Of a stretch of DNA of 44,679 bases, positions 1 to 44,679 are shown piece after piece. The translations under genes were made by a program, and so were the position numbers. Under the pieces are notes generated by a model. That model was not told the DNA's origin, searched no databases, and saw nothing but the letters and a program-made list of their open reading frames with translations. How positions within the stretch are numbered: the stretch's first letter is position 1; each line of letters starts with the position of its first letter. The stretch comes from a virus: positions 1 to 44,679 of the IMG/VR virus record IMGVR_UViG_3300007540_000025, one strand, 5' to 3'.

Positions 1-199
1 ATATATTAAGTACAGGCTCGCCTGATTGGTTTATAATAGACATTTTAGCTTGGTAATGAGGCAAAGAACCTTGCAAACCACTTAAGTCCATAAGACCACT
101 AGAGTCTTTAACTTCTAGAAATAGTTGAAATGAATCATTTCTACGAGCTGTAATATTTACTTCTTTAGCTATGTCTGCTTTTAGAGTCTGTACTGCCAT
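1..199 (-). CDS. Tail/appendage-like protein, N-terminal part only
   Basis: This is an open frame from the ATG at 199 to the left edge, so only the first 66 residues are visible and the 3' end lies outside the window. It starts MAVQTLKADI and continues with a pattern (xITxRRNDSFQLFLEVKD, then a D-L-S-G turn and an AKMSI strand) typical of the N-terminal beta-sandwich of phage baseplate or tail-appendage proteins of the BppU type. That family call comes from pattern resemblance only. It is the last visible gene of the minus-strand virion module and has its own TATATTTG box just upstream, so it may be transcribed separately from the giant gene before it. It could equally be a head fibre or tail fibre attachment protein. 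Confidence 0.6.
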   Translation of the reverse strand, partial: MAVQTLKADIAKEVNITARRNDSFQLFLEVKDSSGLMDLSGLQGSLPHYQAKMSIINQSGEPVLNI

Positions 200-213
200 T
201 TTTAATGTTTTAA

Positions 214-221
214 CAAATATA
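214..221 (-). promoter_or_regulatory. TATATTTG box (Bacteroidota -7 type)
   Basis: On the minus strand this reads TATATTTG, matching the TAnnTTTG -7 element known from Bacteroides and Flavobacterium promoters. It sits directly after the stop of the giant gene (222-224) and 14 bases before the ATG at 199. No TTG stands at the expected -33 spacing, so it is a half-match. The same octamer also occurs inside coding sequence elsewhere (for example near 10447), so position rather than uniqueness supports it. Confidence 0.4.
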
Positions 222-3200
222 CTATTTTTTATTTTCTCTTCTTTTTCGTCTTCTACGTTGTGCTATCCTTCTTTTTTCTCCACGTTTAGGTGGCGCACCC
301 CATATAGTTTGCTTTAAAGAAAACTCAGTTCCTGGTATAGATGCGTTAGGTGTAAGTGCAGCAGCAAATCTTCTGTATTTTTTATCACCTGCTCTACCAT
401 ATTTACTATCTCTTTTGTAAGTACTGCCTGGTACATTAAGCATTCCTTGAATACCATAAGTAACAGCTTGTACTAAATTAGAAAATACAGCAAACGATGG
501 CATTACAATCATTTTACCTAGCTTATCAAAGTTAGTTAATAATAACATGTCTTTTAATAGTTTTTCTATAAACTCGTTATCATCTGCTGCAGCCAATAAA
601 GAAGCCACCACTATAATACCATATGAACCTCTATGTAATCTTTGTAAAGCTTCGGTCTGAGCTCTGGTTAAACCACTTTGTACGTATGTTGGATTGTTTT
701 TATAAGACAACAAATTAGGGTTAAATAAAAATTTCATGTACTGTAATGGGTTAATGTACTGAGCTAAATTTACCTTGTCGTTCTTTTTTGCAAAAGACGA
801 TAATGTTCCTGAGTAAATTTGACCATAGTCATCCATCCAATCAGAATATCCTGCTTTACCAAATTTTTCTGTTACGAATGTAGGAAACCATCTTTTGAAC
901 TGTGTAACAGCTGAACCTAACATAAACGTTTGTAAATACCTTTGGTCTAAAGGTGAATAACCTCTACCTTGCATGTTTTGTACACGACGTTGTATTTTAG
1001 CTACCTCATCTATAGTAAGCACGTTTTCTTTATCAACAATAATTAAATTACCAGATTCATCTAAGTCATAAGACTTCCATTGTTCGTCTGTTAGTTCACC
1101 TATAAATTGAACTTCTTGTATAAAACGTTCAGCTCTTACCATAGGGTAAAATAAAATTTTATCTAAGTATGTATCATATTTAGCACCTTCAAGTTGTTCT
1201 TCTGGTCTATATGTCAAGATACCAAACTCTTCAAGTAACAGTTTTGTTTTTCTAGAGTCTTTCTTACTCCACATAGTACCTTCTCTAGCTAAACCAAATG
1301 AACGCATATGAGCTCTAGTAAAGTTTACTGTACCTTGAGATTTCCATGCATTGTATTTACCTATAGCAATATTAAACATTGCTGCAGTAGTGTTAATACC
1401 TAAACCAATACGCATAGTTGTATTAACAAGTTTAGAAACTATAACTCGCTCTGCTTCCAAACCTGTAAGAGTTTCTTTTGGTCGACCTTCTATAAAAGAC
1501 TCTAGCATTACTTTTTGTAAATACTTTATAGAATTATCTCTATTACCACCTTCATTAGAAAGAAATTGTTGTGCAGAGCTTATTAAAAATTTATATTGGT
1601 CAAAACCTTGGAAATTTGGTAGAGTATATTTTGGATTGTCTACCTTGTTTTGTTTTTCAATTTCCATCATTCTTTTAGAACTAAAAGAACTAGTAACTAC
1701 TGAGCTTTGTAGTCTTTTTAAACTTTCGACATCACCTGTAGGTTTTGTATATATTAATCTGTTGTAGCCTTTAGCACCTTGGTATTCTGTTCCGTGTTGG
1801 AATACCATTGTTTTGACATAATTAAAAACTGCATATTGCAAATTACCACTTGCTAAATAAGCAGCTCTATGTGAACGCTCACTAAAATATCTGTTAAACG
1901 TTCTATTTTCTGTTGTAGCTACTTCATTAGAACCGTTTTCAACTTTAATTTCATTTCCTAAAGCATCAATACCATTAGTTAAATAGTTGTTTGCTAATGT
2001 TTTAAGGTTAGATAAAGTTTTTATTCTATTGATTTGTGAAAATTTATTTAAATCTATAGTATCTGCGTAGTCAGGATTTTCTTTTATAAACTGTGCAGCT
2101 TCTTCTTTTGTTGTGCTATACATAGCCTCAAACTCACCAAACGTTTTCTTTTCTATTTTACCATTTAGAATATTAAGACCTTCTACTGTAACGCTTTTAA
2201 TGTCTGCGTTTCTTCCAAACATTTTATAATACACACCATAAATACCTCTACGTCTATAGACTTCAAGCGTACTAGCATCAGCAACAGGAGCATACAGCTC
2301 TCTTTTTTGTATAAGACCTTTAAAGTCTGCTAACTCTCCATAAAACTTTATGTATCTAGAAATTACTTTAGCGTAGTTTAACTCAGCTTCTGAAAGCTCT
2401 ACACCCATAGTTTTAGGGTTCTTAATATCATTCTTTTTTGTAAAGACTTGATTGTTTAATTGATGTATAGTTTCGTGCTTAACTATTTTTTTTCTAGTTT
2501 TTTTATCTTTATATACAACAACTCTAGACTTTCTAACAAGTAAGTTTTCAAATAACTTATCGTTTATTGATTCTTGTGATTTTAAAGACTTTATAATTGG
2601 TATTCTAGATACAAGTTTAGTAAGACCTGCTAGTAAAAATTTATCTTTATACAACATGTTGTAAGCTTCATTAAGCTCGTCTGTTGCTCTTTTTAAATCT
2701 TTATGCATTAAGGTATTACCACGCTCTAACTGTCTTCTAGTCGAAGCTAAAGTAGGATGGAATTGACCAAAGTCACCTGGACTCAAAAATAGCTGTCCAA
2801 TAGTTATATCTTTGTGCTGTTCATCATCTGTTACTTTATTAAGTAGTGTTGCTGCTTGTTCTGATTTACCCCAAAACACCTGTTGTTCGTGTGTCAAAGC
2901 TTGACCATATTGAAACTGCAACTCTCTAGATATGTTTTGTATAGCTAGTGGATGTAATCTCTGTATCTCATTATAATATTCTGTTAACACACCAGGCAGC
3001 TCTTTGATGTATTTTTGGTCTACTGCTTTACGTTCTTCTTCTTTTAACTGAGAAAGCTCTTCATCAGCACGTTGAATTTTGTTATCTCTATTTATTCGAC
3101 TTCTAACATCTTGTACAATAAGTTTGTCTTGATTGTATTTAGCATAGTCAGCTTCAAACTTAGCATGACCTTTAGGGTCTTTTGTTTTCAAATCATCAAG

Positions 3201-6200
3201 ACTGTAATTCCATTTTGTGTAACCTCTTGTAGAAGCAAAATCTGCTTCCGAGAAGTTTGAGTCTTGACCAAACATAAAACTACCTGCATCTTCAGAGTAA
3301 AGATAAAAAGTACCTTCATCTTTTAATTTTTGATAATTTTCTTGTATAGCACCTGAATAAGTTAAAATTGAACCTAATTCATTCATAGAGTAATCACCGT
3401 AAAAGAACGTGCTGTTATACCCTTTAAATTTACCATCTTCATATTTAGCTAAATCTACAGCAAATACGTTTTTACCAGATGTACTTTCTTTACCGAGTTT
3501 GTTAATTTCACTTTTAGATGCCTTTCTTACGTATGGCTCTACAGTTGTAATTTCATTTTCTACTGAAAGCATTCCAACACTAGAAGTGTTTTCATAAGAC
3601 TCACTAGTAAAGTTTCTTCTTGGACTTGTTAAAACACCTTTAGAGTTTTCTAAAGTTACGTTGTAAGAATGAAAAGCATCTTGCAATCCTTTTGTATCGT
3701 AAGAGTTTATAAGCTCTAAAAGTCTATACGTAGAAGCTGCTGGGTCTGATAATACATCTAATACATTCTTCTTTATTTTTTTCGAAAGAGTTTGGTCTAC
3801 ATTTAATGTATCACCTAACAAATCATTAGCGTGCAATAATTCGTTTTGTATCGTATTTTCATTTCTTTTATCGTATACAAAATTAGAAGTTCTTTTTACT
3901 TCATTTCTTACACTTGAAGGTAAGAATGGTAGTAAAGATTTGTTTTTACCAGAACCTAATTTGTTATTAAAGAATTCATATGAAATAAAATAGTTTTGTA
4001 ATTTTACATCTAACTCTAAAAAAGCTTTTCTTAATTTGTTTAGAATAGGTTCAGAAGATATTGAATCGTAATAACTTTTTTGTACAGATACGCTATTTAA
4101 ATAAAACGATTCTGAAACAGAGCCTTTTCTTCTAATAACTTTTCTATCGTTTTTAAAGTCTAATATTTTAATAAAAGCATTACCTCTATTTCTTTTATAT
4201 AACTCGTAAGCTTTTTTATTTATTAGTTTTATTTTTTCTTCTTCAGCTTTTATTGTGTTACCATGTTTCTGTTCAATGTTATCTAATTGGTCTTTTCTAA
4301 CTGGTCCATATTGATACATAAGGTCGGTAAAATTTAAACCACCCTTACCGTCTGATATAAATTTTTCAGGGTTCATATACACAGCCATTTTATTGTAATG
4401 CAAGGCGTTGTATAAAAGTTGAACGTTTTTAGATTTAGACAAGTCTAGTGTCTTGCTCATTTGAGTGTACACAAAATCTACTTCTTCTTCAGAAAAAATA
4501 TCTTCTTGTTTTAGTTTTTCTGTAAAGTCTAAAAATATATCGTACTGAGAAGATAGGTATGAGTTTGTCTTAAACATCCTAGCCATATCTTTTTGCCTAG
4601 ACATAGCTGCTTCAAATTCTTTGTTTAAAACTACAGCTTCAAAATAAGAAGTAGGAGTTTTAGAATCTAAAGATGACATCTGTTGGAACAACCTCATGTC
4701 TTTACCAAATCTATCTAACGCTATAATAAATGAATTAAAAGCGTCTGGGTTTTCTTCAAACCCTTCTTTTAAGTCTATAGTGTAAGCATCTGTAACATCA
4801 GCTACTCCATAATTAACTTCGCTTCCTGATGCTGCTATTAATGCTTCTTTTTTTGTATAATCATTTTTACCTACTAACTGTATATACTTAACATACGTAG
4901 GGTCAAACATTACATCTAAAGCAGTTTCTAAAGATAGACCCATACGCAACATAAATGCGAAATGATTTGCACTTTCTTCCTGCATACGGAATCTTGCTCT
5001 ATTACCGTATTTACCATCATCTATTATAAAGTTTAGAAATTGCGCATACGACAACCAAACTTGTTCATTGTTTGTATTTACGTTTTCTATAAAGCCTAAA
5101 CGCTCTAACTTGTTTACATAATTACCATTACTATCTTTAACAGTATTTAGAAACGCCATGTTTATAGGCTCTCCTTGTTTGTTATCTGAATAGTATATTT
5201 TAGTTTTAGCGTTAGGATTACGTACTGCGTTTATACCAGAAGCAAAGTAATTAAAAGCTCTGTTTAAAGACGCTACAATACCTAGCATTACATTGTTACC
5301 AATAAACCTTTCTTGTATAGATTCTTCATCTAAAAAACTTAAGTCGTCTAATTCTCTATCAAACTCTTGTAATGCTTTTGCATCATCAGATAGAATAGTA
5401 CGTATATGGTTAAGGCCTTTATCTGTAATAGTAGAATCAAAATCTACCTCTTGCATAATAAGAGGAAGTATCTCTTCTTGTTGGTAAAGATTTACTATGT
5501 AATCTAAAAACTCATTTTTATAAAGCTCAGATTGTTTAAGGTCTTTACCTTTATTTTTAACAGCTAAATGTAATTGGTCTCCATCTTTATCAGAACCCAT
5601 AAGAGTTGCATGTCTAGAAGGAATAATTACAGCATTACCTGCTCTACTACCTAATACATGTTTAACTTTATATACAATACCATCACCTATTTTAGAATCT
5701 GGTATACGTGCTGCAAAGATAAAATCTCCTACTTTTACGTCATGTACTTTAGCTAAGTTAGCAGGTATAACTATTTCAGCAACCTCTACCTTACCGTTCT
5801 CTACTCTATAAGACTTTAACCCTTCATCTTCTATTAAGTTTTCAGAGCCTATCTTATAGTTAAAAGCTATATCTGCCATCTCTGTAGATAGAGTACCAGA
5901 CATTCTAATTTGCATTACTTTCTTTTTAAAGGTAGATGCAATAGCATTATTAAATAATTGCTTGTTTCCTATAAAATGAGCTCCAAACTCTTCAATGCTT
6001 AAGTTATCTAAATACGTATAAAATTCTTTTGACTTCTCATCATATAGTGTTTCTAACGGCTTGCCTTCCATGCTTTCTTGATATTGTGCTATAAGCACTT
6101 TACCAAGTATAGAGTTAAGCTCTTCTGCTACAGCAGTACCAGACATGTCATTTAAGCCTGCGAACGACTTAACAGTGTTAAGAGTAGCGTAATTAGCTAT

Positions 6201-9200
6201 CCATTGTTTAGATAATATAGAGTCTCTATTGTTATTATCTAGTTTGTTTTGTATACCAAAAAACTCTCCGTCAAAACCATACATTACCTGTCCGTCTTTT
6301 TCAAATTGATACAGTCTATTCTGTTTCATCTTGAACTCAAAACTAGCATTTAATCCAGGTCTTTGTAGCTGCGTGTTTTCACTATCAACAATGTCTTTAA
6401 CCTGCTCCATTGTATACGAAGCTTTGTCCATTTGTGACTGTAACAAACCACCTTTAATAGCACTAGTAAAATATATAACAGGTATTGTATTTGTACCTCT
6501 TAAATCTTGTGAACGCTTCTTTATAAGTTTTTGTAACAACTCTATGTTTGCTCTAGACTCTTTAGGTGCATTCTTAATAAACTCTGGTGTAATTAAGTGT
6601 GTATGACTCTTAAGGTATATAGGTAGTCTATGGTGTGATTTAACATTTTTACCGCCCTCAAAATCTCCCATCTGTTTTGCGAAAGATGTATTATCTAGGT
6701 TCTGTCCGTAGTATAAACTTTTAAGGTTTTTACCTATATCTTCAAACTCTCCATATTGTGTATTAAGCATTTCTGCATGCCCTGGTAACATATACGATGA
6801 TGAATCTGCTACTTGTAATCCATTTGGTGTTGGGTCTGTAATGAATATAGGCTCTATACGCTTACCATGTGCACTTATTAGTGGTGATGATATACCTTTA
6901 ACACGTTTTGGTAAATCTGTTTTTACACGCTTACCATTACTTTCATATGTTTGTGCGTATGTTCTATTGTAATATAAATCAGAATACAAAAATTTATTTA
7001 CAAAGTTTATTTTAACAGCTGCTTCTAATGCTCTTGTTATTTTTGCATCACTGTAGTTTTTAGATAAGAAATCATAAGACTCAGTATCTCGAAGTTTTTG
7101 TATTAAAGCATTAACTTCATTGTCAACATTTAAACTTCTTCCTACCTGTTCTTCTACTATACTAAGTTGCTTGTTAAGTTCTGCTCCTTTCCAGAGAATA
7201 CCATTATTAACATAATATTGTCTACTAGAATCACCCATCTGTGCAACAAAATGATTGTAGTGGTCAGCTTTTGCTATTACTCTTTCTATTAAATGTAATA
7301 CTCTAGCTGTAGTAAATACTTCAGGTTTAACTTGTGAGTTTTTTCTTCCTCTATTTACACGACCATCATACACACCAAGATTAGTTACAATCTCAGGTAT
7401 ATAGTTTTTAAATCTAATTTGTTGAGCTATAATATTGTGGCTAAACATTTCTCCAAACATACTATTACTCATCTCAGGCAACATGCGTTGCAGGTAATCT
7501 AAGTTATTATGTATGTATGCAGACTTAGTAAATAAATCTACAGAATCACCAGCAGGGTTAAGAACCATGCCTGACATACTAGCCTTGTTTTGTAATTGAT
7601 AAAACGCTGTATACATGTTTTTGTAAAGTTCTTTGTATACAACATCGTAAGATTTTTCTTTTCCTCTAATAGGATATGCGTAATTTAACTTACCTTGAGA
7701 ATAAAGTCTAACTGCTCTTTGGTTTCTTTGCTCTTCAGAAAGAGTTTTGTACTCATTCCAATCTTCATTTAAATATTTTTCTAGTAAACGTGCGTCATTT
7801 AATGTTATGTTTTTTACTGAATTTATTACCTTTCTTATAGTTGGCCCTAAATATTGTAATTTATCATCTTTCGTATAATAACTATAATCAAATTTACCTA
7901 TAGATTGTAAAAGGTTGTCAATACGGTCATTAGAAAAATATCTATCTAAGGTAATACCTTCTAAGTATATTCTAGATAAATCTTCTACTTTAAGAGCAGA
8001 TTGATTACTACGAAACTTTTCATAGAACTCATCTACAAAATTTAATATTAAAGAATTTTTTTCTGCTTGTGTTGCATTTTTCATCTTAACTAATGTTATG
8101 ATGTTCTCAAGCATTTTAGTATTTTTCTTACCATCACTAAGCGTGTTTAGACTTTTTTCTGTAAAGTCTTGTATTTTACGCTTTTCAGCTATAGGTACTG
8201 TGTTTTCTAAACTAACTGAACCATCACTACCTATTTTCCATGAGGTAGCACGTTCCATTGTAAATGAACGGAAGTAATGCCACATAGAACGAATAGCATC
8301 TTCACCATTTATCATATCACCTTTAACAAACATTGCAAAACTAGCAAGTAAGTCTTCTTGTGTATTAATATCAGAAACACCTTCTTTAGGTTTTTTAGAT
8401 AAATGAAAGTTTATAATATCATCTAATTTATCTTTAAATAACTCAAAGTCATGTTTAGTACCGTCTAATGCCGTAGCTAATGCTTCGTATACATTGTATT
8501 TAGATTTAATATCTTCAATGGTACTAAACTTATTGTAATCATCTAGAAAGTCTTCTAGTACTTTAGTAACTCTACCATTTATTTTACGGCTAAACTCTTC
8601 AGATATAATTTTACCAAAAGATGTTTCAGCTTCCGTTTCAAGCTCTTCGTATTGTTCAGACGTAATATCTTTTTGTTTATACCTTTCTTGTATTTCTTGC
8701 TTAATTGTTCTAACATATGCAGCCTTAAGCATGTTATCTACTTCCGCTGCATTTTTATTATAAAACTTACTTACGTTATCAGCGCTTAATTCATCTACAC
8801 TATATGTAGCATCAGATAATATTTTTTGTAAGACTTCACCTTTAGTAGACATTACTTCATCTAACATGTCTGCTTGTTCAAAACTATCAGGTTCTGCTGT
8901 TAACTTATTAACCATTCTATCAACTATAGTTTTAGCATTTCTGTTAACTATAGTTAAATTATCTTCAGCATGCATAGATTGCTCTATAAGCGAGCGAGCA
9001 TTATCACTTTCATATTTGCTTAAATAAAAAGTTTCATTAGATTTTTTAAACGATGAGTAACTTCTTTCTTTGTTAGGCTTGTTAAACTCTTTCTGAGCAT
9101 TTTCAAGCATAGTAGAGAAGCTTTCATTGTATAGAGTAGGAAAGTTATTCTTTATTATTTTTTTGGCAGCCTTGGAGCTTATTTTGTCTTTAATCATTGT

Positions 9201-12200
9201 CCAAGCCTTTCCTAATGCTTTTTTGTATTTTTCGTTTTGTTTACCTGGTAAGAAATAATCTACATTATTTGCTATATGAAATCCACCTGCTGTAGCTAAC
9301 GCTTCGTTGGCAATAAGGTCTTGCTTGCTGTCTGCAAGTATTGAATACCCTCTATTAGATAATATAGAATTTGCATAACGTACATACTCTTCATAAGAAG
9401 ATTGTTTATATGTATTTTGTATGCCTTCAGACTTAGCCCATTGCATGTAGTTTTTTACATCACGCTCATTAAATACTATCTTACTTAGCGTTTGAACTTT
9501 GCCATTGCGTATATACTTTAACTTAGAATGGTTTTTTGCTTTTACTTTTTTAAATATAGGTTGTTTAACAATTTCTTTTAATAAAGCTTTTATTTCTGGA
9601 CTACCTGCGAATAACTCTTGGTACACGTGCCATTTTTCATGAACAAATACTTCTTGAGTTGCTTCATCTGGATTAATAAATATAGATAAACCTAAAGCTG
9701 CACCTTGAGCACCACGACCATGTGGGTCAGTTAGATTGTTATCAAAGTAAATACCTATATCAGGATTTTCTTCCATAAAGTTTTGTGACCAAACATATCT
9801 TTGCCCATCTGTAAGTACAGATTGATAAACATCTTTACCTGTCTTACTATCTCTACCAACATATCTTCTACCAAAAAATTGTTTAGCTTTTGACTTTGCT
9901 ATATTATTTTCAGCTTTTCTTTGTGGTTCTATTTGGTCGTTAGAAAAACTGTCTTCCATATTCCATTCGAAATCAGTTTGCTCTCGCTCACCTTTTTCAA
10001 TCTCTTCCTGCTTAACTCTTTCTAATTCTTGTTGCTCTTGAAAATCAGCTTCTTCTTTAAGTAGCTTTTCGTCATTTTTTCTTTTAACTTCTTGTAAAAT
10101 TAAATCAGCTTTTACATCTGTAGTTGTAACATTACCTGCTTCGTCTACTTTTTTGATTTGATATTCTTGAAAGCCATCAACTACTTTTGTTTTCTTTTGA
10201 AAAACTAAATCTTTACTTTCTTTATCAGTGTTTTCCGTTTGTTTAAAATCTGCACCAACTTTTTCTTGAGCAGATGTTAACCTTTCTTCTGCTTTTAAAT
10301 TATCAAATCGTTTTTGATTGTTTTCTACAAGAGTGTTCTCTTCTTGTGTTAAAGGAGAGTTTGCTTTTTGTTTTTGTATTATTTGTGTTAACTTAGGGTC
10401 TACTTCTTTTGTTAGTCTTTCTTCCTGTAAACGTGAAGAATTTTCAGCAAATATATTTTTAATATTATCGTCTGACCTGCTAACTATCTGTTTGTAAGCG
10501 TTCTCTAAATTTGTTAGTTCATTATCAATACCAGCAATGTTTTTCTTTTTTTGTGCTACTGATAATGGTAAGTCTTCAAGTTTTGCTTTTTCGTTTTCCC
10601 AGTATTCTTTTTTCTCGTTGTATGTTTTTTCGTTTTTTTGTTTACTTAACAAAGAAGATAACAACACTCCTTGCTCTTCATCATTCATTAAAGCATCAGG
10701 GGCAAGTTTTTTTACTTCTTCATATTGCTTAATTGTTTCTAAGTATAATTTTTTTTGTTGCTCATTTATACCATTACCTTCTTGCGATAAAGACTCAACG
10801 TATTCTACAAACCTATCAGACTGTCCTTTATTAACAGAACGTATCATATACGCTTTTAGTTGATTATCTTTCATAGCTGCAAGCTCATCTGATGCACTAG
10901 CCATAACCGTACGGTTTTCAGGAGTGCCTCTTTCGTCTTCCATGTTATAATCCTCTACGTCTTGCTCTAGTATTTCTAAACGCTCTTGAACTAAACCATC
11001 TCTTGCTATCTGCTCATTGAATAAATATTTACGTTCTGCAGCTACATCTATAGAAGTTTTAGCCCCTGTAACAGCTAAAGAAGATGTAAATGCAATTACC
11101 CTAGTTGGTAAAGCTTCTTTGCTATTAAAGTAATCTAAATAGCTCATAAAAGGTTTACCTTTAGCTTCAGCTATTCTTCTTCTAGTAGACCAATCTTGAA
11201 AAACTTCCTGAAACTGTTCAAATACACCATCAGTTAAAGCGTAACCTGCAACTTTAGCAGACTGTTGCATTAAACGCTTCATACCAGGCGCTTTCATTTT
11301 TCTCATGTTTTTAGTAAAAGGATTTAAAGCTTTTGCTGTTCCTGAAAACATAGCAAGTTGTAATCCATCTACCGCCATCCATGATAGGTTGTCCATGAAT
11401 ACATCATGAGCTGCTACAGAAGCTAACTCTTTAGGTACTCCTTGTTCGATAGCATCATTTAAAGTTTGTCCTGCAATAATAGCACCTTCCGACATGTTTC
11501 CTGCTGCTGCACCACCCCAGAATTGAGCCATGCTTTTAGAAAACTTAGAACCTTTTGTAGCTGTTATAAGTCCTGTTTTTGCAAGTTTTTGTCCTATACT
11601 TAAACCTCTAGCTGCACCAAGTAATCTAGCACCTTTATATAAAGCGCCTGCTGCTCTAGCACCTTGAGTACCAGGTATTAAGAATGTTAATGAAAAAGGT
11701 AAAGCTCTTGCCCAATGCGTAAGCCAAAAATCACCGTCAAACATATCTGACCATGTAACATCTTGCACATCTTTTAATCCAGGTACGCTTTCACCAAACT
11801 TTTGTAGCTCTGAACCCCAAGAGTGTAATTGGTCTGCGATAGGAGTATGAACGTCAATACCGTATATTTCTTTTGATATTTGCTTTTCTGTTAATAAGCG
11901 TGTATCTGGACTTTCATTAAACCAATCAACTCCATCTCCAAAACCTTCAAATACATCACCTAAACCAGCTATTAAAGAACGACCTAACATTTCTCCACCA
12001 CCCATTTGATAGTCTACAACATTACCTTCTTTTTCTTCAGTAGAACCTAGTTTTTGGCGTTGTATATAATCATTAACTTTATTTTGAGTTTCTTCATCAT
12101 AACCATAACCAAATCTATCAATAGCTCCAGAGCCATCGATAGGGGTTATATTAGTGTCAGATTCAGGTATATCGTTATTAGACTTTAAAGGTTGAGATAA

Positions 12201-12257
12201 AAAACTTGAATCGTATTTTTTAATATCATCACCTGGCTTACCTATATCGTTGCTCAT
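222..12257 (-). CDS. Giant virion-associated RNA polymerase, 4011 aa, with HExxH peptidase motif
   Basis: This is the largest gene of the window, uninterrupted, starting at the ATG at 12257 one base after the previous stop. Residues 2223-2228 read DKDGDQ and are followed by LHLAV. This matches the catalytic DxDGD loop of the second double-psi beta-barrel of multisubunit-type RNA polymerases (bacterial beta' DFDGDQMAVH) and of single-chain phage polymerases such as crAss-like phi14:2 gp66. About 290 residues earlier, FTSAIKGG with K1935 fits the first barrel and its conserved lysine. Residues 873-877 read HEKWH, a zincin-type HExxH motif. The first 120 residues are polar, 185-220 is hydrophobic and alanine/glycine-rich, and roughly 420-770 is charged helical, coiled-coil-like sequence. 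The last 20 residues are extremely basic. Its place at the end of the internal virion protein genes suggests that it is packaged and ejected to transcribe early genes. The polymerase call rests on motifs; the other domains are unassigned. Confidence 0.82.
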   Translation of the reverse strand: MSNDIGKPGDDIKKYDSSFLSQPLKSNNDIPESDTNITPIDGSGAIDRFGYGYDEETQNKVNDYIQRQKLGSTEEKEGNVVDYQMGGGEMLGRSLIAGLGDVFEGFGDGVDWFNESPDTRLLTEKQISKEIYGIDVHTPIADQLHSWGSELQKFGESVPGLKDVQDVTWSDMFDGDFWLTHWARALPFSLTFLIPGTQGARAAGALYKGARLLGAARGLSIGQKLAKTGLITATKGSKFSKSMAQFWGGAAAGNMSEGAIIAGQTLNDAIEQGVPKELASVAAHDVFMDNLSWMAVDGLQLAMFSGTAKALNPFTKNMRKMKAPGMKRLMQQSAKVAGYALTDGVFEQFQEVFQDWSTRRRIAEAKGKPFMSYLDYFNSKEALPTRVIAFTSSLAVTGAKTSIDVAAERKYLFNEQIARDGLVQERLEILEQDVEDYNMEDERGTPENRTVMASASDELAAMKDNQLKAYMIRSVNKGQSDRFVEYVESLSQEGNGINEQQKKLYLETIKQYEEVKKLAPDALMNDEEQGVLLSSLLSKQKNEKTYNEKKEYWENEKAKLEDLPLSVAQKKKNIAGIDNELTNLENAYKQIVSRSDDNIKNIFAENSSRLQEERLTKEVDPKLTQIIQKQKANSPLTQEENTLVENNQKRFDNLKAEERLTSAQEKVGADFKQTENTDKESKDLVFQKKTKVVDGFQEYQIKKVDEAGNVTTTDVKADLILQEVKRKNDEKLLKEEADFQEQQELERVKQEEIEKGEREQTDFEWNMEDSFSNDQIEPQRKAENNIAKSKAKQFFGRRYVGRDSKTGKDVYQSVLTDGQRYVWSQNFMEENPDIGIYFDNNLTDPHGRGAQGAALGLSIFINPDEATQEVFVHEKWHVYQELFAGSPEIKALLKEIVKQPIFKKVKAKNHSKLKYIRNGKVQTLSKIVFNERDVKNYMQWAKSEGIQNTYKQSSYEEYVRYANSILSNRGYSILADSKQDLIANEALATAGGFHIANNVDYFLPGKQNEKYKKALGKAWTMIKDKISSKAAKKIIKNNFPTLYNESFSTMLENAQKEFNKPNKERSYSSFKKSNETFYLSKYESDNARSLIEQSMHAEDNLTIVNRNAKTIVDRMVNKLTAEPDSFEQADMLDEVMSTKGEVLQKILSDATYSVDELSADNVSKFYNKNAAEVDNMLKAAYVRTIKQEIQERYKQKDITSEQYEELETEAETSFGKIISEEFSRKINGRVTKVLEDFLDDYNKFSTIEDIKSKYNVYEALATALDGTKHDFELFKDKLDDIINFHLSKKPKEGVSDINTQEDLLASFAMFVKGDMINGEDAIRSMWHYFRSFTMERATSWKIGSDGSVSLENTVPIAEKRKIQDFTEKSLNTLSDGKKNTKMLENIITLVKMKNATQAEKNSLILNFVDEFYEKFRSNQSALKVEDLSRIYLEGITLDRYFSNDRIDNLLQSIGKFDYSYYTKDDKLQYLGPTIRKVINSVKNITLNDARLLEKYLNEDWNEYKTLSEEQRNQRAVRLYSQGKLNYAYPIRGKEKSYDVVYKELYKNMYTAFYQLQNKASMSGMVLNPAGDSVDLFTKSAYIHNNLDYLQRMLPEMSNSMFGEMFSHNIIAQQIRFKNYIPEIVTNLGVYDGRVNRGRKNSQVKPEVFTTARVLHLIERVIAKADHYNHFVAQMGDSSRQYYVNNGILWKGAELNKQLSIVEEQVGRSLNVDNEVNALIQKLRDTESYDFLSKNYSDAKITRALEAAVKINFVNKFLYSDLYYNRTYAQTYESNGKRVKTDLPKRVKGISSPLISAHGKRIEPIFITDPTPNGLQVADSSSYMLPGHAEMLNTQYGEFEDIGKNLKSLYYGQNLDNTSFAKQMGDFEGGKNVKSHHRLPIYLKSHTHLITPEFIKNAPKESRANIELLQKLIKKRSQDLRGTNTIPVIYFTSAIKGGLLQSQMDKASYTMEQVKDIVDSENTQLQRPGLNASFEFKMKQNRLYQFEKDGQVMYGFDGEFFGIQNKLDNNNRDSILSKQWIANYATLNTVKSFAGLNDMSGTAVAEELNSILGKVLIAQYQESMEGKPLETLYDEKSKEFYTYLDNLSIEEFGAHFIGNKQLFNNAIASTFKKKVMQIRMSGTLSTEMADIAFNYKIGSENLIEDEGLKSYRVENGKVEVAEIVIPANLAKVHDVKVGDFIFAARIPDSKIGDGIVYKVKHVLGSRAGNAVIIPSRHATLMGSDKDGDQLHLAVKNKGKDLKQSELYKNEFLDYIVNLYQQEEILPLIMQEVDFDSTITDKGLNHIRTILSDDAKALQEFDRELDDLSFLDEESIQERFIGNNVMLGIVASLNRAFNYFASGINAVRNPNAKTKIYYSDNKQGEPINMAFLNTVKDSNGNYVNKLERLGFIENVNTNNEQVWLSYAQFLNFIIDDGKYGNRARFRMQEESANHFAFMLRMGLSLETALDVMFDPTYVKYIQLVGKNDYTKKEALIAASGSEVNYGVADVTDAYTIDLKEGFEENPDAFNSFIIALDRFGKDMRLFQQMSSLDSKTPTSYFEAVVLNKEFEAAMSRQKDMARMFKTNSYLSSQYDIFLDFTEKLKQEDIFSEEEVDFVYTQMSKTLDLSKSKNVQLLYNALHYNKMAVYMNPEKFISDGKGGLNFTDLMYQYGPVRKDQLDNIEQKHGNTIKAEEEKIKLINKKAYELYKRNRGNAFIKILDFKNDRKVIRRKGSVSESFYLNSVSVQKSYYDSISSEPILNKLRKAFLELDVKLQNYFISYEFFNNKLGSGKNKSLLPFLPSSVRNEVKRTSNFVYDKRNENTIQNELLHANDLLGDTLNVDQTLSKKIKKNVLDVLSDPAASTYRLLELINSYDTKGLQDAFHSYNVTLENSKGVLTSPRRNFTSESYENTSSVGMLSVENEITTVEPYVRKASKSEINKLGKESTSGKNVFAVDLAKYEDGKFKGYNSTFFYGDYSMNELGSILTYSGAIQENYQKLKDEGTFYLYSEDAGSFMFGQDSNFSEADFASTRGYTKWNYSLDDLKTKDPKGHAKFEADYAKYNQDKLIVQDVRSRINRDNKIQRADEELSQLKEEERKAVDQKYIKELPGVLTEYYNEIQRLHPLAIQNISRELQFQYGQALTHEQQVFWGKSEQAATLLNKVTDDEQHKDITIGQLFLSPGDFGQFHPTLASTRRQLERGNTLMHKDLKRATDELNEAYNMLYKDKFLLAGLTKLVSRIPIIKSLKSQESINDKLFENLLVRKSRVVVYKDKKTRKKIVKHETIHQLNNQVFTKKNDIKNPKTMGVELSEAELNYAKVISRYIKFYGELADFKGLIQKRELYAPVADASTLEVYRRRGIYGVYYKMFGRNADIKSVTVEGLNILNGKIEKKTFGEFEAMYSTTKEEAAQFIKENPDYADTIDLNKFSQINRIKTLSNLKTLANNYLTNGIDALGNEIKVENGSNEVATTENRTFNRYFSERSHRAAYLASGNLQYAVFNYVKTMVFQHGTEYQGAKGYNRLIYTKPTGDVESLKRLQSSVVTSSFSSKRMMEIEKQNKVDNPKYTLPNFQGFDQYKFLISSAQQFLSNEGGNRDNSIKYLQKVMLESFIEGRPKETLTGLEAERVIVSKLVNTTMRIGLGINTTAAMFNIAIGKYNAWKSQGTVNFTRAHMRSFGLAREGTMWSKKDSRKTKLLLEEFGILTYRPEEQLEGAKYDTYLDKILFYPMVRAERFIQEVQFIGELTDEQWKSYDLDESGNLIIVDKENVLTIDEVAKIQRRVQNMQGRGYSPLDQRYLQTFMLGSAVTQFKRWFPTFVTEKFGKAGYSDWMDDYGQIYSGTLSSFAKKNDKVNLAQYINPLQYMKFLFNPNLLSYKNNPTYVQSGLTRAQTEALQRLHRGSYGIIVVASLLAAADDNEFIEKLLKDMLLLTNFDKLGKMIVMPSFAVFSNLVQAVTYGIQGMLNVPGSTYKRDSKYGRAGDKKYRRFAAALTPNASIPGTEFSLKQTIWGAPPKRGEKRRIAQRRRRKRRENKK

Positions 12258-12258
12258 T

Positions 12259-14052
12259 TTATTTTTTGTTTGAATTGTATAACGCTTCTGCGTATTGACC
12301 TATTTGCGCCATTAAACCTCTTACTTTCTTTTCATCGTTACCTTGAGCTATATAAAGCTCTTCAATAGCTTGTAAGAAACCTATACGGTCGTTAGCTAAT
12401 ATTAACTCATTTAACTCTGGTTGTGAACTTGCTGTAAAGTTACTAATATTATTTTCTAAATAAGATTCAGTATTTCCACTGTAATAAGCTAAAGCTAAAA
12501 TAGCTGCCTTCATTTCTGGTGTTGTCTGTGTAGCTCCTATATACCTTAAACTTTCAGATAAAGGTAAATCGTTGTATGCAACAAATTTACTTAGTTTTTG
12601 TGGTGAACTTGCAACGGATAAATTAACAAAAGCATCTTTTTCATTAGTGCTTCTTAATTGTTCGCCTTGTTCTTGAATGTTTTTGTTATATTGCTCGTCA
12701 TCATACTTAACAAGGTCGTTGTATTTAGTTACATCAATAGAATTAGTAAAGTCTATTTCTTTATAAAACACTTCATCACCAAAACCAAATAAATTACCTT
12801 GGTCTTTTAGTACAGCAACATAAACAGGCTTAACATTTTTATCAGATGTTGTTATATCTTCTGACGTAATTAATTCGTTACCATCTACAGTCTTATATGC
12901 TTGTACAACTGATATTACATTAAACTCTGCTTCGTCTGTATCTATAGCTCCTTGCATTCTAACTCCAGTTACATCAAATACTCCTGATTTTTCTGTACTA
13001 TATAAAGTTGGTATGCTTATAGCGTTATCAGCACCCCTAACAGTAACATCAATTAAATCTTCTGTATACCCTTCAGCTCCTAAAAAGGCTTCTGCTATTT
13101 GTGTTTCTTGACCTACAAATGCTTGCTTACCATATACTGAATACTCTGCTGAAAGTAATTCATCTGTTTGTTTGGCTATTTCTTTTAATGTAGCTTGTTT
13201 ACTGTAGAACGAAGTACCTTTTTTATCTAAATTTAATATGTCTTTAGCTTTATGTACACCTAAATTAAACAGGTTTTCTTGTATTTCTTTTGATATTTTT
13301 GCTTTAGGTTTTGCGCCTTTTATTTTACCAAAATCTCCTACCCCACCAAAATAAGCATTTGAGTACTTTCTCAAGTCTTCATCAGTAATAGAATTTATTT
13401 CATCAGGCGTAAGATTTTTTTCAATAGCCATGTTTTGTGTCATAATCTGTGCGTTATCTTGAAAAGATAAAAACACATCTACTCTTTGTTCGCCGATTTG
13501 TTTGTTTATGTAGCTTTGGTCAGGAGTTTCCCAATTTATCATATCTGACCCAAACACAAATTTATCTATTGTTCCCTGTGAATAAGCAAACTCTCTATTT
13601 AAGGTTGTATGAAACATTGGTCTACCTTCTTTTTGAGCTTGTAAAAATTTAGTGTATTCACCTACATTACCCTCAACATCTTTTAAATTAGCCATCATAT
13701 CAAGACGAATACTATCCATGTATTCAGGCCCCATAGCTCTATAAAAATGGTCTAAGTTTCCGCTAAAATCGTTGTTAATTTTATCTGTTATCTGTGAGCC
13801 AGCATTTCTTACAACTTGTTCTATACGACCTCTATCTTTTGGTCTAATAGCTAAAGAACGAGCAACTTTTAACATGTCTTCTTGCTCAGTCATCATTTGT
13901 TGATATGATGCTAATTGGTCTGCTCTACTTTTTTCTTCTAGTTCTTGTGTAAGAAGTGCAATGTTTACATTGCTTTTGTTTGATTTTTTTGCTGCAGGAG
14001 AATTACTAAATGTATTCATTGCTCCAGCTATTCTGCTAAAATCTAATGCCAT
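12259..14052 (-). CDS. Internal virion (cargo-type) protein, 597 aa, function unknown
   Basis: I do not recognise a family. The N-terminus is polar and low in complexity. Residues about 30-115 look like long charged helices, and the rest is a mixture of acidic and beta-rich sequence without cysteine motifs, signal peptide or membrane segments. The gene lies between a lysozyme-like virion protein and the giant polymerase, one base from each neighbour, so all four appear co-translated. In crAss-like phages the genes at this place encode cargo proteins carried in the capsid or tail and ejected with the polymerase. That role is inferred here from position only. Confidence 0.6.
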   Translation of the reverse strand: MALDFSRIAGAMNTFSNSPAAKKSNKSNVNIALLTQELEEKSRADQLASYQQMMTEQEDMLKVARSLAIRPKDRGRIEQVVRNAGSQITDKINNDFSGNLDHFYRAMGPEYMDSIRLDMMANLKDVEGNVGEYTKFLQAQKEGRPMFHTTLNREFAYSQGTIDKFVFGSDMINWETPDQSYINKQIGEQRVDVFLSFQDNAQIMTQNMAIEKNLTPDEINSITDEDLRKYSNAYFGGVGDFGKIKGAKPKAKISKEIQENLFNLGVHKAKDILNLDKKGTSFYSKQATLKEIAKQTDELLSAEYSVYGKQAFVGQETQIAEAFLGAEGYTEDLIDVTVRGADNAISIPTLYSTEKSGVFDVTGVRMQGAIDTDEAEFNVISVVQAYKTVDGNELITSEDITTSDKNVKPVYVAVLKDQGNLFGFGDEVFYKEIDFTNSIDVTKYNDLVKYDDEQYNKNIQEQGEQLRSTNEKDAFVNLSVASSPQKLSKFVAYNDLPLSESLRYIGATQTTPEMKAAILALAYYSGNTESYLENNISNFTASSQPELNELILANDRIGFLQAIEELYIAQGNDEKKVRGLMAQIGQYAEALYNSNKK

Positions 14053-14053
14053 A

Positions 14054-16171
14054 TTAATCTGTCTTTACTTCGTTATTTCCTGGTGTAATATCAAAATTCT
14101 CGAATCTTTTTGCAAAATTTTCTAAAGCTAAAGAGCTAGACTCATTATTTGCATTTGATTGGTTTTGCACATCTGCTATAGCATTAATCAAATCTTCATT
14201 ATTTTCTTGGTCTTTAAAGTTTCGATTAAACTCCATAGCTTGCTCATATAAGTTAGTACCAACTTTATACAACCTTTCTTTTCTGCCTTCGTTTAATTTA
14301 ATTCTCATTTGCTCATTAGACATATCAGCAGTCAACTTACTTTTAGTGTAATCACCTACCGCATTCTGATATAGCTTCATACCATCCATTCTCATAGATG
14401 CACTTTTACCTGCTAAATCAACTAAACCACTTACTCTTACTGCATCTACTCCACCTATATTAGATAAAGCCATTCCTCTTTGCCCGCCTGATATAGCCAT
14501 AACATTTTTCATAGCGCCTGTATAAGCGTTGTTCATGTCTTTTATAGCCGCCATTTTTTCTTCGTATGGCATACCTTCATCCATTATTTTTTTAGCTTTA
14601 TTAACAGCTTCAAGCATTAGGGGTGAAACTTTTGTTTTATTTACTTTATCTTTCTTAACAGCTGAGTATAAAGATATTAAACCTGCGCCAGCTTGCAATG
14701 CATTTAGAGCACTTTCTGGATTTTCTTTTATTTTTTCATACTGACCTTCAGCAAAAGCTTTAAGTTTTAAGAAAGCTTCTTCACCAAATTTTAAAGGTTC
14801 AGGTGTAGGAGAAGGCCCAATGTCTTTTCTACTTCCTTTAAGACCTATTTCTGTATCAGAACCTTTTAATCCTTTTAACGCATCTAATACGTTTTCTTTG
14901 ACAGGAAGACTTACAACTGATTCTTTAGGTCTTTCTTCAACTCCTGGCTCTACAGCTTTAACTGATTCTTCAGGTTTTGTAGCTATATCGACTGTGCCAG
15001 TAAACACTTGTATATCACTTAATAGCTTATTTAATTTTTTCCTTTTTTGAATTTCGCCTGTCTTTGCACCAGGAGTGTATGTTGGTTTAAGATAAGGAGA
15101 TGATGCTGGCGCTGTTTGACGAATAATTTTATTGTATAAGTCAGATTCTTCTAGTTTAGAAGTTTCTTCTAGCAAATCTTTAGCTCGAGATTTATCATCA
15201 TATGAAGCATCCTTGTCATCTAAAATAGATTTCAAAACATCTACAGATGCATTTACTTCAAATTTACGGCTTTCAATAGGTACATTTTCAAAAGCTGTTT
15301 CTTCTATTTTTTGTAATTTCCCAAAATCAGCAGATTTTATATCTGTATAATATTTTTCAAGTATTTCAGAAGAATATGGTAGTTTGTTTTTAACTACAAT
15401 TTTTTTAATTTGATTAAAAACATCTTTTTTAGCTTGTGAAAAACCTGATATATCAGGAATAACTAAACCATCTTCTTCTACAGTAGGCACTTCTTCTGCT
15501 TCTTCTGTATCTACTTTAACCTCTTCAGGTTCTAATAATTTATCTTTTAAACCTCTTTGTACACTACTTGCATCTATAATTGCTTCATCGTACTCTGGAT
15601 ATAATTCTGATACATTGTCTAATGGAAAAACAGTATCTACATCATATAAATTCATTTTTGATTGATACATTTCTGCATCCATAGTACTTAACGAATATGC
15701 AGGGTCGTATTCGGCGTATAATTTAAATCCTTCTAAGTTTTCACTAGATGTAAGTTCATTTAACTCTACCGAACCAGTATTTGCATCATGTATTTTTAAT
15801 GGTTCATGACCAGGCTGTCCTGGCTTAAAAGCTTCCCAAGCCCCTTTTTTCCCTGCCAAAGGTTTGTAGTTACCTTTAGAAACTTCTTCTAACATTCCTG
15901 TATGCTCTAATAAAGCAACAGAAGCAGCTAATTGTTCTTCAATATCTGGCTTCCAAGCATCTAAACCATACTTTTCTAAAACCGTATTTCTTGTTTCAGT
16001 AATAAATTGCCCTGCACCAAAAGCTGTAGAGTTGCCTGATGTTTCATTAAAACTACCAAAGTTTACAGAACCACCCTCAGTTTTACCAGCTTCGTATTGT
16101 AATAACATTGCAGCAAAATGCTGTATATACTTATTGTTTTTTAATAAGTCGTAATATTTTTGCTTATCCAT
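14054..16171 (-). CDS. Internal virion protein with lysozyme/transglycosylase-like N-terminus, 705 aa
   Basis: The first 120 residues carry a lysozyme-fold signature. A glutamate (E27 in QYEAGK) is followed by SGNSTAFGAGQF at 45-56, the FGAGQF/AGRYQF turn seen in phage muramidases and lytic transglycosylases, and by a helical part with a W and a conserved EQLAASVALL pattern. From about 130 to 470 the sequence is acidic and low in complexity. The C-terminal 250 residues are helical and alanine/glycine-rich, with an NIGGVDAVRVSGL stretch. The likely role is local opening of peptidoglycan during genome entry, with the tail part carried as virion cargo. The gene overlaps its upstream neighbour by 8 bases. 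The enzyme call is by motif resemblance; activity is unproven. Confidence 0.62.
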   Translation of the reverse strand: MDKQKYYDLLKNNKYIQHFAAMLLQYEAGKTEGGSVNFGSFNETSGNSTAFGAGQFITETRNTVLEKYGLDAWKPDIEEQLAASVALLEHTGMLEEVSKGNYKPLAGKKGAWEAFKPGQPGHEPLKIHDANTGSVELNELTSSENLEGFKLYAEYDPAYSLSTMDAEMYQSKMNLYDVDTVFPLDNVSELYPEYDEAIIDASSVQRGLKDKLLEPEEVKVDTEEAEEVPTVEEDGLVIPDISGFSQAKKDVFNQIKKIVVKNKLPYSSEILEKYYTDIKSADFGKLQKIEETAFENVPIESRKFEVNASVDVLKSILDDKDASYDDKSRAKDLLEETSKLEESDLYNKIIRQTAPASSPYLKPTYTPGAKTGEIQKRKKLNKLLSDIQVFTGTVDIATKPEESVKAVEPGVEERPKESVVSLPVKENVLDALKGLKGSDTEIGLKGSRKDIGPSPTPEPLKFGEEAFLKLKAFAEGQYEKIKENPESALNALQAGAGLISLYSAVKKDKVNKTKVSPLMLEAVNKAKKIMDEGMPYEEKMAAIKDMNNAYTGAMKNVMAISGGQRGMALSNIGGVDAVRVSGLVDLAGKSASMRMDGMKLYQNAVGDYTKSKLTADMSNEQMRIKLNEGRKERLYKVGTNLYEQAMEFNRNFKDQENNEDLINAIADVQNQSNANNESSSLALENFAKRFENFDITPGNNEVKTD

Positions 16172-17540
16172 AAATATTTTTCATTTTAGCACCAGGAAAA
16201 GGATTCTTTCCATCTGCCATTGCATTAATTTTAGATACAATTTGTTTATTTGTTCCTGTAATAGTTTTTACAGAATTATCTTTCATAGCAGATTTTTTCG
16301 TAATAAACTCTCCGCCTTCAGCTTCTAAGATTATACCACCTTTAGCATGTGAATTTCCATACAACATACCACCTAATTCTGCGTATAACATTTGATTAGG
16401 CTTAGTAAGCTCTGATATATACGATGATATATTACTAGCTTCTTGATTTTTTTGTGCTTGCATATCTTGCACACGAGTTTGTCCTTGCGTGTAATCTATA
16501 TGCTCGCCTACTTCTTTATCTATTTTAGCCTCTACTTTATTTTTAAATTTTTTACCTTTTATTTTTGAAACAGTTTTACCAATAAATTTACCAGCTTTAC
16601 CGCCCAATCCAGGCGCACCAAAAAAAGCTCCAATAGCTGTACCTGCTGTTTCACCAATAGCTTCGCCTTGCGCTGTCCGCTGGTCATTAGCTAATTTCTT
16701 AATAGCTTTCTTATCAACAGCTTGACTGTCATCTAAGTCTTTGTTAAATTGTTTTTTTAATTCTTTAGCTTCAAGTATATTAGAACCTACACTTATAGCT
16801 GTATCTGCAACGCCAGCTGCAGAAAAACCACTCATTAGAGGTGTTTCTTCAGGCATATCACCCATATCAAAAGTATTACCTTCCGTGTCTGAATATGAAC
16901 CTACAGGGTCGTCTGTAGAAGAAAAGAAATTAGACAATGGATTGCTTGAAGTTGCTATAGGTGTAACAGGGCCTCCGTCATTATATTTTTTTACCTCTCC
17001 GCCATACATATAAGCATCTCTACCTTCTCTGTATACTTTGAGATAGTCTTCGGGTGTTTTGTTAGGAGTTTCTTTCAAAGCCTCTTCACTATATAATTTA
17101 GGAAAAACTTCTGCTAAAGACTTTCCATCTCTAAGAACATTCCCAAAATATTTTCTTGTACCTTCTCTACCTAAAAGGTTTGAAAGCGCAGATATTTCGT
17201 CATTAGTATAAGGAAAATCTGACCCTTTATCTTTAAGTTGTTTTTCGTACTCTGTTCTTAGTTCTGTTGCGTTTCTTTGCAGTCCAGGTACTTTAGGTAT
17301 TCTATTGTAATATCTATCTTCAAACAGTTTATTTTGCAATACTGTGTCAGCTGCAAAAGATTGTCTATCTACACCTTGTAGGTATGGTACGTTTTTTAAT
17401 TCTTTTGCATTAAAAAGTTGTCCATAAAAACCAGTTGCACTACTATTTGGATTTTCCATTTGTGTTCCATCCGAACTTTCTACATGTTTTAAGCCTTTCT
17501 TTACTTTAGCTAATAATTTGTCTTTATTTTTATCTGGCAT
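16164..17540 (-). CDS. Virion protein with lysozyme-like domain, glycine zipper and GGE tail, 458 aa
   Basis: There are three recognisable parts. Residues 18-140 contain E21-S-S and N30-P-N-S-S-A-T-G-F-Y-G-Q, the Glu plus NPxSSATGxxG arrangement of SLT-type lytic transglycosylases. Around 180-195 there are two Y-x-x-GG-x-V turns. Residues about 293-322 form a glycine zipper (GETAGTAIGAFFGAP, then GLGGKAGKFIG), the kind of segment that can insert into membranes. Near 394-420 is the motif HAKGG...EAEGGEF, a conserved short module in many Bacteroidota phage structural proteins. The combination suggests a protein that crosses or perforates the cell envelope during DNA ejection. It overlaps the nozzle gene upstream by one base and the next gene by eight. 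The assignment is inferred from motifs and context. Confidence 0.6.
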   Translation of the reverse strand: MPDKNKDKLLAKVKKGLKHVESSDGTQMENPNSSATGFYGQLFNAKELKNVPYLQGVDRQSFAADTVLQNKLFEDRYYNRIPKVPGLQRNATELRTEYEKQLKDKGSDFPYTNDEISALSNLLGREGTRKYFGNVLRDGKSLAEVFPKLYSEEALKETPNKTPEDYLKVYREGRDAYMYGGEVKKYNDGGPVTPIATSSNPLSNFFSSTDDPVGSYSDTEGNTFDMGDMPEETPLMSGFSAAGVADTAISVGSNILEAKELKKQFNKDLDDSQAVDKKAIKKLANDQRTAQGEAIGETAGTAIGAFFGAPGLGGKAGKFIGKTVSKIKGKKFKNKVEAKIDKEVGEHIDYTQGQTRVQDMQAQKNQEASNISSYISELTKPNQMLYAELGGMLYGNSHAKGGIILEAEGGEFITKKSAMKDNSVKTITGTNKQIVSKINAMADGKNPFPGAKMKNIYG

Positions 17541-20500
17541 TATAATATGTTTTTTCTATAGTGACTAGTAACTGAAAATAAATTAAAATCGTTTGTGTTT
17601 GTATTTTCTGACTGCTCTAATTTAACAGTCAAATAATTTCCTTTAAATCTACCTGTTGTTTTATATACAGGTACAATGTGTTTACCAACACCCATTCTAT
17701 CTATTTGTTCGCTAGACAAATCAAGTGTATACTCATTATCATTATTTGTACTGTACACAAATGTACTAAAAATCCTACTGTCAGATAATCCATTGTTTGC
17801 TACTACTACTTTATCGTAAACTTTTAGACTTGCTACTTCTTCGTTGTTAGAAAATACTACATAAGGATTATCTGTTAGCGTACCATAAAATGTATTATAC
17901 GTACTTGCTGTAGTATCATGAGAATACAACTTTACTCTATTTGCATGAGTTGCATCAACTTCTACACTATGTTCTCCACCTATAGAATATAAAACACCCT
18001 TGTAATGACAATTTATAAAAGTACCGTAACTTCTTTTTGAAGTAAACACTCCTAATAACTCATCGTATGATATATTAAAATATTTTCGTGCACCATCTGA
18101 ATAATTAAAACTAAACATGATTTCATTAAAACTAGGATTGTATGAAATGTTTAAACCACCTTTTAACTTATTTGTTCCATAGCTAAATAAAGGAGAGTCT
18201 TCGATTTTTACTTGTTGTAAAGGCTCAAGTAAATTAGTAATTTTATTTATAGCAGATAATTCTGCAACTTGATTTGGAGCTCTTGATGAAACTACACATA
18301 TAGAATTATTATTATTATCATACCAATACAATCCTAAGTCTGTAGCGTATAAGTTCATTCTATTTTGACTACCGTTTTTTATGCTTATGTAATCGTTTCT
18401 TTCAATAACATTTCCAGTTCCTAAATTACTTTGTATTGATATAGCGCTACCATCTTTCGCACTAATTAAAGCTCTAGTGTTTATTGATACAATAGATGTT
18501 GCATTTTCTTGTAATGCATATATTTTATCTTTAAATGTTTTTAGGTTATTTATGCCACCATAGTTAGCATTTACTTCAAATATTTCATTAGCATCAAATT
18601 TAGAAAAAGCATCAGATGTTTGACCTGCAATTTTAGTATTTGAAATAGCTATCATATTTTTAAAATCTGTAACTAATTCTACATTGCTGTCTTTAGCAGG
18701 AAAACTTTTTAGATTATTACTTGAAGAATAAGAACCATCATATAAATATTCATCTTGTACTTGAAGCTGTGGTCTATTTTTTCCAAAGTAAACACCTCTT
18801 CTTAAATCTAAATTTATTGATGACTCGACAGGAAAAATTAAACCTTGTGCTATTCTATAACCTGAGTTAGTTCCTGTATTATAAGTTGTTTTATGAAATT
18901 TGTTTAACGAAAACATATTCACATATGTATCTCCACCAAACACAGGTAGTATCATTTCTGTATTATCTGAGGTTATTTGTTCACCATGCAAAGAAGCTCC
19001 TGTACTTATCCATCTTACAGATTCAAAATTTGTTTGGCTATTACCACCGTACTGCCCAGATATTGCAGTTATAGGATTTATAACTTTAACATACGCTTTA
19101 GAATCTCCGTAATGATTTGTACCCCCAACTCTATTATCAACTATTCCTACATTAGCGTGGTCCATATCAAATTGAGAACTAGCTGTAAGGCTTAAAGCTA
19201 AAGTATTGTTACCATCCATTACTTTAAACTCTCCTGAATCTCTATGTATTTTTCCGTTAGTAGCGTGTACTTGCGTTAGATTATTATTATCTTGCGAGAT
19301 ACCATTACCTGAGTATATCATTGCTGAATTTACAAAATCTTGCGATGATGCTAACAATGAATTCGATATTACCTCTCCAGGACCTACTGACTCTCCATAA
19401 AGAACATCTTTTACGTGATACCAAGAGTTTGCTGCTACAGTTAAAGGATTATCGTTTAAATCATCACAATAATATTTTGAAAAACACGAAAGTTGTTTAG
19501 AGTTTGGGTCAGCAGGTTTTGAATTATAATCTAATGCAATAGGGGCTGCATAGAAAAAATTATCATTAGTACCAATCATCCAAGTAATTAAACTGTCATT
19601 ACCTAGTTTTAAATTGTTATGTGTAGTTCTAGAAGGTTTTTGACTTGTTTGATAACTTTTGCATCTTAATTTAGCTGCAATAGATACTTTATGATTAGTA
19701 CTACTTGTGTAGTTCAACCGACCAAACATTAAATCAGGAGAATCAATAGTTACCATCTCAGTAACATCTGCTCCACTAAACCCTGCATTTCCTGTAGCCA
19801 TTGTAAATAAATTACATTTATCTAAGCCTACTCTGTTTTTAAATACAGAACCATTGTCTGTTTCATCAGCATATTTAATACATGTATTTAATATACCAGC
19901 AGCTATTACTCTTCTGTCAGAGTCTCTCCTTTCTGCTCTTACTATACTAAACCCTGATATTTGTTTTTTGACATCTTGTGTGAGCTTTACTCTAAATTCT
20001 GGATACAATATATATCCATTACCTAAAGGGTCGCATAAAACATACTTTCTAGGTTTATTTACTGCTCCAGTACCAGCAGTAGGTGTGTAAGTTCCTGGCA
20101 CATCTCCAATAAATCTAAAATCTGATTCTATACATGGAAATCTTATATCTCCAACAGGATAAGTAAATGTTTCGTTTCCATTTTTATCATACAATTGAAT
20201 ACCAAATCTGTAAATTTCATCACGCATATACCCAACATATTTACTTGCATACAAAGGGTTTTTATAATTATCAAAATATCCGTCTTCGCCGTTTCGACTT
20301 AATGGACCATAATACTGTGGTTCGCAATACCCATCATTTGTAGCGTTAAAAGGAAAATTATCATCTTCGTCAGGGTCATTAATTTTATGCCAATAAGGAG
20401 TATCATCTAATGTAATTTTTTTTAATTTAAAAGTTACATAAACTCCATTTACATCTGCACCTTCATAATTAGACGTAGAAGCACCAAACATAAGTTTTTC

Positions 20501-22192
20501 TGTATTTCCTGTACCTGCATATGCATATCTATATTCTGTAGTATTTTGTGGTAATTCTTTATATAGTGTGTTATCATACAAGTCAGGATTGTTAAATTCT
20601 GAATATGTTGAATAAGAACCACTACTAGGTGCAGTATCAAAACTACTAGGAGCTCCTGAATGCTTAAATGACTTTACTCTAAAAGCGTTTAAGTCGTTAA
20701 TTATTTCAGATGTGTTATTTTTTAAATTAGCAGCTAAAAGTCTGTTATCTTTTACTGCTATTGTTTGTGCAACATCCCAAGTGTTCTTTTTAATTAATAA
20801 CTCAGCACCTGTTATTATTGTAGTATTTTCGTTACCATTATGAGTAAGAGTTACAGTGCTAGTATTAATATTTTCTTCTTTTAAAACAAAAAAAGCAGCA
20901 CCTCCAAAATTGTCTAAGTACTGTATCCCTATTAATTGAATTTTACTATATACTGTATCTATGTTTGCAATTTCTAATGTAACTGATTTACCTGAATTAC
21001 TAGCAATTGTACCACCTACAGCGTCACTATACTGTGATGTCTTTGAAGATATACCTAAAGGTATTGGATTTGTTATAGGAGATACTATAGAGCCTTTACC
21101 ATCAGAAGTTAAAAGTTTGTAACAATATGACCAACTACCACAATTAATACTCCCGCTATCTGTTACAGTTTTTATGTTTATAGGAAATAAAGGAGATTTT
21201 GCAAACAAATTAAAATCTTCTGCTGAATCAAAATCTGCATACACACCTGAAGATGCTTTTAAGTTAATTGTTTTGATAGGGTTTACTCCATCAGTCCAAT
21301 AAATTCTTTCAAAATTTTCGTTTTCTTCTATTTTTTCTACTATTAAACTTGATGTTTTTGATTCAATTCCAAAATCACCAAATACAATTGCTTCTATAAA
21401 GTAATCAGTATCACTGTAAGGGTCAATATGAATTTTACACACAACCTGCAAAGTTTCTGATATGTAACAAATTGAAGCTATGTAATTACTAAAACTTGTT
21501 ATAGATAAGGGGAATAATGAAAGTTTATTTGAGTTATTGTATATATTTTTAGAAAATAGCACCCCACTATTTATTGTTAACTCAGTACCATTTACTAAAC
21601 TTTTTATAAAAATGTTATCTGGATTAATAGCTTGAGTTTGGTTTTTTGCAAAAAAATACAATCCCATAATACCTTCATCATTTGGAGAAGGTACTAATGC
21701 AACATTCATTATACTTGTAAAAACGCTATCATTTTTCATTGTATTATAGCAATGCAATAAAATAGTATTTGTTGTATAACCTGTGGAGCTATTTAAATAA
21801 TCAGAACCTAATGCAGCTTGTGTAATTGGAACGCTGTAATGATTATCCGAACCAAAAAAAATATAAGAAGCTGTAGTTTGAAAATAAAAAGATATTTCTG
21901 TAAGATTAGCAACTGGGTCTCCAGTAATACTCCAAAATATTTTATTTTCTGTTGTAGTAGGTTGAAAATTCCATCCTTGTAGTTTAAACTCTAATTCTTC
22001 TACGTTAGATTTTAAGTTTTGTATAGTTCCTAAATCACCATCTTTAGCGTTTAATCTTACATTAGCTGCGTCACTATAATTATCGTTACCAATTAAATGT
22101 TCATCAGTGTCTGAATCTAGCCCTTTATAAAATAGATTAGGTTTTTTACCTCCTGTTAAATCTGCTAGTTGTTGTCTTACTGTTTTAGCCAT
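17540..22192 (-). CDS. Tail nozzle / muzzle protein (P22 gp10-type), 1550 aa
   Basis: This is a large, beta-rich, serine/asparagine/threonine-rich protein with no membrane segment. The start carries the signature of phage nozzle or stabilisation proteins: GLDSDTDEHLIGNDNYSDA followed by ANVRL at residues 24-47. It matches the G-(L/M)-N-x-D-x-D-x-x-L-I-x-x-N-E-Y-x-D-A-x-N-V-R pattern of P22 gp10-like and crAss-like muzzle proteins. The body has many repeated beta-blade-like units. It would form the distal part of a short tail below the ring proteins, and gene order (tail-tube gene before, lytic cargo genes after) agrees with this. At 1550 aa it is longer than P22 gp10 (472 aa) and in the range of crAss-like muzzles. 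Receptor binding by inserted domains is possible but not shown. Confidence 0.75.
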   Translation of the reverse strand: MAKTVRQQLADLTGGKKPNLFYKGLDSDTDEHLIGNDNYSDAANVRLNAKDGDLGTIQNLKSNVEELEFKLQGWNFQPTTTENKIFWSITGDPVANLTEISFYFQTTASYIFFGSDNHYSVPITQAALGSDYLNSSTGYTTNTILLHCYNTMKNDSVFTSIMNVALVPSPNDEGIMGLYFFAKNQTQAINPDNIFIKSLVNGTELTINSGVLFSKNIYNNSNKLSLFPLSITSFSNYIASICYISETLQVVCKIHIDPYSDTDYFIEAIVFGDFGIESKTSSLIVEKIEENENFERIYWTDGVNPIKTINLKASSGVYADFDSAEDFNLFAKSPLFPINIKTVTDSGSINCGSWSYCYKLLTSDGKGSIVSPITNPIPLGISSKTSQYSDAVGGTIASNSGKSVTLEIANIDTVYSKIQLIGIQYLDNFGGAAFFVLKEENINTSTVTLTHNGNENTTIITGAELLIKKNTWDVAQTIAVKDNRLLAANLKNNTSEIINDLNAFRVKSFKHSGAPSSFDTAPSSGSYSTYSEFNNPDLYDNTLYKELPQNTTEYRYAYAGTGNTEKLMFGASTSNYEGADVNGVYVTFKLKKITLDDTPYWHKINDPDEDDNFPFNATNDGYCEPQYYGPLSRNGEDGYFDNYKNPLYASKYVGYMRDEIYRFGIQLYDKNGNETFTYPVGDIRFPCIESDFRFIGDVPGTYTPTAGTGAVNKPRKYVLCDPLGNGYILYPEFRVKLTQDVKKQISGFSIVRAERRDSDRRVIAAGILNTCIKYADETDNGSVFKNRVGLDKCNLFTMATGNAGFSGADVTEMVTIDSPDLMFGRLNYTSSTNHKVSIAAKLRCKSYQTSQKPSRTTHNNLKLGNDSLITWMIGTNDNFFYAAPIALDYNSKPADPNSKQLSCFSKYYCDDLNDNPLTVAANSWYHVKDVLYGESVGPGEVISNSLLASSQDFVNSAMIYSGNGISQDNNNLTQVHATNGKIHRDSGEFKVMDGNNTLALSLTASSQFDMDHANVGIVDNRVGGTNHYGDSKAYVKVINPITAISGQYGGNSQTNFESVRWISTGASLHGEQITSDNTEMILPVFGGDTYVNMFSLNKFHKTTYNTGTNSGYRIAQGLIFPVESSINLDLRRGVYFGKNRPQLQVQDEYLYDGSYSSSNNLKSFPAKDSNVELVTDFKNMIAISNTKIAGQTSDAFSKFDANEIFEVNANYGGINNLKTFKDKIYALQENATSIVSINTRALISAKDGSAISIQSNLGTGNVIERNDYISIKNGSQNRMNLYATDLGLYWYDNNNNSICVVSSRAPNQVAELSAINKITNLLEPLQQVKIEDSPLFSYGTNKLKGGLNISYNPSFNEIMFSFNYSDGARKYFNISYDELLGVFTSKRSYGTFINCHYKGVLYSIGGEHSVEVDATHANRVKLYSHDTTASTYNTFYGTLTDNPYVVFSNNEEVASLKVYDKVVVANNGLSDSRIFSTFVYSTNNDNEYTLDLSSEQIDRMGVGKHIVPVYKTTGRFKGNYLTVKLEQSENTNTNDFNLFSVTSHYRKNIL

Positions 22193-22833
22193 TATATATC
22201 TAAATTAGAATATGATGAATTAATTGGAATTAAACTGTTCCAAATTTTAGAAATATTTCTCATTTGGTTTCTTGAAGGCATGTTGTCATTACCTCTAGCT
22301 TGCGCGCATAATCTATTCCATTCATTTTTCATATCTAAATAAATGTATCTTGGAAGTTTTTGATTATAATAATCTCTAGCTTTGTATTTATACATTATGT
22401 AATGAGATACAGCATCTTCATGATTTGCTTGCATTGTTGGGTAGCCTTCTGAGTCTGTTTCAAGCGCAATATAACTTATTTGTATGCTTGGGTCAGAAAC
22501 TTCTGAAAACTGTATAAAACCACTAGATAAATAATATTTATAGTTTAAGTTTGAATTACTTAAGCTTTTAAATGATTTAGTTTGTGGTTCATAAAAAATA
22601 TCATTAGAATTTTTTACATCAATTACTTCTATTAAATCATTTGGTAGTGCAGCTTGTTTATTTGTTATAGTTAAAGAAACTTCCTTGTTCACGAACGTTT
22701 TAAAAGTTCCTATTTTTTTTTCTGCTTCAAAAGCCCACTCTACAAATGTATTAAATTCACTTGCTGCATCCTGAACGCCTAAGTTTCTGATTACAGCTGC
22801 TACTACTTGTTTGACGCTAATTCTAGGTTGCAT
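22192..22833 (-). CDS. Tail tubular / head-tail adaptor-like protein, 213 aa
   Basis: The architecture resembles T7 gp11/P22 gp4-type adaptors. There is an N-terminal helical stretch (residues 5-45, with FVEWAFEAEKKIG), a central beta region opening with the typical phrase KQAALPNDLIEVIDV, and a C-terminal helical bundle (AVSHYIMYKYKARDYYN, then WNRLCAQARG). Residues 120-135 hold the common IQISYIALETD strand. Such proteins form the ring that connects the portal assembly to the tail nozzle, and the next gene encodes the nozzle. Start and stop codons overlap or nearly touch those of both neighbours. The fold is inferred by pattern. Confidence 0.65.
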   Translation of the reverse strand: MQPRISVKQVVAAVIRNLGVQDAASEFNTFVEWAFEAEKKIGTFKTFVNKEVSLTITNKQAALPNDLIEVIDVKNSNDIFYEPQTKSFKSLSNSNLNYKYYLSSGFIQFSEVSDPSIQISYIALETDSEGYPTMQANHEDAVSHYIMYKYKARDYYNQKLPRYIYLDMKNEWNRLCAQARGNDNMPSRNQMRNISKIWNSLIPINSSYSNLDI

Positions 22834-22834
22834 A

Positions 22835-23257
22835 TTAGTATTCTTTTACAGTATTAATTATTTCTTTAAACCTTTTTAAAGGTAGTATTTTGTATGTTTT
22901 GTATTTAGATGCTCTTTCCCAAATAAGCTTATTGTAATAATCATCTAAGATAGGAACTTTGTATTTTATAATTTTTCCTGTCTTTTCATATTCGTTTACA
23001 TCTATCTGTATATGAAAAGGTCTTTTGTGTAGTTGTTTTTTAATATACATTTTACCCATTTTTTGTGGTAATTGTATTTGTTCTTTATTTTGAGCCAATT
23101 CTATAATTAATTCTTGTAAAAAAGATTTTAAAATATTAAAATAAACAGAATAAGACATTTTTTTATTGTTAAACATTAAACTATCGTTAATGTTGCTGTA
23201 GATGTCTTTAATGTTTACATATTTATTCTTGTACTTTTTTAGACTGAGTTTTTTCAT
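22835..23257 (-). CDS. Small basic protein in the tail-ring gene cluster, 140 aa
   Basis: The ATG at 23257 is preferred over one at 23305, which would add 16 residues that read like a frame-shadow of the upstream gene. The protein is very lysine-rich. It has an N-terminal helix, a middle section SVYFNILKSFLQELIIELAQ followed by a QLPQKMGKMYIKK turn, and a C-terminus rich in K, Y and W. The helix-LP-x-x-MG-x-hydrophobic arrangement loosely recalls HU/IHF subunits, which do occur in the structural block of crAss-like phages, but I cannot establish homology. It overlaps the end of the upstream ring gene by 35 bases, a tight translational coupling. Confidence 0.5.
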   Translation of the reverse strand: MKKLSLKKYKNKYVNIKDIYSNINDSLMFNNKKMSYSVYFNILKSFLQELIIELAQNKEQIQLPQKMGKMYIKKQLHKRPFHIQIDVNEYEKTGKIIKYKVPILDDYYNKLIWERASKYKTYKILPLKRFKEIINTVKEY

Positions 23258-23873
23258 CTGTTTGGTTGTTTGGTGTATTTGCAGATAAATTATATAGCAT
23301 AACAATTTCTTTTCCTATTATTTCTTGTGTTAAAACACTTAAAAGTTCATTTGATATAGGATATTGTGTAGTATCGTCATCTACATAACTACTTACTTGT
23401 GTTGGGTCTTCAAATATAGCTTTCATTTCTATAATACCATCAGATACCAATCCATCACCTTCAAAAACATATAATTTATTAGGAGTTAAAGATGCATGCT
23501 TCTTAGCTACATTACGCATAAATTTAGATTGCTGTATAAACATTCTATCATGGTCTTGTACAACAGGCAATAATTCCATAGAAGCGTCTACAGAGCTTCC
23601 ATCACGATAAGCTATACTTCTAATAGCTCTATTATTGTTAAAGCCAACAATACGGTTATAATCGATTCCTACTGAAGATACAGACCTTACATCTATTTGA
23701 TAAAGTGATTCAGAAGTTTTTCTGCCACTATCTGTATATTTTAACAACAATTCTGCACGTTTTGCGTGTATCATGTATTTTATTTGCCTTGTAGATACAT
23801 TAGAATCGTCAGATACTACACCGCCTTCTACGATGTTTTTAATGTTGTAAGTAATTTCGTTTAATGTTGCCAT
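23223..23873 (-). CDS. Ring / neck structural protein, crAss-like type, 216 aa
   Basis: The N-terminus (LNEITYNIKNIVEGG, a short acidic spacer, then STRQIKYMIHAKRAELLLKY) has the organisation of a family of neck or ring proteins found beside the MCP and tail genes of crAss-like phages. In those, a short N-terminal helix precedes an SxRQI...KRAxLL helix. The middle is beta-rich, and the C-terminus (residues 170-200) is a helix followed by a polar tail. The probable role is one of the stacked rings between portal and nozzle. The gene is preceded by a hairpin terminator and lies downstream of another adaptor-like gene. The family call is from memory of the pattern. Confidence 0.6.
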   Translation of the reverse strand: MATLNEITYNIKNIVEGGVVSDDSNVSTRQIKYMIHAKRAELLLKYTDSGRKTSESLYQIDVRSVSSVGIDYNRIVGFNNNRAIRSIAYRDGSSVDASMELLPVVQDHDRMFIQQSKFMRNVAKKHASLTPNKLYVFEGDGLVSDGIIEMKAIFEDPTQVSSYVDDDTTQYPISNELLSVLTQEIIGKEIVMLYNLSANTPNNQTDEKTQSKKVQE

Positions 23874-23896
23874 ATCATATGTTTATTAATAAAGAA

Positions 23897-23927
23897 AGGG
23901 CGGCGCAGTTAACACCACAACCGCCCT
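23897..23927 (-). terminator. Hairpin terminator between ring-protein genes
   Basis: The inverted repeat AGGGCGG (23897-23903) / CCGCCCT (23921-23927) has a 17-base loop. On the minus strand it is followed by TTTCTTTATT. It lies between the stop of the 203-aa gene (23955) and the ATG of the 216-aa gene (23873), and it is conspicuously G+C rich for this genome. It may terminate or attenuate the upstream transcript, or stabilise mRNA ends. Confidence 0.6.
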
Positions 23928-23954
23928 CTCAAAGCAAGGGAGCAAAAAGCACCT

Positions 23955-24566
23955 TTATTTACCACGCCCTCCTAATGCTGAGTTTCTCTCTAATACTTCA
24001 GCTTGCATAAGCTGGTATCGAGGGTCACCCAATGTTTGTAGGATTTTACGGGCAGCAATTTGAGCTATTTCTTCAAAACAATGACTTGATAAGTCTGACC
24101 ACAATGTAGTGTAAGACAAATAAGTTAAATCTATTGAAGTTGTTACAGATAATCCTAATACTTTTAAAAAACCACCTTCTTCATAAATAACAGGGTTGTT
24201 AGCGTCTGCTTTATTAAAAGGGTCGTTAGTATAAGATGAATAATCTGATATTTGTATTATTTTTACATTAGTACTTGGAGTATTTGTTAATCTTGCCGAC
24301 AACAATCTATAGTAATCCTCTGTTAAAGAACTTAGCTCTATAGTGAAAGGTGTCGCTAATGAGACTGTTTGTGTAACTACAAGTTTTTCTAACTTATCTC
24401 TTGCATCTTGACTAGATTCAAATATAGTGTAATACTGTTGTAAAAATTCATCAGTAGCCATTTCAGTGTACATAAGTAATTGAGTATCAGAAAAATACGC
24501 TGTATCTTCTCTGTCTACAATTTGTCTTATCCGTGGATAAATGTCTGAACCAATAGCTATTGACAT
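23955..24566 (-). CDS. Head-tail adaptor / ring-like protein, 203 aa
   Basis: A helical N-terminus (IYPRIRQIVDREDTAYFSD, then LLMYTEMATDEFLQQYY) leads into a beta-rich centre with a typical adaptor phrase (LSSLTEDYYRLLSARL). A C-terminal helix contains CFEEIAQIAARKILQTLGDP. This overall order is shared with phage head-tail adaptors and with the tail-tubular gene at 22192. Together with the following two genes it would build the neck rings. It begins 3 bases after the preceding stop and ends just before a hairpin terminator. The exact ring position is unknown. Confidence 0.58.
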   Translation of the reverse strand: MSIAIGSDIYPRIRQIVDREDTAYFSDTQLLMYTEMATDEFLQQYYTIFESSQDARDKLEKLVVTQTVSLATPFTIELSSLTEDYYRLLSARLTNTPSTNVKIIQISDYSSYTNDPFNKADANNPVIYEEGGFLKVLGLSVTTSIDLTYLSYTTLWSDLSSHCFEEIAQIAARKILQTLGDPRYQLMQAEVLERNSALGGRGK

Positions 24567-24569
24567 TTG

Positions 24570-25247
24570 TTATACTTTTTCTTTTGTTTTACTTTTAGCT
24601 TTTGGAGTTTCACCTCTTAAATCATGTTTAATCAAAGCAAAGATGTCTTTGTTGTCTTTTAACCAAACAATAACTTGTTCTTCGTTAGTTCCAATAGCTT
24701 GTTTTCCGTACATAAAAGTACTGTTTTTATAACTAAGATTTTTTGACTTTAAAGCGTCTAGAATAAATACTCTATAATCTTTTTCAGGGTCAAAATGTGT
24801 TTCCATAAATTTTTCTGGAGATTCTTGCGCTACTTTAATAATGTGTGCTCTTAATACATCAGTATTAGAATTCATATTCATTTTATGTAATTTTGCAAAA
24901 TCCATTACATCTTTAATATTCATTTTAGCAGCCTCTATAACAGCCTGTGCTGAATCTAAAGTCTTTTTTGTGTCCATTTGTTCTTTTTGTACTAAATCTA
25001 CTCTAGTCCAATCAGCTTGAATAGTTGGATGCTCTTGTAGCCATTCATCTACTAACCTATCATTCTCTATTGTTTTATTTAAAACAAAAGATGCGCTATT
25101 TATAGTATAATCTATTTCTAATCCATTTACGTCAACAAGCTGTATAATTTTACCATGTTTATTCTTATAATTACCTTTCAAGGAAAAGTTTCTTAATTTT
25201 GGATACCTGTTGTGAGTGTACGTAATAATGTTTTTAATTGTCTCCAT
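24570..25247 (-). CDS. Unknown protein between capsid and neck genes, 225 aa
   Basis: I do not recognise this protein. It is mixed alpha/beta and soluble. An N-terminal basic part has a GNYKNKHGKIIQLVDVNG hairpin-like stretch. The centre is helical (residues 95-150) and the C-terminus is lysine-rich. There is no cysteine motif or membrane segment. It starts just after the terminator that follows the capsid gene and is nearly fused to the neck genes downstream, so a virion or assembly role is likely from position alone. Confidence 0.5.
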   Translation of the reverse strand: METIKNIITYTHNRYPKLRNFSLKGNYKNKHGKIIQLVDVNGLEIDYTINSASFVLNKTIENDRLVDEWLQEHPTIQADWTRVDLVQKEQMDTKKTLDSAQAVIEAAKMNIKDVMDFAKLHKMNMNSNTDVLRAHIIKVAQESPEKFMETHFDPEKDYRVFILDALKSKNLSYKNSTFMYGKQAIGTNEEQVIVWLKDNKDIFALIKHDLRGETPKAKSKTKEKV

Positions 25248-25276
25248 TTTCTTGCTTTTTTTAAAATTTATCGGTT

Positions 25277-25307
25277 AAAAAAAACCACCCACGCGTGAGC
25301 GTGGATG
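25277..25307 (-). terminator. Rho-independent terminator after the capsid gene
   Basis: On the minus strand, CATCCACGC and GCGTGGGTG pair over nine base pairs (one wobble) around a TCAC loop (25286-25307). Eight T residues follow (25284-25277). It stands 19 bases past the stop of the major capsid gene and before the next ATG at 25247. It would end or reduce transcription after the most abundantly needed virion protein, giving capsid mRNA in excess of neck-protein mRNA. Confidence 0.85.
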
Positions 25308-25325
25308 ATTATTGTAATTTACATA

Positions 25326-26750
25326 TTATAGTACTAAACCTAGTGGCTTAATAATACCACATGATTGTGGGTTACGAATAATAACACCAGATTCAGATAA
25401 GATATGACATTCAAAAGTATCATTACCGTTTGCAGCTGCCATAGAAGCAGGGTCATTAGGGTTAATCATACCAGGTACATATTTCTTTACAAAGTTTCTA
25501 TTGTATCCTTCAGCGCCTTTAGCGATAAGTTCTACGTTAGCAACTCCATCTTGAACTGACATATCCATAAATACCATTAAGCCAGATAATCCTGCTGAAG
25601 CAAATGCGCTAGTTCCAATACCTGTTACGGTAGCAGAAATATTCGGGTCATCAAAACATGGGTTATGAACTAAAGTAATTTTATTACCTAAAGCCATGTA
25701 TGAAGTAAAATTAGCTCCTACCTCTACAGAATCACCGCTTTTATCAGCAATCAAAGCAGCAGCTGAACCAGCATTTGTTAAGTGTGTAACCATTGCTTTT
25801 TGGAAATTAATCATACCTTGCATACCAGTAAAACAAACATACTCATTACCAGTTACCTTTAGTGAACTAAGAGATAAAGTACCAATAAAGTTTAGTAATT
25901 CACCTTCTGTTATAGCTACTGCGCCAGATTCAAATTGATTAGCAGCAGCAATTTGTGCTATAATACCATCACCCATTGAAGGTAAGGCTGCATCAAGTAA
26001 ACCACCTTGGTCACCAGGGTAAGATAAAGTCGAGTTTCTTGTAGATTTACCAAACCATCGGTTTAGCTCTAACTCATACATAAACTGGTCAGTCATTTGT
26101 TGCTCTTTGGTAAAGTACCATAATCTGTGACCATTGTGTTCTACCCAAGTAACATCGTGTAAATCAATACCATTGATTTTACATCTTCTACGAGATAAGG
26201 TTAAATGATTACGATGAGTTTCTGGATAAGCATATCCTTCACCTACTGAATCACCATCAGAACCTTGGTTGAAAGCGTTACCAACTACACCAACAATATC
26301 ACCATCAGAATAAGTAGCTTCAGCTTTAGCTTCAATAGGCTCAAAAGTTACTGTTTTGTGGTCAGTATCTAGAGCGCTTACACCTGTAACAAATGCAGTA
26401 GCACCATTTTTAAAACGAATAATATCATTTGTTTGAATCATGCAAGTTTCAGTAGCATCATCTTTGATGTCTATTGTATCTGCTGTACCGACTGCGAATG
26501 TAGCTGTTTTGTCTGTGTCGATTTTTGCTGGAGCTTTGTAACGATTCATTACTTTCCACTCAAAAGTGTCTCCACCAATTACTTTTTCACTAGCACCGAA
26601 ACCAAGTCGTTCTAGTAAGTACGTCATAGAGTAGCGAGGATACAATTCAATAATTTTCTTCGCAATTTCAGGGTACTTTAACATGTTTGCAACCAAAGAG
26701 TTTTCTGTAGTGTTATACTCAGGGTTGTATTTAGCATTATAAACCTTCAT
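25326..26750 (-). CDS. Major capsid protein, 474 aa
   Basis: This is the gene directly after the scaffold-like gene, with its own terminator, and its length fits crAss-like HK97-fold capsid proteins (about 450-500 aa). The N-terminal arm is polar. Then comes PRYSMTYLLERLGFG and a GGDTFEWKVM strand, a segment carrying repeated short beta strands (SDGDIVGVVG) and an SRRRCKINGIDLHDVTWVEH region. The C-terminus is alanine/glycine-rich, ending NPQSCGIIKPLGLVL. There is no protease gene nearby and no obvious cleavable delta domain. The call rests on position, length and the general sequence pattern; I cannot run a profile search. An A+T-only stretch of 47 bases separates it from the scaffold gene. 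Confidence 0.78.
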   Translation of the reverse strand: MKVYNAKYNPEYNTTENSLVANMLKYPEIAKKIIELYPRYSMTYLLERLGFGASEKVIGGDTFEWKVMNRYKAPAKIDTDKTATFAVGTADTIDIKDDATETCMIQTNDIIRFKNGATAFVTGVSALDTDHKTVTFEPIEAKAEATYSDGDIVGVVGNAFNQGSDGDSVGEGYAYPETHRNHLTLSRRRCKINGIDLHDVTWVEHNGHRLWYFTKEQQMTDQFMYELELNRWFGKSTRNSTLSYPGDQGGLLDAALPSMGDGIIAQIAAANQFESGAVAITEGELLNFIGTLSLSSLKVTGNEYVCFTGMQGMINFQKAMVTHLTNAGSAAALIADKSGDSVEVGANFTSYMALGNKITLVHNPCFDDPNISATVTGIGTSAFASAGLSGLMVFMDMSVQDGVANVELIAKGAEGYNRNFVKKYVPGMINPNDPASMAAANGNDTFECHILSESGVIIRNPQSCGIIKPLGLVL

Positions 26751-26796
26751 TTTTTCTTAATTTTTTATATTAATTATTAATTTATTTATTTAGTTA

Positions 26797-27816
26797 TTAA
26801 CTTAAAAAAGCTTTAGCGTCGAACCCATCGGACTTTGTCTCGAATGAATTACTACTACGTGCATTTTTGCTAGGAGCTGTAATATTGTCTAGGATAGATG
26901 ATTTACCTTGTTCGACACCACGTGTCTTCATCATTTTAAAAATCTTGTCCTTGTTTTTCCAAAGAAACGCAGCCTCTGCAACATTGGCATGAGTGTCAAA
27001 TATTTCTTTAGAAAAATCTCCTTTTGTTATATAACTATATAATTCTTTTTTATCTTGAACAGATACTTTACCACCAAAAAAATCTTTTTTAGTTTTTATG
27101 TGGTTTTGTAAATCTTTACGAGCTTTTTCTTGTGTAGATTTTAGCTCACGTTCAGTTTTTACTTTTTCTTCTTTTAATTTTGCTCTTTCAGACCCAATGT
27201 ACTTTTGCAACTGTGTTCTAATTTGTGTTGCTTCACGCTTCATTAAGCCTGCGTCTTGCAATCTTGTCAAAGTGTCTTCTATGTAGTCTTCATCATGATT
27301 AGCAGCTTTTAAATCAGCTCTAACTAAATCTACATCATCGTTTTTAAGAAATTCTTGCAAGTTAGTTATAGTATCATTATCCTGAATAGGATTTTCTATC
27401 ATATCTTTAACTTGAGCTACGAATTCTTCTTTTGTCTTAGCTTCAACGCCAATTTCTTGACTTACTTCGTTCCAATTAAATTCTGTTGTAGGTGATTCAA
27501 TCGAATCCCAATCTTCTTCTTCAACTGGTTTAGCTTCTTCAGCAGCTTGCTCTTCTGCAACAGGTTTTTCTTCAACTTTGATTTCATCCCAATCAAAATC
27601 ATTTGATACTTCTGTTTTTTCTTCTGCTTCAACACTTGTTGCTTCTACAGGTTTTTCATTTGTAACTTGTTCGTTTTCAGCTACTTGTAAAGTAGATTCT
27701 TCTTGTAAGTTATTAACCTCTTTAGCTACTTCTGACGAAACAAAAGCAGACGCATCGAAAGAGTTGTCTTGCTTTTCTGTTTCTAATTGCTCGATAATAT
27801 TGTTTTCGCTTGCCAT
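26797..27816 (-). CDS. Scaffolding-like protein, 339 aa
   Basis: This gene lies between portal and capsid, where scaffolds usually lie. It is highly acidic in its first 150 residues, with many E, V and A, and lysine-rich and helical from 190 to 260 (ERAKLKEEKVKTERELKST), then has a short ordered tail. Two features stand out. The same short motif, F-D-A-x-A-F-(V/L)-S, occurs at both ends of the protein (residues 20-27 and 332-339). Three W-(D/N)-(E/S)-(I/V) peptides (76, 103, 115) lie in the acidic part. Such repeated linear motifs would suit a protein that bridges capsid subunits and leaves before packaging. It has a promoter-like TTG-N17-TATATTTG just upstream. Confidence 0.68.
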   Translation of the reverse strand: MASENNIIEQLETEKQDNSFDASAFVSSEVAKEVNNLQEESTLQVAENEQVTNEKPVEATSVEAEEKTEVSNDFDWDEIKVEEKPVAEEQAAEEAKPVEEEDWDSIESPTTEFNWNEVSQEIGVEAKTKEEFVAQVKDMIENPIQDNDTITNLQEFLKNDDVDLVRADLKAANHDEDYIEDTLTRLQDAGLMKREATQIRTQLQKYIGSERAKLKEEKVKTERELKSTQEKARKDLQNHIKTKKDFFGGKVSVQDKKELYSYITKGDFSKEIFDTHANVAEAAFLWKNKDKIFKMMKTRGVEQGKSSILDNITAPSKNARSSNSFETKSDGFDAKAFLS

Positions 27817-27837
27817 GTTTTGCTTTTTTTGTTATTG

Positions 27838-27865
27838 CAAATATATAAATAATTTATTTATTCAA
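27838..27865 (-). promoter_or_regulatory. Bacteroidota-type promoter for scaffold and capsid genes
   Basis: On the minus strand TTTG (TTG at 27865-27863) is followed after 17 bases by TATATTTG (27845-27838), fitting the Flavobacterium consensus TTG-N17-23-TAnnTTTG. It starts within the last codons of the portal gene and lies 22 bases before the scaffold ATG, so it would give a transcript starting at the scaffold and running through the capsid gene to the terminator at 25277. Confidence 0.6.
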
Positions 27866-30115
27866 ATTTGACTGAGATACTCTTCTTGCTTGATTTTCAT
27901 TTAGTTGGTCTTGTAAATCAGCTTTACTTGTCTCAACTATCAATTTATTTTTTTCTTTCATAGTATCAGAATTAACTTTTTGTTCTGATTGTATTTCAGC
28001 TACTTCTATTCTTGAATCTGCTGCAATCTGTGCTATTTTAATTCTGTTATCTAATTCTGATTGTTTTTCTTTCATTTCTTCTTGCTTAATTTGCATTTGT
28101 TGCTGCTGCATCATTTCTTGTTGTTGAGCTTGCTGGTCTTGCATTTGTTTTTGCATGTCTTTCATGCTTTCTAAGCCACGTTCAAGTACTGCTTCAGCTT
28201 CTGATAAGCTTTCTGATTTAAGAACCTTGATAGCGTCTAATAATGTAAGGTTACCACTTTGCACGGCTGAAGATGACATCTCTTGTACCATTTTTCTCAT
28301 TGCATCATCTTTTCCAGAGTCTCCTAAGAAAATACCATAATCATTTAACGCAATGTCAGGCAACACGTTTAAAAATTTATATCCACCATCACCCAATACA
28401 TAACCTGCTTTTTTTCCATTACTCCAACAAACTTTCATTAAGTTGCAAACTCGTTCAAACACCATTTTTTTAACTTCATTGTGCTGAAAGAACCAACCTT
28501 TAGTAGATAAAGATGATTGTACTACTGAACGTTGTACATTTCCTACGTACTCATATTGAGATATAGCACCTTCTCTTTGTGGTGATACCCCAGAAATTTG
28601 TCCTGCAGTTTGTTCTAGCATTAATTTAAGATTAATTAATTGCTGTACAGAACTAGACAATGTAAAATCTACTTGTTGAAATTGATTAAACTTTGTAGCT
28701 TCTTGACCTTCCTGCATACTGTTAATAGGTATAACACCGTCAGTTTTAAGGTGATACATAACAGTTTGCATGTCCATACCTATATTTGTAGGTAACTGAG
28801 CAACATCATATATAACAGCTTTACCACCTGCTCTAGCAAGAGTTAGCTCTATATGATAATGTACTATATTATAAAGCATTTGTGTGTGACGTAGTAAATC
28901 TGTTAAAGATTTAGAGCTTCCTGTAGTGTGGTTGTGAACACAACCCACAAAAGAAAGTGGTGTAGAACCTGCGTCATCCACAGAGCGAACTTGGTTAGGC
29001 CTTCTGCGACATTGCACATAAACTTGACCACCAATCTCTGTAGCTTCCCAAATATCATCAACATATAAGTTTTCAATTTTTTCGTTTTTACGAGGCTTGT
29101 AATTGTCAGTAACAATTTTTTTAAATGGATTGTTTTTGTCGTGTTTGTTTTCTGAAACTTTAAATTTAAGTTGTTTTATAGACTTCCACTCACATGTAAC
29201 AATTCTAATTCTAACTCCTTTATTCTGAGAGTAATCTACCCATTCAAACTCACTATTCCAATTAGATAAACCTTCGTGACTACTAACTTCTTTTAACTCT
29301 TCAAGTTTTTGTATATCCTCTTGCTTAAGGTCTTCTCTAAACTCATCAATAGTCTCATTAATCGTAAGCCATCTTTCTTCTGCAACCCATTGTGCATCTT
29401 CTAAATAATCTGTTTGTACTGTTTTATCCCAAATTAATGTTCTTGGGTCAATACGTCTTACGTATGGGTCACCGTTTTTTACGTAAACCTTATAAAATAC
29501 TTTACCTGTTACAAGAAAGTCACGCAGACCATCTCTAAACATGTCTTTCATTCTGTATTTTTCTATAAGATAGTCTAAACCGTCTTGACAAACTTCTTCT
29601 ATAAGTTCTTTATACTCATAACGCATAAATTCATCTATGTCGTCTGGTATAGGAAAGTTATCATTTTCTGTTTGTGCCTTAACGCCAAATTTTTGTTCGA
29701 ACTCGTCTTTGACTTCTTTTAGTAGTTCATTAGCAACTAATGATACTTTAAAGTTTTGCTTACGTATTGCAGCTTTTTTATTTATAGACTTAACTTTTTT
29801 ATCTAACGGTCTGTCTGCATCTTCATTTACTAATAAATCAATTTTAGTAGATATTAACGGAAAATTAGCCATTTGTGCTGGGTATGGTATTCCGTATTGG
29901 TCAGTTATATATTCATAATCTTTAGCATTAATAAAACCATTATATAGATTATAATTAAGAATGTCTTTATCTCGACTTGACATAGAATTTTCATGTCCAG
30001 AACTTGTAGCGCCTACGTATTTTGTTATTGCCTTTAAGTTTTGCTTACACCATTCTAAATCTTTTTCGCTGTCAGATATTGCTTGCCGTGGAAATGAATA
30101 ATTTTTAACTGCCAT
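27854..30115 (-). CDS. Portal protein, 753 aa
   Basis: This gene immediately follows the large terminase (gap of one base) and has the length of podovirus and crAss-like portals. The N-terminal half carries portal-like phrases: YNLYNGFINAKDYEY, SIN/KK-rich wing sequence, then LIEKYRMKDMFRDGLRDFL, TGKVFYKVYVKNGDPYVRR and IDPRTLIWD, which form the stem-adjacent core of these proteins. The last 130 residues are glutamine/methionine-rich and then coiled-coil (QQQEMMQQQQMQIKQ, RIKIAQIAADSRIEVAE), the barrel and crown part that points into the capsid. It would form the dodecameric DNA gate and bind the terminase and neck rings. The identification is by gene order and pattern. Confidence 0.82.
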   Translation of the reverse strand: MAVKNYSFPRQAISDSEKDLEWCKQNLKAITKYVGATSSGHENSMSSRDKDILNYNLYNGFINAKDYEYITDQYGIPYPAQMANFPLISTKIDLLVNEDADRPLDKKVKSINKKAAIRKQNFKVSLVANELLKEVKDEFEQKFGVKAQTENDNFPIPDDIDEFMRYEYKELIEEVCQDGLDYLIEKYRMKDMFRDGLRDFLVTGKVFYKVYVKNGDPYVRRIDPRTLIWDKTVQTDYLEDAQWVAEERWLTINETIDEFREDLKQEDIQKLEELKEVSSHEGLSNWNSEFEWVDYSQNKGVRIRIVTCEWKSIKQLKFKVSENKHDKNNPFKKIVTDNYKPRKNEKIENLYVDDIWEATEIGGQVYVQCRRRPNQVRSVDDAGSTPLSFVGCVHNHTTGSSKSLTDLLRHTQMLYNIVHYHIELTLARAGGKAVIYDVAQLPTNIGMDMQTVMYHLKTDGVIPINSMQEGQEATKFNQFQQVDFTLSSSVQQLINLKLMLEQTAGQISGVSPQREGAISQYEYVGNVQRSVVQSSLSTKGWFFQHNEVKKMVFERVCNLMKVCWSNGKKAGYVLGDGGYKFLNVLPDIALNDYGIFLGDSGKDDAMRKMVQEMSSSAVQSGNLTLLDAIKVLKSESLSEAEAVLERGLESMKDMQKQMQDQQAQQQEMMQQQQMQIKQEEMKEKQSELDNRIKIAQIAADSRIEVAEIQSEQKVNSDTMKEKNKLIVETSKADLQDQLNENQARRVSQSNLNK

Positions 30116-30116
30116 T

Positions 30117-31916
30117 TTATTTTTGTTTGTAAGGTACTAATCTACCGTTTTCCCTTTTGTAATAAACGAACCCTAAGTTTTTCTGTTCAGATTCCCCAAA
30201 TTTAACACTTTTTTCGAATATGTCTATGTCATGTATCAAACACAGCCCAAAAGCTATTACACGGTCTGTATTGCGTACTCTGTAGTTTGCTAATTCGTCT
30301 AGTAAATCTATAAAATATATATCTTCACAATTTTCTTCTACATACTTTTGTAAATATTGCTCCATTACTGCTTTTGTATGTTTATTCATTTGAATACCAT
30401 ACCTATTTCTATTAACAGTTTTTGGAGAATGCGCTGCAGTAGGTCTTTCCTTTAAATATTTTAAACCACCCATTCTTTTAAAATAATCAATAATACCAAT
30501 TTTTGTAAACTCTATTAGCATTTGTGAATTATAGTACACAGCAAGTTTAAGACAACCATCCCAAAACTCTTCTGCAGTTTTTGGTCTTTCTGTGTATTCA
30601 GCTACTACGTAGTTACTTGGCATGTCTGTACTATAGAATCTTCTATATATTATAGCTGAACCTAATGAGTCAGTAGATGCTTGGTCTTGGTCATATGAAT
30701 CAATACCGCCTATATCTAAACCTTTGTAACCTAATTGTGGGTGTGCTAAAATTCTATATGGACCATCTCTGTCTGGAATCCATGTAACATTCATGCCTTC
30801 GTCTTGCCATTCTAAATACCCTTTTTGTATTTGATTTGTTAAGTCACTGCTAGACAGTATGTTACTTCTTTGGTCGTTTATTTTAGCAACATTAAACATA
30901 GAAGATTTAGTTTGCAAGAATGCTTCTTCTACCGTTAAAGGATAATTTTGTATATGAAGATTAAAACCTTTTTGATTGTCAGATGATTTTAATTGGTCTC
31001 GCTCTTTCATAAGTTTAGCTTGAGCGTTGACTTCGTCTGATATACCTGTTTTAGTATCAAAAAAACCATGATAACATTTTGTAGCAGGAATAAACATAGG
31101 TAGTAGATTAAATGCATCAGCGTTGTAATACATATCCATAAAATCTTTAGATGATGTTTCTATATCACCACCTGTTCCACCAATAATAGGTACACCAAAT
31201 TGCACATCACCATCCATGAAACATGCTTTAGATGACATGTATGCATTTAGAAGCTCTTTAAACTCACCTGCTTCTTCAAATACCATAACAGATAAACGCT
31301 CACCCTTAAATACTTCTGGGTTGCTCATTGTACGGCAATGTATAACAGACTGAAAACCACCTACTTCCCATTTACCTTCTCTGTTTTTTGACTTATAACC
31401 AGAACGTATAACTTCGTCTTGGTCTTTTAATACAGAATGTCTAAATATATTAGTTTGATTGTATAGCCCTTTTTTTACTTTTTGAAAGAAAGAGTCTGCT
31501 GTTACCTGTAACCCAGCTGCTATACCTACTTCGTTATGAGGATAAAATGTATATTCTTGCGCTAACATACCAGAGTTCATATAAGAGAACCCCTTATCCC
31601 TAGCCTTAATAACAATCATACCCTTACCTTCGTCTTTACAAGTCTCGAATAGATTAAAGTACTCTCTATCCATATCTCGATACCATGGTGCTATAAGAGA
31701 TTTTCTACCACCTTTCTCGCCAGAGTTACCAAGTATTTTATAGAAATTAAGATAATAGTAATGTTTACCTGATATGGCATCCATACCTTTAGGTTTGTAA
31801 CCGTTTTTACATCTTTCAATTTGCTCATCCCAAAACTCTCTATACATAACACTTTCAGGATTTACGTCTGGTATTCCTTCGTGTATTATAGGAGCATACT
31901 TTTTTATGTTACCCAT
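30117..31916 (-). CDS. terL: Terminase large subunit, 599 aa
   Basis: This is the packaging motor ATPase and headful or site-specific nuclease. Residues 104-112 (KARDKGFSY) form the adenine-proximal Walker A variant common in phage terminases, and 208-217 (LSVMVFEEAG) are Walker B with catalytic Glu. The C-terminal half opens the RNase H-like nuclease with GGIDSYDQD (D407 as first metal ligand), followed by beta strands (SLGSAIIYRRFY) and a later acidic region (YFIDLLDELANYRV). Its length is usual for the family. It overlaps the 177-aa gene by 8 bases and is followed directly by the portal gene, the standard head-gene order. Confidence 0.92.
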   Translation of the reverse strand: MGNIKKYAPIIHEGIPDVNPESVMYREFWDEQIERCKNGYKPKGMDAISGKHYYYLNFYKILGNSGEKGGRKSLIAPWYRDMDREYFNLFETCKDEGKGMIVIKARDKGFSYMNSGMLAQEYTFYPHNEVGIAAGLQVTADSFFQKVKKGLYNQTNIFRHSVLKDQDEVIRSGYKSKNREGKWEVGGFQSVIHCRTMSNPEVFKGERLSVMVFEEAGEFKELLNAYMSSKACFMDGDVQFGVPIIGGTGGDIETSSKDFMDMYYNADAFNLLPMFIPATKCYHGFFDTKTGISDEVNAQAKLMKERDQLKSSDNQKGFNLHIQNYPLTVEEAFLQTKSSMFNVAKINDQRSNILSSSDLTNQIQKGYLEWQDEGMNVTWIPDRDGPYRILAHPQLGYKGLDIGGIDSYDQDQASTDSLGSAIIYRRFYSTDMPSNYVVAEYTERPKTAEEFWDGCLKLAVYYNSQMLIEFTKIGIIDYFKRMGGLKYLKERPTAAHSPKTVNRNRYGIQMNKHTKAVMEQYLQKYVEENCEDIYFIDLLDELANYRVRNTDRVIAFGLCLIHDIDIFEKSVKFGESEQKNLGFVYYKRENGRLVPYKQK

Positions 31917-32442
31917 TCTTATTTAAAACTGATTGTTTTTTCTCTAAGTAGTTTAGCTCTCCATCACCAGATATTTTTGTACGTGAACCTCTTCTTTCAA
32001 TAGCATCTAATAGTTTTTGTCTAGTAGCTAGTACCTTATCAACACCTATCATTATCTTCTGCCAATCTATAGCATTATCTTCATCAATACTTACTTGCTT
32101 CATCAGTTCTGTATACTGATTTATCTTTTCATTAAAAGCAAGTAGTTGCGCATCTAAGGGGTCAAACTGTAAAGCCTTGTACGCTTTAATTGCGTCAGCA
32201 ATTTTTTTATTTTTTACACCCTTCCAATCATAATCATTAAACACTACACTACTTATCATACGTGTGCGTTCCGTATCTGTAAAGTGTCTGTAAATACTAT
32301 CGTAGTCACAAAACAGTGCAACGTATAGCATTCCTTTTTTCCCTAAACTCTTGGTATCTAGTACTGCTCTAAATTCTTCGACAGCATTAATACTGTCATC
32401 CATTATTACACTACCAGTCTTGTCTAAATTTACTAAGTACAT
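31909..32442 (-). CDS. Unknown protein next to terminase, possible small terminase, 177 aa
   Basis: This is mostly helical. An N-terminal region contains a DYDSIYRHFTDTERTRMIS segment, a DYDWKGVKNKKIADAIKAYK segment and a C-terminal coiled-coil-like part (residues 105-150). It overlaps the start of terL by 8 bases, where many phages have the small terminase subunit. I see no definite helix-turn-helix, so the small-terminase idea rests on position and size only. The ATG at 32442 overlaps the preceding stop by one base. Confidence 0.5.
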   Translation of the reverse strand: MYLVNLDKTGSVIMDDSINAVEEFRAVLDTKSLGKKGMLYVALFCDYDSIYRHFTDTERTRMISSVVFNDYDWKGVKNKKIADAIKAYKALQFDPLDAQLLAFNEKINQYTELMKQVSIDEDNAIDWQKIMIGVDKVLATRQKLLDAIERRGSRTKISGDGELNYLEKKQSVLNKNG

Positions 32443-32738
32443 TATATGTGTTTGGTTAGTTTGGTACGCATAAGCATAGTTGGTGGAACTAAAGTTTCAA
32501 ATTCTTCTTCGATAAAATTTCCATCTTCGTCACGAAATTTACAAGTATGGTTAATAATACTACCACCTTGTAACAAATATTCGTTTTCTATTATGTTAAA
32601 GCCTAAATCTAAATAATTAGTAATAATATCATCCTCGTCAATACTGAAATACTTATCTCCCATATTAACATATCCTGCTATATCACCATCAGACTTCTCT
32701 CTTATGATTCCAAATTTGGTTCTTATCATCTCTGTCAT
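32442..32738 (-). CDS. Small unknown protein, 98 aa
   Basis: I do not recognise this protein. It is acidic and beta-rich, with GDKYFSIDEDDIITNYLDLG in the middle and a short basic end. A TATATTTG box lies 4 bases before its ATG, which would make its mRNA nearly leaderless, and a terminator hairpin lies immediately upstream. It is the first gene of the unit that leads through the terminase. Confidence 0.5.
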   Translation of the reverse strand: MTEMIRTKFGIIREKSDGDIAGYVNMGDKYFSIDEDDIITNYLDLGFNIIENEYLLQGGSIINHTCKFRDEDGNFIEEEFETLVPPTMLMRTKLTKHI

Positions 32739-32742
32739 ACTT

Positions 32743-32772
32743 CAAATATACAAAAAAAATAAAGGGCAGCAA
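32743..32772 (-). promoter_or_regulatory. Promoter for the terminase unit
   Basis: On the minus strand TTG (32772-32770), 19 bases, then TATATTTG (32750-32743) fit the Bacteroidota consensus. The TTG lies inside the terminator hairpin, so promoter and terminator overlap. The box ends 4 bases before the ATG at 32738. Confidence 0.55.
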
Positions 32773-32780
32773 TGCTACCC
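32750..32780 (-). terminator. Rho-independent terminator ahead of the terminase unit
   Basis: On the minus strand GGGTAGC (32780-32774) and GCTGCCC (32770-32764) pair around ATT, followed by TTTATTTTTTTT (32763-32752). This is a compact hairpin plus T-tract that would end transcripts coming from the two small basic genes upstream. Confidence 0.85.
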
Positions 32781-32826
32781 TCTATAAACAACAAACAGTT
32801 AAGTATGAACCAAACACATACTACTG

Positions 32827-32834
32827 CAAATATA
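32827..32834 (-). promoter_or_regulatory. Second TATATTTG box upstream of the terminator
   Basis: A TATATTTG octamer on the minus strand lies shortly after the stop of the 79-aa gene (32851) and about 50 bases before the terminator at 32780. No TTG stands at the usual distance. If active it would make only a very short RNA ending in the terminator. Confidence 0.3.
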
Positions 32835-32850
32835 TAAAATTATTTCATTA

Positions 32851-33090
32851 TTAATTATACTGTCTGTAAGAAGATTTATTAGGCTTTACGTATCCACCTT
32901 TTTTGTATTTAATAAGTGAACCCATTCCAGAAGCTTTACGTTTACTGTTTAGAGATTTTACAGCTTCATAACCAGCGTAAGCTGGTCCACCTAAAACTGT
33001 TTTAATATTTTTTTTTACAGACCTTGCAAACTTACCTAATTTAGTATCAGGATGTAATGCAGGTTTTTTATTTTTTGATTTTTTTGTCAT
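32851..33090 (-). CDS. Small basic protein with YKKGG tail, 79 aa
   Basis: This is lysine/serine-rich throughout, with a short helical centre (GKFARSVKKNIKTVLGGPAYAGYEAVK) that contains a GGPAYAGY turn. The C-terminal part reads IKYKKGGYVKP. The Y-K-x-G-G-x-V tail is shared with the next gene and occurs in many uncharacterised phage proteins. A DNA-binding or virion-internal role is possible because of the charge. I cannot assign a function. It starts 12 bases after the preceding stop. Confidence 0.55.
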   Translation of the reverse strand: MTKKSKNKKPALHPDTKLGKFARSVKKNIKTVLGGPAYAGYEAVKSLNSKRKASGMGSLIKYKKGGYVKPNKSSYRQYN

Positions 33091-33101
33091 GTCTTAAACA
33101 A

Positions 33102-33509
33102 TTAATCGAATTGCACTAATCCACCTTGCTTGTAATTTCTTACGCCAGCTTGCTTTAACGTTTTGAAGCCTTCTTGTCTCTTCTGACCTTTTTTGATTAC
33201 TTTAGCAGCTCTTCTTTCAGAAATGTTTTTAGTGCTAGTTTTAGTTTTGGTAGGTGCACCATATTTTTTTACACCTTTTTGTTTAGTCTTAGTTTTAGTT
33301 AAGCTATAACCTGTCTTAGTAGGCTTTACCTCTTTTGTTTTAGTAACTTTCGTGCTGTCTTTACCTTTATTGTAACGACGCATGGTACTAGACTCTTTTG
33401 TAGTAGTTGTTGTACCACCTTTTTGTGTAGTATAACCCTTTACTCTATCTCTTGCATTTGATACTACAGCAGATACTTTTCTTGCAGCTTTTTTTAACTT
33501 GTTAGGCAT
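33102..33509 (-). CDS. Small basic threonine/lysine-rich protein with YKQGG tail, 135 aa
   Basis: The start is taken at the ATG at 33509 (MPNKLKKAARK). An in-frame TTG at 33539 overlaps a promoter-like TATATTTG box and is unlikely. The protein is a repetitive, highly basic chain rich in K, T and R (for example TKTKTKQKG), probably disordered, ending YKQGGLVQFD. It is the first gene of the leftward arm beside the divergent control region. The charge suggests nucleic acid binding or DNA condensation in the capsid, which is inference. No family is recognised. Confidence 0.55.
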   Translation of the reverse strand: MPNKLKKAARKVSAVVSNARDRVKGYTTQKGGTTTTTKESSTMRRYNKGKDSTKVTKTKEVKPTKTGYSLTKTKTKQKGVKKYGAPTKTKTSTKNISERRAAKVIKKGQKRQEGFKTLKQAGVRNYKQGGLVQFD

Positions 33510-33536
33510 AATTTTTTTTTTAATTATTTTATTCTT

Positions 33537-33544
33537 CAAATATA
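33537..33544 (-). promoter_or_regulatory. TATATTTG box at the head of the leftward arm
   Basis: This is a minus-strand TATATTTG 27 bases before the ATG at 33509. The upstream sequence has no TTG at the consensus distance, only A/T runs. It is a plausible -7 element for the first late transcript, read by host sigma factor or by phage control. Confidence 0.4.
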
Positions 33545-33637
33545 CTGAAAAAATTTTTTATGTTTTTTTGAGTGTGGATGTTATATGATATATGCCCCCC
33601 AACCAAACAAAACTTTTGAACCACCCCCCAAACTTCA

Positions 33638-33657
33638 GAGTCTTTTGTCTTTTACAA
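33638..33657 (+). promoter_or_regulatory. GAGTC motif copy 1 (putative early promoter)
   Basis: This is GAGTCTTTT, eight bases (GTCTTTTA), then CAACTAAA. The motif starts exactly 35 bases before the ATG at 33673, the same distance as copy 2. It is one of five plus-strand copies between 33638 and 35655. It does not resemble the host TAnnTTTG element, so a phage-specific polymerase or factor may recognise it. Confidence 0.6.
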
Positions 33658-33672
33658 CTAAATTTATTTATT

Positions 33673-33897
33673 ATGTTAAAACAAACAGTAAGTGACTTCA
33701 TCACAGCTTTACATTTTTGTGAAGCACATGAACAAGAGTTCCAACAAGCGTTAGCACAATGTGCTGACGAGTATGAAGAAGAAATAATCACTGAAAATTG
33801 GTGTGCATTTCATCCTAAAGAAGAGTTGCTATTTAGAGGTTATTCTAAACGAGTAGCTAGTCTAGCATACAAGCTGTGGGCTTGGGCTAGGTTGTAA
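33673..33897 (+). CDS. Small early-region protein, 74 aa
   Basis: The start is taken at the ATG at 33673 (MLKQTVSDFITAL), because the open frame upstream runs through the motif. It is acidic, with two cysteines and an aromatic-rich C-terminal half (LAYKLWAWARL). Predicted helices cover most of it. The family is unknown. It has its own upstream GAGTC motif and is followed at once by a 12-bp hairpin, so it appears to be an independent early transcript of the sort that often encodes host-takeover factors; that is a guess from position. Confidence 0.55.
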   Translation: MLKQTVSDFITALHFCEAHEQEFQQALAQCADEYEEEIITENWCAFHPKEELLFRGYSKRVASLAYKLWAWARL

Positions 33898-33925
33898 TCA
33901 TTAGGGGGCGAGAGCTCCTTAGTGA
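33898..33925 (+). terminator. Hairpin after the 74-aa gene
   Basis: Twelve pairs (TCATTAGGGGGC with GCTCCTTAGTGA, three of them G-T) close a GAGA tetraloop directly after the stop codon. No T-run follows, so termination is uncertain; mRNA end protection or processing is equally possible. The 3' arm continues into a 16-base sequence repeated after the next gene. Confidence 0.55.
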
Positions 33926-33958
33926 TAGTGAATATATGCATCACATTGTTACACCTAA

Positions 33959-33978
33959 GAGTCTTTTATTTCTTGCAA
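33959..33978 (+). promoter_or_regulatory. GAGTC motif copy 2
   Basis: This is GAGTCTTTT, eight bases (ATTTCTTG), then CAACTAAA. It lies exactly 35 bases before the ATG at 33994. The following bases up to the start codon are also similar to copy 1 (CAACTAAA and TATTATG), suggesting a promoter plus short leader unit that has been duplicated. Confidence 0.6.
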
Positions 33979-33993
33979 CTAAAACTATATATT

Positions 33994-34248
33994 ATGAACA
34001 ACAATGCACCAACAATGTCTATGTACATTATCGACGAATTAATTCGTAGCTTGACTGATGAACAACTAGAGCATCATATCTATACTGCAGATTTCTTAGA
34101 TGTATTTGATTACGACAAAACTCAAACACAAGAAGATGCATACAGTGAGATGATAGTTCTATGTAAGCGAGAGCAAGAGCGACGCGAGAAGCTACGAAAC
34201 AGACTTAGCGAAGTTGACGAAGCTGACTTTGATGACTTACCGTTCTAA
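33994..34248 (+). CDS. Small acidic early protein with SSB-like C-terminal tip, 84 aa
   Basis: The ATG at 33994 (MNNNAPTMSMYII) is chosen by analogy with the gene before. The body is helical and charged (IIDELIRSLTDEQLEHHIY, later LCKREQERREKLR). The last residues, DEADFDDLPF, are almost identical to the acidic tip of single-stranded DNA-binding proteins (bacterial SSB ends DDDIPF; the phage SSB-like protein at 43238 ends DDLPF). The rest does not look like an OB fold. It could dock on the proteins that bind SSB tips, or be a cut-down SSB-interacting factor. The body family is unknown. Confidence 0.6.
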   Translation: MNNNAPTMSMYIIDELIRSLTDEQLEHHIYTADFLDVFDYDKTQTQEDAYSEMIVLCKREQERREKLRNRLSEVDEADFDDLPF

Positions 34249-34255
34249 GATTGTT

Positions 34256-34275
34256 ACTAAGGGGAAACCCTTAGT
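34256..34275 (+). terminator. Hairpin after the 84-aa gene
   Basis: ACTAAGGG and CCCTTAGT pair fully (8 bp) around a GAAA tetraloop, starting 7 bases after the stop. The 3' arm runs into the same 16 bases (CCTTAGTGATAGTGAA) as after the preceding gene. No T-tract follows. Confidence 0.55.
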
Positions 34276-34332
34276 GATAGTGAACATATATATAGGCACA
34301 GCCGTAAGTTATATCGGAAACCGTAAGCTACG

Positions 34333-34352
34333 GAGTCTTTTCTCTTATACAA
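34333..34352 (+). promoter_or_regulatory. GAGTC motif copy 3
   Basis: This is GAGTCTTTT, eight bases (CTCTTATA), then CAACAGAC. Directly upstream and sharing its first G is a small hairpin, CCGTA-AGC-TACGG (34321-34333). Unlike copies 1 and 2 it has a long leader (about 90 bases) before the ATG at 34442. Confidence 0.55.
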
Positions 34353-34370
34353 CAGACATTCGGTTTGTTT

Positions 34371-34428
34371 GTAGTACGTATACCGAGCGTACTACTTCTC
34401 TTATCATTTGTACATGTCGGTGTGTACA
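34371..34428 (+). promoter_or_regulatory. Two leader hairpins before the 232-aa gene
   Basis: GTAGTACG (34371-34378) pairs with CGTACTAC (34388-34395) over a 9-base loop. TGTACA (34409-34414) can pair with TGTACA (34423-34428). They lie between motif copy 3 and the ATG at 34442, in what would be the mRNA leader, and could stabilise the message or serve translational control by the gene product. Confidence 0.45.
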
Positions 34429-34441
34429 CATTACTTTTAGT

Positions 34442-35140
34442 ATGGCTGGAAAAAAGCAAACTAAAACTACCACTTCTAACGAAGTGAAGACTGCAAATAC
34501 CGAGGTGGAGATTGCAGTAGTTGAAAATGTAACACCTAGTTACATTATGGAAACCATAGGATTAGAGGAAATCTCTATGTATGGTGACCCTGCGAACGAG
34601 GGCGAGTATCCTTCCTTTCGTGTTCTAAACATTCTACCTAAGAAAGGTAAGAATGGTCTCAATCTATTCATTAGACTTGAGGCAACTTCTATCCGTACCA
34701 CAGACGAATACTTTGTGTACGAAGAAGAACGCCCTATCAACGGGGTTAAGAACCTAGGAGAGCTCAAAATCGAACTTGCTAAGCGTATGGCTCAGTTGTG
34801 TGTCCAAAAAGGACATCACTTCTTGCCTCAGTACGCTAACTTGTTCGCTAACCTCAAGAGACGTGGTTGGACTCCTGACAAGTTAATGATGAATTATCTA
34901 CCTTCTAAGATTATCAAGAAGTTAGGTCACATCATCGCTGACTCAGGTCTTCAGGAAACGTTCCTGAAAAACGACCAACTAGACATTACTAAGCTAGTAG
35001 GTCAGTTCGTCTCAGCTCGTATCTCGGAGAATGGTATCCTGATGTCCCTATCGGGCGAAGCTCAGGAGAACAGCTCTTCGGGTAGCACCACTCAGCAGAG
35101 TGACGTGCTAACAGACGACTCAGGATTCGAGTGGTCCTAG
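34442..35140 (+). CDS. Abundant early protein, possible ssDNA-binding type, 232 aa
   Basis: The start is the ATG at 34442 (MAGKKQTKTT); the open frame reaches back to 34214 but that part overlaps the previous gene and the motif. After a K/T-rich start comes a beta-rich section (EGEYPSFRVLNILPKKGKNG, LNLFIRLEATSIRT), then a helical half. A serine/threonine/glutamine linker leads to an acidic end, DDSGFEWS. Globular domain, flexible linker and acidic aromatic tip is the layout of ssDNA-binding proteins, but I see no definite OB-fold motif. The gene is clearly richer in G+C than its neighbours (many CTC, CGT, GGT and ACC codons), suggesting codon selection for high expression. Its own motif, structured leader and strong terminator agree with this. 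Confidence 0.6.
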   Translation: MAGKKQTKTTTSNEVKTANTEVEIAVVENVTPSYIMETIGLEEISMYGDPANEGEYPSFRVLNILPKKGKNGLNLFIRLEATSIRTTDEYFVYEEERPINGVKNLGELKIELAKRMAQLCVQKGHHFLPQYANLFANLKRRGWTPDKLMMNYLPSKIIKKLGHIIADSGLQETFLKNDQLDITKLVGQFVSARISENGILMSLSGEAQENSSSGSTTQQSDVLTDDSGFEWS

Positions 35141-35150
35141 TAACTATTAA

Positions 35151-35180
35151 AGGGTGTGCCTTCGGGTGCACTCTTTTTTT
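35151..35180 (+). terminator. Strong rho-independent terminator
   Basis: AGGGTGTGCC (35151-35160) and GGTGCACTCT (35165-35174) pair with three wobbles around a TTCG tetraloop, followed by a run of T (to 35180). It lies 10 bases after the stop of the 232-aa gene and closes the early block. Confidence 0.9.
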
Positions 35181-35184
35181 AACC

Positions 35185-35194
35185 TTCACTATCA
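35185..35194 (-). repeat. Inverted copy of TGATAGTGAA element
   Basis: TTCACTATCA here is the reverse complement of TGATAGTGAA, which occurs directly at 33923-33932 and 34275-34284 within a 16-base identical sequence (CCTTAGTGATAGTGAA). Two direct copies and one inverted copy in 1.3 kb could be operator sites or remnants of duplication. Confidence 0.4.
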
Positions 35195-35400
35195 TATTAA
35201 GTAGTAGCTAGGCTGGAACGTCTACATATACAGTAGCATAACCATATACAGTACTGTAAACTTGTTTGTGTTTGTGTGTGTGTGGATATGTTCCAAACCC
35301 CTATAAACGACTAAAAAACGTACTAAAACGATAGTTTGTCTTAAGTATATTGCGATATGTACGTTGTAACTAGTTGATAAACAGTAGTTTAGACTTCGTT

Positions 35401-35420
35401 GAGTCTTTTCTCTTTTTCAA
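35401..35420 (+). promoter_or_regulatory. GAGTC motif copy 4
   Basis: This is GAGTCTTTT, eight bases (CTCTTTTT), then CAAGTTGC. It sits in the loop of a 9-bp inverted repeat (35381-35389 / 35428-35436). No clear gene follows closely; only a 39-codon frame starts at 35467. Confidence 0.55.
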
Positions 35421-35466
35421 GTTGCTTAACTACTGTAGAGCTTTGTGTTCTATTTAAGTGTTTAAG

Positions 35467-35586
35467 ATGTTATACATAGTATATAACCACTTACCCACCA
35501 AAGGTAGCGTTTTTATTTTAAACGTGCAACTCGCTACATACTCAATTATAAGTGTAATCTATTTATATTTAAGTGTTTGTCATTAA
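35467..35586 (+). CDS. Doubtful 39-aa hydrophobic ORF
   Basis: An ATG 47 bases after motif copy 4 opens 39 codons (MLYIVYNHLPTKG, then a hydrophobic end SIISVIYLYLSVC). Its C-terminal part could be a membrane segment. A frame this short in A/T-rich DNA may be chance; it is listed only because it follows a putative promoter. Confidence 0.18.
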   Translation: MLYIVYNHLPTKGSVFILNVQLATYSIISVIYLYLSVCH

Positions 35587-35635
35587 TTGACACTATCTTA
35601 CATGTTAATAAAATTAAATTATGTTGAGTCTTTTT

Positions 35636-35655
35636 TCTTTTGCAATACATGTTAT
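35636..35655 (+). promoter_or_regulatory. GAGTC motif copy 5, leader of the right-arm operon
   Basis: This is GAGTCTTTT, eight bases (TTCTTTTG), then CAATACAT. It is the last copy and about 190 bases before the first right-arm gene at 35844. If it is a promoter, the transcript begins with the structured elements at 35694-35814. A 16-codon frame from the ATG at 35659 could be a leader peptide. Confidence 0.55.
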
Positions 35656-35693
35656 GGGTTATGTCTAATGGGATATACAAATGCATGAGATAC

Positions 35694-35728
35694 ACCTAAA
35701 CATGTGTTTAAACTGTTTATTTTTTATT
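35694..35728 (+). repeat. Leader hairpin repeat A
   Basis: ACCTAAACATGTGTTTAAAC, then TGTTTATTTTTTATT. AAACA (35698-35702) pairs with TGTTT (35714-35718) around an 11-base loop containing the palindrome GTTTAAAC, followed by a T-rich tail. A near copy lies at 36066-36100. Confidence 0.5.
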
Positions 35729-35814
35729 AAGCAGGTAGCAAAGTGTGAAACTCACTTGTAGCGTCATATAGCTAACTCAGGTTACATTCCTGAAGCAATA
35801 TATGAACCTGCTTA
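35728..35814 (+). ncRNA. Structured RNA element, three-way junction
   Basis: A closing stem TAAGCAGGT / ACCTGCTTA (35728-35736 / 35806-35814, 9 bp) encloses two arms. Arm 1 is AAGTG / CACTT (35741-35745 / 35753-35757) with a 7-base loop. Arm 2 is TCATATA / TATATGA (35764-35770 / 35799-35805), which stacks directly on the closing stem, continuing as GCT / AGC and TCAGG / CCTGA (35777-35781 / 35789-35793) with a 7-base loop. A T-rich tail follows (TTTTTAATT). At 87 nt it is tRNA-sized but lacks a T-arm and fourth stem, so it is not a tRNA. It lies 30 bases before the first gene of the right arm, where a riboswitch, attenuator or protein-binding leader would lie. Confidence 0.55.
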
Positions 35815-35843
35815 TTTTTAATTAACTAACTAAATTGAAAGCT

Positions 35844-36038
35844 ATGGCTGGATTAGTACCAACGCGAAACGTACGCAAAGAAATACGTCAAGAAGAAGCA
35901 GTTGAAAGAAACACTGCATACAGAAAAATGATTAGTACACCTGAAGGTATTGCTAATTATATTGAAACTACCAACAATATAGGTAGAAAACAAATGCAGT
36001 TTTTAGTAAATCTGCAAAAAAAACTAGTAAAGAAATAG
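35844..36038 (+). CDS. Small basic unknown protein, 64 aa
   Basis: The ATG at 35844 (MAGLVPTRNVRKE) is chosen over an in-frame TTG three codons earlier. It is helical, with basic ends and a glutamate-rich patch (QEEAVERN), ending QKKLVKK. No motif is recognised. It is the first gene of the right-arm series and lies between two copies of the hairpin repeat, so its expression may be set by these elements. Confidence 0.5.
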   Translation: MAGLVPTRNVRKEIRQEEAVERNTAYRKMISTPEGIANYIETTNNIGRKQMQFLVNLQKKLVKK

Positions 36039-36065
36039 GGTTGTATCGTTAGAGGGTATACCCCG

Positions 36066-36100
36066 ACCTAAGCATGTCTTTAAACTGCTTATTTATTATT
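36066..36100 (+). repeat. Leader hairpin repeat B
   Basis: ACCTAAGCATGTCTTTAAAC, then TGCTTATTTATTATT. AAGCA (36070-36074) pairs with TGCTT (36086-36090). Compared with repeat A the third pair changed from A-T to G-C on both sides, a compensatory change that supports a real hairpin. Just upstream is the palindrome GGGTATACCC (36054-36063). It lies 24 bases before the ATG at 36124. Confidence 0.5.
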
Positions 36101-36123
36101 GTTTAACTAAATAATTGTCAAAA

Positions 36124-36525
36124 ATGGCTAAAAGAAAATTATCACCAGAAGAAGTAAAAAGTATTAAAAACCGAATGGTAAAAAGTATGCGTAAGAAAAG
36201 ATTTTTTGTACCATATGGTGTTGCAGGACAAACAAAATTACCAAGAACAACTGATGATATTCCTGAAAGTATGATGACATATAAAAACAAAATTTATATG
36301 GCTGCGTACAAATCACATTGGAAAAATACATCAACTGCAGCAAGTGCACAATCTAATTATGTAGTAGGTTCAGTTAAAAAACCTGTAACATTAAATACAT
36401 CTATGAAGAAATATAAAGATGTTGCACGTACTGGTAGAGTAACTAATAAAACAGTTACTATTAATTGTGGTAAAACACAAATCATAATTGTAAACGACGT
36501 AATAACTATAAACCAAATAGGGTAA
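36124..36525 (+). CDS. Basic unknown protein, 133 aa
   Basis: The ATG at 36124 (MAKRKLSPEEVKS) is preferred to a TTG 9 bases before. The first 30 residues are strongly basic (KSIKNRMVKSMRKKRFFVP) and helical. The middle has a Y-rich section (MTYKNKIYMAAYKSHWKN), and the last 35 residues are short beta strands (KTVTINCGKTQIIIVN). The family is unknown. Its stop overlaps the next ATG, so it is part of the right-arm operon. Confidence 0.5.
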   Translation: MAKRKLSPEEVKSIKNRMVKSMRKKRFFVPYGVAGQTKLPRTTDDIPESMMTYKNKIYMAAYKSHWKNTSTAASAQSNYVVGSVKKPVTLNTSMKKYKDVARTGRVTNKTVTINCGKTQIIIVNDVITINQIG

Positions 36526-36785
36526 TGGGTGCAATGAAAAACAAAGCAATACAAGAGAGAGAGGAATCATTACTCTCTCCATTGTTTGTTCCACATTTTT
36601 ACGAGGTAAATGATGTGCAGTACGAAGAACAACAAGCCGTACAAAGAACTATCCAAGAAGAGATAGAAGAAGAAAAGTTTATAAAAGAGTTTGTAAAAGA
36701 TAACAGAGCTCTTGTATTAAAACAAGCAACTGAATACGTAAAACAAAAATTAATCTATAAAAACAAAAACAAATGTGTGGAATAG
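36525..36785 (+). CDS. Unknown acidic helical protein, 86 aa
   Basis: This starts at the ATG overlapping the previous stop (TAATG). Glutamate/glutamine-rich helices cover most of it (QAVQRTIQEEIEEEKFIKE, then VLKQATEYVKQKL), probably a coiled coil. The last 13 bases overlap the glutamine amidotransferase start. No family is recognised. An internal ATG three codons later is an alternative start. Confidence 0.5.
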   Translation: MGAMKNKAIQEREESLLSPLFVPHFYEVNDVQYEEQQAVQRTIQEEIEEEKFIKEFVKDNRALVLKQATEYVKQKLIYKNKNKCVE

Positions 36786-37732
36786 TAGCTTACTCAGGTA
36801 AAGAAATGTCAATGAACAAACTAATGTTTGCAATGTTTGACAACGAAGAACGTGGTAGACATTCATGTGGTGTTTACACAGATAAAGAAGTATATAAAAG
36901 TGTTGGTACTACAGGTAATTTATTATCTATGATACCAAACAATACTTCTAAATTATTTATTGGACATACAAGATTCGGTACTCACGGTAAATTAACTGCT
37001 GAGAATACACATCCTTATGTAATCGGTAACTATATCGGTTGTCATAATGGTGTGTTAAATAACTATGATGAAATGGCTGATAAATACAACTTTGATAAGG
37101 TTGATGTAGATAGTAAAGCTATATACAATACGTTTAAATCTGCTGAAGACGGTGTAACTAACAATCATTACCAGACATTAGGTGAACATGGAGGTACGAT
37201 TAACGCTGTATGGACAGAAAATGATGGTAAACTTTATGTGTATAGACGTAATAACCCGTTGTTTGCTTTAACATTCGATGATGGTGTAATGTTTTCATCA
37301 AGAAAAGAATGCTTAGAAGTGCTCGCTGACCATCCAAGTTGTATAGATGAAGTGCCTACTGATATATTATTTGTATATAAAGATGGTAAATTAATTGACT
37401 CAATTGATATACCTGTTACTTACGTAGAGATACCTTATCAACGCACTTTAAATTGGACTGACTACTATGAAAATGACGTTAAGTCATCTAAAGAAGAAGA
37501 TAATTATGCAGAAAAGTGGTGGAATACATGGCAAACGCCAGTTAAAAATACAAATCAAAATCAAGATAACGAAACAGATTTTGATTTAGATGTACATTAC
37601 CGAAAAGTTGCATCTGGCTTAAGTGCTTTTAAAGAAGTTTTCAAAGATATGGAATACCACGGTTTCTTAGACCCAAATGATGTAAAAGAAATCGAATATT
37701 GCATTGAACACATTGAACTAGAATTAGTATAA
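36773..37732 (+). CDS. Class II glutamine amidotransferase, 319 aa
   Basis: This is an Ntn-hydrolase that takes the amide nitrogen from glutamine. MCGIVAYSG places the nucleophile Cys2 at the N-terminus after Met removal. RGRHSCGVYT (27-36), GHTRFGTHG (64-72, the glutamine-binding arginine) and CHNGVLNNY (90-98) are the remaining hallmark motifs of the purF/asnB-type domain. Only the glutaminase domain is present (about 210 residues), followed by a 100-residue acidic tail. There is no synthetase or phosphosugar domain. The partner that uses the ammonia is probably the amidoligase two genes later, as in phage gene pairs described for the amidoligase superfamily. The product modified is unknown. 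Confidence 0.85.
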   Translation: MCGIVAYSGKEMSMNKLMFAMFDNEERGRHSCGVYTDKEVYKSVGTTGNLLSMIPNNTSKLFIGHTRFGTHGKLTAENTHPYVIGNYIGCHNGVLNNYDEMADKYNFDKVDVDSKAIYNTFKSAEDGVTNNHYQTLGEHGGTINAVWTENDGKLYVYRRNNPLFALTFDDGVMFSSRKECLEVLADHPSCIDEVPTDILFVYKDGKLIDSIDIPVTYVEIPYQRTLNWTDYYENDVKSSKEEDNYAEKWWNTWQTPVKNTNQNQDNETDFDLDVHYRKVASGLSAFKEVFKDMEYHGFLDPNDVKEIEYCIEHIELELV

Positions 37733-37893
37733 TGTTGGAGAAGCTATTAACACTCTGCGCAGACGATAAGTTTGTCGCAGAGATGTTACTTTCAACTGAA
37801 ATGTTGGAAGAAAGAACAGGTTCAAATCCTGATACCGAGCAATTAAAAGAATTATTAATTAATATACAGAAGTTATGCCAGAAAATTGGTTAG
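37732..37893 (+). CDS. Small overlapping ORF between amidotransferase and amidoligase, 53 aa
   Basis: An ATG at 37732 overlaps the amidotransferase stop (TAATG) and its frame runs to a TAG at 37891-37893, overlapping the amidoligase start (37875) by 19 bases. This is the chained arrangement seen at every other junction of this operon. The peptide is acidic and helical (MLEKLLTLCADDKFVAEML, then EQLKELLINIQKL). It fills an otherwise unexplained gap, so it is probably real. No function is visible. Confidence 0.55.
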   Translation: MLEKLLTLCADDKFVAEMLLSTEMLEERTGSNPDTEQLKELLINIQKLCQKIG

Positions 37894-39299
37894 ATGGTTT
37901 TATACCTGAAGCTCCTAAAATTGTAGAAATAAAATCTAAAACACTTGACAGTACTATTGAATTACCACAAAGTGTATTAGATGTTATACAAAGTAGTGAT
38001 TTAAGTATGGATGATGGATTTCAAGTGTTAAACACATGTTGCATTTCTAATAACACCATGAGTTATACTTTTAATAACGCTAACATATGGTGGCTATGTA
38101 GATATAATACAGATAAAATAAAAGATGAATACAGAGATGTAATATTATCTTTTTACAATTTTATTCTTGAAAAAGGATACACTTTTATAGGTTACTATAT
38201 TGAAGATACAAGTGACGAATCAATTGTGTGGTTGGAACATGATGAAGTATATGCATATGAAGGTGAATGTTATCATGGCTGGATTAATGCAGTTGATGAA
38301 AGTTATATAGATTCAGGTGGTGACTACGTAGTTGATGATGAAGGTATTTATTATATCGATTCCGATGTTGCTGCTCACCATAATGTGTATTATAATAATT
38401 GTTGCGATGCTTACGTTCATGAAGACAATCATACTTGTAGTAATAGAGATGATGATTATTTTGATAACACAGTTCGTTATACTGGTAAAACTACACATAC
38501 TAAAACTTCAAGCATGACCTATACATTTGGTGTAGAAATAGAAACTTGCAGTAGAGTATGGTGTGGTGACTATGGTTTAAATTGGAAAGCTGTTTACGAT
38601 GGCTCAACTGATGGTCCTGAGTTCGTTACAGGTATATTAAAAGGTGATTACGGCGTAAATCAACTTAAGGATATGTCAGATGCTTTAAAAGAACAAGGTG
38701 CTAAAGTTGATAAAAAATGTGGTGTTCATGTACATATAGGTGGTGCTATACATAATAGAAGATTATCTATTATTATATTAAAACTATGTTTACAAATAGA
38801 GCAAGACATATACGCTATGCTACCAGAATCTCGCGCGTCTAATCATTACTGTAAAAAATTACCTATTGACACTATAGATAGAATGAATTTCAAAAACTAT
38901 AAAGAAATACTAGGTAAGTTTACAACAGGTTATGAAATAAATAGCACTTATAATAAAAAGAAACTTCATCCTAATGGACATTATAACTCTCAACGTTACC
39001 ATTGGATAAATCTTACTAATTGTTCTACTCAAGGAGGGCCTGATACAATAGAGTTTAGACCACATAGTGCAACTATAGACTTTGATAAAATATACCCTTG
39101 GGTATTGATATGTATGTCTATAGTAAAGTTTGCTGAGAATCAACAAAGACGCATTATGAATAGCTCATATAGTGAAAAGCGAATAACTTTACAAGATGTA
39201 ATCAAGTATAGTTTAAACGATGCACAATATGAGCTAGTAGACGAACACATAAAAGATAGAGCAAAACAGTTTAATCAAAAACATATTTTATATGCATAA
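37875..39299 (+). CDS. Amidoligase (carboxylate-amine ligase family), 474 aa
   Basis: The C-terminal 260 residues match the amidoligase_2 family (PF12224, glutamine-synthetase-like fold). The signatures are FGVEIET at 218-224 (metal-binding glutamates E221, E223), DGSTDGPEFVTG, CGVHVHIGG around 283-290 (H285, H287), the RYHWINL strand and TIEFRPHSAT around 392 (E393, R395). The first 210 residues are acidic, tyrosine- and cysteine-rich (SGGDYVVDDEGIYYID, NNCCDAYVHED) and not part of the family core; they may bind a metal or the substrate. The family joins a carboxylate and an amine using ATP, often modifying peptides or proteins. The substrate here cannot be told. Confidence 0.82.
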   Translation: MPENWLDGFIPEAPKIVEIKSKTLDSTIELPQSVLDVIQSSDLSMDDGFQVLNTCCISNNTMSYTFNNANIWWLCRYNTDKIKDEYRDVILSFYNFILEKGYTFIGYYIEDTSDESIVWLEHDEVYAYEGECYHGWINAVDESYIDSGGDYVVDDEGIYYIDSDVAAHHNVYYNNCCDAYVHEDNHTCSNRDDDYFDNTVRYTGKTTHTKTSSMTYTFGVEIETCSRVWCGDYGLNWKAVYDGSTDGPEFVTGILKGDYGVNQLKDMSDALKEQGAKVDKKCGVHVHIGGAIHNRRLSIIILKLCLQIEQDIYAMLPESRASNHYCKKLPIDTIDRMNFKNYKEILGKFTTGYEINSTYNKKKLHPNGHYNSQRYHWINLTNCSTQGGPDTIEFRPHSATIDFDKIYPWVLICMSIVKFAENQQRRIMNSSYSEKRITLQDVIKYSLNDAQYELVDEHIKDRAKQFNQKHILYA

Positions 39300-39585
39300 C
39301 CCAGAGGAAGTGAAAGACTTACCATGCACCATGTGTGGTAAGTTTATTTCTTCGGAAGAATTTCATGCGCAAGACCATGATTATCAATACTGTAGTCCTT
39401 GTATTAACAAGGAAGATTATATTGTAGATGATGTGTTAGGTGAGCTAAATACTATCGAAGAAATGATTAAAGATGTTACTGCTACGTATGAAGTATATAC
39501 GGGAGAGCACGTACCAGATTCAGAAAACGAATTACTAACAGCTGTAAAACAGCTTAAAAAGAAAATACAAAATGAACGCAAATGA
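39292..39585 (+). CDS. Zinc-ribbon protein, 97 aa
   Basis: Cysteines C12-x2-C15 and C34-x2-C37 (CTMCGK and YCSPC) form a treble-clef or zinc-ribbon site. The rest is acidic and helical (ELNTIEEMIKDV) with a lysine-rich end. It overlaps the amidoligase by 8 bases and the DUF932 gene by 14. It is likely a small nucleic-acid- or protein-binding factor; the exact role is unknown. Confidence 0.65.
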   Translation: MHNPEEVKDLPCTMCGKFISSEEFHAQDHDYQYCSPCINKEDYIVDDVLGELNTIEEMIKDVTATYEVYTGEHVPDSENELLTAVKQLKKKIQNERK

Positions 39586-40462
39586 ATTTTTAATACATCA
39601 CGGACTAGACTTTAATGTAAGTAAAGTTCCATTACATACATACGACGTATTGTATCCTGATGATTACAACGAAACTAGATTTTTTGCTACTGTAAATGAT
39701 GATACAGGTAAAGCATTAGGTATGGTTAAAAGTAGATACACTGTTTTACAAAACAATGTTTTACTCGATAGCATTTTAAACAAACTTAGACCTGATAGCT
39801 ATAACTTAGATGAATCTTCGTGTGGTACATTTAATGGTGGAAGAAAAATTTATTTCTTTATTAAATTAAACAAAGAAATAGAAATGAATATAGGTAATAA
39901 CATAGACGACATGTCTATATATCTATACGCTCTGTCTTCACATGATGGTAGTCAACGATTAGTGTACGGTGTAACTACTAAAATGCATAGCTGTGCTAAC
40001 ATGTTTGCTACACTAATGGCTGATAAAGATAATAACTTTGTTGTTAAACATACTAAACATATAAACGATGTTAACGATAAAATGATTAACAGCCTTATAG
40101 ATAGAAATATTGCAGGTATTAAAAACTTGTTCACTATCATGGCCGAACACCAACCTAATGAAAAATTTATAGGTAGTATCAAAGATATAGTTGCTAAAAC
40201 TGATGGTAAAAAGAAAATTATACAATCTGTAAAAGATAAGCGAGATGATTTAAGTAAGTCTATAGAGCATGAAATGATGTCTAAGGGTCAAACGTTCTAT
40301 GGTTTGTTTAATGGTCTTACACACTATCTAACGCATAAGCATAACGATTATACTAACTGGTCTGATAAGTACGAGCTGTTAACAGGTAATACAAACTCTT
40401 ATACAAAGACTGCAATGCAGTTAATAGTAAAAGAGTTGCGTTCCTTAAATGCTTTTGGTTAA
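39572..40462 (+). CDS. DUF932 family protein, 296 aa
   Basis: The pattern matches phage/plasmid-like DUF932 proteins: a core with ARG-like phrase YTVLQNNVLLD after a K-S-R turn (residues 50-64), GGRKIYFFIKLNK, then the DGSQRLVYGVTTKMHSCANMF stretch (with R and C/N conserved), and a helical C-terminal section. These proteins are widespread in phages and plasmids, near replication genes, and their function is not established. Here it stands between the amidoligase cassette and the replication genes. Its length is usual for the family. Confidence 0.75.
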   Translation: MNANEFLIHHGLDFNVSKVPLHTYDVLYPDDYNETRFFATVNDDTGKALGMVKSRYTVLQNNVLLDSILNKLRPDSYNLDESSCGTFNGGRKIYFFIKLNKEIEMNIGNNIDDMSIYLYALSSHDGSQRLVYGVTTKMHSCANMFATLMADKDNNFVVKHTKHINDVNDKMINSLIDRNIAGIKNLFTIMAEHQPNEKFIGSIKDIVAKTDGKKKIIQSVKDKRDDLSKSIEHEMMSKGQTFYGLFNGLTHYLTHKHNDYTNWSDKYELLTGNTNSYTKTAMQLIVKELRSLNAFG

Positions 40463-41043
40463 TGAACGAGTATATAACGCAGTTCTTAAAAATGATATTT
40501 GCAAAAACTAACACTCTAACTATTATAGACGTGTTAGTTTTGCATTTTCATATGAACTTTAAACAGGAAATGTACCACGTAGGTCTTGGTAAAAAATATG
40601 GTATACGTGATGTAGATATAAGTAATAGCTATGATAATTTACGTAGCGAAAACTTAATAACATTTGACAGCGAATCTAAAACTATAACAGTTAAAACTAA
40701 AGGTCAAAAATTCTTTAACAATAAAATCTCTAAAAAGATTGCTTTTCATATACTAAAAGATGTTAGAGAAAAATGGTTTGATAAGTTATGGGCAGTTTAT
40801 CCTATTAAAATAGGCAAGAAAAAAAGCAAAGAATTATTCTTGAGTATAAACTTTACAGAAGAAATGTTTAATTTAGTAATGTCTAGTATAGACAAACAAG
40901 TTAAATATAAAGCTCACATGGATGCTAAAAATGAATTTTATCCACAGTTTAAACACCTTGAACGTTGGATAAAAAATGAAGAATGGGACAACGAAGTTCC
41001 TGATATTAACACTAAAAAAGTAATTACACTTGGCAGAAACTAA
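40462..41043 (+). CDS. Replication organiser / helicase-loader-type protein, 193 aa
   Basis: Residues 1-90 look like a winged-helix DNA-binding domain (GLGKKYGIRDVDISNSYDNL as recognition region, then the LITFDSESKTITVK wing). Residues 105-185 match the C-terminal domain common to phage replication initiators and DnaT-like proteins: FDKLWAVYPIKIGKKKSKELF, a long helix, then YPQFKHLERWIKNEEWDNE. The gene overlaps the DnaB gene, so it most likely binds the origin and loads that helicase. No origin iterons are evident inside the gene. The role is inferred from domain pattern and neighbour. Confidence 0.68.
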   Translation: MNEYITQFLKMIFAKTNTLTIIDVLVLHFHMNFKQEMYHVGLGKKYGIRDVDISNSYDNLRSENLITFDSESKTITVKTKGQKFFNNKISKKIAFHILKDVREKWFDKLWAVYPIKIGKKKSKELFLSINFTEEMFNLVMSSIDKQVKYKAHMDAKNEFYPQFKHLERWIKNEEWDNEVPDINTKKVITLGRN

Positions 41044-42358
41044 ACGAGACGAGATAGAAAAGGTAATCCTATCTAGGTTGATGAATAAAAAAGATTACTA
41101 CTATGAACATTTCAATTTGCTAAGCCCTACTTTATTTATAAACTCTATACATAGAAACATGTTTATAAATATAGAAACCTTATACCAGGAGGGTAAAGCA
41201 GTTGATATGATTTCTGTTGACGGCGCAATGCAAGCTGATGGTTATAAAGACCAAACATATTATATAGCATCTTTGTTTACAGAAGTAAATTGGTCCTATG
41301 ATTTTGTAAACTGCGTTAACGAGTTACAATCTTTAAATAAATCAGACAAACTTGGTCAGGTAATTAATAGATTAAACACGGTATACACAAAAAAAGAAGG
41401 GACTGTAGAAGAAGCTATAGAGGAAGCAATCAAAGAGCTTACAGAAGTTAATGACATACAAGGTAATGATTTACCAGACATACAATCTCAGCTGAAAGAC
41501 TTTGTACATGAAGTTGAAGTTAACTCTACTAAAGATGGTTTAACTGGTATTACAAGTGGGTTCTTAGAGATAGACAATCACACAGGTGGTTGGAAAGAAC
41601 AAGATTTAATTATAGTTGGTGGTGCATCATCTATGGGTAAAACTAGTTTAGCTTTAGCTCTTGCTTTTAATGCAGCAAATGCAAAAGTTCCTGCTGTTAT
41701 ATTCTCTTATGAGATGTCTGTAAATCAATTGATTACACGTATGGTAAGCTCTGATTCTTATATACAAAATAAAGACCTGTCTTCTGGTAGTTTAAATCAC
41801 ACTGAATGGAGTGTTATGCACAAAACTATTGGTAAGATAGAAAAGATGCCGTTGTATGTTGATGAATGTAACAACACGAGTCTTAGGTATTTATTAAATA
41901 GAATCAGACGTTATGTTCTTACTAAAAATGTAAAGTTAGTTATGATTGACTATTTACAGTTAGTTAGTAACAATACAAAAGGGCGTAGTCGCGAGCAAGA
42001 AGTGTCACAAATTGCAAGAAGCCTTAAAAACATAGCAAAAGAACTTAACATTTGTGTTATGGCTTTATCTCAGTTAAGTAGAGGTGTAGAACGTAGACAA
42101 GGTTGTAGACCTACGCTTGGTGATTTAAGAGAATCAGGTGAGATTGAGCAAGCTGCAGACACAGTTGCATTAGTCTATAGACCAGAGTATTACGGCTTTG
42201 AAGTAGATGAAAACGGTAACGATGTAAAAGGATTAGCAGAAATTATATTTGCTAAAGGTAGAAATGTAGGAATTGGTAGTACTTTCTTGTTTTTTAACAA
42301 TAAATTTACTAAATTTGAAGAACGAAACACTGCTGATACATACATGAAGTATGATTAA
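41030..42358 (+). CDS. dnaB: Replicative DNA helicase DnaB, 442 aa
   Basis: This is a hexameric 5'-3' helicase. The N-terminal domain carries the family pattern (EIEKVILSRL, then LSPTLFINSIHRNMF). The RecA-like core has Walker A GASSMGKTS (198-206), the FSYEMSVNQLITRM motif, Walker B VMIDYLQLV (about 303-311), the SQLSRGVERR motif and SGEIEQAADTV. The start is the TTG at 41030: the family N-terminus needs these residues and the first ATG is 17 codons later. It overlaps the loader-type gene by 14 bases and the HU-like gene by 8. Its length is normal, with no primase domain fused. Confidence 0.92.
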   Translation: MAETKRDEIEKVILSRLMNKKDYYYEHFNLLSPTLFINSIHRNMFINIETLYQEGKAVDMISVDGAMQADGYKDQTYYIASLFTEVNWSYDFVNCVNELQSLNKSDKLGQVINRLNTVYTKKEGTVEEAIEEAIKELTEVNDIQGNDLPDIQSQLKDFVHEVEVNSTKDGLTGITSGFLEIDNHTGGWKEQDLIIVGGASSMGKTSLALALAFNAANAKVPAVIFSYEMSVNQLITRMVSSDSYIQNKDLSSGSLNHTEWSVMHKTIGKIEKMPLYVDECNNTSLRYLLNRIRRYVLTKNVKLVMIDYLQLVSNNTKGRSREQEVSQIARSLKNIAKELNICVMALSQLSRGVERRQGCRPTLGDLRESGEIEQAADTVALVYRPEYYGFEVDENGNDVKGLAEIIFAKGRNVGIGSTFLFFNNKFTKFEERNTADTYMKYD

Positions 42359-42590
42359 TTTCAAAACAATTATACATAAAGTTTCTAACAAAACAAATGT
42401 ACCGTTATACAAAGTTCATAAAGTTATTTCATTAACGTTTAAAGAAATAGACAGGTTAATAAGAAAAAAAGAAAACATCTTATTGCGTGGCTTTATGAAG
42501 TTTGTTACATCTAAGCGTTCAGACTATAAGAAACCAAATAAATTATCAATAAACCAAATAGTTAAATTTCCAAACAAACCAAAACAATGA
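42351..42590 (+). CDS. HU/IHF-like DNA-binding protein, 79 aa
   Basis: The pattern is that of an HU/IHF subunit cut to its essentials: helix (TIIHKVSNKTN), then VPLYKVHKVISLTFKEIDRL, then the ILLRGFMKFVTSKR turn where HU has the GFGTF strand. It is lysine-rich, with a basic tail in place of the usual long DNA-binding arms. It would bend or organise DNA during replication or recombination. It overlaps dnaB by 8 bases and the ATPase gene by 4. Confidence 0.65.
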   Translation: MINFKTIIHKVSNKTNVPLYKVHKVISLTFKEIDRLIRKKENILLRGFMKFVTSKRSDYKKPNKLSINQIVKFPNKPKQ

Positions 42591-43222
42591 AACCAAACAT
42601 TATTGTAGTGGGAAAAAGTGGCTCAGGTAAGTCATCATCCCTAAGAAATCTCAATCCAGAGACAACAGCTGTACTTAATACAGAAAGAAAACAATTACCA
42701 TTCAAAGGTGCAAGTAAGTTTAAGAATGTACCTATCCCTGACCTTAACACATTCAATGCAGCATTTAAAGGTGCAGTTGAATCTAAGGATATTGAAACTA
42801 TTGTTATAGAATCGTTTACATCTTTAGTAGAAATGATATACAGAGAAGCTGACATACGTTTTAAAGGCTTTGATGTGTGGTCATTCTATAATAAAGAGAT
42901 AGATAGAATCTTAAACATGAGTAAGAATACTGATAAGCATATTATATACTTAGCTATTGATGGTGCTTACGACAGCGAAGATGGTGTACAAGAAAGATTT
43001 GTAGCCGTTGATGGTAATCGTTGGAAAAAACGAGTTGAGAAAGAGTTTGTTGTTTGTTTATTTACAGACAATCATTACTCTAATGATAAAACAAGCTATA
43101 GATTTAGAACACAAAGCCAAGGTAAAGACTCTGCTAAGAGCCCGATGGAAATGTTCGATAGTTTATATATAGAAAACGACCTCGCACAGGTTATTGAAAA
43201 GTGCAACGAGTATTATTCATAA
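42587..43222 (+). CDS. Sak4-like RecA-fold ATPase, 211 aa
   Basis: Walker A is GKSGSGKSS (9-17), and a Walker B-like strand ETIVIESF lies near residue 70. The NTERKQLPF segment and the KRVEKEFVVCLFTDNH/YRFRTQ region resemble the AAA_24/Sak4 group of phage proteins. Sak4 proteins are minimal RecA-like ATPases that act in single-strand annealing with the help of SSB, and an SSB-like gene lies directly downstream here. The length (about 210-230) is typical. The start overlaps the previous stop. Confidence 0.75.
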   Translation: MKPNIIVVGKSGSGKSSSLRNLNPETTAVLNTERKQLPFKGASKFKNVPIPDLNTFNAAFKGAVESKDIETIVIESFTSLVEMIYREADIRFKGFDVWSFYNKEIDRILNMSKNTDKHIIYLAIDGAYDSEDGVQERFVAVDGNRWKKRVEKEFVVCLFTDNHYSNDKTSYRFRTQSQGKDSAKSPMEMFDSLYIENDLAQVIEKCNEYYS

Positions 43223-43237
43223 TTAAATCTAAACAAA

Positions 43238-43774
43238 ATGTTTAAAAACTTAAAAACAGTTGACGTGTCCAAGACACAGTACATCAAAGAGGGTGTACAC
43301 AAAGTAACAGTAACTAAGATTGAGTCATCTCAAGCTAGTAATCCTAATGCAAACACCCCATACATAGACTTCCACATGAAGGCTGAAGATGGTGCAATTG
43401 GTAAAGCTAGAATTTTTGGAGACAAGGAAGGTCAATCAGAAAAAGCTGCAGACTACAAAGCAAAGATGCTTAAAGAGTTATTGATTGCAGGAGGTGTTAC
43501 AAACTTTGATGATTATATTGTAGCTTGTAAAGCTACAGTTGGTAAAACATTCCACGCAGTGTTTGCTACAAGAGAATATTGGAACAACGATTCTGATGGT
43601 AACCCTGTAATTAGAAAAGCAGTTGATTACAAATGGCCTTGTAAAGAAAACACACCGTTTGAAAACAAGTGGAACAGAGTTCTTACACCTGATGAGCTTA
43701 GAGCTTATACAGAAGCTAAGAAAATGTCTGGCGTAGCAGGTGCAACAGCAGCTGTAGACGACTTACCATTTTAA
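43238..43774 (+). CDS. Single-stranded DNA-binding-like protein, 178 aa
   Basis: A beta-rich N-terminal part (VHKVTVTKIES, NTPYIDFHMKAEDG, GKARIFG) suggests an OB-like fold. A middle section around residues 75-100 is helical. The C-terminus ends AAVDDLPF, the acidic tip with terminal Phe through which SSBs recruit partners. It follows the Sak4-like gene by 15 bases, the pairing seen in phages that use Sak4 for annealing. It may belong to the DUF669-like group. No typical SSB core sequence is evident, so the functional call rests mostly on tip and neighbour. Confidence 0.65.
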   Translation: MFKNLKTVDVSKTQYIKEGVHKVTVTKIESSQASNPNANTPYIDFHMKAEDGAIGKARIFGDKEGQSEKAADYKAKMLKELLIAGGVTNFDDYIVACKATVGKTFHAVFATREYWNNDSDGNPVIRKAVDYKWPCKENTPFENKWNRVLTPDELRAYTEAKKMSGVAGATAAVDDLPF

Positions 43775-43785
43775 TATACATAACG

Positions 43786-43834
43786 CAGCAAGCTGGAGTA
43801 GAAACCTGTTGATTCAGGCGCTCTTCGCTTGCTG
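43786..43834 (+). terminator. Hairpin with T-tract before ninB
   Basis: CAGCAAGC (43786-43793) pairs with GCTTGCTG (43827-43834). Inside is CCTG-TTGATT-CAGG (43805-43818). The sequence TTTTATTATG follows, the last three bases being the NinB start. It could terminate part of the SSB transcript, or act as an attenuator or RNase III site for the downstream genes. Confidence 0.55.
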
Positions 43835-43841
43835 TTTTATT

Positions 43842-44231
43842 ATGAAACATTTAGCCAAAATTATTAATGGTAAGTTTATATACACTAATCCTAAACGATT
43901 AGAAAAACAACTCAAAAGGTTGGATGAGACTAGTGTTATAGTCGAGGTTTATAAAAACATACCTAAACGTAGTGGAGCATTGAATCAATATTATTGGAAA
44001 GTAGTCGTTTCTATATTAGGAGATGAGCTAGGATATAGTAAGGAAGAAATGCACGAAGTTCTTAAAGCTAAGTTCCTATATAAAAAAGAAAAGATAGGTG
44101 AAGAGTGGGTAAGAATTTCTAAAAGCACTACTGATTTAAACAACGTAGAGTTTATAAACTATATAGACATGATAAAGATATTCGCAAGCATGGAATTGTC
44201 TATCTATATACCAGACCCCAACGAAATATGA
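43842..44231 (+). CDS. ninB: NinB-like recombination protein, 129 aa
   Basis: The start is the ATG at 43842, just after the hairpin; an earlier frame start would run through the hairpin. The core reads RSGALNQYYWKVVVSILGDE, then GYSKEEMHEVLKAKFL and later ISKSTTDLNNVEF, the conserved R-S-x-x-Q/L-N-x-Y-Y-W and S-T-T pattern of lambda NinB/Orf-type proteins, with a usual length near 140. NinB stimulates RecA or annealase-mediated strand exchange with SSB. It overlaps rusA by 4 bases. Confidence 0.8.
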   Translation: MKHLAKIINGKFIYTNPKRLEKQLKRLDETSVIVEVYKNIPKRSGALNQYYWKVVVSILGDELGYSKEEMHEVLKAKFLYKKEKIGEEWVRISKSTTDLNNVEFINYIDMIKIFASMELSIYIPDPNEI

Positions 44232-44644
44232 AAGGAATATTCATACCATTTAACGTACCGTCTAGCAAAAATAGTAAGCAATGGACAGGTAAGATGCTGA
44301 TACACAGCAAGACAACTCGTAATTACATACGAGACACAAAGCAACTTTATATACAAGCTAAAGAAGAGTTCGATTCCCAGGTAGTACACTGTGCTGGACT
44401 CGAACCAACTATGCCTATACATATAGACTTGTACTTTGTAAGAAGCAGCCGTCGTAAGTTTGATTATATAAATCCCGCACAAACTGTACAAGACCTGATG
44501 GTTAAGTATGGATGGATTGAAGATGATAACTGCGATGTTATTGTACCACATTTTAGTGGATACCACGTTGATAAAGAAAACCCAGGAGTAATTATAAAAA
44601 TACTAAAAGATGAACAAAACAATTTCAATAGCGGCAATAAGTAG
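44228..44644 (+). CDS. rusA: RusA-family Holliday junction resolvase, 138 aa
   Basis: N-terminal PSSKNSKQW (11-19) resembles the RusA entry motif. The catalytic acidic set lies in RKFDYINPAQTVQDLMVKYG with D79 and D89, followed by WIEDDN with D99/D100; the C-terminus holds the usual DKENPGVIIKI strand. It resolves four-way junctions left by recombination-dependent replication. Its length is normal. The start codon overlaps the ninB stop. Confidence 0.85.
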   Translation: MKGIFIPFNVPSSKNSKQWTGKMLIHSKTTRNYIRDTKQLYIQAKEEFDSQVVHCAGLEPTMPIHIDLYFVRSSRRKFDYINPAQTVQDLMVKYGWIEDDNCDVIVPHFSGYHVDKENPGVIIKILKDEQNNFNSGNK

Positions 44645-44679
44645 ATTAAAATCTCTACTTAATTGGAGCGATAGAATAG
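44610..44679 (+). CDS. Start of an unknown gene, truncated at the window edge
   Basis: The ATG at 44610 opens 23 codons (MNKTISIAAISRLKSLLNWS...) to the right edge. It overlaps the rusA end by 35 bases, a common arrangement in this operon. It is too short to identify. Confidence 0.4.
   Translation, partial: MNKTISIAAISRLKSLLNWSDRI

Follow-up and report, generated by a model that had tools for sequence, protein, structure and literature searches.

The window analysed here is an entire linear virus record of 44,679 bases, and it contains one giant open reading frame (ORF) on the minus strand which, from the ORF listing and its translation, begins with an ATG and continues for 4,011 aa without an internal stop (Table 1). 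The genes that surround it are of podovirus type and have the features of Crassvirales, with Pfam matches to Crass_capsid (5.7e-30), CrAss_Ring_2 (3.2e-19), the crAss muzzle (7.7e-124) and the P22 portal, and with a gene order of capsid, ring, muzzle, cargo-position genes and then the giant ORF that is also the order found in phi14:2. For the terminase and portal, identity to the top crAss-like match is ~27-31%. The letters A, B and C are used for the three members of the crAss-like transcription block, with B being the polymerase.

Table 1. Coordinates of the features of the giant ORF and of the repeated elements (window positions unless a locus is named)
Feature	Position	Strand	Basis
Whole ORF: A part, zinc-peptidase-like domain, RNA polymerase (B), C part in a single chain	222..12257	-	ORF listing, translation, relatives' single ORFs
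A part, residues 82-499, homologous to phi14:2 g067 / crAss001 gp47 family	10761..12014	-	hhalign
Zinc-peptidase-like domain, residues 800-1050	9108..9860	-	invariant motif, model
HEKWH, residues 873-877	9627..9641	-	H873, E874, H877 invariant
E985, possible third zinc ligand	9303..9305	-	invariant
Modelled RNA polymerase core, residues 1560-2520	4698..7580	-	profile to 6VR4, AlphaFold, Foldseek
K1935, conserved lysine of predicted first barrel	6453..6455	-	invariant 39/39
DKDGD, residues 2223-2227, catalytic aspartates of predicted second barrel	5577..5591	-	aspartates invariant 39/39
C part, residues 3605-3970, homologous to phi14:2 g065 / crAss001 gp49 family	348..1445	-	hhalign
Five copies of 20-nt element GAGTCTTTTnTCTTnTnCAA, candidate promoters	33638, 33959, 34333, 35401, 35626 (region 33638..35645)	+	pattern search
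Related element AACTCTCTnnTTnnCTnCAA of relative G002	L029 12252-15358	-	pattern search

An earlier note on this DNA had proposed that the chain contains a single-chain, two-barrel RNA polymerase core of the crAss/phi14:2 type, picking out K1935 and the segment D2223-K-D-G-D. The ORF and both motifs are there as described, with FTSAIKGG beginning at residue 1930 and DKDGDQLHLAV at residue 2223, K1935 and D2223 lying 288 residues apart, and with ~1,900 residues of the 4,011-aa chain preceding the motif region and ~1,800 coming after it. The polymerase itself is borne out by profile comparison, hhalign, the predicted fold and the catalytic residues. With the lone 4,011-aa protein neither Pfam, PHROGs nor phmmer gave an RNA polymerase match, thus profiles were needed, and a single-sequence search of the PDB was also negative. 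A profile built from 26 core sequences (A4) matched 6VR4, the virion RNA polymerase of phi14:2, among the PDB sequences (E=5.2e-21) and matched the tail-tape-fused RNA polymerase of P23-45 weakly (E=5e-4), and hhalign against concatenated crAss blocks aligned residues 1813-2236 (E=1.7e-12). A single core sequence found cr4_1 by tblastn over the motif region (E=6e-5, 27% identity across 169 residues), with tblastn of the core and the C part against GenBank phages giving three remote matches or none.

The predicted structure points the same way. AlphaFold modelled residues 1560-2520 with a pLDDT of 83.0 and a pTM of 0.81, and strands are predicted around K1935 and around the DKDGD loop, as two barrels would give. 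The comparison with phi14:2 gp66 that the earlier note had called for was run on this model, and Foldseek placed 6VR4 first among PDB structures (E=1.6e-19, TMq 0.64), followed by QDE-1, RDR2 and P23-45 gp96, with many crAss-like proteins among the matches in BFVD. The polymerase of phi14:2 (Crassvirales, Steigviridae) comes first in the PDB both by sequence and by fold and has in common with the window protein the positions of the lysine and of DxDxD, the gene order and, as far as predicted, the two-barrel core, at an identity of only 10% in the structural alignment. Judged by its profile and its modelled fold, the core is a crAss-type RNA polymerase with two predicted barrels.

The residues expected to be catalytic were compared in a joint alignment of 39 sequences, comprising the 4,011-aa protein, 25 relatives and 13 crAss-like RNA polymerases. 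K1935, Q2003, R2184, D2223, D2225 and D2227 are invariant in 39/39, as is the aligned G-x-D-x-D-x-D motif of the crAss polymerases, the clade of the window phage having the variant D(K/L/M)DGD and the crAss-like polymerases D(F/Y)D(I/V)D. A further lysine, K2017, occurs in 22 of 26 clade members and in 0/13 crAss-like polymerases, so that the first barrel may not be alike in every detail in the two groups. Between the window phage and the relative G002 the core is 53-56% identical and the terminase 91% (window 4698-7580 and 30117-31916), thus the polymerase is changing far more quickly than the gene for packaging. Such fast evolution (53% in the core against 91% in the terminase) would suit an inactive relic in which the polymerase fold is retained for structure alone, but the catalytic aspartates, K1935, R2184 and Q2003 have not varied in any of the sequences aligned, and this explanation deserves hardly any credence.

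The relatives were recovered from environmental metagenomes, being found through the portal and then by alignments; a search for related loci with a single core sequence found nothing. Eleven distinct relatives have the gene as a single ORF (4,048, 4,010, 4,032, 3,984, 3,926, 3,921, 3,927, 3,827, 3,939, 3,794 and 3,885 aa, stop to stop), with each of these full-length ORFs (3,794-4,048 aa) carrying HExxH and GSDxDGD. In the remaining relatives with long enough pieces the ORF is unbroken up to the fetched edge, many being over 3.6-3.7 kaa. The ORF is near-constant in length among relatives down to ~20% core identity, and as K1935 and the aspartates of the DKDGD motif are strictly conserved in the relatives they are not chance matches.

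Whilst the flanks of the polymerase had been thought to hold possibly unassigned functions, this is now the case only for the long stretches in between, as both ends have homologues in crAss-like phages. For the A part, hhalign gave E=4.6e-10 for residues 85-499 and E=1.4e-8 for residues 82-198, with a reversed decoy at 0.1; for the C part it gave E=7e-12 against concatenated crAss blocks and E=8e-20 once more sequences were added, the homology covering the C-terminal ~370 residues. Residues ~500-800, ~1050-1550 and ~2560-3600 matched none of A, B and C significantly in profile alignment. The order A-B-C within the chain is the order of the separate phi14:2 genes. It is very probable that this single chain of ~450 kDa serves as virion RNA polymerase in a crAss-like podovirus that is uncultured and branches deeply, the chain being arranged as A, zinc-peptidase-like domain, B and C, with this reading being based on the homology of the three parts, the catalytic residues, the predicted polymerase fold and the fusion throughout the clade.

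The zinc-peptidase-like domain follows the A part and precedes the polymerase, and its residues H873, E874, H877 and E985 are invariant in the clade wherever the region is present, the last possibly binding zinc. The label of peptidase is putative and comes from the HExxH motif, as Pfam gave only weak metallopeptidase matches in this region and the model of residues 800-1050 (pLDDT 77.5) had no significant fold match in the PDB. HExxH is found near the same junction in several crAss A proteins, and the annotation of the p-crAss A protein gives it a fused zincin protease. Profile alignment to the crAss zincins gave a weak match (E ~1e-3, 22% probability), thus a common origin of the domain rests on motif and position. 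Its role may be either self-processing or the opening of a path through the envelope.

The translated chain might undergo cleavage. As a polyprotein it would be cut by the peptidase-like domain at assembly or ejection, freeing A, B and C, and the fusion would be merely genetic. The invariance of HExxH (873-877) and E985 in the clade, the position of the domain ahead of the polymerase and the occurrence of HExxH near the junction in crAss A proteins, including the zincin-fused one of p-crAss, are all consistent with this; however, HExxH is kept also in Crassvirales where the genes are separate, hence the motif does not go with the fusion in particular, no site of cleavage was recognised in the chain, and the domain model matched nothing significantly in the PDB. 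A polyprotein is considered unlikely.

Comparison with the surveyed records shows how the block is divided in other crAss-like phages. It consists of three genes in phi14:2, crAss001 and DAC15, of an A+B gene and a separate C in cr4_1, cr1_1, cr50_1, cr6_1, cr130_1 and Fpv1, and of A and a B+C gene in p-crAss, cr3_1 and jaberico, with the A+B gene alone seen in cr10_1; ProJPt-Bp1 has several separate large ORFs. The three proteins of phi14:2 (1,797, 2,180 and 1,421 aa) have DFDID in the polymerase, whereas the window phage has one chain with the clade motif D(K/L/M)DGD, and at 4,011 aa this chain is ~1.4 kaa shorter than the three combined (5,398 aa). The A+B chains of Suoliviridae (cr4_1 gp26 with 4,491 aa, cr130_1 with 5,801 aa, cr50_1 with 4,774 aa) resemble the window protein in having A fused to the polymerase and HExxH ahead of it, and Fpv1 (4,401 aa) likewise has the A part and polymerase in one chain. 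Where C was seen in these phages it is a separate gene of ~1,400-2,100 aa, whereas the window protein includes C and yet is the shorter chain. The B+C chains of Intestiviridae (p-crAss with 4,091 aa, cr3_1 with 4,245 aa, jaberico with 4,098 aa) share with it the fusion of the polymerase to C, and their A protein has HExxH, but A is a separate gene where in the window protein it is fused. The earlier view that the chain is larger than the crAss-type examples does not hold, as crAss-like polymerase chains of 4,091-5,801 aa exist, the longest being the A+B chain of cr130_1, and such chains reach ~6,000 aa according to a review (PMC10136315).

A giant virion chain is also found in the Thermus phage P23-45, where gp96 (5,002 aa) is a tail tape measure fused to a virion RNA polymerase (PMC10770324). 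It has a single-chain two-barrel polymerase and a metallopeptidase domain (PMC10770324), of which the window protein has predicted counterparts, with weak profile and fold matches to its polymerase, but P23-45 is long-tailed with the polymerase at the N-terminus of the tape measure, whereas the window phage has podovirus-type genes and a polymerase in the middle of the chain between A and C. Phi17:2 (epsilon) was considered as an earlier case of full fusion and set aside, since the family profile matched none of seven proteins taken from the virion region within its first 50 kb. No description of the full A-B-C fusion was found in the limited set of literature searched; the injected crAss-type polymerase is known, and what appears to be new is the full fusion of the polymerase with both partner proteins across a clade.

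The giant gene occupies the place of the crAss cargo genes. Homologues of the chain were found in virions according to the MS/MS notes of the phi14:2 record, and crAss001 virions contain gp47, gp49 and gp50 as cargo that is thought to cross the tail partly unfolded (PMC10172136). From this analogy we infer that the 4,011-aa protein is packed in the virion and ejected. Another explanation would be an early RNA polymerase that is synthesised in the infected cell and stays out of the virion, and single-chain two-barrel polymerases of the non-virion kind are known, such as P23-45 gp64 (PMC10770324). Against this, the gene ends the structural and cargo block, coming behind the muzzle and the cargo-position genes just as it does in phi14:2 and crAss001, and in those two phages the counterparts of each of the three parts belong to the virion (by the MS/MS notes for phi14:2 and by PMC10172136 for crAss001), so that a non-virion enzyme appears very improbable.

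A candidate promoter of the virion polymerase is a repeated 20-nt element, GAGTCTTTTnTCTTnTnCAA. With up to 3 mismatches allowed it has five sites in the window, each of them on the plus strand and where the rightward genes begin, and at two sites an ATG lies ~16 nt downstream of the element. In G002 the related AACTCTCTnnTTnnCTnCAA is present at six sites of corresponding strand and place, with seven matches within 3 mismatches in the 19.9 kb searched, and the same sequence, GTGTTCTATTTAAGTGTT, comes after one element site in the window phage and one in G002. Five matches were reached in 0/100 shuffles for the window and seven in 0/200 for G002, figures that are flattering as both patterns were picked after the repeats had been seen. 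A pattern search of more distant relatives did not find the element. In the region upstream of its terminase, relative G013 carries a repeat of its own in four copies (GTTGTTCTTTTT...; L091 4360-5444), perhaps the counterpart of the early element in that phage.

For a packaged polymerase a mechanism can be proposed by analogy with crAss001 and phi14:2, the polymerase of the latter producing early RNA in a rifampicin-resistant manner (PMC10136315). The chain would be packed in the capsid, would cross the tail partly unfolded and then refold, and the refolded polymerase would transcribe early genes without the host polymerase, with the repeated 20-nt elements ahead of the rightward gene block as possible starting points. 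Fusion would set a 1:1:1 ratio of A, B and C and their shared delivery. A more elaborate proposal is that the unprocessed ~450 kDa chain acts as one machine, in which the N-terminal part would dock at or insert into an envelope channel, the peptidase-like domain would help to open the path, and the tethered polymerase would transcribe clade-specific early promoters during DNA entry, thereby helping to pull the genome in; this is considered unlikely. The virion polymerase reading extends the crAss type to a clade for which no close phage relative was found in GenBank, and offers a natural construct with the entire ejected transcription machinery in one chain and a compact set of conserved parts. 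It also offers a clean way to learn whether an ejected polymerase makes the passage intact or undergoes processing, along with a candidate promoter for the purified enzyme.

The position of the clade was assessed with a tree of the RNA polymerase, in which a branch with 100/100 support splits its 26 members from the 13 crAss-like polymerases. The tree is unrooted, is of the polymerase only, has some long branches and leaves out the zeta and epsilon groups, and did not place the clade within a named Crassvirales family. Environmental phages outside the crAss assemblage were seen in the terminase tree of Yutin et al. 2021 (PMC7886860), and the clade may belong among them. A scan of genome contigs gave no relative, thus the host could not be named. 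The largest IMG/VR records of the clade are 66-71 kb, and in one relative (G015, 67,808 bases) the terminase gene is divided between the two ends of the record, pointing to a genome of ~68 kb in this clade that is circular or permuted. The window also carries a glutamine amidotransferase-like gene (36773-37732) followed by an amidoligase gene (37875-39299), a pair that resembles the adjoining aminotransferase and amidoligase genes g040-g041 of phi14:2.
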